A stretch of 64,000 nucleotides of DNA from Trissonchulus latispiculum. Lineage: Eukaryota; Nematoda; Enoplea; Enoplida; Ironidae. Made by a program: the position numbers and the translations under genes. Position 1 is the first letter of the stretch, and each line of letters starts with the position of its first letter. Below, one piece after another: positions 1 through 64,000 of this stretch. A model generated the notes under the pieces. That model was not told the origin of the DNA, did not search any database, and saw only the letters and a list, made by a program, of their open reading frames with translations. The stretch is from NCBI GenBank assembly GCA_030248195.1, contig JASAND010016630.1:88095-152094 (forward strand), read 5' to 3'.

Positions 1-275
1 TTTCCGAAAGCTTGCTTGCTAGCAAGGACACAAGCGACTTTGCTAACTAGGGACTAATTTGTGCATTGATAACGCAGAAAATATTATGGGGCACTTCACA
101 AGCAAGGTTTTGATTCCGACACTTAAATTCATTATCAATAGGACTAGGCAAAGGACTGCCTTAAACAGTCTCTGCCTTTTATATAACCGTTTGCCTTTAA
201 GTTTGTAATCAGTGGTTTTCCTAAACTATGTTTGATTAAAAATTGTATATTGTGATATTGTAGGTTGGTCGAGGC

Positions 276-3200
276 ATGTGGTACTTATTCGTGCTGATCC
301 TTTCTCTTGCCGTTGTGAATGCGCAAGATGTTAGTGAAAATGAAGCAAGTGTGAAAATTAATCCTGCCGATCCGCAACTTTATCTTTGCAAACAGGAAGT
401 TAAAATCTTTTTTAAATGTCGTGCCAGTCAAAATATTGGATGTGATTTTTCCTCTTCAATGGTAAGATTTGTTGAATTTTGACTTTGTTGCTGATTTTTA
501 AAACCGCGTGCAAATCACATGTACAATGCGTGTATATTTGATTAGAATTTGGATCAAAAATCAGTGTATTTGTGTTAATTCGAGGGAAATAGGAGGTGCA
601 TTTGTTTCTAAACTGCCTAAACCGGAAAAAGACTATATCTTTTAGCTTTTCGGCTGTGACTCAGCGTAGCCGCCTATTAAACATTGGCTGAACGATAAAT
701 ATCAATTGTCAATTTTTGTCACATGTTGAGCATACATGTGGGTTTGTGAATACATTGAACAAGTAGGCCCCAAAAGGGGCAGTATTTGACCGTTTATTAT
801 TCAATAACAACAGAATTGATTCATGGCTCAAAACTGAGGTGTTGTTGCAGTTTCTCTTTGGATATTTCTGATTTCCGCTTGGGAGGATCCAACAGCAATT
901 TAAATTGCAGAAACCCCGATTGTCAGAAGGAGGTTTTAACGGAGGGGGTCCCCGTTTGTTGGGAGTTTGTCAAATAAGGCTATGATTGCTGAATCAAATT
1001 GAGTGTTGTCTCCCAAACGGTGACCCTTCTTGTGTATTAATTAAAACTACCACATTCCCTGTCTAGACCAAAACTACTGTCATCTAATACTGATTGATAC
1101 TTTTGCTCATTTACTGAATTTGGCAAACACAATATATTGCCTGCAATCCTCCTATTAGTACTTTTACTGTGGTCGTTATTTTTTCTTTCTAAACTTTAAT
1201 GTTGAACGAAAAATCTAGTAAAATAGTGCGAGCTGTTAACTGACTGCAAGCAGAACCGGCTACCTACCTACATACACACATTAACCACCTAATCCTAGTG
1301 CACCTTGGTGCAGCTTCCAAGCTACACGAGTGCTCAAAAATGTGCAACCATAGACAGCCAAAGACTGCGTAAAGTCTATCCATCCAGCTGTTTAAATAGT
1401 AGCTGCCAAACCTAATTTGCATATTCTCTTCAAAAAACTGAGCCCTAAGCTAGCCCTACGTTGAAGATAAGCTTCTGAATAGAGAAATGAGTCATACTGC
1501 AATGAACATACTAAAAGTCTTTTTATGCATTCCTGCTCCAGCAGGAATAAAAACAATACATATGCAATGTTAGTTGATGTTTCCAGTTCTCGCTGAATTT
1601 CCATTCATATCCAATTCTAATATGCAAATGTGGAAGCCGAAAGCGTGAGAAAAACCTGTCTTGTCAATTTCGGTTAAGTTTTGCGAAAGCTATGTACAGG
1701 TGTGTGTCTAAGAAAAAATCACCGGCATTAGGTTAACTGTTCACACAATACAAATTCAGCAACAAACAATACAATGAACGTTTTCTACAATCATGAGTTA
1801 TGACTAAAGCATGCGCAATAGTTAGCTCCGTGAGGATGCCAGCAGGTTTTACTACGTTTGATGTTTCAGTTGCCAAAGCTTTTTCAAAACGGTGTTGAGC
1901 GCACGGAGGTATCCTTTAGTGGCGGAGAACATGAAGGCGGCAGTTCCAATAGTTCTACCGTCTACGAATTCAACAAATGGCGCCAGACGACCGTAAATGG
2001 TTAGTTAGTTTGGCTTAAAAATTGGCAATTATTGCTTTCTGTAAATGATAAAGTTTTTTATCAGGTGTGTGGATGTGCTTCTGTGTGGAACGTTTGTGTG
2101 GGTGTGTGTCGTGAATGTATGAACCACCAATAATATCAATGTTATGTGCTCTCTCCTGACTCTGTGGTGTAGTGGTTAGTACGTCGGACTGCAAGTGGTT
2201 AACGGAGGCAAGTATTTGGATTCTTGTCAGAACCGCGTTTCTTCATGAGGGGAACATTAACTAAGTCATCGCACAGTGGAACCGTTCTATTGATGCCAAC
2301 AAATCTTATGTCATCTGTGAAAACCGGATGGTTTCTAAGCTACACATAGACATACAATATATTCAGAAACTGAGTCTGACGCTCGACTTTGTGTAAAAGT
2401 CGGCACTACTTTAATGTGTAGTAATGTGGAAATCACAGGAAGGTGAATTTCAGAGAGAAGCAGGTGAAGTCGCAGTGTAGAACGCAAAAAATGTGGCTGT
2501 GTGAAACCTGTCTGAAGGATGACGCAGCGGAGTCCATTTAAAATCTCCCGTGTCAAGTACCTTCTGCGCAACAAAACAAAGCACCAAAACGCAATTCTGA
2601 ATTCACTTTTATCGGTTTCTTTACAATAGTGACATTCTGTGTGGAGAAAGCTTATCTTTTAAAATCAAATAAATTTATGGCAAAAACAGGGAGTTATCAG
2701 ACTACCTGTAAGGAATGAAAACGGAGAAAGCCGCGTCTATGTTTCAAGAAATAATTTTTATATACACTAAACAAGTTGGCCCCAAAAGGGGCAGTATTCC
2801 TGCTTAGACCTGTTAATTATTCTGTTAATTATTCAATTACGAACATTGTCCTTAGATGGAAGTACGGTTAAGCGTTTAGAAGCTGCAGGTTTACATTACA
2901 ATTTCACTTGACATTTCTTTAGTTCCTTTGATATTAAACTACTATTATCTTTTAAAATATCCTACTAAATCTTCGTTATTTCTTATGAGGCCAGATGTCA
3001 TTTCCTTTAGCAAGCAAAACAGTATTTCACAATGCAAGAAGTAACTGCATTGGAATCACCAGTACACCTTTAAAAAAGTACATATTCCATCCCAAATAAA
3101 CAGGAAAAAGTCGTTGATTTCGAAGACTAAAATTTCATGACTTTTCATTCCGCTGCTCAATTTTTCTCGTTGATCTGACCAAAGATCAGAAAGAGGAGGC

Positions 3201-6052
3201 CTATGCTTGCCCATGCCATGACTGGACTGGACTTCTGATGCCCAGCGCAAGCTAGTACCTGCTTACCTACTGCACCTATGTGTAGCTCCGAAGCTACACA
3301 CTAGTGCTCAAAAATCCGCAACCGTGTAGATTGCTGACAGTCGAAGACTGCGTAAAAGTTATCAGATTTGCTACTTAAATAGGATCCAAACCTAATTTGC
3401 ATAATCTGAATGCAAAAAATCCCCTAAGCTAGCCCTGTGTTCAAGATAGGGCGTCTAAATAGAGAAGTGACTCACTATACACAAAAGATATTAGTTTTCA
3501 TTTTATACATTCCTGCTCCAGCAGGAATAAAAATTGTCTACTCGATAACTGTGCTTGTTGAATTTGTAATTATGTCTAACTAAGTGTTATATAACACTTT
3601 TTATAGGTACACTCAGATGCGAAGCAAACTTTACGGGATGCACTAATCACCCCGATTTTGTTCTGCACAGTCATGTAATTTTTGTCACCTTTAGCGACTG
3701 TGAACACAATCAGAAGAAAGTATACGAGGACTCAAATAAAGGAAGCATTACACTAAATTGTGATTGTAAGTTGAGCTCAGTCAGTTCAGTTCGTTGGCCA
3801 GGGATCACTTACCTTAAGTGGTGGATCATGTCAAGTCTACAGTTGCACTAGAAGTCTTATGTTAACAAGTCAATTTTTGTATGGAAATATTCAACTAGTT
3901 AACAATTGTGAGCTTTGATAACTGGGGAATATTTTGAAAACTTACCTAAAACAGTTTCATGTTTGGATCAAAATTCCTTAGTCGTCTGAATTCGGCTTTT
4001 CCGGTTTTTAGGGTGAAAGTAAATGATTTGAGCCAATATTACGGATAAAATTCGGCTTTTCGACGGCCTTTGGTTACCGGTCCCCCACCCCAACACTTCG
4101 CCTCCTGTAGGCAATCTGAGCTTAACCGTTTATAAGGTGTGCTGGTCGACTTAACAGTCAGCAAATCAATTCTGACAATTTATTCCGGTTTAGTAATCAG
4201 CATTGAAAATGGAAGGACTCGTACTTTGAGAGTGTAGTAGGAAGAGTGTGACACTTTTTTAGTGTTAGCGCTCTTAGTTTTTAGTGCTCAACACATTAAG
4301 ATAGAAATGTCTGGAGGGACACCGCTTACCGTCGTTAACCATGCGTTTATATGCGTTTAAACTATAGTTTTCATAGGTTGCTACAGTTGGACTATCTGCT
4401 GCGTCCAATGAGGTTTAGTTTAGTTCGTTAATTTAAACACACGGATAAGAACGTGTGTTTACCAGACTTGTGATTTTGTGGATGCCCATAATTAGTGATG
4501 TGGATTGGATCGGCAAAATTGATCCGATCCGCGATCCGGAGGCCGACTCGGATCGGATCGGTCCGTATCGGAACGTTTGAGTCAGTCCGACTAACTACCA
4601 AATATTACATAAAGTAAACAGCACTTGGCACAGCAGGTTGCCACTAATTATGACTCCATCAATGTTTGTGTGTTTGGAACAAAAGCTGTTCACTGTTGTT
4701 CAGCATTTCCTTACAGCAAAGTTTGTTGCTTTAAGTTTTGTTGTTTGCTGGAGGTTGCCTCCAGCTTCAAATAAGCAACTCTTTTGTATGCAAAGTGCAA
4801 ATCTAGTTAGACTGTCATATGAATGAAGTATTAGGTATATATGCCCTAAAACGTGATGATTATACGATTTATGTAGAATTTTATGAGTTTTCTTGCGAAG
4901 GTCTGAAGTGCTTTTTCTGACTTAACATAGATCTACCAAAGTCAGAGGTCCCAAAACTTAAAGCCGATATTAAACTAAAAATAGCTGCATTAATTCATCG
5001 TAATTGTCATTTTTAAGTTAGTTTTATAAGCTTTGTCTATAGCTTTCTCTTAAGGTGGTGACTCTTTTTGGAGACATTAAGTCTGAACCCTTATTACTCA
5101 TTCATTCGTTGGAGATAAGAAGCCATTTTTATATTGAAATGCAGCTTAACATGTTCTCTTTCTAATGTGTACTGTTAAACTAACCTTAGTCTTTGGAAAT
5201 TATTTTACTACATTTTCGAAGTGATTTAATCTTCCAAATTTTTTGCGTATTTTTGAGAGACGTAGTTTACATCATTCGATACCACTATAAAATACCTGGG
5301 GACCGTTTTTTTAGTTGTTGTGAAATCGCTCTTCGTAATGGTTAAATTAGCTAAAAAGTATGCGCAACCTGGATTTTGCCTACTTTTCTCCGTTTTGGTA
5401 AGCGACCGCATTAGCTAGAAAGCAGCAATCGAGGCAACTAAAAGAGGGTCCCGGGGTTCTTTTGTGTAAAACACGTCTACTAAGTGGCTACCCTGGAGCT
5501 TGAACCGAGAAATAGATACTCTTGATTTAGAAATAGACTCGCTTTCAAGAACACTGGTCACTGGTCAAAATGAAGACGCTTTGGAAAATTAGCATAGCAG
5601 ATGTGTTTAATAATGCAAAACCCGACATTAAGGGCAGTCAATATATGATTTTTGAATATTCCAATTCGGATCGCCTGTCCGAATCGCCGGATGGATCGGA
5701 TCGTCAAATTAAGTTACTGGATCGGATCGGCTGAGTTTTTCCTGCCGATCCGATCCGGTCCACATCACTACTCATTGCTGTGACTTTCTTAGTAAGAAGA
5801 CAGCAAGACTTTTGTATTTCAGTTGTTCCTGGTCAAGAATTCACAGATCAAAGCCAAATTTACTGGCACAAACGAGGCGACTTTCTACCGGAACCTGGCG
5901 ATTCGCGAATTCAATTATCACCTGACCGACGTCAACTTACAATAATGCGTCCTACAGTTTCCGATTCCGACGGCTACTATTGTATACACAAGAGTCCAAC
6001 CGGCCATTATCTTAACAAAATCGATCTCATGATCATAAACGGACTAGCTTGA
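276..6052 (+). CDS. Secreted two-Ig-domain protein, four exons
   Basis: Exons by my splice reading are 276-461, 1870-1999, 3607-3765 and 5823-6052. Each intron starts GT and ends AG (donors GTAAGA, GTTAGT, GTAAG; acceptors TTTCAG, TATAG, TTTCAG). Phases 0, 1 and 1 join without a stop, giving 705 nt and 234 residues. The N-terminus MWYLFVLILSLAVVNA is a clear signal peptide and there is no later membrane segment, so the product should be secreted. The second domain is a classic immunoglobulin fold: SITLNC for strand B, IYWHKRG for the core Trp, and DSDGYYC (D-x-G-x-Y-x-C) for strand F. The first half has FFKC and GTLRC, spaced like the B and F cysteines of another Ig-like domain, plus extra cysteines. 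The family beyond Ig is not recognised. An acceptor-like TTGTAG lies just before the ATG, so an upstream untranslated exon is possible. AATAAA follows at 6083. The exon chain is strong; the function (adhesion, immunity, binding) is open. Confidence -1.
745..790 (+). repeat. Short intronic repeat, copy 1 (intron 1)
   Basis: The motif CCCCAAAAGGGGCAGTATT, preceded by AACAAGTNGG, lies here in intron 1 and again at about 2769-2795 in intron 2. The two sites are about 2.0 kb apart. That is also the spacing of the longer repeat pair at 1270 and 3250, so one intronic segment seems to have been duplicated or inserted twice. Confidence -1.
1270..1565 (+). repeat. Dispersed repeat, copy 1 (intron 1)
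   Basis: About 300 bp in intron 1 of the Ig gene align with about 3250-3540 in intron 2. Shared blocks include GTGCTCAAAAAT, AAGACTGCGTAAA, CCTAATTTGCATA, CCTAAGCTAGCCCT and the closing CCTGCTCCAGCAGGAATAAAA, a small hairpin. The copies differ at many positions, so the duplication is old. No coding capacity is seen. Confidence -1.
2158..2236 (+). repeat. tRNA-like SINE fragment
   Basis: GTGGTGTAGTGGTTAGTACG resembles a tRNA D-arm and A box, and GGATTCTTGTC is a weak B box. The anticodon arm does not fold properly and there is no matching acceptor stem. It is therefore a tRNA-derived repeat fragment in intron 2 of the Ig gene rather than a tRNA gene. Confidence -1.
3250..3545 (+). repeat. Dispersed repeat, copy 2 (intron 2)
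   Basis: This is the partner of the repeat at 1270-1565. It keeps the same block order and the same terminal CCTGCTCCAGCAGGAATAAAA. It ends about 65 bp before exon 3 of the Ig gene. Confidence -1.
4493..5770. mobile_element. hAT-like MITE in intron 3 of the Ig gene
   Basis: The ends are inverted copies: TAGTGATGTGGATTGGATCGG on the left, and the complement of CCGGTCCACATCACTA on the right. Both subterminal zones are filled with GGATCG/CGATCC repeats (about 4505-4575 and 5670-5765). The TAGTGATG-type end and the repeated subterminal motif fit a non-autonomous hAT element. The flanking 8-mers (CCCATAAT, CTCATTGC) are no longer a clean duplication, which suggests age. No transposase ORF is seen inside. 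It sits between exons 3 and 4. Confidence -1.
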
Positions 6053-6082
6053 AAACGATAAGAAATGGCAAATTTACTGATA

Positions 6083-6088
6083 AATAAA
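6083..6088 (+). terminator. Polyadenylation signal of the Ig gene
   Basis: AATAAA lies 30 bp after the stop codon of the Ig gene (GATAAATAAATG context), a usual distance for a 3' end. Confidence -1.
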
Positions 6089-6644
6089 TGATGTTGCAAG
6101 TAAACCAGTACTGCAATTTGGAGCTGTGACCATTCTGCCAATTACTGTTTCCTCCTAGTGTCCGTGTACGAAGGGGACACAATGCAGATCTGCAGCAAAA
6201 ATCAAACAGTTAAGTTGATTTTTGTTTTTGCATTTATTTCTGCATCAAAATCAAATACATAGCTGTTCTAAGTTTGATTTTCCATGTGCATCAGTTTCAA
6301 AATGCAAAAATGAAACTGCTTTCTGATTGGCTAGAGTCGCGCCTGTTGTGATTGGCAGGCTTCAAACACGTGATCTACTCTAGTGTGCAATGAAGGTTTA
6401 AGGCGTGGCGTGCACAAAATGTGGCAACGATATTGGAAATAACTGCACAACAATTGTGAATACAATATATAGAGATCATTTTGCAAAATTAGTGTTGAGG
6501 GTGTTGATCCAACACGGCGGAGAGCAGCGACGTAATTAAGATAGGTTAAATTTTTTATCCAATATTCTTATAAACATGAAACGAAATTTAGATCTTAACC
6601 TGAGTTTAGGGAGACAGGCTTAATCATTTTGCCACTTGTTTTAG
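6089..6644. other. Intergenic, no gene seen
   Basis: This is AT-rich sequence between the 3' end of the Ig gene and the foldback element. I see no splice-consistent exon, tRNA or repeat structure. Confidence -1.
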
Positions 6645-7838
6645 TTAAGGGGGGGGCTACTAAAGGTTTGCCCGACTTTGTCCGATTGGCCTACTTTTTG
6701 GCGAGGATATAGAGCATGGGTGTGGTCAAAAAATATCGGGTACTGAGATCTTAGTTGCCTTCCAGCCATGTGCAGCCGTCGCGTTTATGTGTCCGGCGTC
6801 CGACCCCCATTTTTCGCAACTACCAACATAGTTAATAAAAAATTTCTACTGACTGCTAGGCCCAAGCTTCAAAGTTGTCATTCGCCGATGTGATTTGGCA
6901 CCTGTGCCCCTATCTCTAGAAAAATACTAGATGTATCTTATCTGCATCTGAGGGAATTACTCTTCAAAGTTGAAGTTTCGGCAAAGATTTAAAAAATTTT
7001 GGCTAACGAAAGGAAAATTTTATTACTGGTGCGAGGTATAATGCTGTAATTTGGCATAAAAGGAGGCGCTATAGGAGTACTCATTTGTGCCAAATGGCAA
7101 GAAATTCTGCCGCGTGAAAAAATTTTTATGTCAACTTTAGTCTTCAAAAATTTCCTAAAACGCCTTTTTTGGGGAATGGTAGGAGCCCAGAAATCGAAAA
7201 CATCAAATTTTTTGAAATCAAAATTTTTTGAGATATTTGAACTCAGCGAGGTCGAAAACACCCCCACAACAGATTTCAGCTCGATTAGTGAAGGTTTGCG
7301 ACTTCTATGGCTGCAGAAAGCCTCTACACAGGATCCGACAGACTGAAAATGGCGGTTTCGGCAATTTTTGAAGATTAAAGTTGACAAAAATTTTTTCACT
7401 AGGCAGAATTTCTTGCCATTTCGCACAAATGAGTACTCCTATAGGGCCTCCTTCTATGCCAAATTACAGCCTTATAGCTCGCACCAGTAATAAAATTTTC
7501 CTTTCGTTAGCCAAAATTTTTTAAATTTTTGCCAAAACTTCAACTTTGAGGAGTAATTCCCTTAGATGCAGATAAGATACAGACATCTAGTATTTTTCTA
7601 CAGGTAGGGGCATATGTGCCAAATCATATTGGCGAATGACAGCTTTGAAACTTGGGCCTAGCAGTCAGTAGAAATTTTTAATTAATTATGTTGGTAGTTG
7701 CGAAAAATGGGGGTCGAGCACATAAACGCGACGGCTGCACATGGCTGGAAGGCAACTAAGATCTCAGTACCCGATATTTTTTGATCACACCCATTCTCTA
7801 TATCTTCGCCAAAAAGTAGGCCAATCGGACAAAGTCGG

Positions 7839-8388
7839 TGTGAAGTTTGACTATACTGATCTTAGTAAAAATGCTGCTGTCTGACTTTTACTCTCTAGGA
7901 TAAGACTAAACTACAGGTAACAACAGTGGTGTGTGATGCTGGAGCAATGTTCGGACTTGACCAACTACCAGACGACGAAATAATTACAACGGTTTATTGT
8001 AATTTAGACAAAGACTTCACGACGAAACTAGAACAGATCATAAATTTCAACCACAAATCGTAAACTTGACAAAATATTAAACTAAACATAAAATGCCCAG
8101 AAAAAGCCGGCTGAGCGACAGATCAAACTTGATTAAACACCCCAAAACAACTTTACCCAAAGTTCGGGCCCAAAGCTTGCAACCCAACCGTTCCTGACGA
8201 AACTTACACCCACTCTCACTTTCTGACCAACCCAACATGGAGGATTACAACTATTAGCTATCCGAACCTACGAATTTAGACAAGAGTAATGCGAAAAGGT
8301 TGAACGTTTGTCAAATGAAATGTCATTTTCACTTAGGCTTAGCAGCACATGAATAATTTATATCTTTCCTGCCGGTGCTAACTTCACA
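7839..8388 (-). repeat. 3' LTR of retroelement 1
   Basis: This 550-bp LTR is nearly identical to 14991-15540. Its ends are TGTGAAGTT and AACTTCACA, a 9-bp terminal inverted repeat. It is preceded by TCGG target sequence. Confidence -1.
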
Positions 8389-8406
8389 TAATACCCCCTC
8401 TTTTGG
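8389..8406 (-). promoter_or_regulatory. Polypurine tract of retroelement 1
   Basis: On the minus strand GGCCAAAAGAGGGGGTATTA abuts the 3' LTR start TGTGAAG. A purine run at this spot is the expected plus-strand primer for LTR elements. It fixes the element's orientation as minus. Confidence -1.
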
Positions 8407-11237
8407 CCCCGGGCGGCCTCGGACGGGTCCACTCAGTTAGACAACTTGATAAAAAGGATGTTACTCACAGGTACCTTAGGTACTAGTAAAGGTAAAACTT
8501 TGGTGAAAATTACGTAAAGATAAAAGTAAACAACTGCGGGAACATACACCATACCACGGTTGAGCACACAACTTTTTAACATGCTAACCGGCCGACGGTA
8601 AAACTACTCGAAACTGAATCGAGACATTTTTGACAAACTACTACAAAAACTTACTTACCTACTCAAAACCTACGTAAAATTGTAAATTCCCGCCCGAGCA
8701 CACCCAGGTACCAAAAGAGTAGGGAGCACCGACAGGAAACAACAGCAGAAATAAGAACAAAAACCCAATATTGTAAATATATATGTGACAAGAGAAATTA
8801 TTATGCATAGAAGTATTAAACAAAGGTAGTATAGGCAAGAAATCAAAAAATTGTACATGTAAGTAGCAGCCAAAATGGAATGAAGTAGGATTAACAATGC
8901 CAGACAAAAATACTAGATTAGTAAAAATAAGAAAAGAAGAAATAGTGTCATCAAGAAATTGTAGTATTCGAGGAAAAAGCGGAGAAAATTTGAAATACGA
9001 AAGAAGCATAAACCGTGTAACCGTATTTAGTAGAAAAACAAACAGAAAAGAGATAGTGAAAAACTAACTATACCGACACCGACAGTTATAACGGATATAC
9101 CGAGGTGGCGAGCGCCCTGACAAAAAGAACAGAAAATGTCGTCAATTGAACCCCAATTTTAAAATTTTATCCCTGCGGCTCCCTCCTAACAATCACAACC
9201 ATTATACTAGAACCCGAAAGAAATACCAATCATCAAAACACAGATTAAACAACAGCAAAAATCACACAAAATTTGGGTGGGGGGACAGTGTCACAGGTGT
9301 GCAGAAGATGGGACACATGCGGTTTACTCCCCAGCACCGCAGACGATGCAATTCCAGACCGTAGACTGTCACTGAGCCACGAGTCCGTCCAGCCGGACCC
9401 TACCAGATCGCACCGTACCAGGCCTCGAAGGGTCTCCTGTCAAAGTTCACCAAGTCCAACCCAACCAAACCAGGACCAGAGTCAAACGGGACTGGGACCA
9501 GGCACAAATTTATGGCCAAACGAGCCGTGCACCGCCTGGCCCAGCATCCCCATGGCGGCAGGTAGACCGGAAAAGGTTCACAAAGGCCAATAGGCCACCA
9601 GGCAAAGGCAAAAGGCCCCCAAGCCTTCCCAAAGGCCGGAAACCAGCGACCAAGCCTGACCAAAAGCCGACAAGATGGCAGACGGAAGCAGGCAAAATGA
9701 GCCCGCCCCACGGCAAAATAGGCAGGAGAGCCACCAGCGCCAAACCGACCATGGCACCAGTCACCAAAGGCAACCAAAGGACGCAAAGCGCCCCAACAGT
9801 CTAGAAGGCCAAACCAGGGAGACCAGCCAGCAATGCTCCCCAAAGATGGAACTGGTGAGCAGTGGAGACATGCCCACCGACGCTGAAAAATGGCCGGAAA
9901 GCCACAGGCAAAGCACTGGGCCGACCACCAACCCAGATGGAATCAAAGCAACGGGCGCAAAACGTCCAAAGAGGCGACCAGCCACGGCCACCACCACATG
10001 GGACCAAACCGAATGGCCACCACACAAAAGCATTGTGCGGCCCAAAGTCAAAGCCGACGGCCAACCAGGCCGAAATAATCCCCGGATGTCCAGTCAAACA
10101 ATCCAAAGACCAGGCCATGGTCGGAGCAGACAGTTCAAGAGGCCTGGCAAGAGAAGAAACCAGTAGGAACCCAGCACCAGCAACTACCGACCAGTCACGG
10201 CGGTACCCGACCGCGCCAGAACCAGCGCCGAAGCAAATGGCCGGAAAATCCAACCGAATCCAGCTGACACTTTTCCTGGGGAGCACACCCGGCACTGAGG
10301 ATGGGGGGTCGGCACCGGCATAGCAGACAAAAGATTAGCTAAAACACACAAAAACAAAAATTAAGGCAATCAAATAAAGCACAGAAGAATCATGATTAAT
10401 AAATGGCAGAATTAAACAAAACAAAATACTGACGAAACATAGTTACAGCCCCACCTATGACTTTAGTAGCTCCAGAGCCAATGGGAGAATCGCAGCCCCG
10501 GTATGCGGAGGAGAAACCCCATAGGCCTGTGCTTATCAAAGAGAATCTCAAGGCTAAACTAAACGAAACGGAATCAAAAAGTAAAAAGAATGTTAAGGAG
10601 CGTGCGGCCCACCTCACCCGGTATGCGGAGACCGGAGCGGCCCGCAACTTAACACTCCAAAAGCGAGTGTGAAAAATGTAGGAGCACCAAAAATTAAAAG
10701 TTGTAAAAAGTTAAAAAGAAAAATCCAATCTGCTGTGTGGAATTTAGAAAATCAACGAAAAGCAAAAATTGAAGTTTATTCCAGTAAGAATGTGAAAGTC
10801 AAGCGAAATAGAATCGAGAAAGACAACTTTAAAGTACCAAGGAGAAAAATCTATACGTACTTAAGATCAAGAAAGAGAAAGAAAAAGTGTGAAATCGTTT
10901 ACGAAACTCAAAGAATCCAAAGAATAAAATACTCAGATGAACAAAAGTTTATGAATTAAATCGGAAAAGCAGAGAAAAACACGAAATTTATCAAGGAAAT
11001 CATCTAAAAGAGTCAAAAATAGAACGACATGCGTCAAAAATCAAGTAGAATAACCCACACAGCAGATAAAAGTTAGACATAAAAATAGTAAAAAGAAAAG
11101 AAAACGGAAGAACCCCCACCCCCCATGGTAAAACAGTAAAGATAAGAGAAAAAGATAAAAAACTTTTAAGCACTGATTTTTAGCACCAACCCGTACAGAA
11201 AGGGGCAAAAATATACACAGGAAAACTGCATGAGAAC
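8407..11237 (-). other. Internal non-coding region of retroelement 1
   Basis: Between the NADAR ORF stop and the polypurine tract lie 2.8 kb without a convincing gene. The 9280-10330 part is GC-rich with frequent CCAAAGGC-like words. Both strands stay open there because the plus strand is poor in T, giving Gly/Trp-rich minus and Gln/Pro/Lys-rich plus translations with no family resemblance. The 10340-11230 part is A-rich on the plus strand. A pol gene would be expected here in an intact element, but none of its motifs is visible. Confidence -1.
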
Positions 11238-12578
11238 TTAGGGCGGGACGATCTTACCGATCGCCGCCCGATGGGCCCGCTGCCTCTCATTCCAAAGTTG
11301 TTCCATTTCACGATTTAAATTTGGAAACAGTTCAGCGCGCAAAATCATCATAACCTTTCCCAACCAATTGCGGTTCTGCTGTTGATGCACGCGAATAACT
11401 TCACTGGTAATTTGATTTGGAGACAAATTGTCAATCTGTTTTTTAGTCAAACCAATTCCCCAATACGGGTCACTGGTAGCTTCAACCAGCAGTCGGCAGC
11501 CAGAATCGCGCAAAAAATCAACAAAATCTGGGCAAGATTTGGCCTTGGCACGCAGGACTTCAAGCATCACAAACGCGCGCACGTGCATGTCTTTACCTTG
11601 CCACAATTTGCGAATAACTGAGTCAGGTGGCAGCCAACCCATAATTTGTTCAGCAGCGAATTTGCAATAAAACGGATTCAAATACTGCGCGCAAGCTTCA
11701 GCGGGGGCATGCCAGCAAGCAAAGAAGAAAAGTTTTCGAAATTGGTAAGCTTGCTCAGATGTTTGAAAGTACAAACCCCACAATTCAACCCACCCGTTTG
11801 CACCCGGGACCTTTTTCGGTTCAAGACGAAACATGTTAGACGCCGGGTCAAAAGCACCTTGAAAACGAGCAATCGGATGAAAATAAGGAAAATTAGACGC
11901 GCGCATCAAAACATGTCCCAAACACTCATCAGTGACCTCCTTGGCCACCTGAACCATTTTCTTGGATCTTTCTGCCCAAACCCTAAGCAAATCTGCCGAC
12001 TGCTGGAAACGCGAAACAGATGGATAAATATTCAAAAATGGAAAAAATCGCGTAACAAGATCAGCCAGCGCAGCAACTTTATAGGGCGCAAAACCAACAA
12101 CCTGAAAAGATTCAAAAAGAACTTCGTCATCGCGCAAAATAGCTGGAAATTTGATGGAAAGTTTCCAATATTCGGGTTCTTCCAACTGAATACGATAGGA
12201 AGGGTGAGACACAGGCTCCAATTTATCCCACGTAATAACAGGAATAGCGTCAGACAAAAGAGTTCGTATAATGCCAAAATAATTTTCCATCGCAAAGTCA
12301 GTCAGTGCAAATGGAGCGTGTTTCAAATTTTTCAAATAGTGATCCCAGTATTTGAAGGAGCTAACAAAATAAGGATTCAAAAGCAAGGGATCCAATTTGG
12401 AAGAAAAATCAGGCAAGGTTCTCCCTGTCCAAAGAAAACCCACTACGGTGTGTAATGTGTGGCGGTGGATCAGCATGAAAACGTGGAACCGCTTTTTCGA
12501 CCAAATAACGCGCAGAATATTTATACAAAAGTTGCTTCGAATTTGCAGGATGGTCCCAAGGGGCCGCCGAACATTCAA
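11238..12578 (-). CDS. NADAR (YbiA-like) domain ORF of retroelement 1
   Basis: The ORF has 446 codons. Residues about 255-415 match the NADAR/YbiA (DUF1768) fold: SEQAYQFRK at 274-282, a middle W..GKDMHVR..VM segment near 325-338, LVEATSDPYWGIGL at 364-377 and NRNWLGKVMMILR at 402-414. The SEQ..Y.K, vEa..D.yWG.G and LG..lM..R patterns are the family signature. Known NADAR proteins act on ADP-ribose-linked or riboflavin-pathway N-glycosides, and some bacterial members remove ADP-ribose from guanine in DNA. Residues 1-250 are not recognised. ORF 2 upstream overlaps by 170 nt in another frame, and its C-terminus continues naturally into this frame near residue 55, so the intact protein was probably one fusion. 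The offset equals +1. The domain call is firm; its role in the element is inference. Confidence -1.
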   Translation of the reverse strand: MNVRRPLGTILQIRSNFCINILRVIWSKKRFHVFMLIHRHTLHTVVGFLWTGRTLPDFSSKLDPLLLNPYFVSSFKYWDHYLKNLKHAPFALTDFAMENYFGIIRTLLSDAIPVITWDKLEPVSHPSYRIQLEEPEYWKLSIKFPAILRDDEVLFESFQVVGFAPYKVAALADLVTRFFPFLNIYPSVSRFQQSADLLRVWAERSKKMVQVAKEVTDECLGHVLMRASNFPYFHPIARFQGAFDPASNMFRLEPKKVPGANGWVELWGLYFQTSEQAYQFRKLFFFACWHAPAEACAQYLNPFYCKFAAEQIMGWLPPDSVIRKLWQGKDMHVRAFVMLEVLRAKAKSCPDFVDFLRDSGCRLLVEATSDPYWGIGLTKKQIDNLSPNQITSEVIRVHQQQNRNWLGKVMMILRAELFPNLNREMEQLWNERQRAHRAAIGKIVPP

Positions 12579-13896
12579 ACTGCTGATTTAGACTCGCAAA
12601 AGACAAGAAATGTTTCTCAGGCCACTGAATCGTGGGAGACGAGGGCAAAGTTGCCGAGTCCCTCAGTGAAAAAGTCTGTAAAGGGATGTCCAATTGCACC
12701 GGAGGCAAATGTTCATCTCTGTGTTGTGGAAAATCGCGTTTAGCGTACTTCGGATCAGTCGAAAGAGGTTGGGAGGCTTCCTGAGGCTCCGCAGATGCAG
12801 AAGTCCCAGGTTGTCCAGATGTGGACGAAGCCTCGTCCGAGCTAAAACGCACCGTAGCACGTGAAGCCGGGACTGAAGAAGAACGAGAAGGGCGATTTGT
12901 GCCCGGAGTAGGAGCAAACATAGGGTCGGGAGTCAATCCCAAACCTGCAGATGGAGTGCCGGCAGGCGGGACGCCCCCTTGCTCCGGAAAAGTAGAACCT
13001 GGAAAAATAATTTGCAAAAGTTGAGTCAAAGAAAAATCAGCACGAGACATCAAAACATAAACAACTTCGATAGCGTCCCACGGAGCTGGATGACCAATCC
13101 AGACTGACAAAAGTTCCTTAGAAAAACCCAAGGAAGCAAGGAGCGCAAATTGGATATCTGTAGAAATTGGAGGCATGCGGTGCCAAAACGCATCAGAAAA
13201 AGAAGTTCGCGCAGCAACGGGTAATGAGCCCAAACCTGGCGTACGAAAATTTAAGTGTGGCATATACCACTCAATCTGTGACTGAGCCGCCTGTTGTAAA
13301 TTCGGCTGATTTTGCACGTTCCAGATAGGGACTGTAGGGGTAGGGGAAGGAGAGGTAGGGGCGGACTGGGAAGCAGGACGGGGGAGGGACATACGTAGGG
13401 GACAACTCATACGCGGCTGAAAAATAGGTGTAGGCGTCGGCTGATTTCGTAAAAACTGAAAAGAGTCACTAAAAGTAGGAGGGCGCAACACCCCTGTTTG
13501 AGTAGAAATCACCGGTGAGGAAGTAGACGTAGATAAATTTAAACGTGGCGGAGCCGGCCAAGCTCCAAGTGGAGCCGGAACCGGCTGTGGCGATGGCTCA
13601 ACGGCCATTTGCCCCGCCAGAGAAAGAGAATCAGACACTAAATTTGCAGGTAGCAAAACTGAAGCATAACGCGGGGGCCCTTGTTCGGCCTGCACCGGCA
13701 GGACCAACTGAACACAGGGCTGATCCAAATTTACCAAGGAAAGAGAAGAAGTTTCATTTGAGTGAAACACTACATCACCCAAGGTAGCTGTCGAAACACT
13801 AGTGACCGATGGAAAAAGTTGATCTATAATTTCTTCCTGAGAAAGAGAGGTGGGAGGGGGAGGGGCAGGAGGGGCCGAGGAGTCCTCGGTCTCCAT
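12409..13896 (-). CDS. Middle ORF of retroelement 1, Pro/Ser-rich
   Basis: The ORF has 495 codons. It opens with METEDSSAPPAPPPP, runs through Pro/Ser/Thr-rich sequence (about residues 100-200 and 300-390), and has better-ordered stretches around residues 235-300 and 410-480. I see no zinc knuckle, DTG protease or reverse transcriptase motif. Its end, rich in Phe/His/Pro, is continued by the NADAR ORF after a frame change near 12420. Its start overlaps ORF 1 in the -1 frame within a C-rich run (13824-13960). By position it may be the capsid or linker part of a gag-like polyprotein; that is inference. Confidence -1.
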   Translation of the reverse strand: METEDSSAPPAPPPPTSLSQEEIIDQLFPSVTSVSTATLGDVVFHSNETSSLSLVNLDQPCVQLVLPVQAEQGPPRYASVLLPANLVSDSLSLAGQMAVEPSPQPVPAPLGAWPAPPRLNLSTSTSSPVISTQTGVLRPPTFSDSFQFLRNQPTPTPIFQPRMSCPLRMSLPRPASQSAPTSPSPTPTVPIWNVQNQPNLQQAAQSQIEWYMPHLNFRTPGLGSLPVAARTSFSDAFWHRMPPISTDIQFALLASLGFSKELLSVWIGHPAPWDAIEVVYVLMSRADFSLTQLLQIIFPGSTFPEQGGVPPAGTPSAGLGLTPDPMFAPTPGTNRPSRSSSVPASRATVRFSSDEASSTSGQPGTSASAEPQEASQPLSTDPKYAKRDFPQHRDEHLPPVQLDIPLQTFSLRDSATLPSSPTIQWPEKHFLSFASLNQQFECSAAPWDHPANSKQLLYKYSARYLVEKAVPRFHADPPPHITHRSGFSLDRENLA

Positions 13897-14966
13897 AGGG
13901 ATAGCAACGGAAGGGGCCGGGGAAGGAATGGGGGTGGGGGAATGATGTTGACCGAGGGAAGGGAAGAGAAAGAGGACGTTTGCGTAGAAAAAGGCTCAGT
14001 AAGTGGCTGAAAATTTTCGGGGCCTAGACCCGGAGTGCTGCAGGCAGCACCCTCCTCGCCGACAACCGCAGCCGGCTCAGGTGGCACCGGAGGCAAATCC
14101 CGCTCAATGCGGGACGGAGTCTCCGCACCAGAAGAGCCGACCTGCGATGGCTGAGCCAGCGACGAAGAAGGGCCTACGAACACCGCCGAATCAGAAGGGG
14201 ACTGATTTTCTTCTGCATAAACAACATGGAAAGCCGCTGCCGGCTGATTTGACTGCTCAGAAAGAGGGGAGCGGTTAACAGAGGGGATAAGGGGACGGAG
14301 CGGAGTGGAAGGGAGGGACGAGTCCCCAGCTGGAACTTCCTCCTGAGACGGTGGACGAGAAGACGGTTCCCATTTTGGAGGAGGCGTTTCCGGTCTGGGC
14401 TCATTTTCCTCATCCGAAGAATTTGAAGAGACATCCAGAATTTCGGAGGGAAATCCAAAAGCCAAAAGGCCAAAAGCTTTATTCAACATCTGAGAATATG
14501 ACGGTCGTGGAATTTGTTGTGTACTGGAGGCCGAAGTTTGGGGCTGGGAAGAACCCCCCGCCTGGGTCCACTGGGGGGGGGGGGTGGACCTCTGCAACTG
14601 ACCGGAACTTGAGCCATACAACATGGAATATTTTGGTTTCGCCCAGAATTTTCCCCCCAAGTTTGCAAGGGAATCGTAGTGGGGATATAGGGGATCCCCC
14701 AATTTCGGTAGGGCGCCCCCCCCCCGAGTTCCAGGTGGAACCCCGTCTTGGAGGGGCGGATCAGTATATTCCCCAAGTTCACGCGGGTCCCCCCGATCCA
14801 TAACTGGGGCCTGCTCACAACACTTCTGTCGCAAAACTAAATCGTTGTACTCATCCGGATAATCAAAATTTTGTAAAAATTCAAAAAGCCGTTGAATATC
14901 TTGAAGTCGATCTTCCAAAGCACGAAAAAATTTTGGGTCAAGACCGTCACACTCCTCCTCCAACAT
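13824..14966 (-). CDS. First ORF of retroelement 1, gag-like position
   Basis: The ORF has 380 codons and its ATG lies only 5 nt past the primer-binding site, so there is almost no leader. The N-terminus (MLEEECDGLDPKFFRALEDR) is acidic and probably helical to about residue 55; the rest is Gly/Pro/Ser-rich and probably disordered. No known domain is recognised. It ends in a proline run where ORF 2 takes over in the -1 frame. A C-run indel, an assembly error or programmed slippage would all fit. I saw no textbook slippery heptamer at this junction. Confidence -1.
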   Translation of the reverse strand: MLEEECDGLDPKFFRALEDRLQDIQRLFEFLQNFDYPDEYNDLVLRQKCCEQAPVMDRGDPRELGEYTDPPLQDGVPPGTRGGGALPKLGDPLYPHYDSLANLGGKFWAKPKYSMLYGSSSGQLQRSTPPPQWTQAGGSSQPQTSASSTQQIPRPSYSQMLNKAFGLLAFGFPSEILDVSSNSSDEENEPRPETPPPKWEPSSRPPSQEEVPAGDSSLPSTPLRPLIPSVNRSPLSEQSNQPAAAFHVVYAEENQSPSDSAVFVGPSSSLAQPSQVGSSGAETPSRIERDLPPVPPEPAAVVGEEGAACSTPGLGPENFQPLTEPFSTQTSSFSSLPSVNIIPPPPFLPRPLPLLSLWRPRTPRPLLPLPLPPLFLRKKL

Positions 14967-14970
14967 CTAC

Positions 14971-14988
14971 CACATGACACGGTCGCCA
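14971..14988 (-). promoter_or_regulatory. Primer-binding site of retroelement 1
   Basis: Two bases after the 5' LTR the minus strand reads TGGCGACCGTGTCATGTG. TGG followed by the complement of a CACGGTCGCCA tail fits priming by a tRNA-Arg-type 3' end. The exact tRNA is an inference. Confidence -1.
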
Positions 14989-14990
14989 CA

Positions 14991-15540
14991 TGTGAAGTTT
15001 GACTATACTGATCTTAGTAAAAATGCTGCTGTCTGACTTTTACTCTCTAGGATAAGACTAAACTACAGGTAACAACAGTGGTGTGTGATGCTGGCGCAAT
15101 GTTCGGACTTGACCAACTACCAGACGACGAAATAATTACAACGGTTTATTGTAATTTAGACAAAGACTTGACGACGAAACTAGAACAGATCATAAATTTC
15201 AACCACAAATCGTAAACTTGACAAAATATTAAACTAAACATAAAATGCCCGGCAAAAGCCGGCTGAGCGACAGATCAAACTTGATTAAACACCCCAAAAC
15301 AACTTTACCCAAAGTTCGGGCCCAAAGTTTGCAACCCAACCGTTCCTGACGAAACTTACACCCACTCTCACCTTCTGACCAACCCAACATGGAGGATTAC
15401 AACTATTAGCTATCCGAACCTACGAATTTAGACAAGAGTAATGCGAAAAGGTTGAACGTTTGTCAAATGAAATGTCATTTTCACTTAGGCTTAGCAGCAC
15501 ATGAATAATTTATATCTTTCCTGCCGGTGCTAACTTCACA
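14991..15540 (-). repeat. 5' LTR of retroelement 1
   Basis: This 550-bp copy is nearly identical to 7839-8388, with a few substitutions by eye. It is followed by the duplicated TCGG target and the last 26 bp of the foldback element. Confidence -1.
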
Positions 15541-15689
15541 TCGGGGCAGGTCGATTTTAGTAGCCCCCCCTTAAGGATTAAGTTAACTATGTATAAATTT
15601 ATGTCTATTTTTGGACTAGGAATGGAAATTTTGTTGTCAGTAACACAAACGTGACGAATGGAATAGAATATTTACAATTGCAATTGTTT

Positions 15690-16695
15690 TGCAGCGGGGC
15701 TAGTAGGTTTTCCTACGTACTAACACCGTTACCACGCCCTGACGTAGCGGACGCGGAGACCGTGGCACAGATGGATAACTGACCGACTACAGGAGACGGT
15801 CGGGACAGCCTCGCCAGATAATACACGCAGGGGTAATCCGATCCTAAGGGCGAGATGACTCGCACTCTCACTCACTCAGAATTGAACTACCTACCTAGCA
15901 GGAGCTCAGAAATACTAAACCTAGCTAAATACACTTTAATAAAGAACAAGAATAACAAGTTATAGTTAATAACAACACAATAATATAATACTGGGTCGAA
16001 CCCTCAAGCAAACACAAACAAACAACAATTATAACTTACAGTTACAGGACGGTTGGGCGGACCAACCAACGTACCAAATGCTCTGGGGAGAGCTGGGAGA
16101 GACACAGAATATATACAGAAATCAAAGGGGGAGAAATAGCGTTGATAAACACAAGCGTTCACAATGACAGAACAATACAAAGTGATGGGGGGAAGCGAGT
16201 GTTTTGTTGGACCCTCCCACGAGCGCCCCCTAGTGGAAATTTCCCCCAATCACGTAGCTCCCAAAGTCACGAGGGGGGAACCCACCCAATCCCACGTATA
16301 CACGTTGGGGGAGCTACGTGACTTGCAAACGTTTCCCAGCCCAAGGTGATGACGATATATGAAGCCAAGCGGGTAGCTATGCTAGCTACAACCGCCAGCA
16401 ACGAAAAGGTTGACCGTGTGTCACCTTAATCCGTTACATCTCCCCAGGGCTCGCCATCCGAACTCCCGAGAGGATCACTGCACAAATGGCGAACTGGTAC
16501 GTGAGCTGGTCAAACACAGACAATACCGAGCAATGATGCTACAAGTACAAAACCAACACAACTGATAACTGCAAGTTATAAACTCCAGACTAACTAGTCA
16601 AAACTAACAACAAGTGTAGAAAAAACACAAAGAAACAAGTGATTAAATACTACATAGTACAGGTGATTAAGCATATACTAGGCACCATGAGATGC
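15690..16695 (-). repeat. 3' LTR of retroelement 2
   Basis: This is a direct repeat of 34739-35742. It starts TGCAGCGGGGCTAGTAGG and ends CACCATGAGATGC on the plus strand, and holds an inverted pair CACGTAGCTCCC...GGGGGAGCTACGTG (about 16252-16320). The outer flank TGTTT matches the other side of the element. A minus ORF at 16004-16249 has no support as a gene. Confidence -1.
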
Positions 16696-19370
16696 TAGCA
16701 ACAGTCAAAAATTAAAGCACAACATGACAAAAATTATGCATAAGTATTTGGCCAAAAATACACGTATTAAACTAGAATCGTAAAAATTACTGGGATCGTA
16801 AGTAGCTTGAAAAAATGAAAATACAAATGACTTTCCAAAGGTAACTCATGGGAAAGAGGAGTTACCCTCCTTTGGAATGTATAGTCAAACGAGTGTGTTA
16901 ATAAAGGTTAACAAGAGATAAGAAGTTGAACTTTCAGATAAAATATTAATTAAATTTAAGTTAAACCAAGCTGAGCTAGGGTTTATCAGGCCGTCGCTCA
17001 ACAAGGCAAACTGCCTATGATAATAATAATCATAATAATAAAATAACCATAGAAAATACACACCGTTAGGTGGAGGTCCTATGGGAAGAAAAACCCACCC
17101 TCCCTAAGTGAAATTTTGTATTTTCATATGACGAGAATCGTCACTGGGTTTTTCGACAAAAAATGGCATAGATATATATGGCAGTATACTAAGGCAAATG
17201 GAATGATTCCTCAAAAAGAAAGCAATGACATTGGCATATAAAACTAGCAGAAAAATATTTTTAGATTAACATACGACATAGTTATAGCAAAAACACAGGT
17301 TCAACAACTAACTATGAAAATTCTAAGTTCGCAAACTAACAATAGGTAATCTGATCCAACACGCGTGGAAACTGGCTGCCTTTTCGGAGAAGTTTCAGAA
17401 GTTATGTGAAATTATTTTTAGATTATTCCAACAAAAGACTTGAGAATTTAAAAATTTTTCTCCCATTGTATAAAATTGTCTTTGCTCCAAACAGTTTGGG
17501 TAGGAAACAAAGCAGTGTAGCAGTAGCTTGATAGATTCGCCGGTAGAATACTCGTCATTAAAACAGTGGCCAAGTAACAGTTTTAGTGTGGAATAGTTAA
17601 CGTTTAAGATTTTATACACGCTGCTGCTCCTCTTCGATTGTCTATAATAACAGTTCTGTCGATTGACTCAAATTTGTGTACTGTTTCAAATGGACGTTCA
17701 GCTTCGGCATTTTAATCTCGGTCATGTATTGACTTAATGACATTAATTTCGGTGGCGCTGTGTTCTGTCTCCTTAATCTTTTGTTGAGGTAATTAAAAGA
17801 CAATGGCAGCCATTTAAAGAATCAAAAGAATATGTGTGCTGTGCCAAATACAAAAGTATGGAAATTCATGGATTTTGATACAGAAATTTTCCGAAAATGG
17901 TTGGACATGGAGATGAAACCTTAGCTGTCTGGTTTTCAAATCAAGGATAATTCGTGTCATATCTCTAGGATAAAGCTAAGACTGCTTAAATTTGCATTAA
18001 TATTGGTACTTCTAACTAGTTACTTAGATCTTCTAGGTTAGGTTGAATTAAGGGTCGGAGCCTGCAAAGCCCTAAGTCAAGATCTAAAACTTTTTTTAAG
18101 TAATAATTGCCCATACAATCATAAAGCAATAGGCATGGAGGGTGAAAAAGGTCCCTCTGTGTCTATTGTGAATAATAAAATAATCTAATTTAAAATATTT
18201 TAAGTGAACAATTTTATGCTTAATAAATGATTTCAGTAGATATCAATAGGAATAATATTTTATCTGGTTTTGTTAGACATTAGACCTGGAGGGCGAAGAA
18301 GGTCCCCCAGGGTTTTTGTTAATTTAGTGAAGAATTTTCATAAAATAATAACCACATATTAATTATACTTTGCATAAAGTAGGGCTCATGACATAATTTA
18401 CGCAACACATTAGGCTGATCAGATTGAGAGAAGGTACCATATGCATCAATCGGCCGCAAACATGAAATTTTGGATCCTACGGATCCGGCAATTAAAATTT
18501 TACAATTTGTGTCTTTCAAGCATCTTGCAACTCAAAGTGCTCTGTTGTCGGCTGACAACAGGAAATTGATTATTATCGGAATGGCACCTCGGTGCCAAAA
18601 TATCCCCCTAATTGTATTAGTACTTATCCGAGATTTTCAAGGAGTTGGCCAGTCAAGGGGGGGAACCCCTTTGAATGGAGCTAACGGGTGTCCACGATGC
18701 GGTGAAAGCTGCGTGGCCACTTCTGCTCCGGCAGTAGCCTTGCCTTTGCCTCGGGTAATTGCGATATGCAATTATTCAGTGCCATACCGTGGACCCAGTA
18801 CAAAATTTGGTGTGGCACTACCCCTCATCGCGAAAGCAACTGGGGTGTGGCACTAAGGGAAAAAACTAACAATACAAAATAATACCAGTTCGTATAAACT
18901 AAACACAGAGAGTACAGGTTCGTAGAAAAATTTAGACAAAGAGATTAAATATATATATTTAAGGAAAACTAAAGAAAACGTACGTACATAAAATTTAAGC
19001 ACGTTGCACATAACAGAGATTTAGGTCCTAGGTAACGAGAAATACAATTCAAAAAACAAAACAAAACAAGAAACTAGATTCCAAATTCGAGACACCAGAT
19101 TCGTAAGTTACAGTTCAAAATAACATAAAAAATAGGCTAAGTGTCACTATCACAAAAACAGCTAAAACAAAGATCTATATAGCGATCTGGATCCGAAGAT
19201 CGATAGAGAAAAAGTCAAATCCAGTTTCCAGCATCGGATAAACCGTCATCATGGTGGGCGACATGGGTCAAGTCCAAGGGATGCCAGAAATAGTCACAGG
19301 CAGAGGATCTCATTGCCAAGAAAGATGACTTTCCGGACTGCAAATAGTCATTTCTGATGGAATGAACGGA
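16696..19370. other. Non-coding 3' region of retroelement 2
   Basis: This is AT-rich sequence between the 3' LTR and the last accessory ORF. It contains inverted word pairs such as GGTAACTC...GAGTTACC near 16841-16871. It also has a repeated word of the form GGAGGGYGAARAAGGTCCCYC at about 18137 and 18289. I see no gene. Confidence -1.
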
Positions 19371-20643
19371 TCAGGGGCCATGAGGCTCGATGACGACGCA
19401 CTCAATATTCCCGCATGAACAGCTCAGTGGACCTATGGTGGTCACAAGGATGGGGTCCAACGGGTTCCAAATGGTTAGGCCAAAACACGGATGGAAAATG
19501 TTCTTCTCTTGACCTTTCGGAGCACAACCGGCTATATGGACACCGGTCCAATTCGTATGCATGTCAATCGGCTGATTGCGAAGAGCTGCCGGTGCGTCCT
19601 GCCGAAAGAACGGAGGTGCGGGCAAACCACGATTATAGCGCTCCGCCGCCGCTTCAATGCGCTTACGAACGACATTGAGGTAGGCTTCAAGACGAGCGCC
19701 GGCCAATGGGACACGGGTGAACCGGTCCTCCCAGAGCTCATCAGGGCCCGCCTGCATAAACCAAAGGCCCACCTCGGTGTACAAGGACCCTTGGATATTT
19801 TGGCCATTCCAGTTGATCGTATTGAAGAGGAAGTTATGCTTCCCATCAAAAGTCAGGTCGTCAGGTTTGAACCCATGGGGAACCCGAACACCTAGACCCA
19901 CCAAGAGTCCGCGGAAGCCTTCCCGTAGTAACTTCCGATGGTTTGGACCAGGAATCCTACATTTCCACGGACTGATAGAACGTGTAGAAAATAATCAGCC
20001 GCTGGGTAAGCTGATCAGGACCCGACTGCCATCGCTCGATGCGACAAGCGGGCAGTGCAGCGATGGCTTGATCAGTGCTACGCTTGATAGCAAAGCCATC
20101 CTGATTGGGATGCTTCCTCACAAGGTCCATGACGACATCAGACTGGCAAAACCAGCCTTTTCGCCCCTGATACAGGTGCTCCTTGGTCCGAAACCCTTGA
20201 TTCTCTAGCTGCTCCACCGGCAACGACACATGCGGCAGATGATTGTGCATGAATGAGAAGGCATAATCCGGCCCCAGATAGAAGCACAGGAAATAGCCTT
20301 CGTCGACATTCGTGATGCCCTCGACGTTGGGCCGATGATAACCAAGCATGGCCTGACGGACCGTCATGCAGCGGGTCCGTAGACGACGGGCATGCATGTG
20401 GGTGACGTAGAAGTGCTGTGATTCGTACCGTCGAATCAGGTGCGGGTACCGAAAGAGTTCGGGCACCAACGCTGCCATGGCCAAGCAAGTGGCCCATCGT
20501 GCGTTTGACGACACGCGGTTGACGGGGAAACCTTTAAAGAGTTTCCCGTGACGATCACGATAGTCCTTGATTACCCACTGCGAATGCCAGACAGTTCGTC
20601 CGCCTGTCTGCTCGGATTTCGGATTTGCCGTTGTGAAAACCAT
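19371..20643 (-). CDS. Accessory ORF IV of retroelement 2, unrecognised
   Basis: I place the start at 20643 (MVFTTANPKSEQTGG). The frame is open for 228 residues to a stop at 19957. In the shifted frame, coding resumes across that stop (SPWKCRIPGPNHRKLL) and runs to 19371, so the original protein had about 420 residues. Visible features are a basic His/Arg-rich middle (THMHARRLRTRC), aromatic-rich segments (FLFNTINWNGQNIQG) and a C-terminal LSCSCGNIECVV cysteine motif. There is no signal peptide or clear membrane helix, so it does not look like an envelope protein. I do not recognise the family. It is the last ORF before the 3' LTR. Confidence -1.
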
Positions 20644-20796
20644 AGTAGTGTCAATCGAAAATATAAAAAAGAGCTTTAGATTAGATTTTGAGTGTGATCT
20701 GATACGAATACTCAAGTGGTTGCTGCAGGTAGTTGCAGCTTGTGATGTTGTGGAACATTGTTGATTAAAGCCGACGTGTATTTGCTGCTAAGGGCT

Positions 20797-23604
20797 TTAT
20801 TTGCTAAGCTGGATCCTTTCAGCCGTCATGTGGTTGGTCAGATGACTGTCGCGGGCGCACATCCGTTGCCAGATGTGGTCCATAAAGTCCGATGGAAACC
20901 GTTGGGACATGTGGGCATTGTCCTGCATCCACTTGAGGACCTCGTCACGAAATAAGGTCACCCAAGGATTGAGTTTCTTCTCGGATGGATCTCCAGTGAC
21001 ATTATATCCACTGAAGATTATTATCCCGACAGTAGACGATCGGGTCGTCGGACCAACGGTCCATTTGGATCTGCGCGACTTCAGCCGGTGTCGGTTGTTC
21101 GGTCTTGAAATCGTCGTAAATCGGGGTCTCAGTTCCACGGGAAACCGAGCGAGCAACGTCCCGATTGAGCATGTCACAAAGGACATTCACAAGGTAAACC
21201 CGAAATGGAGGGAAATTGTCTTTCGTATAGTTGTCAGGATATCCGGGCGGAAGTTCCCGAATCGCAGAATTCCGACCATCCGGTTTCTTGATCTTTTAAA
21301 CACGTGGCACGCGATAAGCCGGCGACGTCGGACGTTGTCGGCTTAACGCGTCAGCCGCTAGGCGTTTGTCACGATTTTGACGAGACTCGATAATGACGCT
21401 GAGGCTTCGGATAAGCTGGAGGTCGACGGTCATCGCGATGGTCGCGAGACTCATGCCGACGTTCAGTCGATCGATGACGCTCTTCTGAACGAGGCTCCCG
21501 TGACGATTGCCGATGACGGTCCTGATCACGACGACGAGCCGATGGTGATCGTTCACGGGCTGGCTGACGCTCGTGACGGCTCGTAGACGGACGCTGACCG
21601 CGATCATCGCGAGATTCCGGTCGTTGGCCACGAGACGCTCGTGACGCTGGACGGGAATCCCGACGACGGGATGACGAACGCCGATGATGGCGATCAGTCG
21701 AGGGTTCAAGACGGTATGACCGCGAATAGTCACGATCACGAGGTTCGATTGAAGCGGGAGGACGAGAAGTCTCCCGACGAGGCGACTGCTGTTGACGTGA
21801 TGTCGACGGTTGAATGTCCCGTTGACCGCGATAGACGTCCTCCCACTGGTCATGGGCCGGAGAATCCAGAGGTGGTTCCTCCAGAGGGAGTACGCCACCC
21901 GACCAGGTATGCCCGAGCGCTGATGTAGGCTCACGGGTGTGGACCGAGTAGTGACAGCGGTTGCCGTTGATGAATCCGAGTCGGATCCGAAAGGACGAAA
22001 GCCTCGACATCGACCCGAACCAGAAACACCGCCGAAAACTTCTGACTGAGAGGCAGACGCACCGGGTCTGACTGCCTCCGCTCCAACCAACGGGATTTTG
22101 GTGCTGACCGAGCGATGACGCTGGTCGCTTCGCCCTGGGATGACTCAACACGACGCAGTTTCGTGCCGAATCGTGTCGCGGGGACCGTAAGCACCGCAGG
22201 TGTGAACGGGACCGCCGTTCCCATCAATGTCCGGATGACGGACGGACCCATCATCACATCACCAGTTGGGCGGGGTTCAGGAAGCACAAAGGCGGACGGG
22301 TCTGGAGCCGGTTGGGTCACGGCCGTTAGTCCGATATCAAAATGGCCAGGCCGTTTGCAAAGTCCCTCATGCTCCCGCATGACCACGACCGGGTGAGTCC
22401 CTGCTGTTCCGCCAACTGCATCACCTGCATGAGCTCCGACTTCTGCTCCTTTTCCAGGAACATCGGGCCCATAAGTTGAGAAAAGTTAGTGTCCCCGACA
22501 CCCAAAGAGTTCAAGGTGTTAATATAGGGCAGGATCCCATGGGCCATAGCACCACCGTCCCGTTTCCGATACAGGATGACCAGATCGGACCACCGCAAAG
22601 GAGGGCCCGAGCCATCCGTGGGAACCTCCCGGTAAACCTCCCAGAACACCGGGTTACGCTGATCCACCATCCTGAAGACGGTTTCAGGATCGTACCCTGG
22701 CATTTCGGGGTCCGCAGGGGGTCCCACCACATAGATATGACGTTTAGGTTGATCAACGCCAATGGGTGAGTCTCGAAATAGGGCATTTAAAGTCAGAATT
22801 GATTCAGGCACCAGGATCTGGACAGGGCTGGACCATACCTGAACGGGAGGTCAAATTTCACTGACCCTTGTGGAAGCAAATTTGGGTACCCCTTGTGAGA
22901 GCGATTTTTCTTAGGGGTATTTTTGAAAGCGATTTTTAAGCTATTTTTGCCTATTTTTAGCAAAAAAACAGCACTTTTTAAGCTAAAACACGTTTTTCGG
23001 ACGTTTTTTAGCTAAAAATAGTAATTTTAAGTGAAAAATTCCGGCGAAGCCGGAAAATTTTTGGAAATTTTAGTCGTAAAATCTATGTTTTGGGCAATTT
23101 TCTTACCCCTTGTGGCCAATTTTCTTACCCCTTGTGGGAGCAATTTCGCGACCCCTTGTGGGCGACTTCGCCGAGGGGGGGGGAAATTTCCCCCCCCCCC
23201 CTTTCCCCCCCTTGTCCACCTGTGGGCTGGACCCTCGCGATGGAGACGTTAGTCGACGACTGAACCCCTGTTGACGGATCCGTCGACGTAGCCAGCTGGC
23301 TAATGATCACGGGCTGCTCCAACTTCCAGTGATAAAGGTCAGGAAGGTAGGTAGATGGACCTGTGACACCACCCGGCCGCTCGCCGCAAGAGACCATAAA
23401 GCGTCTGGCCTCCTGATACGAGACATGAGGGATGTCTCCGTGCTGGGCCAGAATCTCCTCCACTGCCTGAGGGACCCCAGACGACGTCACGGACGAACCT
23501 GACGTCCGAGGAACCCTGATCCCTGATGCCAGCGAGGCTAGCCGAGCCCGCTGTTCATTTGTCATAGGTGGATGCCAACCGGATTGAAGGGCTGGGTTGG
23601 CCAT
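20797..23604 (-). CDS. Accessory ORF III of retroelement 2, Arg/Ser-rich, interrupted
   Basis: The start at 23604 (MANPALQSGWHPPMTNEQRAR) runs to about 23224, where a 390-bp element splits it. Coding resumes at about 22824 (ILVPESILTLNALFRDSP) to about 22330. It passes through other frames into an Arg/Ser/Asp/Glu-rich tract (about 21370-21800, repeating RDSRPASRASRGQRPESRDD-like units). It ends with an ordered domain (about 21290-20797, ending MTAERIQLSK). Several one-base frame changes separate the pieces, for example near 21010. The RS/RD-rich tract looks like a disordered nucleic-acid-binding or splicing-factor-like region. No family is recognised for the ordered ends. Confidence -1.
22834..23223. 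mobile_element. 390-bp element with 9-bp target duplication
   Basis: GGGCTGGAC occurs at 22825-22833 and again at 23224-23232, flanking this insert in accessory ORF III. The insert begins CATACCTGAACGGGAGG and carries several CCCCTTGTG words toward both ends. The same start reappears at 63802. A 9-bp duplication is typical of Mutator-like elements, but the terminal inverted repeats are poor here. It is non-coding. Confidence -1.
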
Positions 23605-23606
23605 CG

Positions 23607-25280
23607 TCAGCCTGGGTGCGCATGATTCCAGAAGGGTCGGTTGAAATGTGCCCTGTTGACGTTGGGCATCTTCGTCCGTTGGCGTCGGTTCGCGACGTTC
23701 GACGCCTTCTGATGGCTGGCGTCCGCCGCGTATTCTTCGTCGGATAGCTGAACGACCTCCGGTTCTTCAGTTTCCTTGGCCAGATTCGCCGCCTCCTGCT
23801 GACGAACCGAGGACCTCGTTCTGCGTGGGCTCGTGGTGACCGCAGTTTGCGCCGGCTGGGATGACATAACGGTGACCACCAGAGTAGGTCACCGGAGGCT
23901 TCTCTTTCTTCCTTGGGTCACCAGTCCCTTCCTTGTAATGAGTCAATGGTGGAAGCTTCTTCGGCAAGGGCGGTAACTTCGTCTCCTTTTCCCGTCGTTG
24001 GGCAGCCTTTCGTGCTTCCACCAATGATTCCGGCTCGTCGGCCACCGTCTTCTCATTGGGAGGGGTGGATGACCACCCAGACTCCTCATCTGATGGTTGA
24101 TCGTCCGTTCGCAGAAAACGATGGGCCGAATCAGGTGGTAGGTCCGTTGAAGTGTCATTCGGATCCGCGTGATGATGGCGATTTTCGACGATCGCATACC
24201 AGTTGAAGTCCAGACCTTCATCACGTCGTCGTTTGGTCATGAACTTCAGTTCGTAGAAGTTGGTCAGCAACTCCATTAGAGGCACCCAGGAAACCTCTCG
24301 CAAGGGGTGGGTAGCATTACCACCCTCCGCTTCGTGGACAGACAATGACCATGCGAAGCTCCCTTTCAGGTACTTCACTGATCCACGTTTGATTGTCAAA
24401 TTCCGTCGGCATTCCATCTGACGGTCATGAAGAGTCTGCGAAGCCGCGTGCTTTCCAGGGGTGAACATTCTGGCCTGGGCAAGTGGGCCTATTCCCAGTT
24501 CCGCTTCCTTGTTGATCTTCGGCCACAGATTTGGCGAGAAGGTGTACCGTACACTGCTCAAGTAGACCACCTGGATCCACTCGTCCGAGGCCAAGGCATT
24601 TGCGACCTTGACCAAGCAGGCATAGATCGCCAAAATGTCAGCGAGGGCGTACGTTGCTTCATCTACGGTAGGCCAGACCATACACCCATTAAAGTCCAAT
24701 GGTCGCAGTCCTTTAGGAAATGGCACATCGCAGTATTCCCAGACCTTACTCAGGGAGTGATGAGTGTTGACGTACGAGTCCTTGGTCGTGTCGGTGATAT
24801 TTTCCCATGGGACCTCAGGAACCGACGGATCTTGTCGTCGTCGAGCCTGAATATAGGGAACAGACTGGGCGACGATCGCTCCAAGTTCGGCTGCATAGCT
24901 GTCCATGCCGGTGAGACCACAAAATTTTTGGCCAGACGTAGAAAGTCGGCCTGACCACCAGCAAATACCATATAGACTGGCTCCGGTGGTTGAAGAATGA
25001 TCTTCAGGGCATAAAGAACCGCATAATAATCCGTAAGTGATGCCAGAATTTCGCTGACCATGATCATAAATACCTTCGGATGTCGTGATGGAACTGGTCC
25101 AGCGATCTGAATGATGGTAACAGCGGCATCCTGTTTATTGCCGAACTGAGTGTAAGAGCCGCCTTCAATATCCATAGCGATGACGCCAGTCGCTCGATAC
25201 GTTTCCAGGCTGTCCGGAATCGCATCGAATAGACCCTGGAGGGTTCTGATCAGCTGTAAAGGTTGAAAATGGTCCGGCAA
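23607..25280 (-). CDS. Accessory ORF II of retroelement 2, DEDDy 3'-5' exonuclease
   Basis: Two overlapping frames make one exonuclease. The first (from 25280) has motif I AMDIEGG (D37, E39) and motif II GGQADFLRLAKNF (D112). The second (from 24906) has RPLDFNGCMVWPTVDEATYALADILAIY with motif III Y86-x3-D90. This order and spacing fit the RNase D/WRN/EXD2-type DEDDy fold, which removes nucleotides from 3' ends with two metal ions. The frames join by a -1 step exactly at minus-strand A_AAT_TTT (24927-24921), giving LAKNF then CGLTGMDSYAAEL. After residue 230 of the second frame the chain is low-complexity and changes frame again near 23850. The first frame is also open upstream of 25280, so it may fuse to ORF I. 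The domain call is fairly firm; its role in the element is unknown. Confidence -1.
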
Positions 25281-25282
25281 AG

Positions 25283-26950
25283 TTAGATGACTTTGCTGAA
25301 CTGAAATGACTTCTCCGGGTTAGCAATCGCCTGAACGTCACTAATGGCTTCCGTAAGGCAGGCTTCTGGATGTTGAGTGTCGTACTCCTTCTCCCTGTTC
25401 GTGAGCACCAACTTCAGATAGTGCTCGAAGGTCGCGATGCCAGAGAGGTGTTCCTTGGCTCTTTCTTGCAGATTACCAGGAACTGCCTCGATCTCTTCTC
25501 GTGATGGAAGTTCGTAGCTGAGAGCGGTGGCCCTCTCCTGTGGTGTCATCAGAACCATATGAGGATAGTCCGGCAGGACATGTTCGTGCCCTTCGAGGAC
25601 CAATGGAACGCTCTGGGCGACGTCGTCCATTCCTGCCGCTAACCGTGGCGATGATGCGTCGAACGCTCCTGCCACTTTCGCCAATGAGCCGTCGGTGTCT
25701 TCGTTGGCTTCGTCAACCACCATGAGCTGACCGGCTTTCAGTTGAGCATCGGCCACTTCACCCATGGGGGCCTTCTGCAGGGTAGAATCGCTAGCCTTTG
25801 GTGGTTGGTCGGCGTCCAGGTCCACCAGGACGGGTTTAGCCGATGACGGCCCCGCCTTTTGCTGTTTCGCTGCAGAACGTTTGCTTTGCTTCGATGGTTT
25901 TCGTGATGGCTCATCAGTTTCCGTAGCAGAGTGAGCTGACTGGGCACCACTAGAGTTCTTCCTAGAACCACCACGGTTCCTCTTCTTCGATTTAGAAGTA
26001 GTAGATGCTGACCGAGATGACTCGGCAACCGAAGAAGCAGCATCTTGAGAAGCTGGTGATTGATCATGGATCTTCTGTAGAACCAACAGCTTCTGGCTTT
26101 GTAGAAAAGCCATTTGAGCCTCAATGTCCTTGAGGGACAAATTTGATCCAATCCCTGGATTAAGGGGGGTAGTGTCTTGGCTTGTTCCCGGCGCGCTTGT
26201 GGAACAAGTTGATGGTGGACTGCTCCTTCTAGCTAAAGCACAGGGCTTCTTCCCGTTGGGAGCCGAGCTCCGAGTGTCCGAATCTTCATCAGCGTCGCCA
26301 CTGGCAGCAACTGCCGACCGCTTGGTTCCCTGGGACGTCGGACCGACAGGATTCTGATGTTCGGGCTTGCCAGTTGGGATAGGGACCTGGCGTCCATGGT
26401 CTGTACGGTGGCCTGTCGTCGTGGCCGGGCAGTCCTGCGCTGCAGTCGCTGGGTCGTGGCCAACAGAGCTGAACTCTGTAGGCTCGCCAGAGACCTCAGG
26501 CAAAGACTGAGGATCCATCTGCCCGGGGTTAGATGAACCCACTGGGGATGGGGCTTCCGGTTGGCCTCCCAGACGTGATGACACGCTGGAACGACCCGTG
26601 CCCATCCGATTTTCGTCCGAGGCGACCACGGCACTGTACGAGTCCGAGTCCTGGATTGAGACGGGATCCAATTGTTCGAACAGTTCCGATAAAGGGCTCG
26701 CTGACGATGCGAGCACCTGGTAAGTCTCGGACACACAAGGGGGTACCACTGCATGCTGTCCCATGGGGGGGGTCAGATCCCAAGTCCTCGACCACGGATT
26801 TGGGCTCCTCTGGAGGGGGAAACTGCTCCAAATCCTCGGTGTCCGGCGCCTGGTCTTGGGCTGAACCCTCACCAACCATAGGATCGTGTCCGCGCCTCTG
26901 CTTTTTCTTGAACTGCAAATGCATGGTGACTTCTCCAGATATAAGCACAA
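25283..26950 (-). CDS. Accessory ORF I of retroelement 2, Ser/Lys-rich
   Basis: The ORF has 555 codons. The true N-terminus is probably in another frame (MHLQFKKKQRRGHDPMVGEG from about 26924), switching to this one at a G run near 26765. The middle has a short probable coiled coil (LKDIEAQMAFLQSQKLLVLQK, about residues 274-294), then Ser/Lys-rich basic sequence (SKSKKRNRGGSRKNSSG). A helical C-terminal domain follows (PREEIEAV-like, ERAKEHLSGIATFEHYLKLV). I recognise no family. The stop at 25283 lies right before the exonuclease ORF in the -1 frame, so a longer fused product is possible. Confidence -1.
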   Translation of the reverse strand: MCLYLEKSPCICSSRKSRGADTILWLVRVQPKTRRRTPRIWSSFPLQRSPNPWSRTWDLTPPMGQHAVVPPCVSETYQVLASSASPLSELFEQLDPVSIQDSDSYSAVVASDENRMGTGRSSVSSRLGGQPEAPSPVGSSNPGQMDPQSLPEVSGEPTEFSSVGHDPATAAQDCPATTTGHRTDHGRQVPIPTGKPEHQNPVGPTSQGTKRSAVAASGDADEDSDTRSSAPNGKKPCALARRSSPPSTCSTSAPGTSQDTTPLNPGIGSNLSLKDIEAQMAFLQSQKLLVLQKIHDQSPASQDAASSVAESSRSASTTSKSKKRNRGGSRKNSSGAQSAHSATETDEPSRKPSKQSKRSAAKQQKAGPSSAKPVLVDLDADQPPKASDSTLQKAPMGEVADAQLKAGQLMVVDEANEDTDGSLAKVAGAFDASSPRLAAGMDDVAQSVPLVLEGHEHVLPDYPHMVLMTPQERATALSYELPSREEIEAVPGNLQERAKEHLSGIATFEHYLKLVLTNREKEYDTQHPEACLTEAISDVQAIANPEKSFQFSKVI

Positions 26951-27560
26951 AATACAGAAATAAATTTGATCCAGATGGCGACTACTAGAATACTACCAGC
27001 TGAAACAAGGAGCAAAAAGGTGTAGGTTCAACATGCAACAAATAACCCAAATTTTGCGGTAAGGGACCATCCACCCAAGGAATAGGGAAAATTTTGTATT
27101 GACATAAAAAATTAAAGTAATTAGATTCTTAGGAAAAGTTTAAATTCGGGGATTAATTGGAAATTAGAATTAAAAGAAATCTTAAAAAATTGTTGAAAGA
27201 AGTAATGAATCAAAACCCTCCCAACAATTAAAAATTAACCCCACAAAAAAAACTTGACCCAAAAAAATGCAAAAATACAAAAATTTTATCCCCCAGTGAT
27301 GTTAATGGTACGTTGGCGTGACCGGCCTACAGAGTGGGCGCCCAAGAGGGCCAGTGCACACACATACGATAACCTTTATGAATGTTATAAGGTAGCTAAT
27401 CTCACAACAAACGTACGTATATAACCAACATACATTCCCTACAAAACATCACCGGTATACCGTCCAAATTTCCCATGATGGTTTTAACCACAGCATGTTG
27501 ATTTTCATCCTGACCAACCTGATGGTAGGATGACCTACCCTTCTTGGATTTAACCAAGGC
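26951..27560. other. Spacer between accessory ORFs and integrase
   Basis: This is AT-rich, with A/T homopolymers near 27040-27290. Short ORFs here are shadows. A spacer between pol and a downstream gene block is where a splice acceptor or leader for a subgenomic RNA would lie, but I cannot identify one. Confidence -1.
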
Positions 27561-28550
27561 TTAATGTAACGGCTGGGTTGGAACTTTGACTGGCCGTTCA
27601 TGATATGGCTTGATCTTCTCGATGTGAACCACATCCGGCTTGTCCTGTGTTCCAACTTTCTGGATTCGGAAGTTGACTTCCGACATCTTCTTCATTATTC
27701 GGTAAGGTCCTTCCCATTTTGGTCTCATCTTGGCACACATACCGGAAGGAGTTACTCCTGTAACTTTGCGCATCACCAGCATCCCGCGCTTGTAGTGGAC
27801 CTCCTTGACCTTCTTGTCAAAATTTTTCCTATTCTTCAGCGATGACGCTTCCAACAACTCACGAGCCGCCTTCCAAGCTCGCTCCAACCGGAACAGATGG
27901 GATTGTGAGTAAGAATCATAATTCTCCACCACCTCATCATTTCTACCATCGAAGAAATGATCCAAAGGCAACCGGATGTCGTGTCCAGTCATGAGGAAGT
28001 GAGGCGTGTCACCCATTGAACTATGAACTGAATTCCTATATGCGCAAAGCGCCCAGTTCACATAGTCGTCCCAATCCGTTTGGTAGACATCCGCATACTT
28101 CATGAAGATGGTCCGGAGAGTCTTGTTCATTCTTTCCACCACTCCATTAGCCTGTGGATAGTAAGCCGTAGTCCGCTGAAGTTTAGATCCACTAAGCTCG
28201 GACAGTTTCGTGAACAGCTTTGACATGAAATTTGGTCCACAGTCCGACAGCAAATGCACTGGAACTCCCCAACGAGCGACGAATCCGTTGAAGTAGTAGT
28301 AGGCCGTCGTTTCTGCCTTCTCTTCGGGCATCGCAAATGCCTCTGCATACCGCGTAAAATGGTCGATGACGACCAAAATACAGGTATTGCCACGAAGGGT
28401 CCGGTTCTTCGTGCAATGCATTACATCCAGACTGACCAAATCCAGAGGTCTGTTGGCACGGACTTCATTTTGCAATCCAGCTTGAGGCCTGGCCGGGCCT
28501 TTATTGAACTTGGCACAAACCTTGCAAATGGCAAAGTAGGCACTAGGCAC
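27561..28550 (-). CDS. Ty3/gypsy-type integrase (N-terminally truncated pol)
   Basis: The piece has 329 codons. The catalytic core shows LVSLDVM (first Asp), LLSDCGPNFMS (second Asp) and NGVVERMNKTLR (Glu), the D,D-35-E pattern of retroviral-type integrases. CKVCAKF near residue 8 is the CxxC half of the HHCC zinc finger; the His pair is lost with the upstream deletion. The C-terminus keeps a KWEGPYRI...VVHIEKIKPYHER segment typical of gypsy integrase tails. The core is intact over its whole length, unlike the rest of pol. Integrase inserts the cDNA into chromosomes. Confidence -1.
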   Translation of the reverse strand: MPSAYFAICKVCAKFNKGPARPQAGLQNEVRANRPLDLVSLDVMHCTKNRTLRGNTCILVVIDHFTRYAEAFAMPEEKAETTAYYYFNGFVARWGVPVHLLSDCGPNFMSKLFTKLSELSGSKLQRTTAYYPQANGVVERMNKTLRTIFMKYADVYQTDWDDYVNWALCAYRNSVHSSMGDTPHFLMTGHDIRLPLDHFFDGRNDEVVENYDSYSQSHLFRLERAWKAARELLEASSLKNRKNFDKKVKEVHYKRGMLVMRKVTGVTPSGMCAKMRPKWEGPYRIMKKMSEVNFRIQKVGTQDKPDVVHIEKIKPYHERPVKVPTQPLH

Positions 28551-28971
28551 CTCCCATCTTATTCCTAGAAAATGGTGATTATGGTGATGGTACTGAAATT
28601 ATATATTTCATCCACATAAGCAATTAACTTTCAATTTTCAATAATCACAAAAATTAAAAAAATTAAAATTGGAATTAAGCCCTTTTGCAAAGCATCATAA
28701 GGGATAATAACAACTAAATTTTAAAAAGTTAAAATAACTAAATTGGAGAAGTACAGTAAATATTATTTGGACATCTATACTGAATAAAGTCTCAATTGTT
28801 TAGAATCCAGCAAGTATATACAATTAATTCTAAATAAAATCCACAAGACCGCATAGACACATTTTTTAATATATCAACGTTCGCTAAAGACATAAAGCAT
28901 TGCAAACTTTCCCATTACAGCAATTGGATAAAACGTATAACACGTGACTATCCAGAGCATATTTTGTGCAT
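28551..28971. other. Non-coding filler where RT and RNase H should be
   Basis: This AT-rich sequence with no ORF sits between integrase and the pre-RT linker. In an intact gypsy-type pol, about 1.5-2 kb of reverse transcriptase and RNase H would lie between these parts. No YXDD or RNase H motif occurs here or elsewhere in the element that I can find. Confidence -1.
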
Positions 28972-29110
28972 AGTGCCGTATGCAGGTAGCATTTATGATG
29001 CAAGTGCCGAAATCGGGTAGAGTTTCACATAGTGCCGTATTCAGGTAGCATTTATGATGCAAGTGCCGAAATCGGGTAGAGTTTCATCATGGTGCCGTAT
29101 CCAGGTAGGG
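28972..29110 (+). repeat. Tandem repeat, about 59-60 bp, at the pol deletion junction
   Basis: There are two full units and one partial. Each begins TGCCGTATNCAGGTAGCATT and continues ATGATGCAAGTGCCGAAATC. Units start near 28972, 29031 and 29091. The last runs into the pre-RT coding sequence, so the repeat marks the edge of the lost reverse transcriptase. Confidence -1.
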
Positions 29111-29443
29111 ATTCATAATACGCGGCCGGGCCACCACGTCGTAGTATTCCAAGAGCATCTTCTTGAACTCCGCTTTGATGTCGTCCGAGCAATCCATCTT
29201 ATCAAAATCTACATTGGCCTCAATATCCTCCAGTTTTTCTTGCTCCGTAGGTTCAGGACGTGGCTCCCGATCCTCAGCAGAGTAGAAATGTCCACCAGTG
29301 GCCGTTTCCGAAGGCATTTCCCCATCCTTATCCGCATCAGGATCAGTTGACTTATGGATCTCGGTTCTATGTTTGGGTTCCTGGACCGCATAAGTTACTG
29401 GTGATTTGGGCTGCTGAACCACGACTGCGTCAGCTTGTTCCAT
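29087..29443 (-). pseudogene. Pre-RT linker of pol
   Basis: The piece has 118 codons: an acidic linker, then DIKAEFKKMLLEYYDVVARPR. This resembles the helix that precedes reverse transcriptase in Ty3/gypsy pol. It then stops at the tandem repeat. It is in the same frame as the protease piece upstream, separated only by a TAG at 29453-29455. This is the remnant of a pol whose RT is gone. Confidence -1.
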
Positions 29444-29452
29444 AGATGGCTG

Positions 29453-30765
29453 CTATGGTAAATCCAATGGATAAAACCCTGGAAACATCCGGTGTAACTT
29501 GCTTACACCTTCACCAACCTGTTCCGCCCATAGCGAATAGGTGGCCGGATGACCGAACCATCTGTTGAGATTGTAATTTATGGTCTGCAAATCGACCCCT
29601 GCCTCCATTACATAGGATGTTGGCCGTTCCGCCTCGCGAACCTGGACTGCTGGACAGGCCTCTCCCATTACCATTCCTTTAGGGAGGTCAACAATTTGGT
29701 CCCCTCCATTGTAGACACGAATGTAGGTGACCTTTGGCGTCACAGTCAGGACACCAGCCTGAGGAAACACTCCATATGTTTCAATAGCCTCCGGGTTCGG
29801 TTTAAACAGCATGAACTGGCTCTTCGGTACGGCTAGGCCTCCTGCCATCGTAGCCTTTACCGGTACATCCTTTTCTCGACCAGGGAGCACTCTGACCCTT
29901 TCCCTGATACACAAGTTGACCGCTGCAGCCAATGGGATATTGTACACCACCGATATCCCCTGCAGTTCAGCTGAATTCAAGAACAACATTTGTCCATAGT
30001 AGCTGGACATGAAACCACCACCAGGATGAATGCTGTAAACCATATCATACAGGAAGTCATACCCTATCAGCATTTCCTGTTGTAACTCCGGAACCACATA
30101 GAACCTGTAAGTTGTACTTTCTGCCAAAACCGCAACGTCAGTTTGCATTGACCAAGGTTCGTCAATTTGTTTCCCTCTCCGGCTGCCCAAATGCTAGGCA
30201 TCTCCGCTGCTGTCATAGGCGTCAATGCGTGATGCTTGACCCTGTCATAGAACTCCTTCGAGATCAATGAGACAGAAGCGCCGGTGTCCACCAGACCCAG
30301 GGCAGTGACATCATTAATCCGGAAAAGGACATATGGCGAGTGACGTAGCGAGATGGAAGCTACTGAATTCGCAAAATAGACCGCCTCGCCGTTCATAACC
30401 TGTCGAACAGCTTCACGGATGTCCTTTTTGGCCGAACCCTCGTGGTCAGCCTCGTCTTCGGGATGACCCGAAGTCGATGGACGGTCCATGTCGTCATCAG
30501 GTTCGGTGGCCTTGGACACCTTTTCGACCACATTGGCGGTGTCCTCCTGACGGCATTTTTTCATGAAGGCACTCAGAACCTCCTCGAAATCCTCCATGTT
30601 GTCTACGACTGTCTTCGCTGCTGCCTTTGTTTTGGGGGATTGCCGTTGAACAGCACCCTCCATTTTCTCCAGTTTTTCCTCCTCTTGACTCCAGGCGTCC
30701 TGTGCTTTGGTCAGTCGAGTCCAGCATGCCTCCAACATGTCCGCATCTACCTTGGACAAATCCAA
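29453..30765 (-). pseudogene. Retropepsin (aspartic protease) region of pol
   Basis: The first piece (from 30765) has an acidic coiled region (EEEKLEKMEGAVQ) and then the protease core FRINDVTALGLVDTGASVSLIS with the DTGA active site. A -1 frame change near 30115 leads to the second piece with YRFYVVPELQQEMLIGYDFL, the retropepsin C-terminal LIG.DFL motif. It then has about 190 residues of linker. The frame break falls inside the protease fold, so this copy cannot make an intact enzyme without slippage. It ends at an in-frame TAG (29453). Confidence -1.
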
Positions 30766-30954
30766 CGGGTCAAACCTATTGAACGTCGGAATATCATCCT
30801 GACCTTTGGTGGAGGTCCGGTTCGCGCTTTATGTGGAGTATGCCAGGTATCACCGGCTGACCTCTGAAGTTTCAATTTCGGAATAGGTGGAGTTTCCCGG
30901 TTCGCATTCTCGGTCTTCTTGGCAGTAGCAGACGTCTATGACGACGTAGGCTGA

Positions 30955-31660
30955 TCACGAGGGTCGTCCACCGGGGCTCGTGCTAGAAACCCGAGTTGAA
31001 CTCGAGCTCAAAGCACGAGCATCCGGTGAACTAGGTTCCGGATTGCAATCCTTTGATGCAGCCTCCTGAAGAGACAAGCCGTCCTTGACCGTGACAGCTT
31101 GTGTTGCCACCGAATTCATGGGTGACTGTTCCGAATCAGATTCCTGACGAACAGACCCATCCTGTGACTGAGCTTTGCCCTTCTTCTTCTTGCCATTTTT
31201 GTTGGGCTTCTTGGGCTTTTTCGGCTTTTTCGGTCCCCGAGGTTCCTGAGATTGCCCAGATTCCGGATGTTCCTGAGGTCTCAAAGGATCCTGGTCTTGC
31301 CGCTGGGGCAAGTGAAGTCTGCTGGGGAAGACCCCGACCGAATGGCGATCCTGCTTCCGTTCATTATGCAGTACACAAGCCATATGAAAGCACTTAGCTT
31401 CAGGATATCCTTCAATGCATTTCCAACGTGGGGTATAAAATTCCTCGTCGGACAACGTCAACATCAACAAAATGCTGATATCGTAACATATTGACATGAC
31501 CTGAGTGACGAAACTGGCTGACTGGTCGGACCCAATGGCCGACCTGGGATCCCTGTGATCCACGGTTCGGGAAATAGTGACCCCTGCGGTCGGGTGGCCT
31601 CCTAATCATGCTAACATGACCGGCCTGCGGTTTTTTGGCGGGGGTCCACTCCCCCATCAT
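30955..31660 (-). pseudogene. Gag-pol linker, Lys/Pro-rich
   Basis: Two overlapping frames: one opens MMGEWTPAKKPQAGHVSM at 31660. The other (to 30955) has a Cys-rich patch (RWKCIEGYPEAKC) and a PKKPKKPKKPNKNGKKKKGK basic run. It lies between the zinc knuckle and the protease, the place of a nucleic-acid-binding linker. No enzyme domain is seen. Confidence -1.
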
Positions 31661-32061
31661 TCGTTTCCCGAATTGCCACCAGTTCGTTGACCAGCATTGC
31701 TTCCACCACCACCACCTCTTTTCCTGAACCCACCACCGCCGCGACCTGATGACAGGAAGCGACCCGATCCACGTGTTGCATCATTGCCGCCGGACGGGCG
31801 TTTCACTTCAAACTGACCAGTGCCATCGTCCTTCTGTTTCAGCAAACATCCGAAGAATCTGCTGTTGACCATTCTGAGCCAAAGTGGGTCGTCACCCCAG
31901 AAGGTGATGTTCTTATTATACACCGGACAATATGCCCACCTGTGACCAGGTTCCGCGCAGTAGGTACAACGATTGGACCTATCCTGACTAGAAGATGCCT
32001 TTCCCGAGCTTCCAGCGTTGGCCTGTTGCTCCACCAAGAAGCAGACTTCCTCCGGGTCCAA
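31657..32061 (-). CDS. Gag nucleocapsid with CCHC zinc knuckle
   Basis: NRCTYCAEPGHRWAYC is a C-x2-C-x4-H-x4-C zinc knuckle, the RNA-binding motif of retroelement nucleocapsids. An Arg/Gly-rich tail follows (GRGGGGFRKRGGGGG). The piece is in the same frame as the capsid upstream and is split from it by a single TAA (32065-32067). Confidence -1.
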   Translation of the reverse strand: MDPEEVCFLVEQQANAGSSGKASSSQDRSNRCTYCAEPGHRWAYCPVYNKNITFWGDDPLWLRMVNSRFFGCLLKQKDDGTGQFEVKRPSGGNDATRGSGRFLSSGRGGGGFRKRGGGGGSNAGQRTGGNSGNE

Positions 32062-32064
32062 ATC

Positions 32065-33255
32065 TTACATGTTCGGATCGTTCAATATCTCACAGGCTGC
32101 GACCACTTCGTCGTACCAGGTTTGTTGACCTGTTGCCATTGCCTGGCCTTGGACGATCGAGTTCCTGATGTCCTGAAGTTCACGTTTGAGTTCGCGTACG
32201 TATGCTGGACATTCCTGCTGATCAGTGGGCTGAACCCACTCACCATCACCAACGCTACAGATAGTCTCCATGGGCTTTGATTGAGTTTCACCATCCTCGA
32301 CCGCTTCCAAAATACGCACGGCTCGCATGAAGACATCATTAGGCCTGCGATGGTCCCAATTCTCGGCATCAGCGAACAAACTCGCGACCTTTGCTCGCAA
32401 TGCCGCTTTGAGTCCTCTAGAGGCCCGCTCCACCACCTTAAGCTCACGATCCTTCAGCTCTGCCGTCGGAAAGGCGTTACAGGCGAGGGACCTCAGCTCG
32501 TTGAGATAATCCAGGCTCGATTCCGATGCGAGTTGTTTCCGTTCCAAGAATTCCCGAGCATATTTGTCGGCCGACTTGGTGACCGGCTCATACAGCTGAT
32601 GAAGAATGGACACCAACTCCTCGTAGGTTCCCATGGCCTGTCCTTCCAAGTCTTGCTTGACCACATCATCAAGCAGATACCACAACAATGGCCGTTTGAG
32701 ATCAAGCTCGGCTCCACTTGCCTCCGAAGTTGACTCAAACATCTTCAGCCATGTTGATAATTTGATGGCTTCTTTCCGGCCCTTGAACTTGGAGATTGAC
32801 TTGAACCATTTGGTGTAGTCATTCAACATCTGCACTTGTTGAGGCGGCATTCTGACCATGTTGACCGACCCACCGGACGATGGTCGTCGCGGTGGGGTGA
32901 CAGTCGGCCGAACCGGCTGTTCATGTGATGGCTGATGACTGGTTGATGGTTCCATTGGTCCCAAATGATCAGCTGGACTGGTTTCCGGAATTGACGACAT
33001 CAAGGTCCGACCACCAGCATGAACCCGATGACCGGCTCGTCCACCACGAACCGATGGTCGCAAGATATTTGGTCTTCTGGTCACCGGTGATGAGGCTTGT
33101 GATGGGGTTGACCAAAGGTCCGGTCGCAAAATCTGGTTATTCAAGACGGTCGTGTTCAATGTGATCACGACTGCTCCCTCAGGGCGTTGGGCTGGGCCCA
33201 TCTGTCCCCTGGTTGTCGTTTGTGAGGACCGAGGTACCATAACTTGTTGTTCCAT
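32065..33255 (-). CDS. Gag capsid region
   Basis: The ORF has 396 codons. After a disordered first third, residues about 145-320 carry a helical capsid-like domain: a W near the start of the fold (STWLKMFE), then YEELVSILHQLYEP and a KYAREFLERKQLASESSLDYLNELRSLACNAFP segment. This is the usual pattern of the Ty3/gypsy gag (retrotransposon gag) domain. It is in one frame with the pieces on both sides, with a TGA at 33301 upstream and a TAA at 32065 downstream. Confidence -1.
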   Translation of the reverse strand: MEQQVMVPRSSQTTTRGQMGPAQRPEGAVVITLNTTVLNNQILRPDLWSTPSQASSPVTRRPNILRPSVRGGRAGHRVHAGGRTLMSSIPETSPADHLGPMEPSTSHQPSHEQPVRPTVTPPRRPSSGGSVNMVRMPPQQVQMLNDYTKWFKSISKFKGRKEAIKLSTWLKMFESTSEASGAELDLKRPLLWYLLDDVVKQDLEGQAMGTYEELVSILHQLYEPVTKSADKYAREFLERKQLASESSLDYLNELRSLACNAFPTAELKDRELKVVERASRGLKAALRAKVASLFADAENWDHRRPNDVFMRAVRILEAVEDGETQSKPMETICSVGDGEWVQPTDQQECPAYVRELKRELQDIRNSIVQGQAMATGQQTWYDEVVAACEILNDPNM

Positions 33256-33300
33256 TCCTTGGTTCGCTACTACAGGAGTGATGACACCCGCGGAGCTCCG

Positions 33301-34140
33301 TCATGGACTGGGCTGATGAGACGGTGAAGCCAAAGCCTGAGTCCCAACATCAAACGATGGGTCCCAGGACAGCCTATGCTGTGCTCCCGAATCCATGGCC
33401 CAATTGCTCAGTGCCGCCGTTCCAAGTGAGAACTCGCGTTCCAGATCAATTCCAAGATTCTGGTACACTGAATTAACCAGGTCGTCCAAAGGTGGCAATC
33501 CAGGCAACGCCGCAGCTCCCAGGGCCGTCATATCATCATCAGATTCTTGTAGAGCCTGCCCACGGTCCGGCGACGAACCCAAGTCCATGCGCTCCTCAAG
33601 ACCGATGACGGTCTGGTCCCCGGGACTCTACTCAGAACTCTGAGGAGACTCCCTTTGTTCAAATCCAAGTTCCTTCCAGTCCAATGTCCTGTTCATTTCA
33701 TCATTGAACCTTCGTGTCTGAGCAGCTGAACCATCGGATTGGTTGTCATCCAAAGAAACTAGGCTTGATGCTGCTGTCACAAAGGCCGAGTCCGATGACG
33801 GACCCATTCCAGATGACTCAGGCTCAGATAAAGTGGTCAGAGAACTGAAAATTGTTGGATCCAGAGAAGGGGCACTGCTTTTCCGAGCAGTCCCCGATGC
33901 CCAGCCACTCTTTTTTCTTCTCAGATCCGCCGTAGTGGCAGAACTGGACCGGGGGCGCATCCTCTGCACCGGTTCCCGGTCGTTGAACGACCCAGAATTC
34001 GCTCTCGACGTGGAGGGCAGACATCCCATGCAGTCCAAATGGGAGTCTCCACGATTTCCAGTCACCGAATAAGGTTGGTGACGTAGTTCTCGTTCTTTCA
34101 AGCGTAAGCTTGTGCGCTTTTGGTCCATATTGAGTTGCAC
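33301..34140 (-). pseudogene. Gag N-terminal region with in-frame stop
   Basis: The start is MQLNMDQKRTSLRLKEREL at 34140. The chain is Ser-rich, probably disordered, and broken by TAG at 33628-33630. The same frame reopens with SPGDQTVIGLEERMDLGSSP and runs to TGA at 33301-33303. It then continues in frame into the capsid ORF. It starts about 600 bp after the 5' LTR. No domain is recognised. Confidence -1.
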
Positions 34141-34738
34141 TCTCTTCTTATTCTAAAAGTTCTTTTTGAAAATGACAATTAGTTACAACTCAAAAATATT
34201 CTTAGGTACCCCAGAAAAATACCAATGTATACGTATATAACAAATTGTACAAAATACAACAAATTGATATAAATTGTAGCAAAAGTTGCTATTTTTGGAC
34301 CTGAAAAAGAAACAATTACCAAAATTAACCTAAAATGAAGGGGATTAGACAAGCAAAGTCACCAACACAAATAAAATTATCACAACAAAATTATTTGTTA
34401 ATTAGGTACGAACTTTGGAAAAAATTCCTAACTCAAATCCCAAAAATAGCCTTAAATTATCTCACCCCAAAAATAAATGCTATATTAGAGCCTAAATTGG
34501 GGGAGACCCAGGTACGCAATTATACACGTATGCAAACAGTCAAACCCTAGAGAAAAAATTTTCAGATTTTTGACCCTAGGGGGGTTTACCTACCTAAGAA
34601 AAGTTGGAAAAATTCGTGCGCTGAACGCAAAGAACTACGGAGGGAAACCCCAACGAAACTAAAACAAAAATTGACAGAAATTTGAAAAATTTTACGACGG
34701 GGTTCAGGCAAGAAATCCCTGAGCTCCTGGCAGCCTAA
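34141..34738. other. 5' leader of retroelement 2
   Basis: This is AT-rich and non-coding, between the 5' LTR and gag. The sequence next to the LTR on the minus strand is TTAGGCTGCCAGGAGCTCAG, which does not begin with a TGG-type primer site. Priming is therefore unclear. Confidence -1.
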
Positions 34739-35742
34739 TGTAGCGGGGCTAGTAGGTTTTCCTACGTACTAACACCGTTACCACGCCCTGACGTAGCGGA
34801 CGCGGAGACCGTGGCACAGATGGATAACTGACCGACTACAGGAGACGGTCGGGACAGCCTCGCCAGACAATACACGCAGGGGTAATCCGATCCTAAGGGC
34901 GAGATGACTCGCACTCTCACTCACTCAGAATTGAACTACCTACCTAGCAGGAGCTCAGAAATACTAAACCTAGCTAAATACACTTTAATAAAGAACAAGA
35001 ATAACAAGTTCTAGTTAATAACAACACAATAATATAGTACTGGGTCGAACCCTCAAGCAAGCACAAACAAACAACAATTATAACTTACAGTTACAGGACG
35101 GTTGGGCGGACCAACCAACGTACCAAATGCTCTGGGGAGAGCTGGGAGAGACACAGAATATATACAGAAATTAAAGGGGGAGAAATAGCGTAGATAAACA
35201 CAAGCGTTCACAATGACAGAACAATACAAAGTGAAGGGGGAAGCGAGTGTTGGGTTGGACTCTCCCACGAGCGCCCACTAGTGGAAATTTCCCCCAATCA
35301 CGTAGCTCCCAAAGTCACGAGGGGGAACCCACCCAATCCCACGTATACACGTTGGGGGAGCTACGTGACTTGCAAACGTTTCCCAGCCCAAGGTGATGAC
35401 GATATATGAAGCCAAGCGGGTAGCTATGCTAGCTACAACCGCCAGCAACGAAAAGGTTGACCGTGTGTCACCTTAATCCGTTACATCTCCCCAGGGCTCG
35501 CCATCCGAACTCCCGAGAGGATCACTGCACAAATGGCGAACTGGTACGTGAGCTGGTCAAACACAGACAATACAGAGCAATGATGCTACAAGTACAAAAC
35601 CAACACAACTGATAACTGCAAGTTATAAACTCCAGACTAACTAGTCAAAACTAACAACAAGTGTAGAAAAAACACAAAGAAACAAGTGATTAAATACTAC
35701 ATAGTACAGGTGATTAAGCATATACTAGGCACCATGAGATGC
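34739..35742 (-). repeat. 5' LTR of retroelement 2
   Basis: This is a direct repeat of 15690-16695 with scattered substitutions and two or so one-base length changes in G runs. It is followed by TGTTT, which matches the base run before the left LTR. Confidence -1.
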
Positions 35743-35747
35743 TGTTT

Positions 35748-36145
35748 CGTTTAGTTTCTTGCTCTTTGTCGACAAATGCTGTTCAAGTAGATAAGACTCA
35801 CTCCCATGGCACATTTTAACAACCACACTATACATGTGCTGTGCCACATATTTTACCCACAGCACGGACTAAGTCTATGTCGTTTTACTAAATCTATTTA
35901 AACGATGGTAAATAATCATAGTAAAATTTCTAAACTAAGCTAATTCGTTAAAGCACGATTGGTTGAGTGCTTTCTTTTGACTTGGCGGCGCTGCTACGGT
36001 TGCAGTGCAGATCGAATCCAGAACCAAAGATAAAAGCTAATTAATGTATCTGAGCAGTTTTTTAAGTTTTACGTTTGGATTACTGCAAACCTTATCCAAT
36101 TAAGACAAACATAGAATGGGTGTTTTGAGCATACATCTTTTGAGG
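35748..36145. other. Spacer between retroelement 2 and the nested transposons
   Basis: AT-rich sequence; I see no gene or repeat in it. Confidence -1.
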
Positions 36146-36631
36146 CTTTTGTGTCCGGGGATTTTTCTTTCACAAGAAGTTTCTATGTTCTAAATACCGA
36201 AAAATAGGAAAATTTCATTTATGCTCTATTTTTCCAACATTTAAGAATAAAAATTAGAAGTTTCAGTTTCTAAATTCTAAATTAATCAAAGCAAAATTTT
36301 AGGATTTAGGAATACGAGACTTTAGAATCTTCACAAAATTGCTTTAGGTCTAAATTTTAACTTGGTTGTTCAATCTTTTAAACTCCAAAGTACAAAACAA
36401 CAAAATATATTCACCTAAACACCTATGCTCTAATCTTCAAACTTCCGCCAATCACGTAAAGGCTGAAATCATGACAGCCAATTAAAAACAAGCTGTTTCG
36501 AAATACCCCATTCTGATTGGCTTCGCTAACGTGCAAGCTTGTTTGAAGTTTTTCAAAATATTCCTGGCGGAATTTGAGTGCGATTGTGGGGTGAAATGGA
36601 AGCAGTGGATGTCAATTAGGTTATCTCTCTG

Positions 36632-37171
36632 ATACAGAAAGGTTTTACCTTGAAAGCCATAGCCAAATACTTTCAAGATCAGTTTCCTGGCAGCAAAGGA
36701 TTTTCTGACTCGTTTCCTGAAAACCCATAACTTATCTTGTCGAAATTATATGGATGACGTAAGCTTAGACGGTATTGTGGCTGGGGCGGTGTCCGAATTG
36801 GGGCCAAATGCGGGGCGTCGTTACGTTAAGGGATACCTGGAGGCAAAAGGATATCAGCATATTGGTGAGCATCGAATTGCGTCAGCCCTGAAGCGTCTAA
36901 ATCCTAGAACCCATCAGGGACGCAGAAACTCTGTTCAGCGGAATATTAGCCCCATTCCCTACACAGCCAAATATTTTGGACACAGATTACAATGGACCAG
37001 AACGAAAAACTGGTAAACTTTGGCATTACTCTTGTGGCCGCCATGGACGGTTATTCTGGTTTTATAACGGCGCACTCGGTCATGCCAATCAAGAATAACA
37101 TTAAAATCTATGATGCAGTTTTCAAACCAACTGTGTTGGAATATGGATTATGGGATCAAAAGCTATGCTGA
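36632..37171 (+). pseudogene. Integrase-like DDE transposase remnant in transposon A
   Basis: Three pieces read in order: IQKGFTLKAIAKYFQD...KGFSDSF (36632-36730), GRRYVKGYLEAKGYQ...YTAKYFGH (36750-36990), and MDQNEKLVNFGITLVAAMDGYSG...YGLWDQ (36992-37171), with a frame change near 36990. The DQNEKL...DGYSG...LWDQ pattern belongs to a family of integrase-core (rve-like) proteins I recall from many invertebrates. Asp in MDQ and Asp in AMDGYSG are candidate catalytic positions; the distal Glu half is missing. Transposon B carries a homologue. The remnant cannot encode a working enzyme. Confidence -1.
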
Positions 37172-38874
37172 ATTAGTAACTTATATAAAAAGTATCTTTT
37201 GGCAATGTAAGTTTAGGTCTTGAAGGATTGAATTTGACAAGGCAATTATTGGAATAGATAGGATAAGATGTAAGAATACACAGAGCTGGCAGTCTTCCTG
37301 TTATCAGCTGCAGCACATGCTCTGTTGTAGGCTCTGTGCGCTACAGGCGTTGTGTTTTTCAGCTTTAACACTGGCTGGCAAGATCTGGCAAAACTGAAGC
37401 CCTCACCAAGTACAAAGCAAAAACATATATGTAACACACAAAACAAAAACATATATTTATGACATTGAACAAACAACTCTGTCAAACAATAAGCTACTTG
37501 AGATCTCGTTTCACATAATGAGTAGAATTTACTTATTACAAGCTTCAAATCTATGTGCAGATCTCTTTTCAACTCCAAAAATTGGGAAAGCTAAAGCTCC
37601 TCAGAAAACCCTGCACAAAATAAATTAAAACTTAGTGGATTGACGGAAATTCGCATATTTTGGAAATCAAAATTATATCACACAGACTGCACTGATAAAA
37701 TCATTTCCACATGGGGAGAAGATAAAAGCCAACTTTCTAATCCTCATGTCTAGCTACTTCATGCCAATGCAACTCAGTTTAGTAAACTCGACATACAGCA
37801 AGAACGTAGTAAAGCTTCACTCTAGGTAAAACTTACCTTGACAACTTCGCAAACCCTCTGCACGGTAATGCTGTCGGCACGAAATGAACCCTCAACCATT
37901 CCAAGTTCTTCGCTTGTGTATCTTCTTAAGGTCACCAACATAATGGCAATAAAACAAACTTCAAACCACTCTCACTAACTGACGGGTTTGTCTAAAAAGC
38001 GGAAACGGAAACGGAAACGGAATCGGGGTCTAAAAGACGGAAATAAAGCGGAAACACGGTCTAAAAAGCGGAAACGGACACGGAAAACTGTCTAAAAGGC
38101 GGAAACGGAATCAGAGTCCAAAAAGAGTAACAGCATGTGGAAACTGCTCAAGCATGTGATTAAATAAATAGTATTACGGCCTAGTTTTTGGAATCAAAAA
38201 CCAAATGCTAAAAGCCTGAATTGAATAACTTTTAATGAATTGTAATTGAATAATCAAAAATGGTTAAGTAAACTTCGTCGACAGTTTTCAGGGTCTGTGT
38301 CGATTATTAATTCATTATCCCAGCACCCCTTTCAATTGCCAACCATTTCCAGGTAAAATCGAATATTAGCTCTGTGTATAAAGTTCTGTTTGTCCAAAAA
38401 AAGTAATTTTTACTAGTAAATTGTAGTCAGACTTCCGTAAAAAGTAAAAAGAAGATAAGTTTAGAAATGGTTGCCGTTAATAGGCCAGTTGGGATGGGGT
38501 AATCTTTCCATAGCAGATATATTCGATTTAAACTCGTTCATAGATTGATTTTGTATCCTGCAATAAAATCTTTTAAATGCGAAGAAATTAAAATTTTCCC
38601 ATTCCATCTTTATTTCTGATATTTCTTTTGATTAGTCTTACATGTTTAATAAAATCACTTAATTTAATAAATTTATCATTATCCATTATTACCCATTAAA
38701 TGTCTAAACATTTGTTCAATTGTGGCCAGATTTCTCCAGATTGCACCGCACTGCAAGTTTACTATATGCGTAACACGTTGCTGGAAGCATGCCAACGAAA
38801 TAAGGTTTTTCATTGGATGCTCAAATTGTAACACAGCGCCGTCTAGCGAGAGAAATATCTGGAACACACTAAAC

Positions 38875-41440
38875 TGTCCGGGGATTCTAGTATCATTTCT
38901 AATTTCTAAAAATTTCAAGAAGATATTTTAGAAATATACTCTAAATTTCAAAAAATTTCAAAAAGGATCATAAGAAATTTAAACATTCCACATCTGTTTC
39001 CTATAATTTGTAAAATTAGACTTTAGAATTTAGGAATTAGGATTTAGAAAACTTTGCTTTTGTTCTAAATTCTAAAATCCAAATGCATTTATAGTTACTC
39101 GAGTACAAGTTGTAGGACCTTAACTGTCAATTTTTAGACTTTAGAACTTAGAACTTCTAAGTTTTAGACTTTAGACATTTCATATTGATTCAAGCTCCAC
39201 GTGATAAGCTCAACCAATAAGAATCGCCGAAACGCAGAGCCAGTCTGCTGTACTATCTGTACTGTAACATCCTTTCACAGCTCATTGAAAAAGATTCATC
39301 TAAACGGTATGACAGACTCGACTTTACATATGATAACTGTAATGCGGACTGTGTTTCACAGTGAAACGAATACTGAATTGGAATTTCATCCCGAGCGCAT
39401 TTGTCAGATTTTGCGTTTTCTGGCGTTCACACAGCTATTTTATAGTACAAATGATGCTGCAGCGTCTGAAATAGGTTAAGTCTGTGGCTACAGTAATTGG
39501 ATGAAATCTATGCACACACATACGTGGACGGGAGGTTACATTCCACTGCCTTTGGATTTTGGAACCTAGTCCGGTACCCCGTACACTCTGCGGCGCCATG
39601 ATATTCCAATTTTCGGTAGGGCGCGTTTCAGAAAAATGTTTGACAATCCACTATGTCTTGAATACATCATGTGAAAATGTTCTACAATTTGCAAGGATGC
39701 GTAGTAGTGCTCAAGTAGACGGTGGACTTTCCCAATATCTACAGAATTTATTGATGTAAACCTAAATCCAGCATAATAGCAGTGAATTTGCAAGCTAAAA
39801 GCATGACAAAATCTGATCAAAAACAGCTATTTTCCTCAACAGTATTTTTAAAGGTACTGAGTGAGAGCTGAAACCGGCTCAGATAAATTGAGACACAGTA
39901 CATATTAATCTAACCTAAAGTAGGGATGGGCGCGGAAAAAAGAACTGGAAAAAAGGTTTTTCCTGTTTTTCCATTATTTTCCGATGGGGTGGAGAAAAAT
40001 GGAAAATATTCCTAGTGTTATTTTAACGATTTTTACAGTGAAATATAATGTTTTCTGAACTTTTCCGGCGATTTCGCACTATTTACAACCTTTTCCGTGG
40101 GTCATAGTAGGGGGTATCCTAAATATGACCAAATTGTATTTGGGTTTTTTCGAAGCATCGGAAAAAAAGGAAAAATATTCGAGACATATTCTGAAAGTAA
40201 ATTTATGAAAACAGCAGAACATTAAGAAACTATGAAAAACCACTGTTTAAGATACCTTAAACAATTTTACCAACAAACATATTTAAACAAGTTTACCACC
40301 ACAATAAGACGATATTCATGAGCTTGAGCTAATTCTGGGTCTTTAAGGTTTTTTTACCATGGAATGTGTATATATATATATAGTTGCGTAACTCAGGCAG
40401 AGTTCACAATTCCATCTCAACCAGTAAAACGTTTAGCCAAAGACTGCTAATACGCCTGGTATTGTTTAGTTTACGAGATGTGTTACCTACGAAAACCACA
40501 GACCAGGTCTAGCAGAACCGTCAAGGTATACATAAGTCACCTGTACTGTAGTTTACTCTACAGTATCGTCTGCTGAAGATTCCTGTAATCAATACTGGAA
40601 CCTTTGTAAGCGCTTGTGTAAGTGCGGTATACCGTAAGTGCACTACCTTGGGGGGCTATGAAATATCTTGAAAACAGCTTCTATGCATGTAGAAACATGA
40701 AATAACGCAACTTTTAGCACATTGGTGAATTTTGAGGTGATCGGAAAAAAAGGAAAAAATGGTTTTTCAGGCAATCTTTTTATTCGGCAATCTTTTTCCC
40801 GGAAAAAGCCAACCCTGACCTAAAGTGACGAACTTGGGATGATGTAAAAGGTCACGTGCACGAGATACGTCTAATTCTAATATACATACTCAGGTCAAAT
40901 AAACTTCCATCTAGTTCAATTGACCCGTGTTGTACAGAATTTACAGAACTTATTAAGTTTTTCTTTGTTATTTGCGTTCTATTAGGACCATGAACAAACT
41001 ATAAAGCTAATTGTACAATAGGCACTGCATTTAGTAAATCCTACTATTTCGAAACTAGCAAAGCTGACTACCTCTGCGTTCACATCGGCGATTCTTATTG
41101 GTTGAGCTTATCACGTGGAGCTTGAATCAATATGAAATGTCTAAAATCTAAAACTTAACAAGTTCTAAGTTCTAAAGTCTAAAAATTGACAGTCAAGGTC
41201 CTACAACTTGTGCTCGAGTAACTATAAATGCATTTGGATTTTAGAATTTAGAACAAAAGCAAAGTTTTCTAAATCCTAATTCCTAAATTCTAAAGTCTAA
41301 TTTTACAAATTATAGGAAACAGATGTGGAATGTTTAAATTTCTTATGATCCTTTTTGAAATCTTTGAAATTTAGAATATTTTTCTAAAATATCTTCTTGA
41401 AATTTTTAGAAATTAGAAATGATACTAGAATCCCCGGACA
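38875..41440. mobile_element. Element C: third TGTCCGGGGA element
   Basis: The ends are TGTCCGGGGATTCTAGTATC and its inverse GATACTAGAATCCCCGGACA, with inverted arms of about 390 bp (38875-39260, 41050-41440). It shares only the terminal TGTCCGGGGA and a TTTAGAATTTAG-rich style with A and B. No target duplication is visible; the right end abuts the D TIR, so a deletion may have removed a flank. The interior holds a hAT-like insertion and no convincing ORF. Confidence -1.
39921..40817. mobile_element. Element E: hAT-like insertion, 8-bp duplication
   Basis: ACCTAAAG is duplicated at 39913-39920 and 40818-40825. The ends are TAGGGATGGG and CCAACCCTG (inverse CAGGGTTGG), the usual hAT style. 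Subterminal zones repeat GGAAAAA/TTTTTCC words. It is 897 bp with no ORF, so non-autonomous. It is the innermost layer of the nest (E in C in D in A). Confidence -1.
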
Positions 41441-41875
41441 CGCTTCCGCTTTTTAGACTATTTTTCCGTTTCCGCATTTTAGACATATTTTGGATTCCGC
41501 TTTGTAGACTAAATTCCGTTTCCGCATTTTAGACCAGGTTTCCGTTTTCATTTCCGCTTTTTAGACCCAGTTTCCGCTTACATTTCCGTTTCCGTTTCCG
41601 CTTTTTAGTCAAACCCCTAACTGACAACTGCAACTGCGAAAGCTATTTCGAAACACTTTTAAATTCTAAGGATTAGCCAATCAGAATGGGGTATTTCGAA
41701 ACAGCTTGTTTTTAATTGGCTGTCATGATTTCAGCTTTTATGTGATTGGCGGAAGTTTGAAGATTAGAGCATAGGTGTTTAGATGAATATATGTTGTAGT
41801 TTTGTACTTTGGAGTTTAAAACATTGAGCAACCAAGTTAAAATTTAGAACTAAAGCAATTTTGTGTGTCCGGGGA

Positions 41876-43915
41876 ATTTTCGGGTCATCCTAATTTCTTG
41901 ATGCAAGCAACTAAAATTTAAAACTTAGGAACGAACAGTGTTCTAAATTCTAAATCCAAAGTAATGAATATAAAAATTATAAACTAAAATTTAGCAGCTT
42001 GCACACAGGGTAAAACATTAATCTGATTTAAACTTTAGACAATATATTTGGTCTAATTCCTTGAAGTGTAAAATCTGCGAACATTAGTTTACAAATATAT
42101 GCATCTTTTAGTAGTTAGGCGTTAGACGTTAGAATTTAGCGCTTACAATTTAGGCATTATTGTTTTGAAAGCCCGCCCAACTATGTCAGCCAATCAGATT
42201 CTTGCTTGCAGCCAATGAAATCAGAATGATAGCTAACGAAAATATTAGTCTGCAGGAAATTTTTGTGTAACTCGCTCGTTTGAATTTGCTCTGTTAGTGG
42301 GTAATTAAAATGCTAATTAAAATGCTGTTAGGCTTAATTAAGTAAAGGCAGGTGGGTGTTATTTCATCAGTGCCATTTAAAACTTCTTTCAAACTTCAAA
42401 TCTGCAGCATGCAGCAAGTTGAATGTCTTTTTTGGGTTGAATAGCAGGCTAATTCAATTTGAAATTTTTAATTTATGACAAAAGTAATGTCAGTGCTCAT
42501 TAGTTACAGTTTCAGCTTGTTCTTAGATGAGGATTTCTTGTTTAACATTAAAATCATAAATAGATCTTTGGTATATTCTAAAAAGAAAGCCTAACAGCAT
42601 TTGTACAGTTTCTAGCCAGATATGAATAATGTTGATCCTGAAATGCTCCAATCATGGCTTGCAAGGGGTTGGAGTATCCAGGAAATATCGGAACAACTCA
42701 AAATGCTACATTCTGGCGATAAGGGGTTTTCTGAAACGTCAGTAAAGCGTTACTTAAAATCTGTAGACATTTCGCGCCGAAATTTGCGAAACCAACAGGC
42801 AACAGATTAATATATTCACTAGGCAACTTCGTGCTTGGAAGCAAAAGCGGGTTGACGACTCGACGTTACATTAAAGGTATTCTTGACGCTGCCAATCCGA
42901 GGAGAGTTGATGAACACACAATTGTCAAAAGTTTGTTGAGATTGTACATACTGCAAGATATTTGAGTATTCAAAGTAATGTAAACCCTATACTTTATCAG
43001 GTCGGATTTTTGGCCATCGGATTAACTTAGGTAAAATGAAGTGTTAGTTCGTTTTGGGTCACTTGTATGACGTCAGTGGAAGGTTACTCTGGATTTGTCA
43101 CAGCTGAAAAACTGATGCCAATAATGAATAATGCCATTATTTATGAGATAGTATTCTGTGAATCTGCGACAAAGTTTGCAATGTGGGATCAGGTAAATAG
43201 TGTCCTATAAGGGACTAAGTGTTAAGAGACCAGATATATATTAACTTGTGACTCTAAATGCTGTTTCGTCAGTGGGATTTAAACTAGCAACGACGAAGTA
43301 GCGCGAAACTGCTCTTACTGACTGAGATAGGCTTTTTCGCATCAACCGTTTTGCAGTTCATAAAGTGTGTTTGTCTTCAATAGTTCAATGCCATGATCAA
43401 AGCTAAACCTTTCATCAGCTTCATGAAAGTCATGCCGTTGATTACCAGACATGTCCGTAAAACAACGAGATGACGTATATAATTCTGTCGTAATAGACTA
43501 ATAAACTGTAAGGGACCGAAGAAGACGCTTTACTTTTATTGAATAGCACTACGATTTCATTGGCTGCAAGCAGGATTCTGATTGACTGTTTAGTTGGGCG
43601 AGCTTTCAAAACAATGCCTAAATTCTAAGCGCTAGAATCTAAAGCCTAACTTCTTAGTGCTAAAAGATGCATTGTCTGCAAGATAATAATGCTCGCAGAT
43701 TTTAAACATTATGGAATTAAGTCAAATATGTGGTCATAAGTTTAAAACACATTAAAGTTTTACCATTTGTAAAAGTTCCTAAATTTTAATTTGTAATTTT
43801 TATATTCATTGGTTTGAATTTAGAATTTAAGAGTTTGTTCGTTCCAAAGTTCTAAATTTTAATTGCTTTCATCAAGAAATTAGGATGACCCAAAAATTCC
43901 CCGGACACCCGGACA
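41876..43915 (+). mobile_element. Transposon B: relative of A inserted in A's right TIR
   Basis: The ends are TGTCCGGGGAATTTT and AAAATTCCCCGGACACCCGGACA; the right terminus carries a small CCGGACAC duplication. TTTGTG flanks it (41870-41875, 43916-43921), a 6-bp duplication like that of A. TIRs run about 350 bp (41876-42230, 43550-43915). It interrupts A's right TIR, which is continuous when B is removed. It carries its own integrase-like remnant. Confidence -1.
42622..43192 (+). pseudogene. Integrase-like DDE transposase remnant in transposon B
   Basis: Pieces align with the gene of transposon A: MNNVDPEMLQSWLARGWSIQ...KGFSETSVKRYL (42622-42810), LGSKSGLTTRRYIKGILDAA (about 42832-42950), NEVLVRFGSLV and then SVEGYSGFVTAEKLMP...FAMWDQ (to 43192). 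Several frame changes separate them. GTAAAT directly after WDQ could be a splice donor. The N-terminal helix-turn-helix-like part is better kept here than in A. It is non-functional as it stands. Confidence -1.
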
Positions 43916-44107
43916 TTTGTGAAGATTCTAAAGTCTCGTATTCCTAAATCCTAAAATTTTGCTTTGATTAATTTAGAATTTAGAAACTGAAACTTCTAAT
44001 TTCTATTCTTAAATGTTCGAAAAATAGAGCATAAATAAAATTTTCCTATTTTTCGGTATTTAGAACATAGAAACTTCTTGTGAAAGAAAAATCCCCGGAC
44101 ACTTTTG

Positions 44108-44800
44108 GCGCATTGCTTTACAAAATTTTAAATACCTTAAATTACGATGTCACTGAACGTAATCATAATTCTATGTTGTGTTCCTACAGCATGCACTGTA
44201 TATTTGTCGAGCTCTCTACTTTCAGTTCCTGCTTCTCACTTCGATATTTCGGCAATAGATCTCAATACACTATTAGGTAAAGTAGTTTAAACGTTTAAAA
44301 TAAAAGTTAATACCCATTGTTGGCATTTTTTAATACCGGCTACCAGCTTGCGGGTAGGGGGACAGGGTGGGTCGCCTAAATGGTACGCGCTTCCAACTCT
44401 GGGTCAAGCTAGTGGGATTGGAATAGAAGTAATGCCAGCGTAGCTCGAATCGTATCCTGATCATCACTATTTTTTGTCCTACTGCGAAGAATTCTCCTTT
44501 GTTCTTCTCTCGCTGCGAAGACTCCTCTCCGCTGTTCCGATTGCCCGACTACTTCTCCGATTCCAATACTTCTACGTTCCAGAATCCTAAGACTAAGTTT
44601 ACGACATTACTCCGAGTGCATACATGAATCTAGACCCCAATTTTGGGTGAGCGAAGCGGACAGGATGCGGTGTTCTTGGAATTATGCAGGTGAAACAAAT
44701 TCAAAAATAAAGTTGAATTTCTGATAATTTTTGCAGGATTCTGCTAACACGTCTAAATCTTAGAATTTCCGAGTAAATTATAATGTAGTTTACGCTTCAC
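44108..44800. other. Intergenic, no gene seen
   Basis: This holds unique sequence after the transposon nest. A pyrimidine-rich CTTCTCTCGCTGCGAAGACTCC stretch near 44500 stands out slightly, but I cannot assign it. Confidence -1.
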
Positions 44801-45039
44801 GAAAATCCGGCCCAACAGATAAAACTATTAATTCGATCCGGGTATTAGTGAAAACCAGCCCAAAAGTTAATAATGTTAAACTTGCCGGGTTACTGAAACT
44901 CCGGCCCTAAAGTTAAAAATAGAAATCGGGCCGGATGTTAGTGAAAAGCCGGCCCAAGAAATAAAACTATTAGTTCCGGCCGGGTTTTAGTGAAAACGCG
45001 GCCCAAGCGTTAAAAATGCTAAACGGGTCGGGTTTCAGT
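44801..45039 (+). repeat. Minisatellite, five units of 45-49 bp
   Basis: Units start at 44801, 44850, 44895, 44943 and 44992. Each opens GAAAANCCGGCCCAA, has a TAAAANTNTTAA middle, and closes with CCGGGTNTTAGT. Units differ at several positions. It lies in an otherwise AT-rich intergenic stretch. Confidence -1.
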
Positions 45040-45371
45040 GGATTTCCGGCATATGCCGGCTTTTCGAGACCCTTTCTACAAACAGTAATTACATAAACAG
45101 CCAAGGGAAGTGCTTCACGTGTTTCAAATTTCGGCCAAATCTATGCTGGAGCGAGAACGCTGCAGCAACAGTTTTCTGACAATGACAGCCGACCCTTCAA
45201 TTGCATGAGTCATCTGAATAACATGTATATATCTGCTCATTGTGGGGTTTGGTCACTATTTTTACTGCAACTTAATTACTCGTTGGTTTCCTTGAAAATA
45301 GTACCGTTTCTGGCGGAGAGGGGGCTGAACACCTGACCGACCACTGTGTTATTCTTTGCTGGGAAACACTA

Positions 45372-45984
45372 AGGGCCTTTTCAAGAAAGGGTAGAGTAGA
45401 GTTACAGTTTACTAGATCCTTTTTATGAAAGAGTTAAAAGAGGTAAATTCAAGCTTGAGTGGAGCTAAAACAGTTAATTTTAACTCTACTCTACTAGGCA
45501 TTGGCACGGGTAGTCGGGTACCCGACGGGTACCCGATATCCAGTTAAAACCGGAAAAAAACCGGATAAAACTGGATTAAGCAGAGTTAAAATTTTTGGCT
45601 CAGAAAAAATTTAACGAAAAATTTTTAAATTTCAGGTCGCTATAAAATGTTACTAAAAGATACTACAACAGAAAAACGAAATATGAGGAAGAGGAGTTGT
45701 CCTGGTATTTTTCAAACACTTTACAATTTTATATTATTAGTTCTGTTTTCTAAATTTTAAATTTCCTTTACTCCAACGATTTTTTCTTTCGTTAAATTCC
45801 TGTTGAAATCAATTACCTTTGTGACACGTCTGAGTTGTTGTGTAAACTTAACTCGGGCACCCGGGCACCCGGGTAGTGTCGCAATTACCCGACATGGAGC
45901 TTCGGAAGTACCGGGTTCCCGGGTCCAAATTTTTGGACCCGTGCCCATGCCTATACTCTATTCCACCCTTTCTTCAAAATGCCC
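45372..45984. mobile_element. MITE (TA-flanked) split by a hAT-like MITE
   Basis: The ends AGGGCCTTTTCAAGAAAGGG and CCCTTTCTTCAAAATGCCCT are inverted, with TA on both sides, as in Tc1/mariner-type MITEs. Removing the inner element (45495-45953 plus one 8-bp duplication) leaves a palindromic MITE of about 146 bp. Confidence -1.
45495..45953. mobile_element. hAT-like MITE inside the TA MITE
   Basis: The ends are TAGGCATTGGCACGGGT and ACCCGTGCCCATGCCTA. TACTCTAC (45487-45494) and TACTCTAT (45954-45961) form an 8-bp duplication with one mismatch. Both subterminal zones repeat CGGGTACCCG words. It is 459 bp and non-coding. Confidence -1.
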
Positions 45985-46145
45985 TAAGATGCTAACTAAC
46001 AAAATCCTACATCTTAACATTCATAATGATCACACCAGCTTATCTATGCTGTTACATTGCAGCCACAAAATTATTCCAGTAGTTGGATTTAGTAGAATCA
46101 GGGTATTTAACCGTTCACTTTAGAACGGTTTCACTTCAACGTAAG

Positions 46146-46673
46146 TCAACAATCCCAGGTGAACTTTACTGGAATTGGAAATCCGGCAACAGCTGCCTTT
46201 CTCAAATAATACAGTGAGTAGAAAACTACAGCCATGAGTTCACTAAAACCGATTACTCCCATCAATATGTCCAGGAACTTAATCTTTCCTTGCTGGCGAA
46301 GACATTTGCGGCACACAAAACAGCATAGATCCAGATGTTTCTGTGCAGGTGTGGAGCAGTAGATCAACGTGGAGTTGTGCAAGATGCCGTAGTTTGACAG
46401 TGAGATGATACTGGCCGCCAAAACGACAACACCGGCTGGGTTAGGTCTGTCGTAATGGATGTAAACAATCAAAGTGTGTAGCAAACAAATTGGGGTACCA
46501 TTCACGATTGCAAGCCAAGGAGGCAGTCATACCGACTCCAGAAAAACCAACAGAATCGTGGAGATCACGGTCAGAATAAAGAATGCGGCAAAGTAGAGCC
46601 AATTCCTGTGCCGTATGACATTTCTAAGTCTAATCTGAGCTGTAACTGTGCGTGTCATTCTCTCAAATTCCAT
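46146..46673 (-). pseudogene. Small four-helix membrane protein with one in-frame TGA
   Basis: From ATG at 46673 the frame reads MEFERMTRTVTAQIRLRNV and then a membrane helix (WLYFAAFFILTVISTILLVF). It hits TGA at 46527-46529 and continues in the same frame for 126 more residues to TGA at 46146. The second part has three more hydrophobic stretches (IVNGTPICLLHTLIVYI, PAGVVVLAASIISLS, FLDILMGVIGFSELMAVVFY) and a Cys-rich loop (DLCCFVCRKC). The whole would be about 174 residues with four helices, resembling small tetraspan proteins, but I do not recognise the family. The single stop with an intact frame after it suggests a recent nonsense change, a missed intron, or a sequence error. Confidence -1.
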
Positions 46674-46769
46674 TTTGAGTGAAGATGAATCACAGGGGGT
46701 TCGTTTAGTGGATGAGATCTACCTGAATCCTGGGAGTAAAAATAACAAGCAATGCTTTGATCAAATGTT

Positions 46770-46890
46770 TAAATGAGAAAACAGAAGAAAGTCCTGTACC
46801 ACCGAAGGTCCGAAAAATTCGGTGGGACTCGAACCCACACATTTTGCACACTAGGCAAACGCTCTGCCGACTGAGCTAAGGAGGCACAGT
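46770..46890 (-). repeat. tRNA-derived SINE, copy 1
   Basis: The minus strand reads GCCTCCTTAGCTCAGTCGGC (A box region), an anticodon arm with loop CTAGTGT, and GGGTTCGAGTCCCACC (B box). The 3' side continues GAATTTTTCGGACCTTCGG instead of closing the acceptor stem. The body is at 46813-46885; the tail runs left. The same tail style occurs after the copy at 52019, which marks a SINE family. Confidence -1.
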
Positions 46891-48258
46891 CTCATAAAGC
46901 TTTGTCGGAATTTACATGACTTTCACTACGTGAACCCACGTAAGCAGGAAAAAAGTGGAGGAAGAGCAAGCTCAAGGGCCGTCAAAGTTTTTTTGTTTTT
47001 GCTTTTCTTTTCTGCTGGACGTTTCTGCTGGACGTACCTGTGAAGTGAAATGATTTTTAGTACGGGCTAAAATTGGTTAAAATTGGTTATTATGCCGCCT
47101 TGTTGAGAGATCGAGTCAAACGTTAGTCATCTTGTACTTTAATCATGATCGTGTGTCTTCGTCCTATGCGAACGTCTAAGCTGTTATTGTACAGATATAT
47201 ATTATGCACTTGAAATGAGTTGAAATGAGAGTTGCCAGGTAAACCAAAATTTCTATTAATCCAATTAGGACCCCAAAAAGTTAAATTAATATTAGGAATA
47301 GCCTCGTAATCTTCCTCCTGTTTCTAAACCTGGTTAGCAATTTAACCGGGTTAAATCGCTTTATAACATGTAACTGTCCCTGATCCGATATTTCCTCGTT
47401 TTCTAACAATTTTGCTTTCCAATTCTATCTCCGTGCTGTTTCGATTTTCCCCTTGCAAAACAGAACAAATGGAAATATGATCCCAACTCGTTGTTTAACT
47501 GTTTATTTCAAGCAAAATTCTTTGAACGCTTAACCTAACTTTATTTTTTAGCCTGAACCTGCAGACGTTTTCACAAACTAACCTTTTAACAAATAACTTT
47601 TACAAACTAACCCGACCTTTTTTATTTAAATTTATCTATGGCTAAACTGTCAACAAACAGCAGTATTAAAAGCGAACAGACAGGTATAAACTGTGCTTCG
47701 TGGGTTTCCAACTGAAAGAAAATTTCCGACGCGTGCCCACACTGTACGATTATCGGAAACATATGGAGCTACATGAATATTCTGTTATTAAACTGTCGTA
47801 ACTTTAATAAAGAAAAGAAGCATTTTATATACAATGGCAATAGAGCAGCATTGGTGAATCATTAATTACATTACATCAATCATAGCGATATTAGTAGAGA
47901 TTCTTCACAGTAGAATTTGTCGCCACATTTAATCCGAAAGGAATCCGCCGTAATCACAGATTATTGTCGACTAGAAAATCGATCAAAAATCGATCAAACC
48001 AATTCAATTACCCCAGAAATATCGCATTGTTCGATCAGTTCGATCAGATCAATAGATTAGAATTTACAATCCATTGCTTCTAGAAGAACTATATTATTTT
48101 TCATCGGCAACAGAATTCGTCGCCGCAGTAAGCACTGATTATGTCTTGGATTGGATTTGAACTCAACTTTTACAAAGGTCATTTTCTGGAATTCCAAATG
48201 AAGGAATTTCACGGAATCGGAAAATTCACCGAAATTCGTCAGGGGAAAAACCGGTTTT
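46891..48258. other. Intergenic and 3' flank of the CaaX gene
   Basis: AT-rich; I see no supported gene. A minus ORF at 48057-48305 lies in another frame past the CaaX gene stop and is not supported. Confidence -1.
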
Positions 48259-51200
48259 TCACTGTATGGTACAGCAGACGCAACAGCGCCGCTTCTTTTC
48301 CTCAATATGAACCAGTTCCACTGTGCCGGCTTTCGGCGACATCAAACTGGAGTGTACTTCGGCCGTCGACGTGGGTGGTCGTTTGGCGTTGGTTGGCAAA
48401 TTGCCATCAATTTCGTCCGGCCCCGTCAGAATTGTCAGTCCATTTAGAGGGGGCGAGCCGGGCTGTTTCTTGGGGGAGCCATTTTGACTCGGTGGGGAGG
48501 GGGCCTTTTCCGGGGAGGAGCCAATCGGATGCTGGGGACTTTCGTGATTGGCCAGGGGATAGAAACCGGATTCTGTAGGGGAGAGGGGCCAGGGTCGGGT
48601 TTTGAAAAGTTGGACGATTGGTTCAACGTCAAGGCAAAGGTGACCCTCCGGCCGGAATGGGTTGGCGTCCACCGTGTCGTCGTAGAGAATCTCCTCAGAG
48701 AGACTGAAATAGGAAAAAAAGTGAAAAAAATTTGAAATCTTTATGTCAAAATCTTGGGACAACCAGGAATATTTTCTAAAACTTTTTAACGTCAAAATCT
48801 TGGATCAACCAGGGATGTTTTCTAAACCTTTTTAACATAAATAGGCACTTGCATTCTGAAAAACAAAGTAATTCCAGGAAATGTTCCGGACTACTCTTTC
48901 GCATTTGTTTTGGCGGCAGTTTTCCACTTTTTCTTATGGTTAGTACCTTGTATCCTTCGTGGTTCCGCCTACCAGCGTGCGTACTTTATTTTCAGACAAA
49001 GAGGAATGCAAGAGTAAAGCGGAAGGTGTACTAATGCTAACCCAACAACATGGAAGCAATGTTTTTCTCTCCTGCAAGACTCCATAAATGAGTGGTTAGC
49101 ATTCTAGCCTGCAGATCGGAAGATCCTTGGTTCGATATCCGGCAAATCGAGAAATTTTGAGCTTGATTTTTAGCAACAGTTTAGAAACTGCTGGAAATAA
49201 AATTAAATAATAGGTTGTATCATCAATTAAAGGTCCAAAAAACAACTCGACACAATTTAAATTCCATTCAGTCATTTAATTTCTATTTCTTGAGTCAATT
49301 TTCTGTCCGCTCTATTTACCTGGATACCGGATTAGCGGATGCCGTAGACATGTGACTTGTGGATGTGTTCTCTGCGGGCGATGAAAGTGAAGGTGAGACC
49401 TGGGTGGGTGGGTGGATGCTTTCTGGGACCTCACAACTGAGCAGGGAAACCCGCACTCGACTTGGTGTCTCACTAAAGTTATCTCTGAAATAAAAAAGAT
49501 AGCATAAAGTTAAATCACAGAATCTTAAATCATATAAGCTGTACCACAAAAAAATCAGCGACGTAGTAGAAAATAGCTTTTAAGCTTATGATTTATAGTA
49601 TTTCTTGTTAAATCAATGCATTAATCAATATTAGTTAACAATTAACGTTAACATTAACAACTAAAATTAATATTTTTAAAATTTTTAGATGCGCTGTAGG
49701 ATTTATGAAGAGAAAGCCCGTTTAGCGTCAGTCAGAATTGTGGAACAAAAGACTAGCCAGATTTTTGGATAAAATTATGACAGAAATCAGAACAAACCTA
49801 AAGTTACGTTAATAATGAAATTTTTGAAACTTTTTTGTAGCGGATGGCTTAACCCTAAAAAGCTGTCTTACAAAAAGTTTCAAAGATGAGATCACTGGGA
49901 CGTCTTGATTAATACAGAAACAATCTGCGCCTGGCAAAACTCTCACCAGTAATTATTTCTGTTTCTGCCTTTAATGAAGAAAAAGTTTCAGGTCAGTTGA
50001 AGCTCATTACTTTCCGTTTCACCTAATTTCTCAAAAAACAGAGGAAATTGAAAAGGTCAATTCCTCGGTTTAGGTTTATCCCTAGATCTAAAAGGAATAT
50101 ATATATTTTATGAAAAAGTTATTCAGCAGATGCTGAATCTGAAATGAAAAACTATCATTAAAAAGCTGAACGCTTAGAAAGCCCTAAATTTTGCAACTTC
50201 TCATTTACGCGGCCCAACCAAATCGTTTTCAGAAATGCTTCTTTTCTCAAGATTTGCTGTCTGAGATTTCTCTTCAAAATTGGAAGCCCAACTCTGACAC
50301 TTCTCAAAACTTTTCGAGATAAACATCTCGAACAAAAAATGAAAGAGTCATGGCAAGTTGTGGCTCAAACTGAGCCAAGTGTGCTACATCTGAAGTGAAC
50401 TAATGGCTAAGTTAACCGAAGAAATACCTAGAGTTACCTCCTAGCATTACAAAATCACAAAAACACTTTGTTGTCAGCCGGTTAATTTCGGATGAGTTTA
50501 GACAAAACAGTGAATTATGATATGAGTCAGGCTTAGATTTAACATTGGAATGCCTAACATTGTTCTTTTAGCTTTGGTTTAACAGATCTTTCTACATTTT
50601 TGGGGATCGAGATCAGGTAATTTAGTTGGACCTGGGTGGTTAAATGTTGCTCAATTTGATATAGTGTTGATGAAGAATTTAAAAACGACGAAAATAACCA
50701 TAATAAGTTGATAAATCCGTTGTCAAAGAAAAATAACAAATTAAACTGAGTTTTTTACAGAAATTTTCTTGCAAAACCAAATTCCATAAACCTCCACATT
50801 TGTTGGAATCAACGGGGAGACCGTCTTAATGAGCAACTTTTTCCACTTACTGGCAGAAAATTAAAAGAGAATTCTATTCCCTAGTGGACAATAGGCGGCC
50901 AAATTCCACAAAAATTGGCAAAGAAAACTAGAAAAATCAACCTAAATTTCTTTACCTAGACCTGCGTACTGGGTTTTCTGGCATTGATTTGCCGGGAAAA
51001 CCAAGCAGCAAGCAACAGCTGTTAAATGTAGCCGGCCACAGCCAAAGCCTACGCATAGTTTTTCCTTTTAGCTTAAAGGTAAAAGCTTGAATGCCGCTGG
51101 CTTATGGCTAATAGCAAGCCAATTGGCCTGAAGCTTAAGTATGACGTAACGGCCTGTCTTTTCTTTCTTTACTGAAAATTTCCACAAACCCTAGGAAATG

Positions 51201-54200
51201 TCACTATTTCTAGAAAATGAGGAATTTCACGGCGGCGCGGCAAGCTTTGTGTTGTGATAAACCTGCGACTGAAATTGCTTTTCAGTAAAAACCTCTGCAA
51301 CTAAGATTAGGTTGCTCAAGTGTAAATTTTTCATTGGAAAATTATCTTGGCATTTTGCAGCAAAAAAGAGTGAATGTTAACTGGACCAGTGGGTAATGTT
51401 TTCTGTCCGTGACCTTCGTCTCAATGGTTCTGCCATTTAATAAATTTGCCGGCTTATGTCAAGAATATACAATAATAAAATAAAATGAAAATAAAATGAA
51501 ATTTGTAAAACATTAAAGCAAACCAAAAACTTTTGCTGGCATGCTGCATTTCAATTTCAAATAGCGTTTCGGTTTGAACCAATAAATTACCTAAATGCTA
51601 TTCATTCATTCACGCACAAAATTCATAGCCACAATTGTCTTTTTCTAAAATTCTAATGCCGATATAATGTCCTGCCAAGACAAAGATAAATTAGAAAACA
51701 AGTTTCTGAGAACACAAACAAAATAGGTCTTATGAAATGTATACAAGACAATTTAGACAAAAAAATTGGACAGCTTCAGTATCCTTCGGGAGTTTTCCCC
51801 GGGGGCTTGGATGGAAAATAGAATTCACTTAAAAGGGAAGGACACTTTTGAGGGGAAAGAAGTAAGATAAAACTAAGTCTAATTGCCTCTCCTTCAAGCT
51901 ATCCGATAGAGGGATTTTAATGGATTAGAATTGAGGCTTTGGGGCTGGTCTAAAGATACGATTTTATCCCAAATTTAAGAGTGAAAGAAAGCTGCACACC
52001 ACCAAGCTGAAAAAATCAGGCACTTGGTGGGACTCGAACCCGCTATCTCCTGCTTAACGTGCAGACGCTCTGACCAACTGAGCCACACAGGTGCTTCTTC
52101 AGGTGGAAAGAGTTGAAAGTGAAATTTGAATCCAAGGTGTACTACTTTCAACACGCCGCAGAAAATGATGAATGAAATATTTTAAGAGATTCATTTTAAT
52201 TCAGTTTAAATTAAAATTAATTTTGTATAATATATTTTGCAACCAGCATTGAATCTGAATCTGACGGCTTAAAATTTGAAAACAATAAATTTCTAAAACG
52301 ATGACCATACAAAATGTTAATGTTATAAGATGTTAATATAAAACTTTGCTTTAAAATTTTAATTTTTTTTAATTTAACTCTTATTTACCTGACATATTGA
52401 ACAACCATTTTGCACTGAAACCTTCCACAGAGATGTTGCACAGGTTACGTAAACAGAGCTCAAAACCAGGCCTCCGCTCTTGCGTAAGAGAGCTTCAAAA
52501 TAAGCAAAAAGAAGACCCCTTTTCTCATTATTCTTTCTTGTGTAAATGTATTCTGGAAACTGGCTTTTTGTTATTTTGTCTGTGAAAAGATGTTACAGGA
52601 AAAACCAGTCAAAATCAGCGGGCAAAAAACTGGATTCTTATTTTAGTCCCGGCAGGGGGGCTTCAGCTTTCAATTAAGACATTTATAGTTTAAAATGGGT
52701 TTTGGGCCATTAAAAATGGGACTATTATAGCGAAAAGATTTCGGGTCTTTTCTAACACGCCCTTTCACTTAGTTACAATAATACTGAAATGTAAATAAGT
52801 AAACATCACATCAAAAAAGTCGATTTTTTTGAAAGCAAAAGGATTCAATTTAGGACCTATTATGCTGATGTGATTTATGCATTTAAAAAGTTTTCAAAAC
52901 AAGATGTTATCAAGAGTGCATAATTGCACTATATATTAGAAGATTAGAAGATTATCTTCTAATATATAGTGCAATTATGCACTCTTGATGTTATATATAA
53001 ACAACTTGTTCTATGAGATTAACTGAATGATTAAATCATGGAACCTGTGTTTACGAAATCCATAAGCTCCAGAGTTAATGGCAAACACAATCAGCTATAT
53101 TCATATTTTATTTGTAATTAATTAGAAAACATTACAATTTGTCATTAAGCATTAATATTTGGAGAAATGCTGTTAGTGTTAGAGCAACAACGCGTTGCAG
53201 AACTTTGCTCTCATCCCACCCACTAGCATTCTTAAAAAGACTAACTGTAGGTGTTACAAGAATTCTTGTGGTTTTCTACAAAAGTGCTCCTGTGCGGTCA
53301 GTCACTAACAGAGCGGAGCCTCCTTTTTTTCCAGAAAAGTAACTTTTGTATATTTACCTCATTTTACCACTCTGAAACTACAGGTTTCATTTGTATTGAA
53401 TACTACATAGTCTAACTTGTAATCCATTCTACCAAAGTATCTCAAAGTAGATACTACGAACGAAGTAATGCTGAAATTACAAGACGTAGCCTGTATTTTT
53501 TCAAGACATTCAATATTTGTATCATCTACAAAAGTGATTCCTGTATTTTCTATTGAAACTTTCCTTACAGTGAATAGAGTAAAGCTGCTATGTTAGCACA
53601 CTAAGCTATTAAATCTAATAATGCCAAGGTATATGAATATTAAGATCAATATTAATAAAATTGATACTAATCTAAAATAGTTACCGTTTGGACGCATTTC
53701 TGAGATTGACTTGAAGATTTTCATTTGACGGAGCTTCATAAACAATCGTTTCAATGAATGAACTTTTGGAACTTCCAAAAGATACTCTGAAACAAAAAAT
53801 CAGTCATCAATTGCAGCATAAAAGTTGGCAATAATAATTAAAGTTTAATTATGTTAAATTAAATTCGAAACACCACTTGATAGGTAATTAATATAGAAGC
53901 AAACATCACTGCGTCAGAGAATTTAAGCGAAACGTAATTAATTAAATTAAAACATTATTCTAATTTGAAAGATAAATATTGTCAAAAACTAATAATCCAA
54001 TTCTGGGTCAAGTTGGTGTTATCTGTTATTTGAATATAGAATGTAATTGTTATGACCATATATTGATTAACCTAACATTAAAATAAAGAAGCTGTATTAT
54101 CTCCATACATTTTCAAAGTATGATAATTATGTCACACAATGAGTTTGTTCAAAGTTAAACAGCAAACAGCAATTAATAGAAATATATTAAACATGCTAAG

Positions 54201-54206
54201 GTATAT

Positions 54207-54272
<66 letters not shown>

Positions 54273-54427
54273 ACGAAATTAACAAATTAATTGTTTGCTA
54301 TATATGCTTACTGTAGTTGTTTTTTCGCCTTTGAATGGCGACGGGGTGAAGCTTTAATCAGAGCCGCGGATTCAGAATTATCACGTGAAGAAAATACCGT
54401 CGGTTTAATTTTAGCAGTCATAGACAT
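48259..54427 (-). CDS. Prenylation-type (CaaX-like) basic, Pro/Ser-rich protein, four exons
   Basis: Minus-strand exons by my splice reading are 54427-54312, 53786-53685, 49484-49320 and 48703-48259. Acceptors are TTTCAG; donors are GTAAGC, GTAACT and GTAAAT. All three introns are phase 2 and the joins stay open: 828 nt, 275 residues. It starts MSMTAKIKPTVFSSRDN. The last exon has a conserved-looking DANPFRPEGHLCLDVEPIVQ segment, then a Pro/Ser-rich stretch, and ends EEKKRRCCVCCTIQ. That is a basic patch, a cysteine cluster, and a terminal C-T-I-Q that fits a CaaX box, so lipid anchoring at the inner membrane face is likely. No enzyme domain or membrane helix is seen and I do not recognise the family. 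The exon structure is strong; lipidation is inference. Intron 2 (about 4.2 kb) holds a SINE and a perfect palindrome. Confidence -1.
49088..49150 (+). repeat. tRNA-derived SINE fragment, second family
   Basis: GAGTGGTTAGCATTCTAGCC resembles an A box region and TTGGTTCGATATCCGG a B box. A similar sequence lies at 60134-60193 with matching anticodon-arm words (GCATTCTRGYCTG). Neither folds as a full tRNA. It sits in intron 3 of the CaaX gene, antisense to it. Confidence -1.
52019..52094 (-). repeat. tRNA-derived SINE, copy 2
   Basis: The minus strand reads GCACCTGTGTGGCTCAGTTG through GGGTTCGAGTCCCACCAAGTGCC. Six of seven acceptor pairs form, but two extra bases precede the D arm and the loop ACGTTAA lacks T33, so it is unlikely to be a working tRNA. 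The 3' tail TGATTTTTTCAGCTTGGTGG resembles that of the copy at 46813. Confidence -1.
52909..52989. repeat. Perfect 36-bp inverted repeat with 9-nt loop
   Basis: The arms at 52909-52944 and 52954-52989 are exact complements (starting ATCAAGAGTGCATAATTGCA) around TAGAAGATT. It lies in intron 2 of the CaaX gene. A perfect arm in an otherwise unremarkable AT-rich intron suggests a recent event. Confidence -1.
54209..54269. repeat. (AT)n microsatellite
   Basis: An uninterrupted AT dinucleotide run of about 60 bp, just past exon 1 of the CaaX gene, within its first intron. Confidence -1.
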
Positions 54428-57400
54428 AATAATTAGTTTCAGATATTTTGAGCAGAAGTAAGCATTTAAATGGCATTATACAACAAAAATACCTATCAAA
54501 ATTGAACAACAAAATATAGATAAAAGAACGAAGCGATTTTTGAAAGAGAAACTACAGAAATCTAAACAGTCCAATTATGATAATTTTTAATTTCTAAAAA
54601 ATACTACATAAATGGAAATCAATGATATTTCCAAGAGAGCCAATCCTGTTTTTGATTTTCGACAGAATCGCCAAAATCGGAGGGAAAACCAGTTGGTTTT
54701 GGAACCTAATTTTGAGTTTAAGAATAAAAAATCATGGACCCCTGTATTAAACTTTATATAGGTTAAAATTACAACACTATTTAGCGGGTTACAACTTTAC
54801 CTCTACATAATGCTGTTATATTAAAATTTACATTACAGCAAGATGTAGTGAGAAACAAGTATTCAAGACGGACTTTCCAAATTTAGTATTATTGTTAGAC
54901 ATCTAATTTTACGATCGACAAACATGTTCAAATATTTTTATGACCTAAAGGGGAGTCCTAAAATGTGAATTTGAAAATTTTAAGTGCCTATTTTAAATGC
55001 CTCGAATTGATAATAAGTTTCCCCAAACACCATCAAACTTTTGCAAACGCTCTTGCACCCTGCAGATCTAGTTCGCACTTTTCTTGAGACTTTTTCGACA
55101 ATTTTTGTCGAAAAAACTAAAAATTAGAGAAACCTCTTGTTACACAAAAATGACGTAAACATTTAACTGCAGTACATAATTGGTATTTAATTAACCTTGA
55201 CTTTGGCTTTTTGGAACAGCATAGCATTCTTCACAGAAAGTTTGATAAACAACTTTTGAGTATATTTGAGTTAAAACTTCTAAAATTTAAGTCATAATAT
55301 GGAGCACATCTGCTTACGCTGAAGTCTACAAAAAGCTGCTTTATAAATAAAAAAAATTGCCAGAAAATAATCTAATTTTTCTTGAATTTTAGGGCTTGTT
55401 CTGAAGAGCTCCTCAACGACAGCTTTTTCTTGAACGAAGTTTTCTTTTTTGAATCCTCACTGAACTTAAAGAGTTTTTGGGAAAAATAAATTAACTTTTT
55501 GGAAAAAACAGGCAAATACATAAGCTGTCATCGGAATTCTGTCAAGCACTAATTAATTGTCTGTAATTAATTAGAGGCCTAACAGCAGGAAAATGGAAAA
55601 TTGGAAACCCATAAAAATAAAACACTTTCAGACTATAGCATTAGCTTTCCTCATAAATTTTCTTAAATTGAAACGTCGGGGATGTCCAAAACATTTCTGA
55701 CGTTTTGAAATTCAAAAATTTCTTAACGTTAAAAACTCCTACTTCTACTTAAAACGATCCATATGAAATAAGCGAAAGCTTAAAATATGGTTCATCACAA
55801 ACCATTAAGACAAACCAAGGATTAAGGTATAATTAATTATACAGAAAAAATGTCTAATCCCGAGATTATCCTAATTTCATTTAGCCTAAAGCTGATTTCC
55901 TCTTAAAGCCTCTTTTAATCAACTAAATCTTTAAATCACATCACCAGGTAACAGGCTTTTAAATCAAAAGTCAAGCCTTGTTATTCAGATACTTTAAATC
56001 AAGCCACAACCTATGATCTCTCGACTAAACACCGAAAAGATGAAATATTAAAATATATTATTAAAAGACATAAAAGGCTTAAAACTAAAGCATTAATAAA
56101 GGAATGTTATCTAAGGTCGTGTTTAGGATAGAGCACAGTAGAGTAAAGTTCAAAAAGTTAACACGAAGCCTTGTAATTAGTTTTGATAGTTCACTATAGA
56201 ATTTATAGTTTACTATAAAATTTTATAGTTTACTATTATGTATATAGTTTAGTATAGCTTGATTTCCTCTCTAACACTTTTTCATGAAAAGGTTCGAATT
56301 AACTATAACTAGTTCCATTTATGAGTAAAAATTAGGATTAAGGAGCTTGAGAAAGTTGGCGCAGTTTTCCCCGATTTTAGAAAAATTCTGAATTGATCTT
56401 GTAGTTAATACATTAATTAAGGTTTACATCGTTAATTTCAATTTGCAAACAGATAAAAATTATTTTAATTTGACTTATCCCGCAACGACAAAACTGGGAA
56501 ATATAAACATAAACATATAAACAGGGAATTTTATGGGTCAAAAAGAGGCGAACTAAACGAAACCTAATTCACTAATGTTGCAAGAATTAAAGCCCCTTTA
56601 CTCACGGACCTAATTTCTTCTTCCTAGACCTAAAATGAAGGGTCAATTTTTCACACTCACTTAATTATGGACTTCTGAGTCTAGAAAGCGTCCGAGCTCA
56701 TCGCTCAAAGTTGACATAAGCGGTTGCAATTTTCGCAATTTCCGCAAATGCGCCGCAAAAGTAGCGCCAATTCGCACTGGCCCCTTAAACAAATTCAAAG
56801 TCTAAATTTCGCACCACGCAGGCACTTGCGGTGAAACAAAACCTGGCGCTAAATGCCACTCGTAATCTTTGACTGCTGGCCTAAAACTTTCCAGAACACT
56901 TTCACTTTTCTTTAAATTCCTTCAGCAAAAAGAATTGTTATAAACTTTCCTAAACTTGTGTTAAGAATTCGTTTCCATTTTTTTAGGAAAACGAGCCTAA
57001 GCCAAAGAAAGACTAAAGAAACATGGATCAGTCGTCTGCTATTAAATTTATAACCATAGTATAATTAGTTTAAACTTGGCTGAAACAAGTGTGCCCACCG
57101 TAAACTAATTGGATATCTAGTTTTTTATTTCCCCTAGTTAACTCAGTTGGCTAGAGCTCTCACCGGCAAATGTGCAATTCTATTTCTTCATTTTTCTACA
57201 AATTCGTACCTTTGAAATGTGTGTGCCTACTGCCTAGAAGACCTGAGAAAAACTTATCAGATATTTGAAATGAATATTCTAGCGCAGAAGAGCTTGGAGA
57301 CGTTGAAGCAGAAGATTAAGAAAAATGAGTTCTACTTTTCCATTAAGCTGGATATTTCTGCCCGTCCGTAGATCTAGATTATTTTTCTATTTAGAGAAAA

Positions 57401-58405
57401 TTTTTGTTCCATAACGGAAAACTTGTCAACTTTCCAAGGCTGCCTGTTAAGATATAAGTAAATCTGACCGTAAACTTAAACCTATATAGCCGCTTTTGTT
57501 AAACTGGGCCTAAGTAAAATAAAAATGCATTAAAAACCCAAGAAATGAAAAATGCCAAGTACATGAAAGTTATCAATTATCCATAAATATAAATTATATC
57601 CAATTTTAATTACGTAACTTAAAAGAAATTTTAGCTAGACACGAAAGCTAGTGTAAGCTATTCTAGCAATCTATAAGCCACAAAATATCGCAATCTGCAA
57701 AAATATCACTGGTGGAATAATGCTAGGATTTTTCGGAGCCAGAAACCCCAACAATTTCCGACTATCAAAACCCGAATTTATTCCACCAATCTATCTACAT
57801 AACCGTCCAGCCGGAACTTAACAGCCAAAATTCAGCAACCGATAAAAGTGTTCAAGTTAAAGTTGAAATGAAATTGTCACTACAGCACCTGAGACCCGAA
57901 AAATTCTAAGGTAAAGTACACATTTCTCTATCTATAAATAGAGAAATGGGCTGAAAGGCAGCCTTTCTGACTGCAACCTGTTTCCTTGATGAAGCAGCTC
58001 CACTATTACTGATTAACAATCGTTCAGAATTCTCTTGGCTCATTTAGAGTTATGGCTTTTCAAGGGGCGCTCAAAACCCATATATCTTATAATCTTTAGG
58101 CATAAATCCCCCATTGCCTTAAATCCTCCCGCCTGATAGCCAGAAAATATATCTTTCCCCAGACCGCCAGAATCTAGGCTAAAAGCCAGATATTAGATAA
58201 GTGATAGGGCGAGAAAAATCATTCATTATATTTCAGGAACTTATCTTGAAACCTGATGGTAGCAAAAGACTGATAAATTTCAAAATTCCGATTTTGACGG
58301 TTTCGAACATCAAAATTCTAATGCTTTTGATGGAGTTAAATGATAGCTCAACAACTTGACAGAAAGTTCTAAAAAGGTCTACAATTGTTATGCAATACAA
58401 AAAGG
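54428..58405. other. Upstream intergenic region, no gene seen
   Basis: Four kilobases of AT-rich DNA upstream of the CaaX gene. I see no ORF with splice support. There is a run of TATAGTTTACTATA-like words at about 56195-56260 and a tRNA-like A-box fragment at 57134. The promoter of the CaaX gene should lie at its left edge; I cannot pick a TATA box with confidence. Confidence -1.
57134..57175 (+). repeat. tRNA-like A-box fragment
   Basis: CTAGTTAACTCAGTTGGCTAG followed by AGCTCTCACCGGC is the 5' half of a tRNA-like sequence. No B box follows. It is probably a SINE relic. Confidence -1.
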
Positions 58406-59012
58406 GGATCTTGTCTCGATTACCCCCCCCCCAGTACTCAAAATCCTTAAAACTTGACCAAATGAGCTATAATTTGGTGTGGGTACGTTTTCGCCCACGC
58501 TGAGTTCAAATATCGCAAAATTTTTCGATTTCGCAAAATGCGATTTTTTTCGATTTCTAAGGGGGGACCAAGGGAAACCGAAAAATTTTTTGTCTTCGAT
58601 TTTGATGAACAGATGTAATACAGGGGTTTTCGGGGTCGTAGAACACGAATCTGAAGCCCGTTTTTCGTTTCAGCTTTTCGTTAGCTCAGAATAAGCTTAC
58701 ATCTTAAGCTTAAATGTTTAGCTTATACTGAGCTAACGAAAAACTGAAGCGAAAAACGGACTTCAAATTCGTGTTCTACGACCCCGAACACCCCTGTATT
58801 ACATCTGTTCAGCAAAATCGAAGACAAAAAATTTTTCGGTTTCCCTTGGTCCCCCCTTAGAAATCGAAAAAAATCGAATTTTGCAAAATCGAAAAATTTT
58901 GCGATATTTGAACTCAGCGTGGGCGAAAACGTACCCACACCAAATTATAGCTCATTTGGTCAAGTTTTAAGGATTTTGAGTACTGGGGGGGGGGGTAATC
59001 GAGACAAGACCC
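58406..59012. mobile_element. Near-perfect 0.6-kb palindrome (foldback element)
   Basis: Arms pair about a centre near 58709; for example TTGTCTCGAT at 58411 pairs with ATCGAGACAA ending at 59007. Arms are about 300 bp with few mismatches. C and G runs lie near the ends. Mirror-image ORFs on both strands are by-products. The word GATATTTGAACTCAGCG also occurs in the loop of the foldback element at about 7229, so the two may be related. Confidence -1.
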
Positions 59013-59491
59013 CAAAAAGGAGCATGATTTGCATTTTCCAATTCTTCGGAAGAAACCTAATTCTGCCAAGCCGTTCGAGCTTAAGCATTCCCTAGTGTTC
59101 TACTTATTTCCTAGTATTTTTAGAGACGAAAACTTATAGAGGACATAGAGACAGAGACTTAGAGACAAAAAGTTCAACAAATGTTAACTACATATTTCAG
59201 GAAAATTTCACTGTTTGGGAACAGGTCAATTAATACACGACTGTAACATGGTATTAGTTACCCTGTAAGTCCAGTCTAAATGGGTCTGCAAACAATCAGA
59301 ACAAACCAATAAAAGATTTTTGAGTTTTAAATTACATTTCAACAAGGCTGAAAACAAACAAGAAAATGCTCGTTTTCTTATTTCTAGCCCAGTTTAATTG
59401 CCCACTGGAAATGAATATGTATTGAGTTACTTCAAGCCCGAAGATTTGAGTGCAAGATTCCCTAGACCTTATGTCTTGCTTGCTCAACACC
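59013..59491. other. Intergenic, no gene seen
   Basis: AT-rich with an AGAGACNAAAA repeat near 59130-59170. Nothing else recognised. Confidence -1.
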
Positions 59492-59499
59492 GCACGTAC

Positions 59500-59703
59500 C
59501 ATAGGTGTGGCTGGGCAAACAATCGGGGGGGTTCCGACGGAGGGTGGGGGGACCCCCCTAAATTTTCGATTTTATTTCACTTTTTGGTCAATAATCTGGG
59601 GGGGTATCAAAAATCTGAAAATCTGGGGGGGGGGGGGTTTGCCAAAATTTTTCATTTTGGTGGGGCCCCCGACCCCACCCCCCTCCCCCCTAACACACCT
59701 ATG
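59500..59703. mobile_element. 204-bp hAT-like MITE
   Basis: The ends are CATAGGTGTG and CACACCTATG. GCACGTAC (59492-59499) and GAACGTAC (59704-59711) are an 8-bp duplication with one mismatch. The inside is rich in G and C runs. It is followed by a short TA repeat at about 59715-59735. Confidence -1.
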
Positions 59704-60133
59704 GAACGTACAGCATATATATATATATATATATACGTAGACTCGGTGCTACAAATGTTTAAAACTTGACCAATCCAACTAACATTTGGCATGGGTATGC
59801 GTTCGACCGCCCTGAGTTGAAATACGAACCCCAAAGTCTTCAATTTAGCGAAATTTTGCTAAGCTTTAGATAAAGGGACGGTATTGTCTTCAATTTAATT
59901 GAAAAATTGAGTAAACAGTGCTAATTTGAAGTCCACTTTTTTCAACATTTTGTTGGCGACCACGGTTTAAGCTCAAATTGCAAGAGCTTCTGAAAAGGCG
60001 ATAACTGGACGTCAAAATTTCATATGACATTTTTTATGACATATGACAAAAAACTTACATTTTTTGGCAAAATCAGAGACAACAAATTGGTTATTTTCTT
60101 AAAGCTTTGCGGATACTCAAAAGACTCTCGCAC

Positions 60134-60193
60134 AGATGTGTAAGCATTCTGGTCTGAAGATAGCAAGGATCGTAGTTCGATTCCCGGTGAAGC
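60134..60193 (+). repeat. tRNA-derived SINE fragment, second family
   Basis: GATGTGTAAGCATTCTGGTC and GTAGTTCGATTCCCGGTG match the copy at 49088 in order and spacing. The B box is good and the A box weak. Confidence -1.
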
Positions 60194-61617
60194 ATAAACT
60201 TTGTACTTTTAACTAACAGATTAACAACCCAAAAATTGTGAAATTTTCGCACTATTTCAGTATAATATTGTATGTATAAGAAAACCTCCTGCCGCCAAGC
60301 TTGTAAAAAAGTTTTTGAAAAAATGTTGTTTCACGAAACCACTCAAATAAACAATGAGCAGGAAATTTCTCAGCAGAAAAGCCTATAAGCTACTTACTGA
60401 AGCAGGTAGTTTTTTGCAAAAAAATTGTGAGAAAAATGTGTAAAAAGCTTTAAAAAACAGAAAAATGTTGTGACGGAAAGTTTTTCATTGCAAACAATTT
60501 CAATAAGAATTAACAAAAATAAAAATATTGAACCGCCATTGTAAACAGCTGCATAGGTACTTCAAACAGAATGAAAAAATCTGTAAAATTTTGCGAAATT
60601 ATATCCCATATCTTGTCACAATTATTACAGTAGAACGACTTATACGGCTAAATGTAAACCAGTTTTTCAACTTTAAAAAGCTGCTAAAAACAGCCAGATT
60701 AATCATTAAATTACAGAAAAACCCTTTCATTTCAAAGCTTTTATTTTTTGTATTTGTCAAAAAAGTAAACTGCCATAAATTTAACACTCCACTGAACAAG
60801 TGTTTCGAAAAAGCTAACATTAATGCATGGTAGCCATTGTTTGTCCAAGTAAATTTTTATGGCACATCGTTGTCATTTAATCCCCTCGCCTCATTTACTC
60901 CGAAGTAGGGACTTCAAGGTAAGTAGGGCAAGATAGAGACAAACTTAATAATCTTAATTCCTTCTTTAACTCCTCAAAAGTTTGGCTTTCCACTTCATCC
61001 AAGTTCCACCAAAAGGATCGAGCTGAATTTAACTCGTTTAGCTCCGCTTAAGGTGCTGGTATAGCTTTGTGTAAATTCGACCCTACAAGCTCCAATTCTT
61101 CATGAAAGTGGATGAAACTTTCTAAATAAATTATTTTCGTGCTCTTTAACATTCTGGCACCAGTCCCGGATTTTTAGGTGTAAAGATAAAAAAGTTTTGA
61201 GTTTTGCCCTTATTCTCTCAGTACATGGTCTCTAAACCCGATTGGTTGTTATGGCTGAAAAGAGGGCACCAAAATGAATATTTTTGAATTTACAACCTTT
61301 CAGCTATCTCTAGTGGTTAAGGCAGTATAAGCCAAAAACGACTTTTGGGGTCAAAAAAGGGCCATTTTTGTAGAAATCAGTTTTTTCAAAATTGCTGCCA
61401 AATCTTACAGACAATTTCGGCTTATTTATACTCAATCGATACACCGTCCTATTGCGCATTATATCAATACTTATTCGCTGGAGTTCGTTGCTTTAAGCTG
61501 TAGAATTCGCCGAAAAACTATTTTGGTAAAATTGCGATTATTTTGTTTTGAACATTGATTTCTCAAAAACTACCCAATGGATTCGCGTGATTTTTGGCTG
61601 AATGAAAATTCTCTGAA
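60194..61617. other. Intergenic, no gene seen
   Basis: AT-rich. An ORF at 60528-60833 is Lys/Asn/Phe-rich, with no domain or splice context, and is probably chance. Confidence -1.
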
Positions 61618-61625
61618 TTGCAGAG

Positions 61626-62350
61626 CAGAGATGGAGCCGGGTCACCGTGTCACCGGGTCACAGGGTCAGTTCGGGTCACTCTTCGGACCGGGTCACCGGT
61701 CACCGGGTCAAGAGCTTCGACCCGGTCTTGACCCGGTTTTCTGAATTTACCACAAATTTTAGAAATTTTAGACTTACCAAGCTAAAATTCTAGCTTAAAT
61801 TTTTGTTCGATTTGCAATATTAATTTGCTTTTTCCTTATATTTTAGTCTTGAGCACTTTCACAGCTTGAGGTTATTTGATTCCGTCTCTGACAGATTACA
61901 CAAATATTGTTTAGCTTTATCAGTTTCCTGATTATTCTATAAATCTATTTAGAACAATATGGTTTGCAGATTAATATTTTTGCAACCAAAGTAAATGGTT
62001 AAGATATATAAGTGAACAATATGCACAATACAAAATAAAAACCAAATTTTTAAAGTATTCCGTGTTTTTGGACATGTACTCATACTAGACCCTGCAAATT
62101 TTGCATATGGATAGAAATTATTCGTTTTGCCAACTTATTTCTGCATTAATTTAGAAAATCCCACAGTCTTATTACATTTCAAAAAAACTGGAGCAAACAT
62201 ATGTCATAGTTATTCTTTTCCGTGTGGCGATGCATAGAAGCCAAAAATCAAAAATTTTTTCTAATTTTTGAATTTTCCGAAAAACCGGGTCACCGGGTCA
62301 GGGCTCAACCGGGTCACCGGGTCACCGGGTCAAGCCCGATTCCATCACTG
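61626..62350. mobile_element. hAT-like MITE with GGGTCACC repeats
   Basis: TTGCAGAG is duplicated exactly (61618-61625, 62351-62358). The ends are CAGAGATGGAGCCGGG and CCCGATTCCATCACTG. Both subterminal zones are arrays of CCGGGTCACCGGGTCA words. It is 725 bp with no ORF. An exact 8-bp duplication makes this one of the clearest insertions in the window. Confidence -1.
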
Positions 62351-62358
62351 TTGCAGAG

Positions 62359-62837
62359 GGACATTTTTCTTGGTTTGAGCTAAAACATCTCCAGTTGTGA
62401 TAAAACTGAATAGAAAGTTGCGAAATTTCGTGTCATCGCGCATTTGCCGGATTTTCTGGAGTACTGAGATTTGTTGAGCCAAATCCAAAAAATGTCCCTC
62501 GGCCCACATGTCCTTCATATCATGGCACAAGAAGAAATTTTGGCCGCTTCTTCAGTTTTGAGAAATCGATGTTCAAAAATTTTTCGTCTATATTCAGTCT
62601 GTCAGATGTCAGCGTCTAGAAACTTTTCTGCTATTTTCTTGACAATTTTGCTAGTTTCATAAGCTCATGTGAATGTACAGATTATAAGCTTTAAAACGAT
62701 GTATAAAGCTCTTTCCAACTCCCAAAATCGCGAAAGTTACAGCGTTTTAAAAAATCACCACAAAATCACTGAACACAAGGATACCAGCACCTTAACTCTT
62801 TCCTGAAAAGATCTTCGTTACAGTTGTGCCACTGAGA
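62359..62837. other. Intergenic, no gene seen
   Basis: Nothing supported; short ORFs on both strands are not convincing. Confidence -1.
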
Positions 62838-62996
62838 GATTTCCCGGGCCGGCCCGGGCACGGGTCTGTTGAACCAATTGGGCAGGCCCGAGCCTGGGCC
62901 GGGCCTGGGGGCCCAGGGCCCTATCCAAGGTCCGGTAAGCCAAACGGGCCCGAAGGCATGGTGCAGGCCCAGTGGGGCCAGTGCAGGACCGACATA
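62838..62996. repeat. GC-rich GGCCCGG array 1
   Basis: Dense GGGCCNGGCCCGGGC words in an AT-rich setting. It may be the subterminal repeat zone of another hAT-like element, given the same style at 61626, but I find no clear ends. Confidence -1.
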
Positions 62997-63137
62997 CAAG
63001 AACAGTGTTAAACAATAGTTAGTGCTATTTATTACAACTTTGACAGTTTCTGGAAGTTTAAATTCTACTTTCTAGTGAAGATAATTTGGGAGAAAACTTG
63101 GACATCAGCACAACAAAAATTTGACTACTTTGGCCTA

Positions 63138-63335
63138 ATAGGCCCGACCGGGCCTGGCCGAGCCTCCAAACTAGAGGCCTGCATTACGGCCCGCGGCCCG
63201 GCCCGGCCCGGCCCGGCCCGGCCCGGCCCAGCCCGGCCCCCCGGCCGGGCCCGGCGGGCCGCCGGCCCAAGGTTAAGGGCCGGGCCGGGCCGCGGGCCGA
63301 AGCTCACGGGCCGGGCCGGGCCGCGGGCCGATGTC
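63138..63335. repeat. GC-rich GGCCCGG array 2
   Basis: A run of CCCGG units (about 63196-63235), then inverted GGGCCGGGCCGCGGGCC words. It forms strong hairpins. It could pair with array 1 as two ends of one element (62838-63335), which I cannot prove. Confidence -1.
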
Positions 63336-63339
63336 ACGG

Positions 63340-63485
63340 TGAAATTTTTCCCCCTAGAAATTTTTCCCCCCGGAAAAATTTCACCGGTGAAATTTTTCCC
63401 CCCGGAAAAATATCACCGGGGAAATATTTCCCCCCGGAAAAATATCACCAGAGAAATTTTTCCGGGGGGAAAGATTTCACCGATA
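63340..63485. repeat. GAAATTTTTCCCCCCGG inverted and tandem array
   Basis: At least seven words of the type GTGAAATTTTTCCCCCCGG and its complement alternate, making overlapping hairpins. No coding role is seen. Confidence -1.
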
Positions 63486-63801
63486 CAGTGTAATTGAAAT
63501 TTTCAAGCAATTATCAACCTTCCAACGTATTTCTTTCCTAAATAATTATGATCTTTCCTAAATAATAATTTCTTTAATAAAATTATCAAATAACGAATGA
63601 TCTGAGCTCCCAGGAACTAAAGAGACCCCAACATTTAGGATAATATTTGTTTAGCGGGAATTATTCCTTTTTTAGATAACTGAAACATAAAGGTGGGAAC
63701 ACATTAACATACATAAGCTGATATTAAAGGTGGGAACACAAGCTTAAATTTAGTTAGACGAGCTAAGGGGATTAATCTTAACTCCAGTCTACCCTGTGCT
63801 C
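63486..63801. other. Intergenic, no gene seen
   Basis: AT-rich. A short direct repeat AAAGGTGGGAACACA occurs near 63691 and 63727. Confidence -1.
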
Positions 63802-64000
63802 CATACCTGAACGGGAGGTCAAATTTCACTGACCCTTGTGGAAGCAAATTTGGGTACCCCTTGTGAGACCGACTTTTCTTGGGGGTTACCTTTGAAAGCG
63901 AGTTTTAAGCTACAGTACAGCTCGAAATCACATACTACAGATCCCAGCATCAGGATCAGTGATCGAAGTAAGGACTCAGTGATTGCAGTCAAGCCATTTG
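63802..64000 (+). repeat. Second copy of the 390-bp element's start, cut by the window edge
   Basis: From CATACCTGAACGGGAGGTC to about 63915 it matches 22834-22945 with few changes (CCCTTGTGGAAGCAAATTTG shared). After GCGAGTTTTAAGCTA the sequence diverges. It may be another, longer member of the family that continues past the window. Confidence -1.

What the first reader, a model, noticed from the sequence alone, without database searches (positions are those of the whole stretch)
11238..14966. An LTR retroelement carrying a NADAR (YbiA-like) enzyme domain
Seen: SEQAYQFRK, LVEATSDPYWGIGL and NRNWLGKVMMILR at the C-terminus of an ORF between two 550-bp LTRs, with primer site and polypurine tract in the matching orientation. 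Known: NADAR proteins process ADP-ribose or riboflavin-pathway N-glycosides, and some reverse guanine ADP-ribosylation of DNA. Inference: the element may use it to undo host ADP-ribosylation of its nucleic acid, or as a domesticated structural part. I do not know of a described retroelement family with this layout, but I could not search.
Basis: partly seen in the sequence, partly recalled or inferred. Interest (0 to 1): 0.87.

Follow-up and report, generated by a model that had tools for sequence, protein, structure and literature searches.

The report
NADAR enzyme in giant LTR retrotransposons
A family of large virus-like jumping genes in an unnamed eukaryote carries an extra protein ending in an enzyme domain known elsewhere for removing ADP-ribose from DNA, and selection has preserved that domain; the copy in this window is a shortened, broken member.

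Summary
Two 550-bp LTRs (7839-8388, 14991-15540; 6 mismatches), a TCGG target duplication, a primer-site-like and a polypurine stretch enclose minus-strand frames ending in a NADAR domain (Pfam E 2.8e-11, above cut-off). This copy is a deletion derivative: the start of ORF1 is joined to the last two thirds of a second ORF, and pol is gone. Full-length relatives span about 17.7 kb: LTR, ORF1 with PR-RT-RH-IN (Ty3 type), a 1.7-kilocodon ORF2 in the env position, long 3' region, LTR. ORF2 has a DEDDy-exonuclease-looking region (motifs only) and a C-terminal NADAR. I found four lineages: A (the window's) and B (above cut-off), C and D (below it); D is the 20-kb element next door. dN/dS over NADAR is 0.07 within A and within B. 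Catalytic Glu, Lys and Glu are unchanged in all A and B copies that read them and in both C copies; D lacks the second Glu. NADAR is already reported in Ectocarpus Gypsy Pol and oyster Tx1 ORF1, and DEDDy ORF3s in bdelloid LTR elements. An env-position ORF with both was not found in my searches. Best mechanism: a hydrolase removing ADP-ribose from element nucleic acid; that step is inferred.

The parts
7835..7838 (.). target-site duplication TCGG, left copy
   Evidence: read from the printed flanks
7839..8388 (-). 3' LTR of the element (element sense is minus)
   Evidence: 550 bp, TG...CA ends, 6 mismatches to the other LTR
8394..8404 (-). polypurine tract AAAAGAGGGGG, 5 nt before the 3' LTR
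   Evidence: the same stretch in C8755 (A) and C9249 (B)
8405..11237 (-). long 3' region in which I recognised no domain; matches lineage A copies as DNA
11238..12419 (-). ORF2, C-terminal part (codons 1323-1721 of the relative on contig C8755), ending in the stop codon
11328..11810 (-). NADAR domain (residues 257-417 of the frame): E275, K282, E366, D370, W373
   Evidence: residue roles from PMC11543638
12420..14456 (-). ORF2, middle part (from codon 588), Pro/Ser-rich; frame broken inside; 185 bp of the relatives missing at its 3' edge
14468..14966 (-). start of ORF1 (gag position, about 166 residues) joined to ORF2 by a large deletion that removed the rest of ORF1 and the first 587 codons of ORF2
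14971..14988 (-). primer-binding-site-like TGGCGACCGTGTCATGTG, 2 nt after the 5' LTR; tRNA partner not identified
14991..15540 (-). 5' LTR
15541..15544 (.). target-site duplication TCGG, right copy
15690..16696 (-). 3' LTR of the neighbouring 20-kb element (lineage D)
   Evidence: 98.5% to 34739-35743
19374..20715 (-). lineage D NADAR-like C-terminus, split over two frames (19960-20715 and 19374-19904)
   Evidence: the window frame itself gives no Pfam match and none with the A-C profile (E 1.6); an uninterrupted relative (L058) gives PF08719 E 2.6e-5, 25 bits, below the 35.1 cut-off
23770..25319 (-). lineage D exonuclease-like region (DIEGG; YALAD), split over two frames
   Evidence: profile of the A-C regions finds 24753-25319 at E 3.6e-4, 14.9 bits (next window frame E 0.3; best shuffled frame 4.3 bits); second half by eye
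27564..28550 (-). lineage D integrase
   Evidence: rve 2.1e-9; Integrase_p58_C 2.8e-12; 34% to the lineage A integrase piece
34739..35743 (-). 5' LTR of the neighbouring lineage D element

Best explanation
This is a non-autonomous, internally deleted copy of a giant Ty3-type LTR retrotransposon. Full-length relatives encode ORF1 (gag-pol) and, in the position where retroviruses have env, a second protein of about 1,700 residues with an exonuclease-like N-terminal region and a C-terminal NADAR domain. Shown: the anatomy, the family, the domain, selection on it, and the preserved catalytic residues. Inferred: the protein is made during the cycle and travels with the element's RNA/cDNA particle; there NADAR hydrolyses ADP-ribose put on element nucleic acid (or its protein coat) by host ADP-ribosyltransferases, while the exonuclease-like part trims or binds 3' ends. 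The pair would be a nucleic-acid clean-up module that protects reverse transcription from a host block. My confidence in the identity is about 0.95; the number below is for identity and mechanism together.
For: NADAR match over cut-off. 103 matches in the genome, the window's own included (95 scored of 1,413 candidates), 13 of them in uninterrupted frames of 1,694-1,727 codons. Full-length architecture. dN/dS over NADAR 0.068 (A, 120 pairs of 16 copies), 0.075 (B, 6 pairs of 4 copies), 0.155 between A and B with dS near saturation. E275 and K282 are kept in 30 of 30 A loci, E366, D370 and W373 in 29 of the 29 that reach them, and all five in 4 of 4 B loci. The two C copies keep Glu, Lys, Glu and Trp, with the Asp one column earlier. 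The equivalents E43, K50 and E125 contact ADP-ribose or matter for guanine de-ADP-ribosylation (PMC11543638, section 12 read). NADARs of several eukaryotic RNA viruses are proposed to counter host ADP-ribosylation (PMC9503650, passages read).
Against: No activity data. The arginine that contacts the pyrophosphate in the solved oomycete NADAR (R79) aligns with Glu in A and B, and A/B carry three stretches of about ten residues absent from the NADARs of L001 and L007. Lineage D has Lys where the second catalytic Glu should be, yet 28 of 150 D rows lie in long open frames. No DarT-like guanine ADP-ribosyltransferase in the genome (0 candidates). The exonuclease reading rests on motifs: no Pfam or relevant PDB match, and hhalign to E. 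coli RNase D fails. The single-sequence fold is uninformative (mean pLDDT 37.9).
Confidence: 0.45

Rival explanations
1. NADAR as a non-catalytic nucleic-acid- or ADP-ribose-binding part: ORF2 is a structural or RNP protein whose NADAR and exonuclease-like regions are used as binding modules.
For: Lineage D keeps the domain without the second catalytic Glu in long open frames; the R79 equivalent is lost in A/B; catalytically inactive DEDD nuclease derivatives that keep RNA binding are known in animals (Maelstrom, EXD1, as stated in PMC5408684, passages).
Against: The catalytic Glu, Lys and Glu are unchanged in all A, B and C copies examined that read them. In A, NADAR is more constrained than the region before it (0.068 against 0.125), though in B the two are about equal (0.075 against 0.081).
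Confidence: 0.3
2. NADAR acts on small ADP-ribose derivatives (signals, NAD-capped or RNA-repair by-products) rather than on macromolecules.
For: Proposed for many viral, chiefly phage, NADARs (PMC9503650, passages); the ORF2 proteins also match TIGR02464, riboflavin-intermediate N-glycosidase, at E 1e-8 (A) and 3.3e-11 (B), below its cut-off.
Against: Residence in a retroelement and linkage to a nuclease-like region point to nucleic acid; the TIGR02464 scores (35.6, 43.7) are far below its cut-off of 73.7.
Confidence: 0.17
3. A one-off capture of a host NADAR gene by this copy, without function for the element.
For: Only the broken frames of the window copy.
Against: Four lineages, open frames, dN/dS near 0.07 in A and B, LTRs only 50-55% identical between A and B.
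Confidence: 0.01

Closest known systems
Ectocarpus Gypsy families with a YbiA-family NADAR (e.g. Gypsy-12_Ec32), PMC12477816 (passages read)
   Same: Ty3/Gypsy LTR element carrying a conserved NADAR; the authors suggest processing of RNA intermediates
   Different: [quoted passage not shown] here it is at the C-terminus of a separate ORF after pol. Brown alga; chromodomain integrase; the word exonuclease does not occur in its main text
Tx1 LINE ORF1 proteins of the Pacific oyster with NADAR-like domains (same paper)
   Same: NADAR in a retroelement protein other than pol
   Different: Non-LTR element, ORF1 position; sequences not compared here
Bdelloid Juno/Vesta LTR retrotransposons with a DEDDy exonuclease ORF3, PMC5408684 (passages read)
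   Same: Env-position ORF with a DEDDy-type region; ORF3 types shared between unrelated retroelements
   Different: The word NADAR does not occur in its main text; the bdelloid ORF3 was identified by HHpred, mine by motifs only
DarT-associated and stand-alone NADARs, PMC11543638 (section 12 and passages) and PMC11125620 (passages)
   Same: Glu/Lys/Glu-type active site and the D..WG block
   Different: Free-standing or toxin-linked bacterial/oomycete proteins; here part of a mobile-element protein, with extra stretches and R79 replaced in A/B

Membership tests
Ty3-type LTR retrotransposon | paired LTRs with TG...CA, TSD | tested here: met
   window. Of four full copies whose flanks were printed, a TSD is clear in one (C9249, ACAG) and not seen in three (C8755, C5245, C611)
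Ty3-type LTR retrotransposon | PBS and PPT in the right places | tested here: met
   the tRNA that would pair was not identified
Ty3-type LTR retrotransposon | PR-RT-RNase H-integrase order in pol | tested here: met
   in a full-length relative (L047, L039); absent from the window copy. A gag domain is only hinted at (Retrotrans_gag E 0.071)
Ty3-type LTR retrotransposon | RT phylogeny within Ty3 | not tested
   no tree made; assignment from domain order and Pfam families only
NADAR superfamily (PF08719) | profile match above the curated cut-off | tested here: met
   window 44.4, A 41.6, B 47.0 bits against 35.1; C 27.6 and 24.9 and D 25.0 fall below it
NADAR superfamily, YbiA subfamily | catalytic Glu, Lys and last-strand Glu | tested here: met
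   A, B, C; not met in the D copy read (Lys for the last Glu)
NADAR superfamily | ADP-ribosyl hydrolase activity | not testable with these tools
   needs protein
DEDDy 3'-5' exonuclease | DxE, (N)xxxD, YxxxD motifs | tested here: met
   invariant D82, E84, D176, Y280, D284 in 5 sequences of three lineages (A3); motif definitions recalled, found by eye
DEDDy 3'-5' exonuclease | significant profile or fold match to the family | tested here: not met
   profiles; fold not tested. I therefore call it exonuclease-like, not a member
Retrovirus with env | ORF after pol encoding a membrane glycoprotein | not tested
   position matches; no Pfam env family in ORF2 at E 0.1; transmembrane prediction not run

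The most novel reading that the evidence does not exclude
A lineage of giant LTR retrotransposons evolved an env-position protein that joins a 3'-end nuclease to an ADP-ribosyl hydrolase as a counter-defence against a host system that ADP-ribosylates the element's RNA or cDNA. The large number of NADAR matches in this genome, some in unrelated mobile elements, would be the trace of that arms race.
Probability: 0.25. Interest if true: 0.88.

Novelty: new variant of a known kind. Interest (0 to 1): 0.62.

Why it matters
The physiological roles of NADARs in eukaryotes, animals included, are described as unclear (PMC11125620, passages). A retroelement family that keeps a NADAR active site under strong selection offers a concrete, testable job for it, and would suggest that hosts mark mobile-element nucleic acid with ADP-ribose. 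The co-occurrence with a nuclease-like region, and NADAR in other kinds of mobile-looking loci of the same genome, extend the idea of a shared pool of accessory ORFs among retroelements.

Tried and rejected
Rejected: single host-gene capture. Rejected: one intact ORF across 11238-14966. Rejected: LTR divergence as a clock for the full copies; LTR pairs of C8755, C5245 and C9249, whose ORF2 frames are open, differ by 76, 41 and 74 mismatches, and in C9249 60 of the 74 fall in one 180-nt block. Led nowhere: protein database searches with the window frame and with alignment A4 (no hit at E 0.01); viral-contig scans with A4 and A3 (0 confirmed); PDB and Pfam for the exonuclease-like region; hhalign to E. 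coli RNase D; single-sequence fold, so no fold search was run. The RNase D homologues listed were too alike to make a useful family profile and were not aligned. The A4 profile does not find NADAR in the window's own D frame (E 1.6) and is weak on the open D relative L058 (3.1 bits; 1 of 481 scored shuffles, of 1,000 made, reached it); Pfam is the better evidence there. The exonuclease-like profile on L007 (4.3 bits) is no better than the best shuffled window frame (4.3 bits). No dN/dS control on decayed copies was run. Host species not identified. Literature: eight searches of the held library.
Full report
Observation. Between two 550-bp LTRs (7839-8388 and 14991-15540; 6 mismatches, no gaps) lie minus-strand frames, the last of which (11241-12578) ends in a NADAR domain: PF08719, E 2.8e-11, 44.4 bits, cut-off 35.1. 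The flanking TCGG is a 4-bp target-site duplication; TGGCGACCGTG follows the 5' LTR and AAAAGAGGGGG precedes the 3' LTR in the minus sense.

What the copy is. The stretch is not one gene. Compared with relatives, 14468-14990 corresponds to the start of ORF1 and 11238-14456 to ORF2 from codon 588 to its stop, with 185 bp missing near 12420 and the frame broken once more inside. The rest of ORF1, with all of pol, and the first third of ORF2 are deleted. So this is a non-autonomous derivative; its own LTR pair differs at only 6 of 550 positions.

The full-length family. Searching the genome with the NADAR frame gave 103 matches (95 scored of 1,413 first-look candidates), which, a few short pieces apart, fall by eye into two groups: about 57-96% identity (A, the window's) and about 49-55% (B). 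Three A and ten B matches lie in uninterrupted frames of 1,694-1,727 codons. The LTR as DNA gave 40 matches scored of 925 candidates; on C8755 and C5347 the LTR pair spans about 17.7 kb. I read six copies in two pieces each; one of them (C236) begins on its contig without a 5' LTR. From the 5' LTR: a long ORF1 starting just past the primer site, with aspartyl protease, RVT_1, RNase H, zinc-binding and core integrase matches in the A copy scanned and only a hint of gag (E 0.071); then ORF2; then about 2.8 kb; then the 3' LTR. Frames are broken in some: ORF2 in C5347, ORF1 in C611. A and B are 66% identical over 2,450 aligned ORF1 positions, while their LTRs are only 50-55% identical.

ORF2. Pfam at E 0.1 sees only NADAR in it: E 2.1e-10 in A and 4.2e-12 in B. 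Nearer the N-terminus is a region with the DEDDy exonuclease motifs: DVEG/DLEG, NxxxD or GxxxD, YxxxD, and LQFAV/LIQIAV, invariant at the acidic positions in five sequences from three lineages. No profile search confirms it, so I call it exonuclease-like. A search with this region gave 117 matches (110 scored of 581 candidates) and a third lineage, C, at 34-35% identity: ten rows, six of them in open frames of 1,696-1,790 codons. Two C copies read at the C-terminus match NADAR at E 4e-6 and 2.8e-5, below the Pfam cut-off.

The neighbour. The 20-kb element 15690-35743 (LTRs 98.5%) belongs to a fourth lineage, D. Its integrase is 34% identical to A's. The A-C exonuclease-like profile picks out its frame 24753-25319 at E 3.6e-4 and 14.9 bits, the next frame in the window being E 0.3 and the best shuffled frame 4.3 bits. 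The same test with the NADAR-region profile fails on the window's own D frame (E 1.6), as does Pfam. That frame has 150 scored relatives of 674 candidates, 28 rows in frames of 2,324-2,412 codons. One of them, read at its C-terminus (L058), matches NADAR at E 2.6e-5, 25 bits, below cut-off. In it the first Glu and the Lys are kept (KEHLYQGRK) and the D..WG block too, but the second Glu is Lys. So both LTR elements of this window carry this kind of ORF2, the D case on weaker evidence.

Selection. Nei-Gojobori counts on 16 A copies, the window's included (of 30 A loci; the 14 others were dropped because the matched frame had stops or fewer than 370 codons), give dN/dS 0.068 over NADAR and 0.125 over the region before it; 4 B copies give 0.075 and 0.081; A against B 0.155 and 0.216 with dS near saturation. 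E275 and K282 are unchanged in 30 of 30 A loci, E366, D370 and W373 in the 29 that reach them, and all five in 4 of 4 B loci. In the two C copies Glu, Lys, Glu and Trp are kept and the Asp stands one column earlier. By the solved oomycete NADAR (8bau, offset by two from the paper's numbering by my reading) these are E43, K50, E125, D130 and W133. In PMC11543638 (section 12 read) substitutions at the E. coli equivalents of E43, K50 and E125 abolish antitoxin rescue, and those at the K50 and E125 equivalents impair hydrolysis in vitro; for E43 it depended on the substitution. R93 is also kept in A, while R79 is Glu in A and B.

Mechanism. Shown: the domain is part of an element protein, under strong constraint, with its catalytic residues. 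Inferred: it hydrolyses ADP-ribose from element RNA, cDNA or particle protein. The alternative of a binding module gains from lineage D. The genome has no DarT match (0 candidates; the control rang in 1 of 14 genomes), so a host enzyme to counter would be another ADP-ribosyltransferase, such as a PARP; I did not search for those.

Known work. NADAR in Gypsy Pol of Ectocarpus and in oyster Tx1 ORF1 is in print (PMC12477816, passages). DEDDy ORF3s in bdelloid LTR elements, shared with Penelope-like elements, are in print (PMC5408684, passages). My searches of the held library (listings seen) showed no paper on an env-position ORF with both; Repbase and most subscription papers were not searched. 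Hence new variant of a known kind.

Wider setting. The NADAR profile gave 2,478 first-look candidates in the genome, the 150 scored all at E below 1e-32. Of the eight with loci I read four. They fall in two contexts: an A32-like ATPase ORF and a TBP-like ORF beside NADAR (L001, Pfam; L004 by likeness), and an ORF of about 690 codons with NADAR at its end (L007, L008). The LTR-element copies that I scanned score at most 47 bits, against 124 or more in those 150 rows.

Noticed in passing
L001 and L004 (contigs C8936, C803): High-scoring NADAR ORFs (E about 3e-41) sit between a Pox_A32-like ATPase ORF and a TATA-binding-protein ORF (TBP E 9e-37, L001), as recalled for Maverick/adintovirus-like DNA elements. 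L002, L003, L005 and L006 score alike but were not read.
   Followed up: partly
L007 1-1938, L008 1-1938 (contigs C8717, C4104): A frame of about 690 codons with a D-x-E start (LDTEGLD, exonuclease-like by eye only; the profile score is no better than shuffles) and a canonical NADAR end (E 2.4e-41, L007), followed in L008/L056 by a kinase-like ORF (by eye). No RT-like frame of 100 aa or more seen in the 5 kb of L056.
   Followed up: partly
LTR pairs of the C8755, C5245 and C9249 copies: 5' and 3' LTRs of copies with open ORF2 frames differ by 41-76 mismatches, in C9249 mostly in one central block, although LTRs should be identical at insertion; gene conversion, recombination or assembly chimerism.
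   Followed up: partly
window 28551-29455: The neighbouring lineage D element seems to lack most of its RT: under 1 kb lies between the frame before RT and the integrase frame (by eye).
   Followed up: partly
window 6672-7838: Large inverted repeat: arms 6672-7169 and 7346-7838, 92% complementary, ending next to the left LTR; perhaps a foldback element that the LTR element entered.
   Followed up: no
window 58404-59013: Self-complementary stretch of about 610 bp, 95%, with pieces 80% like 7189-7286.
   Followed up: no
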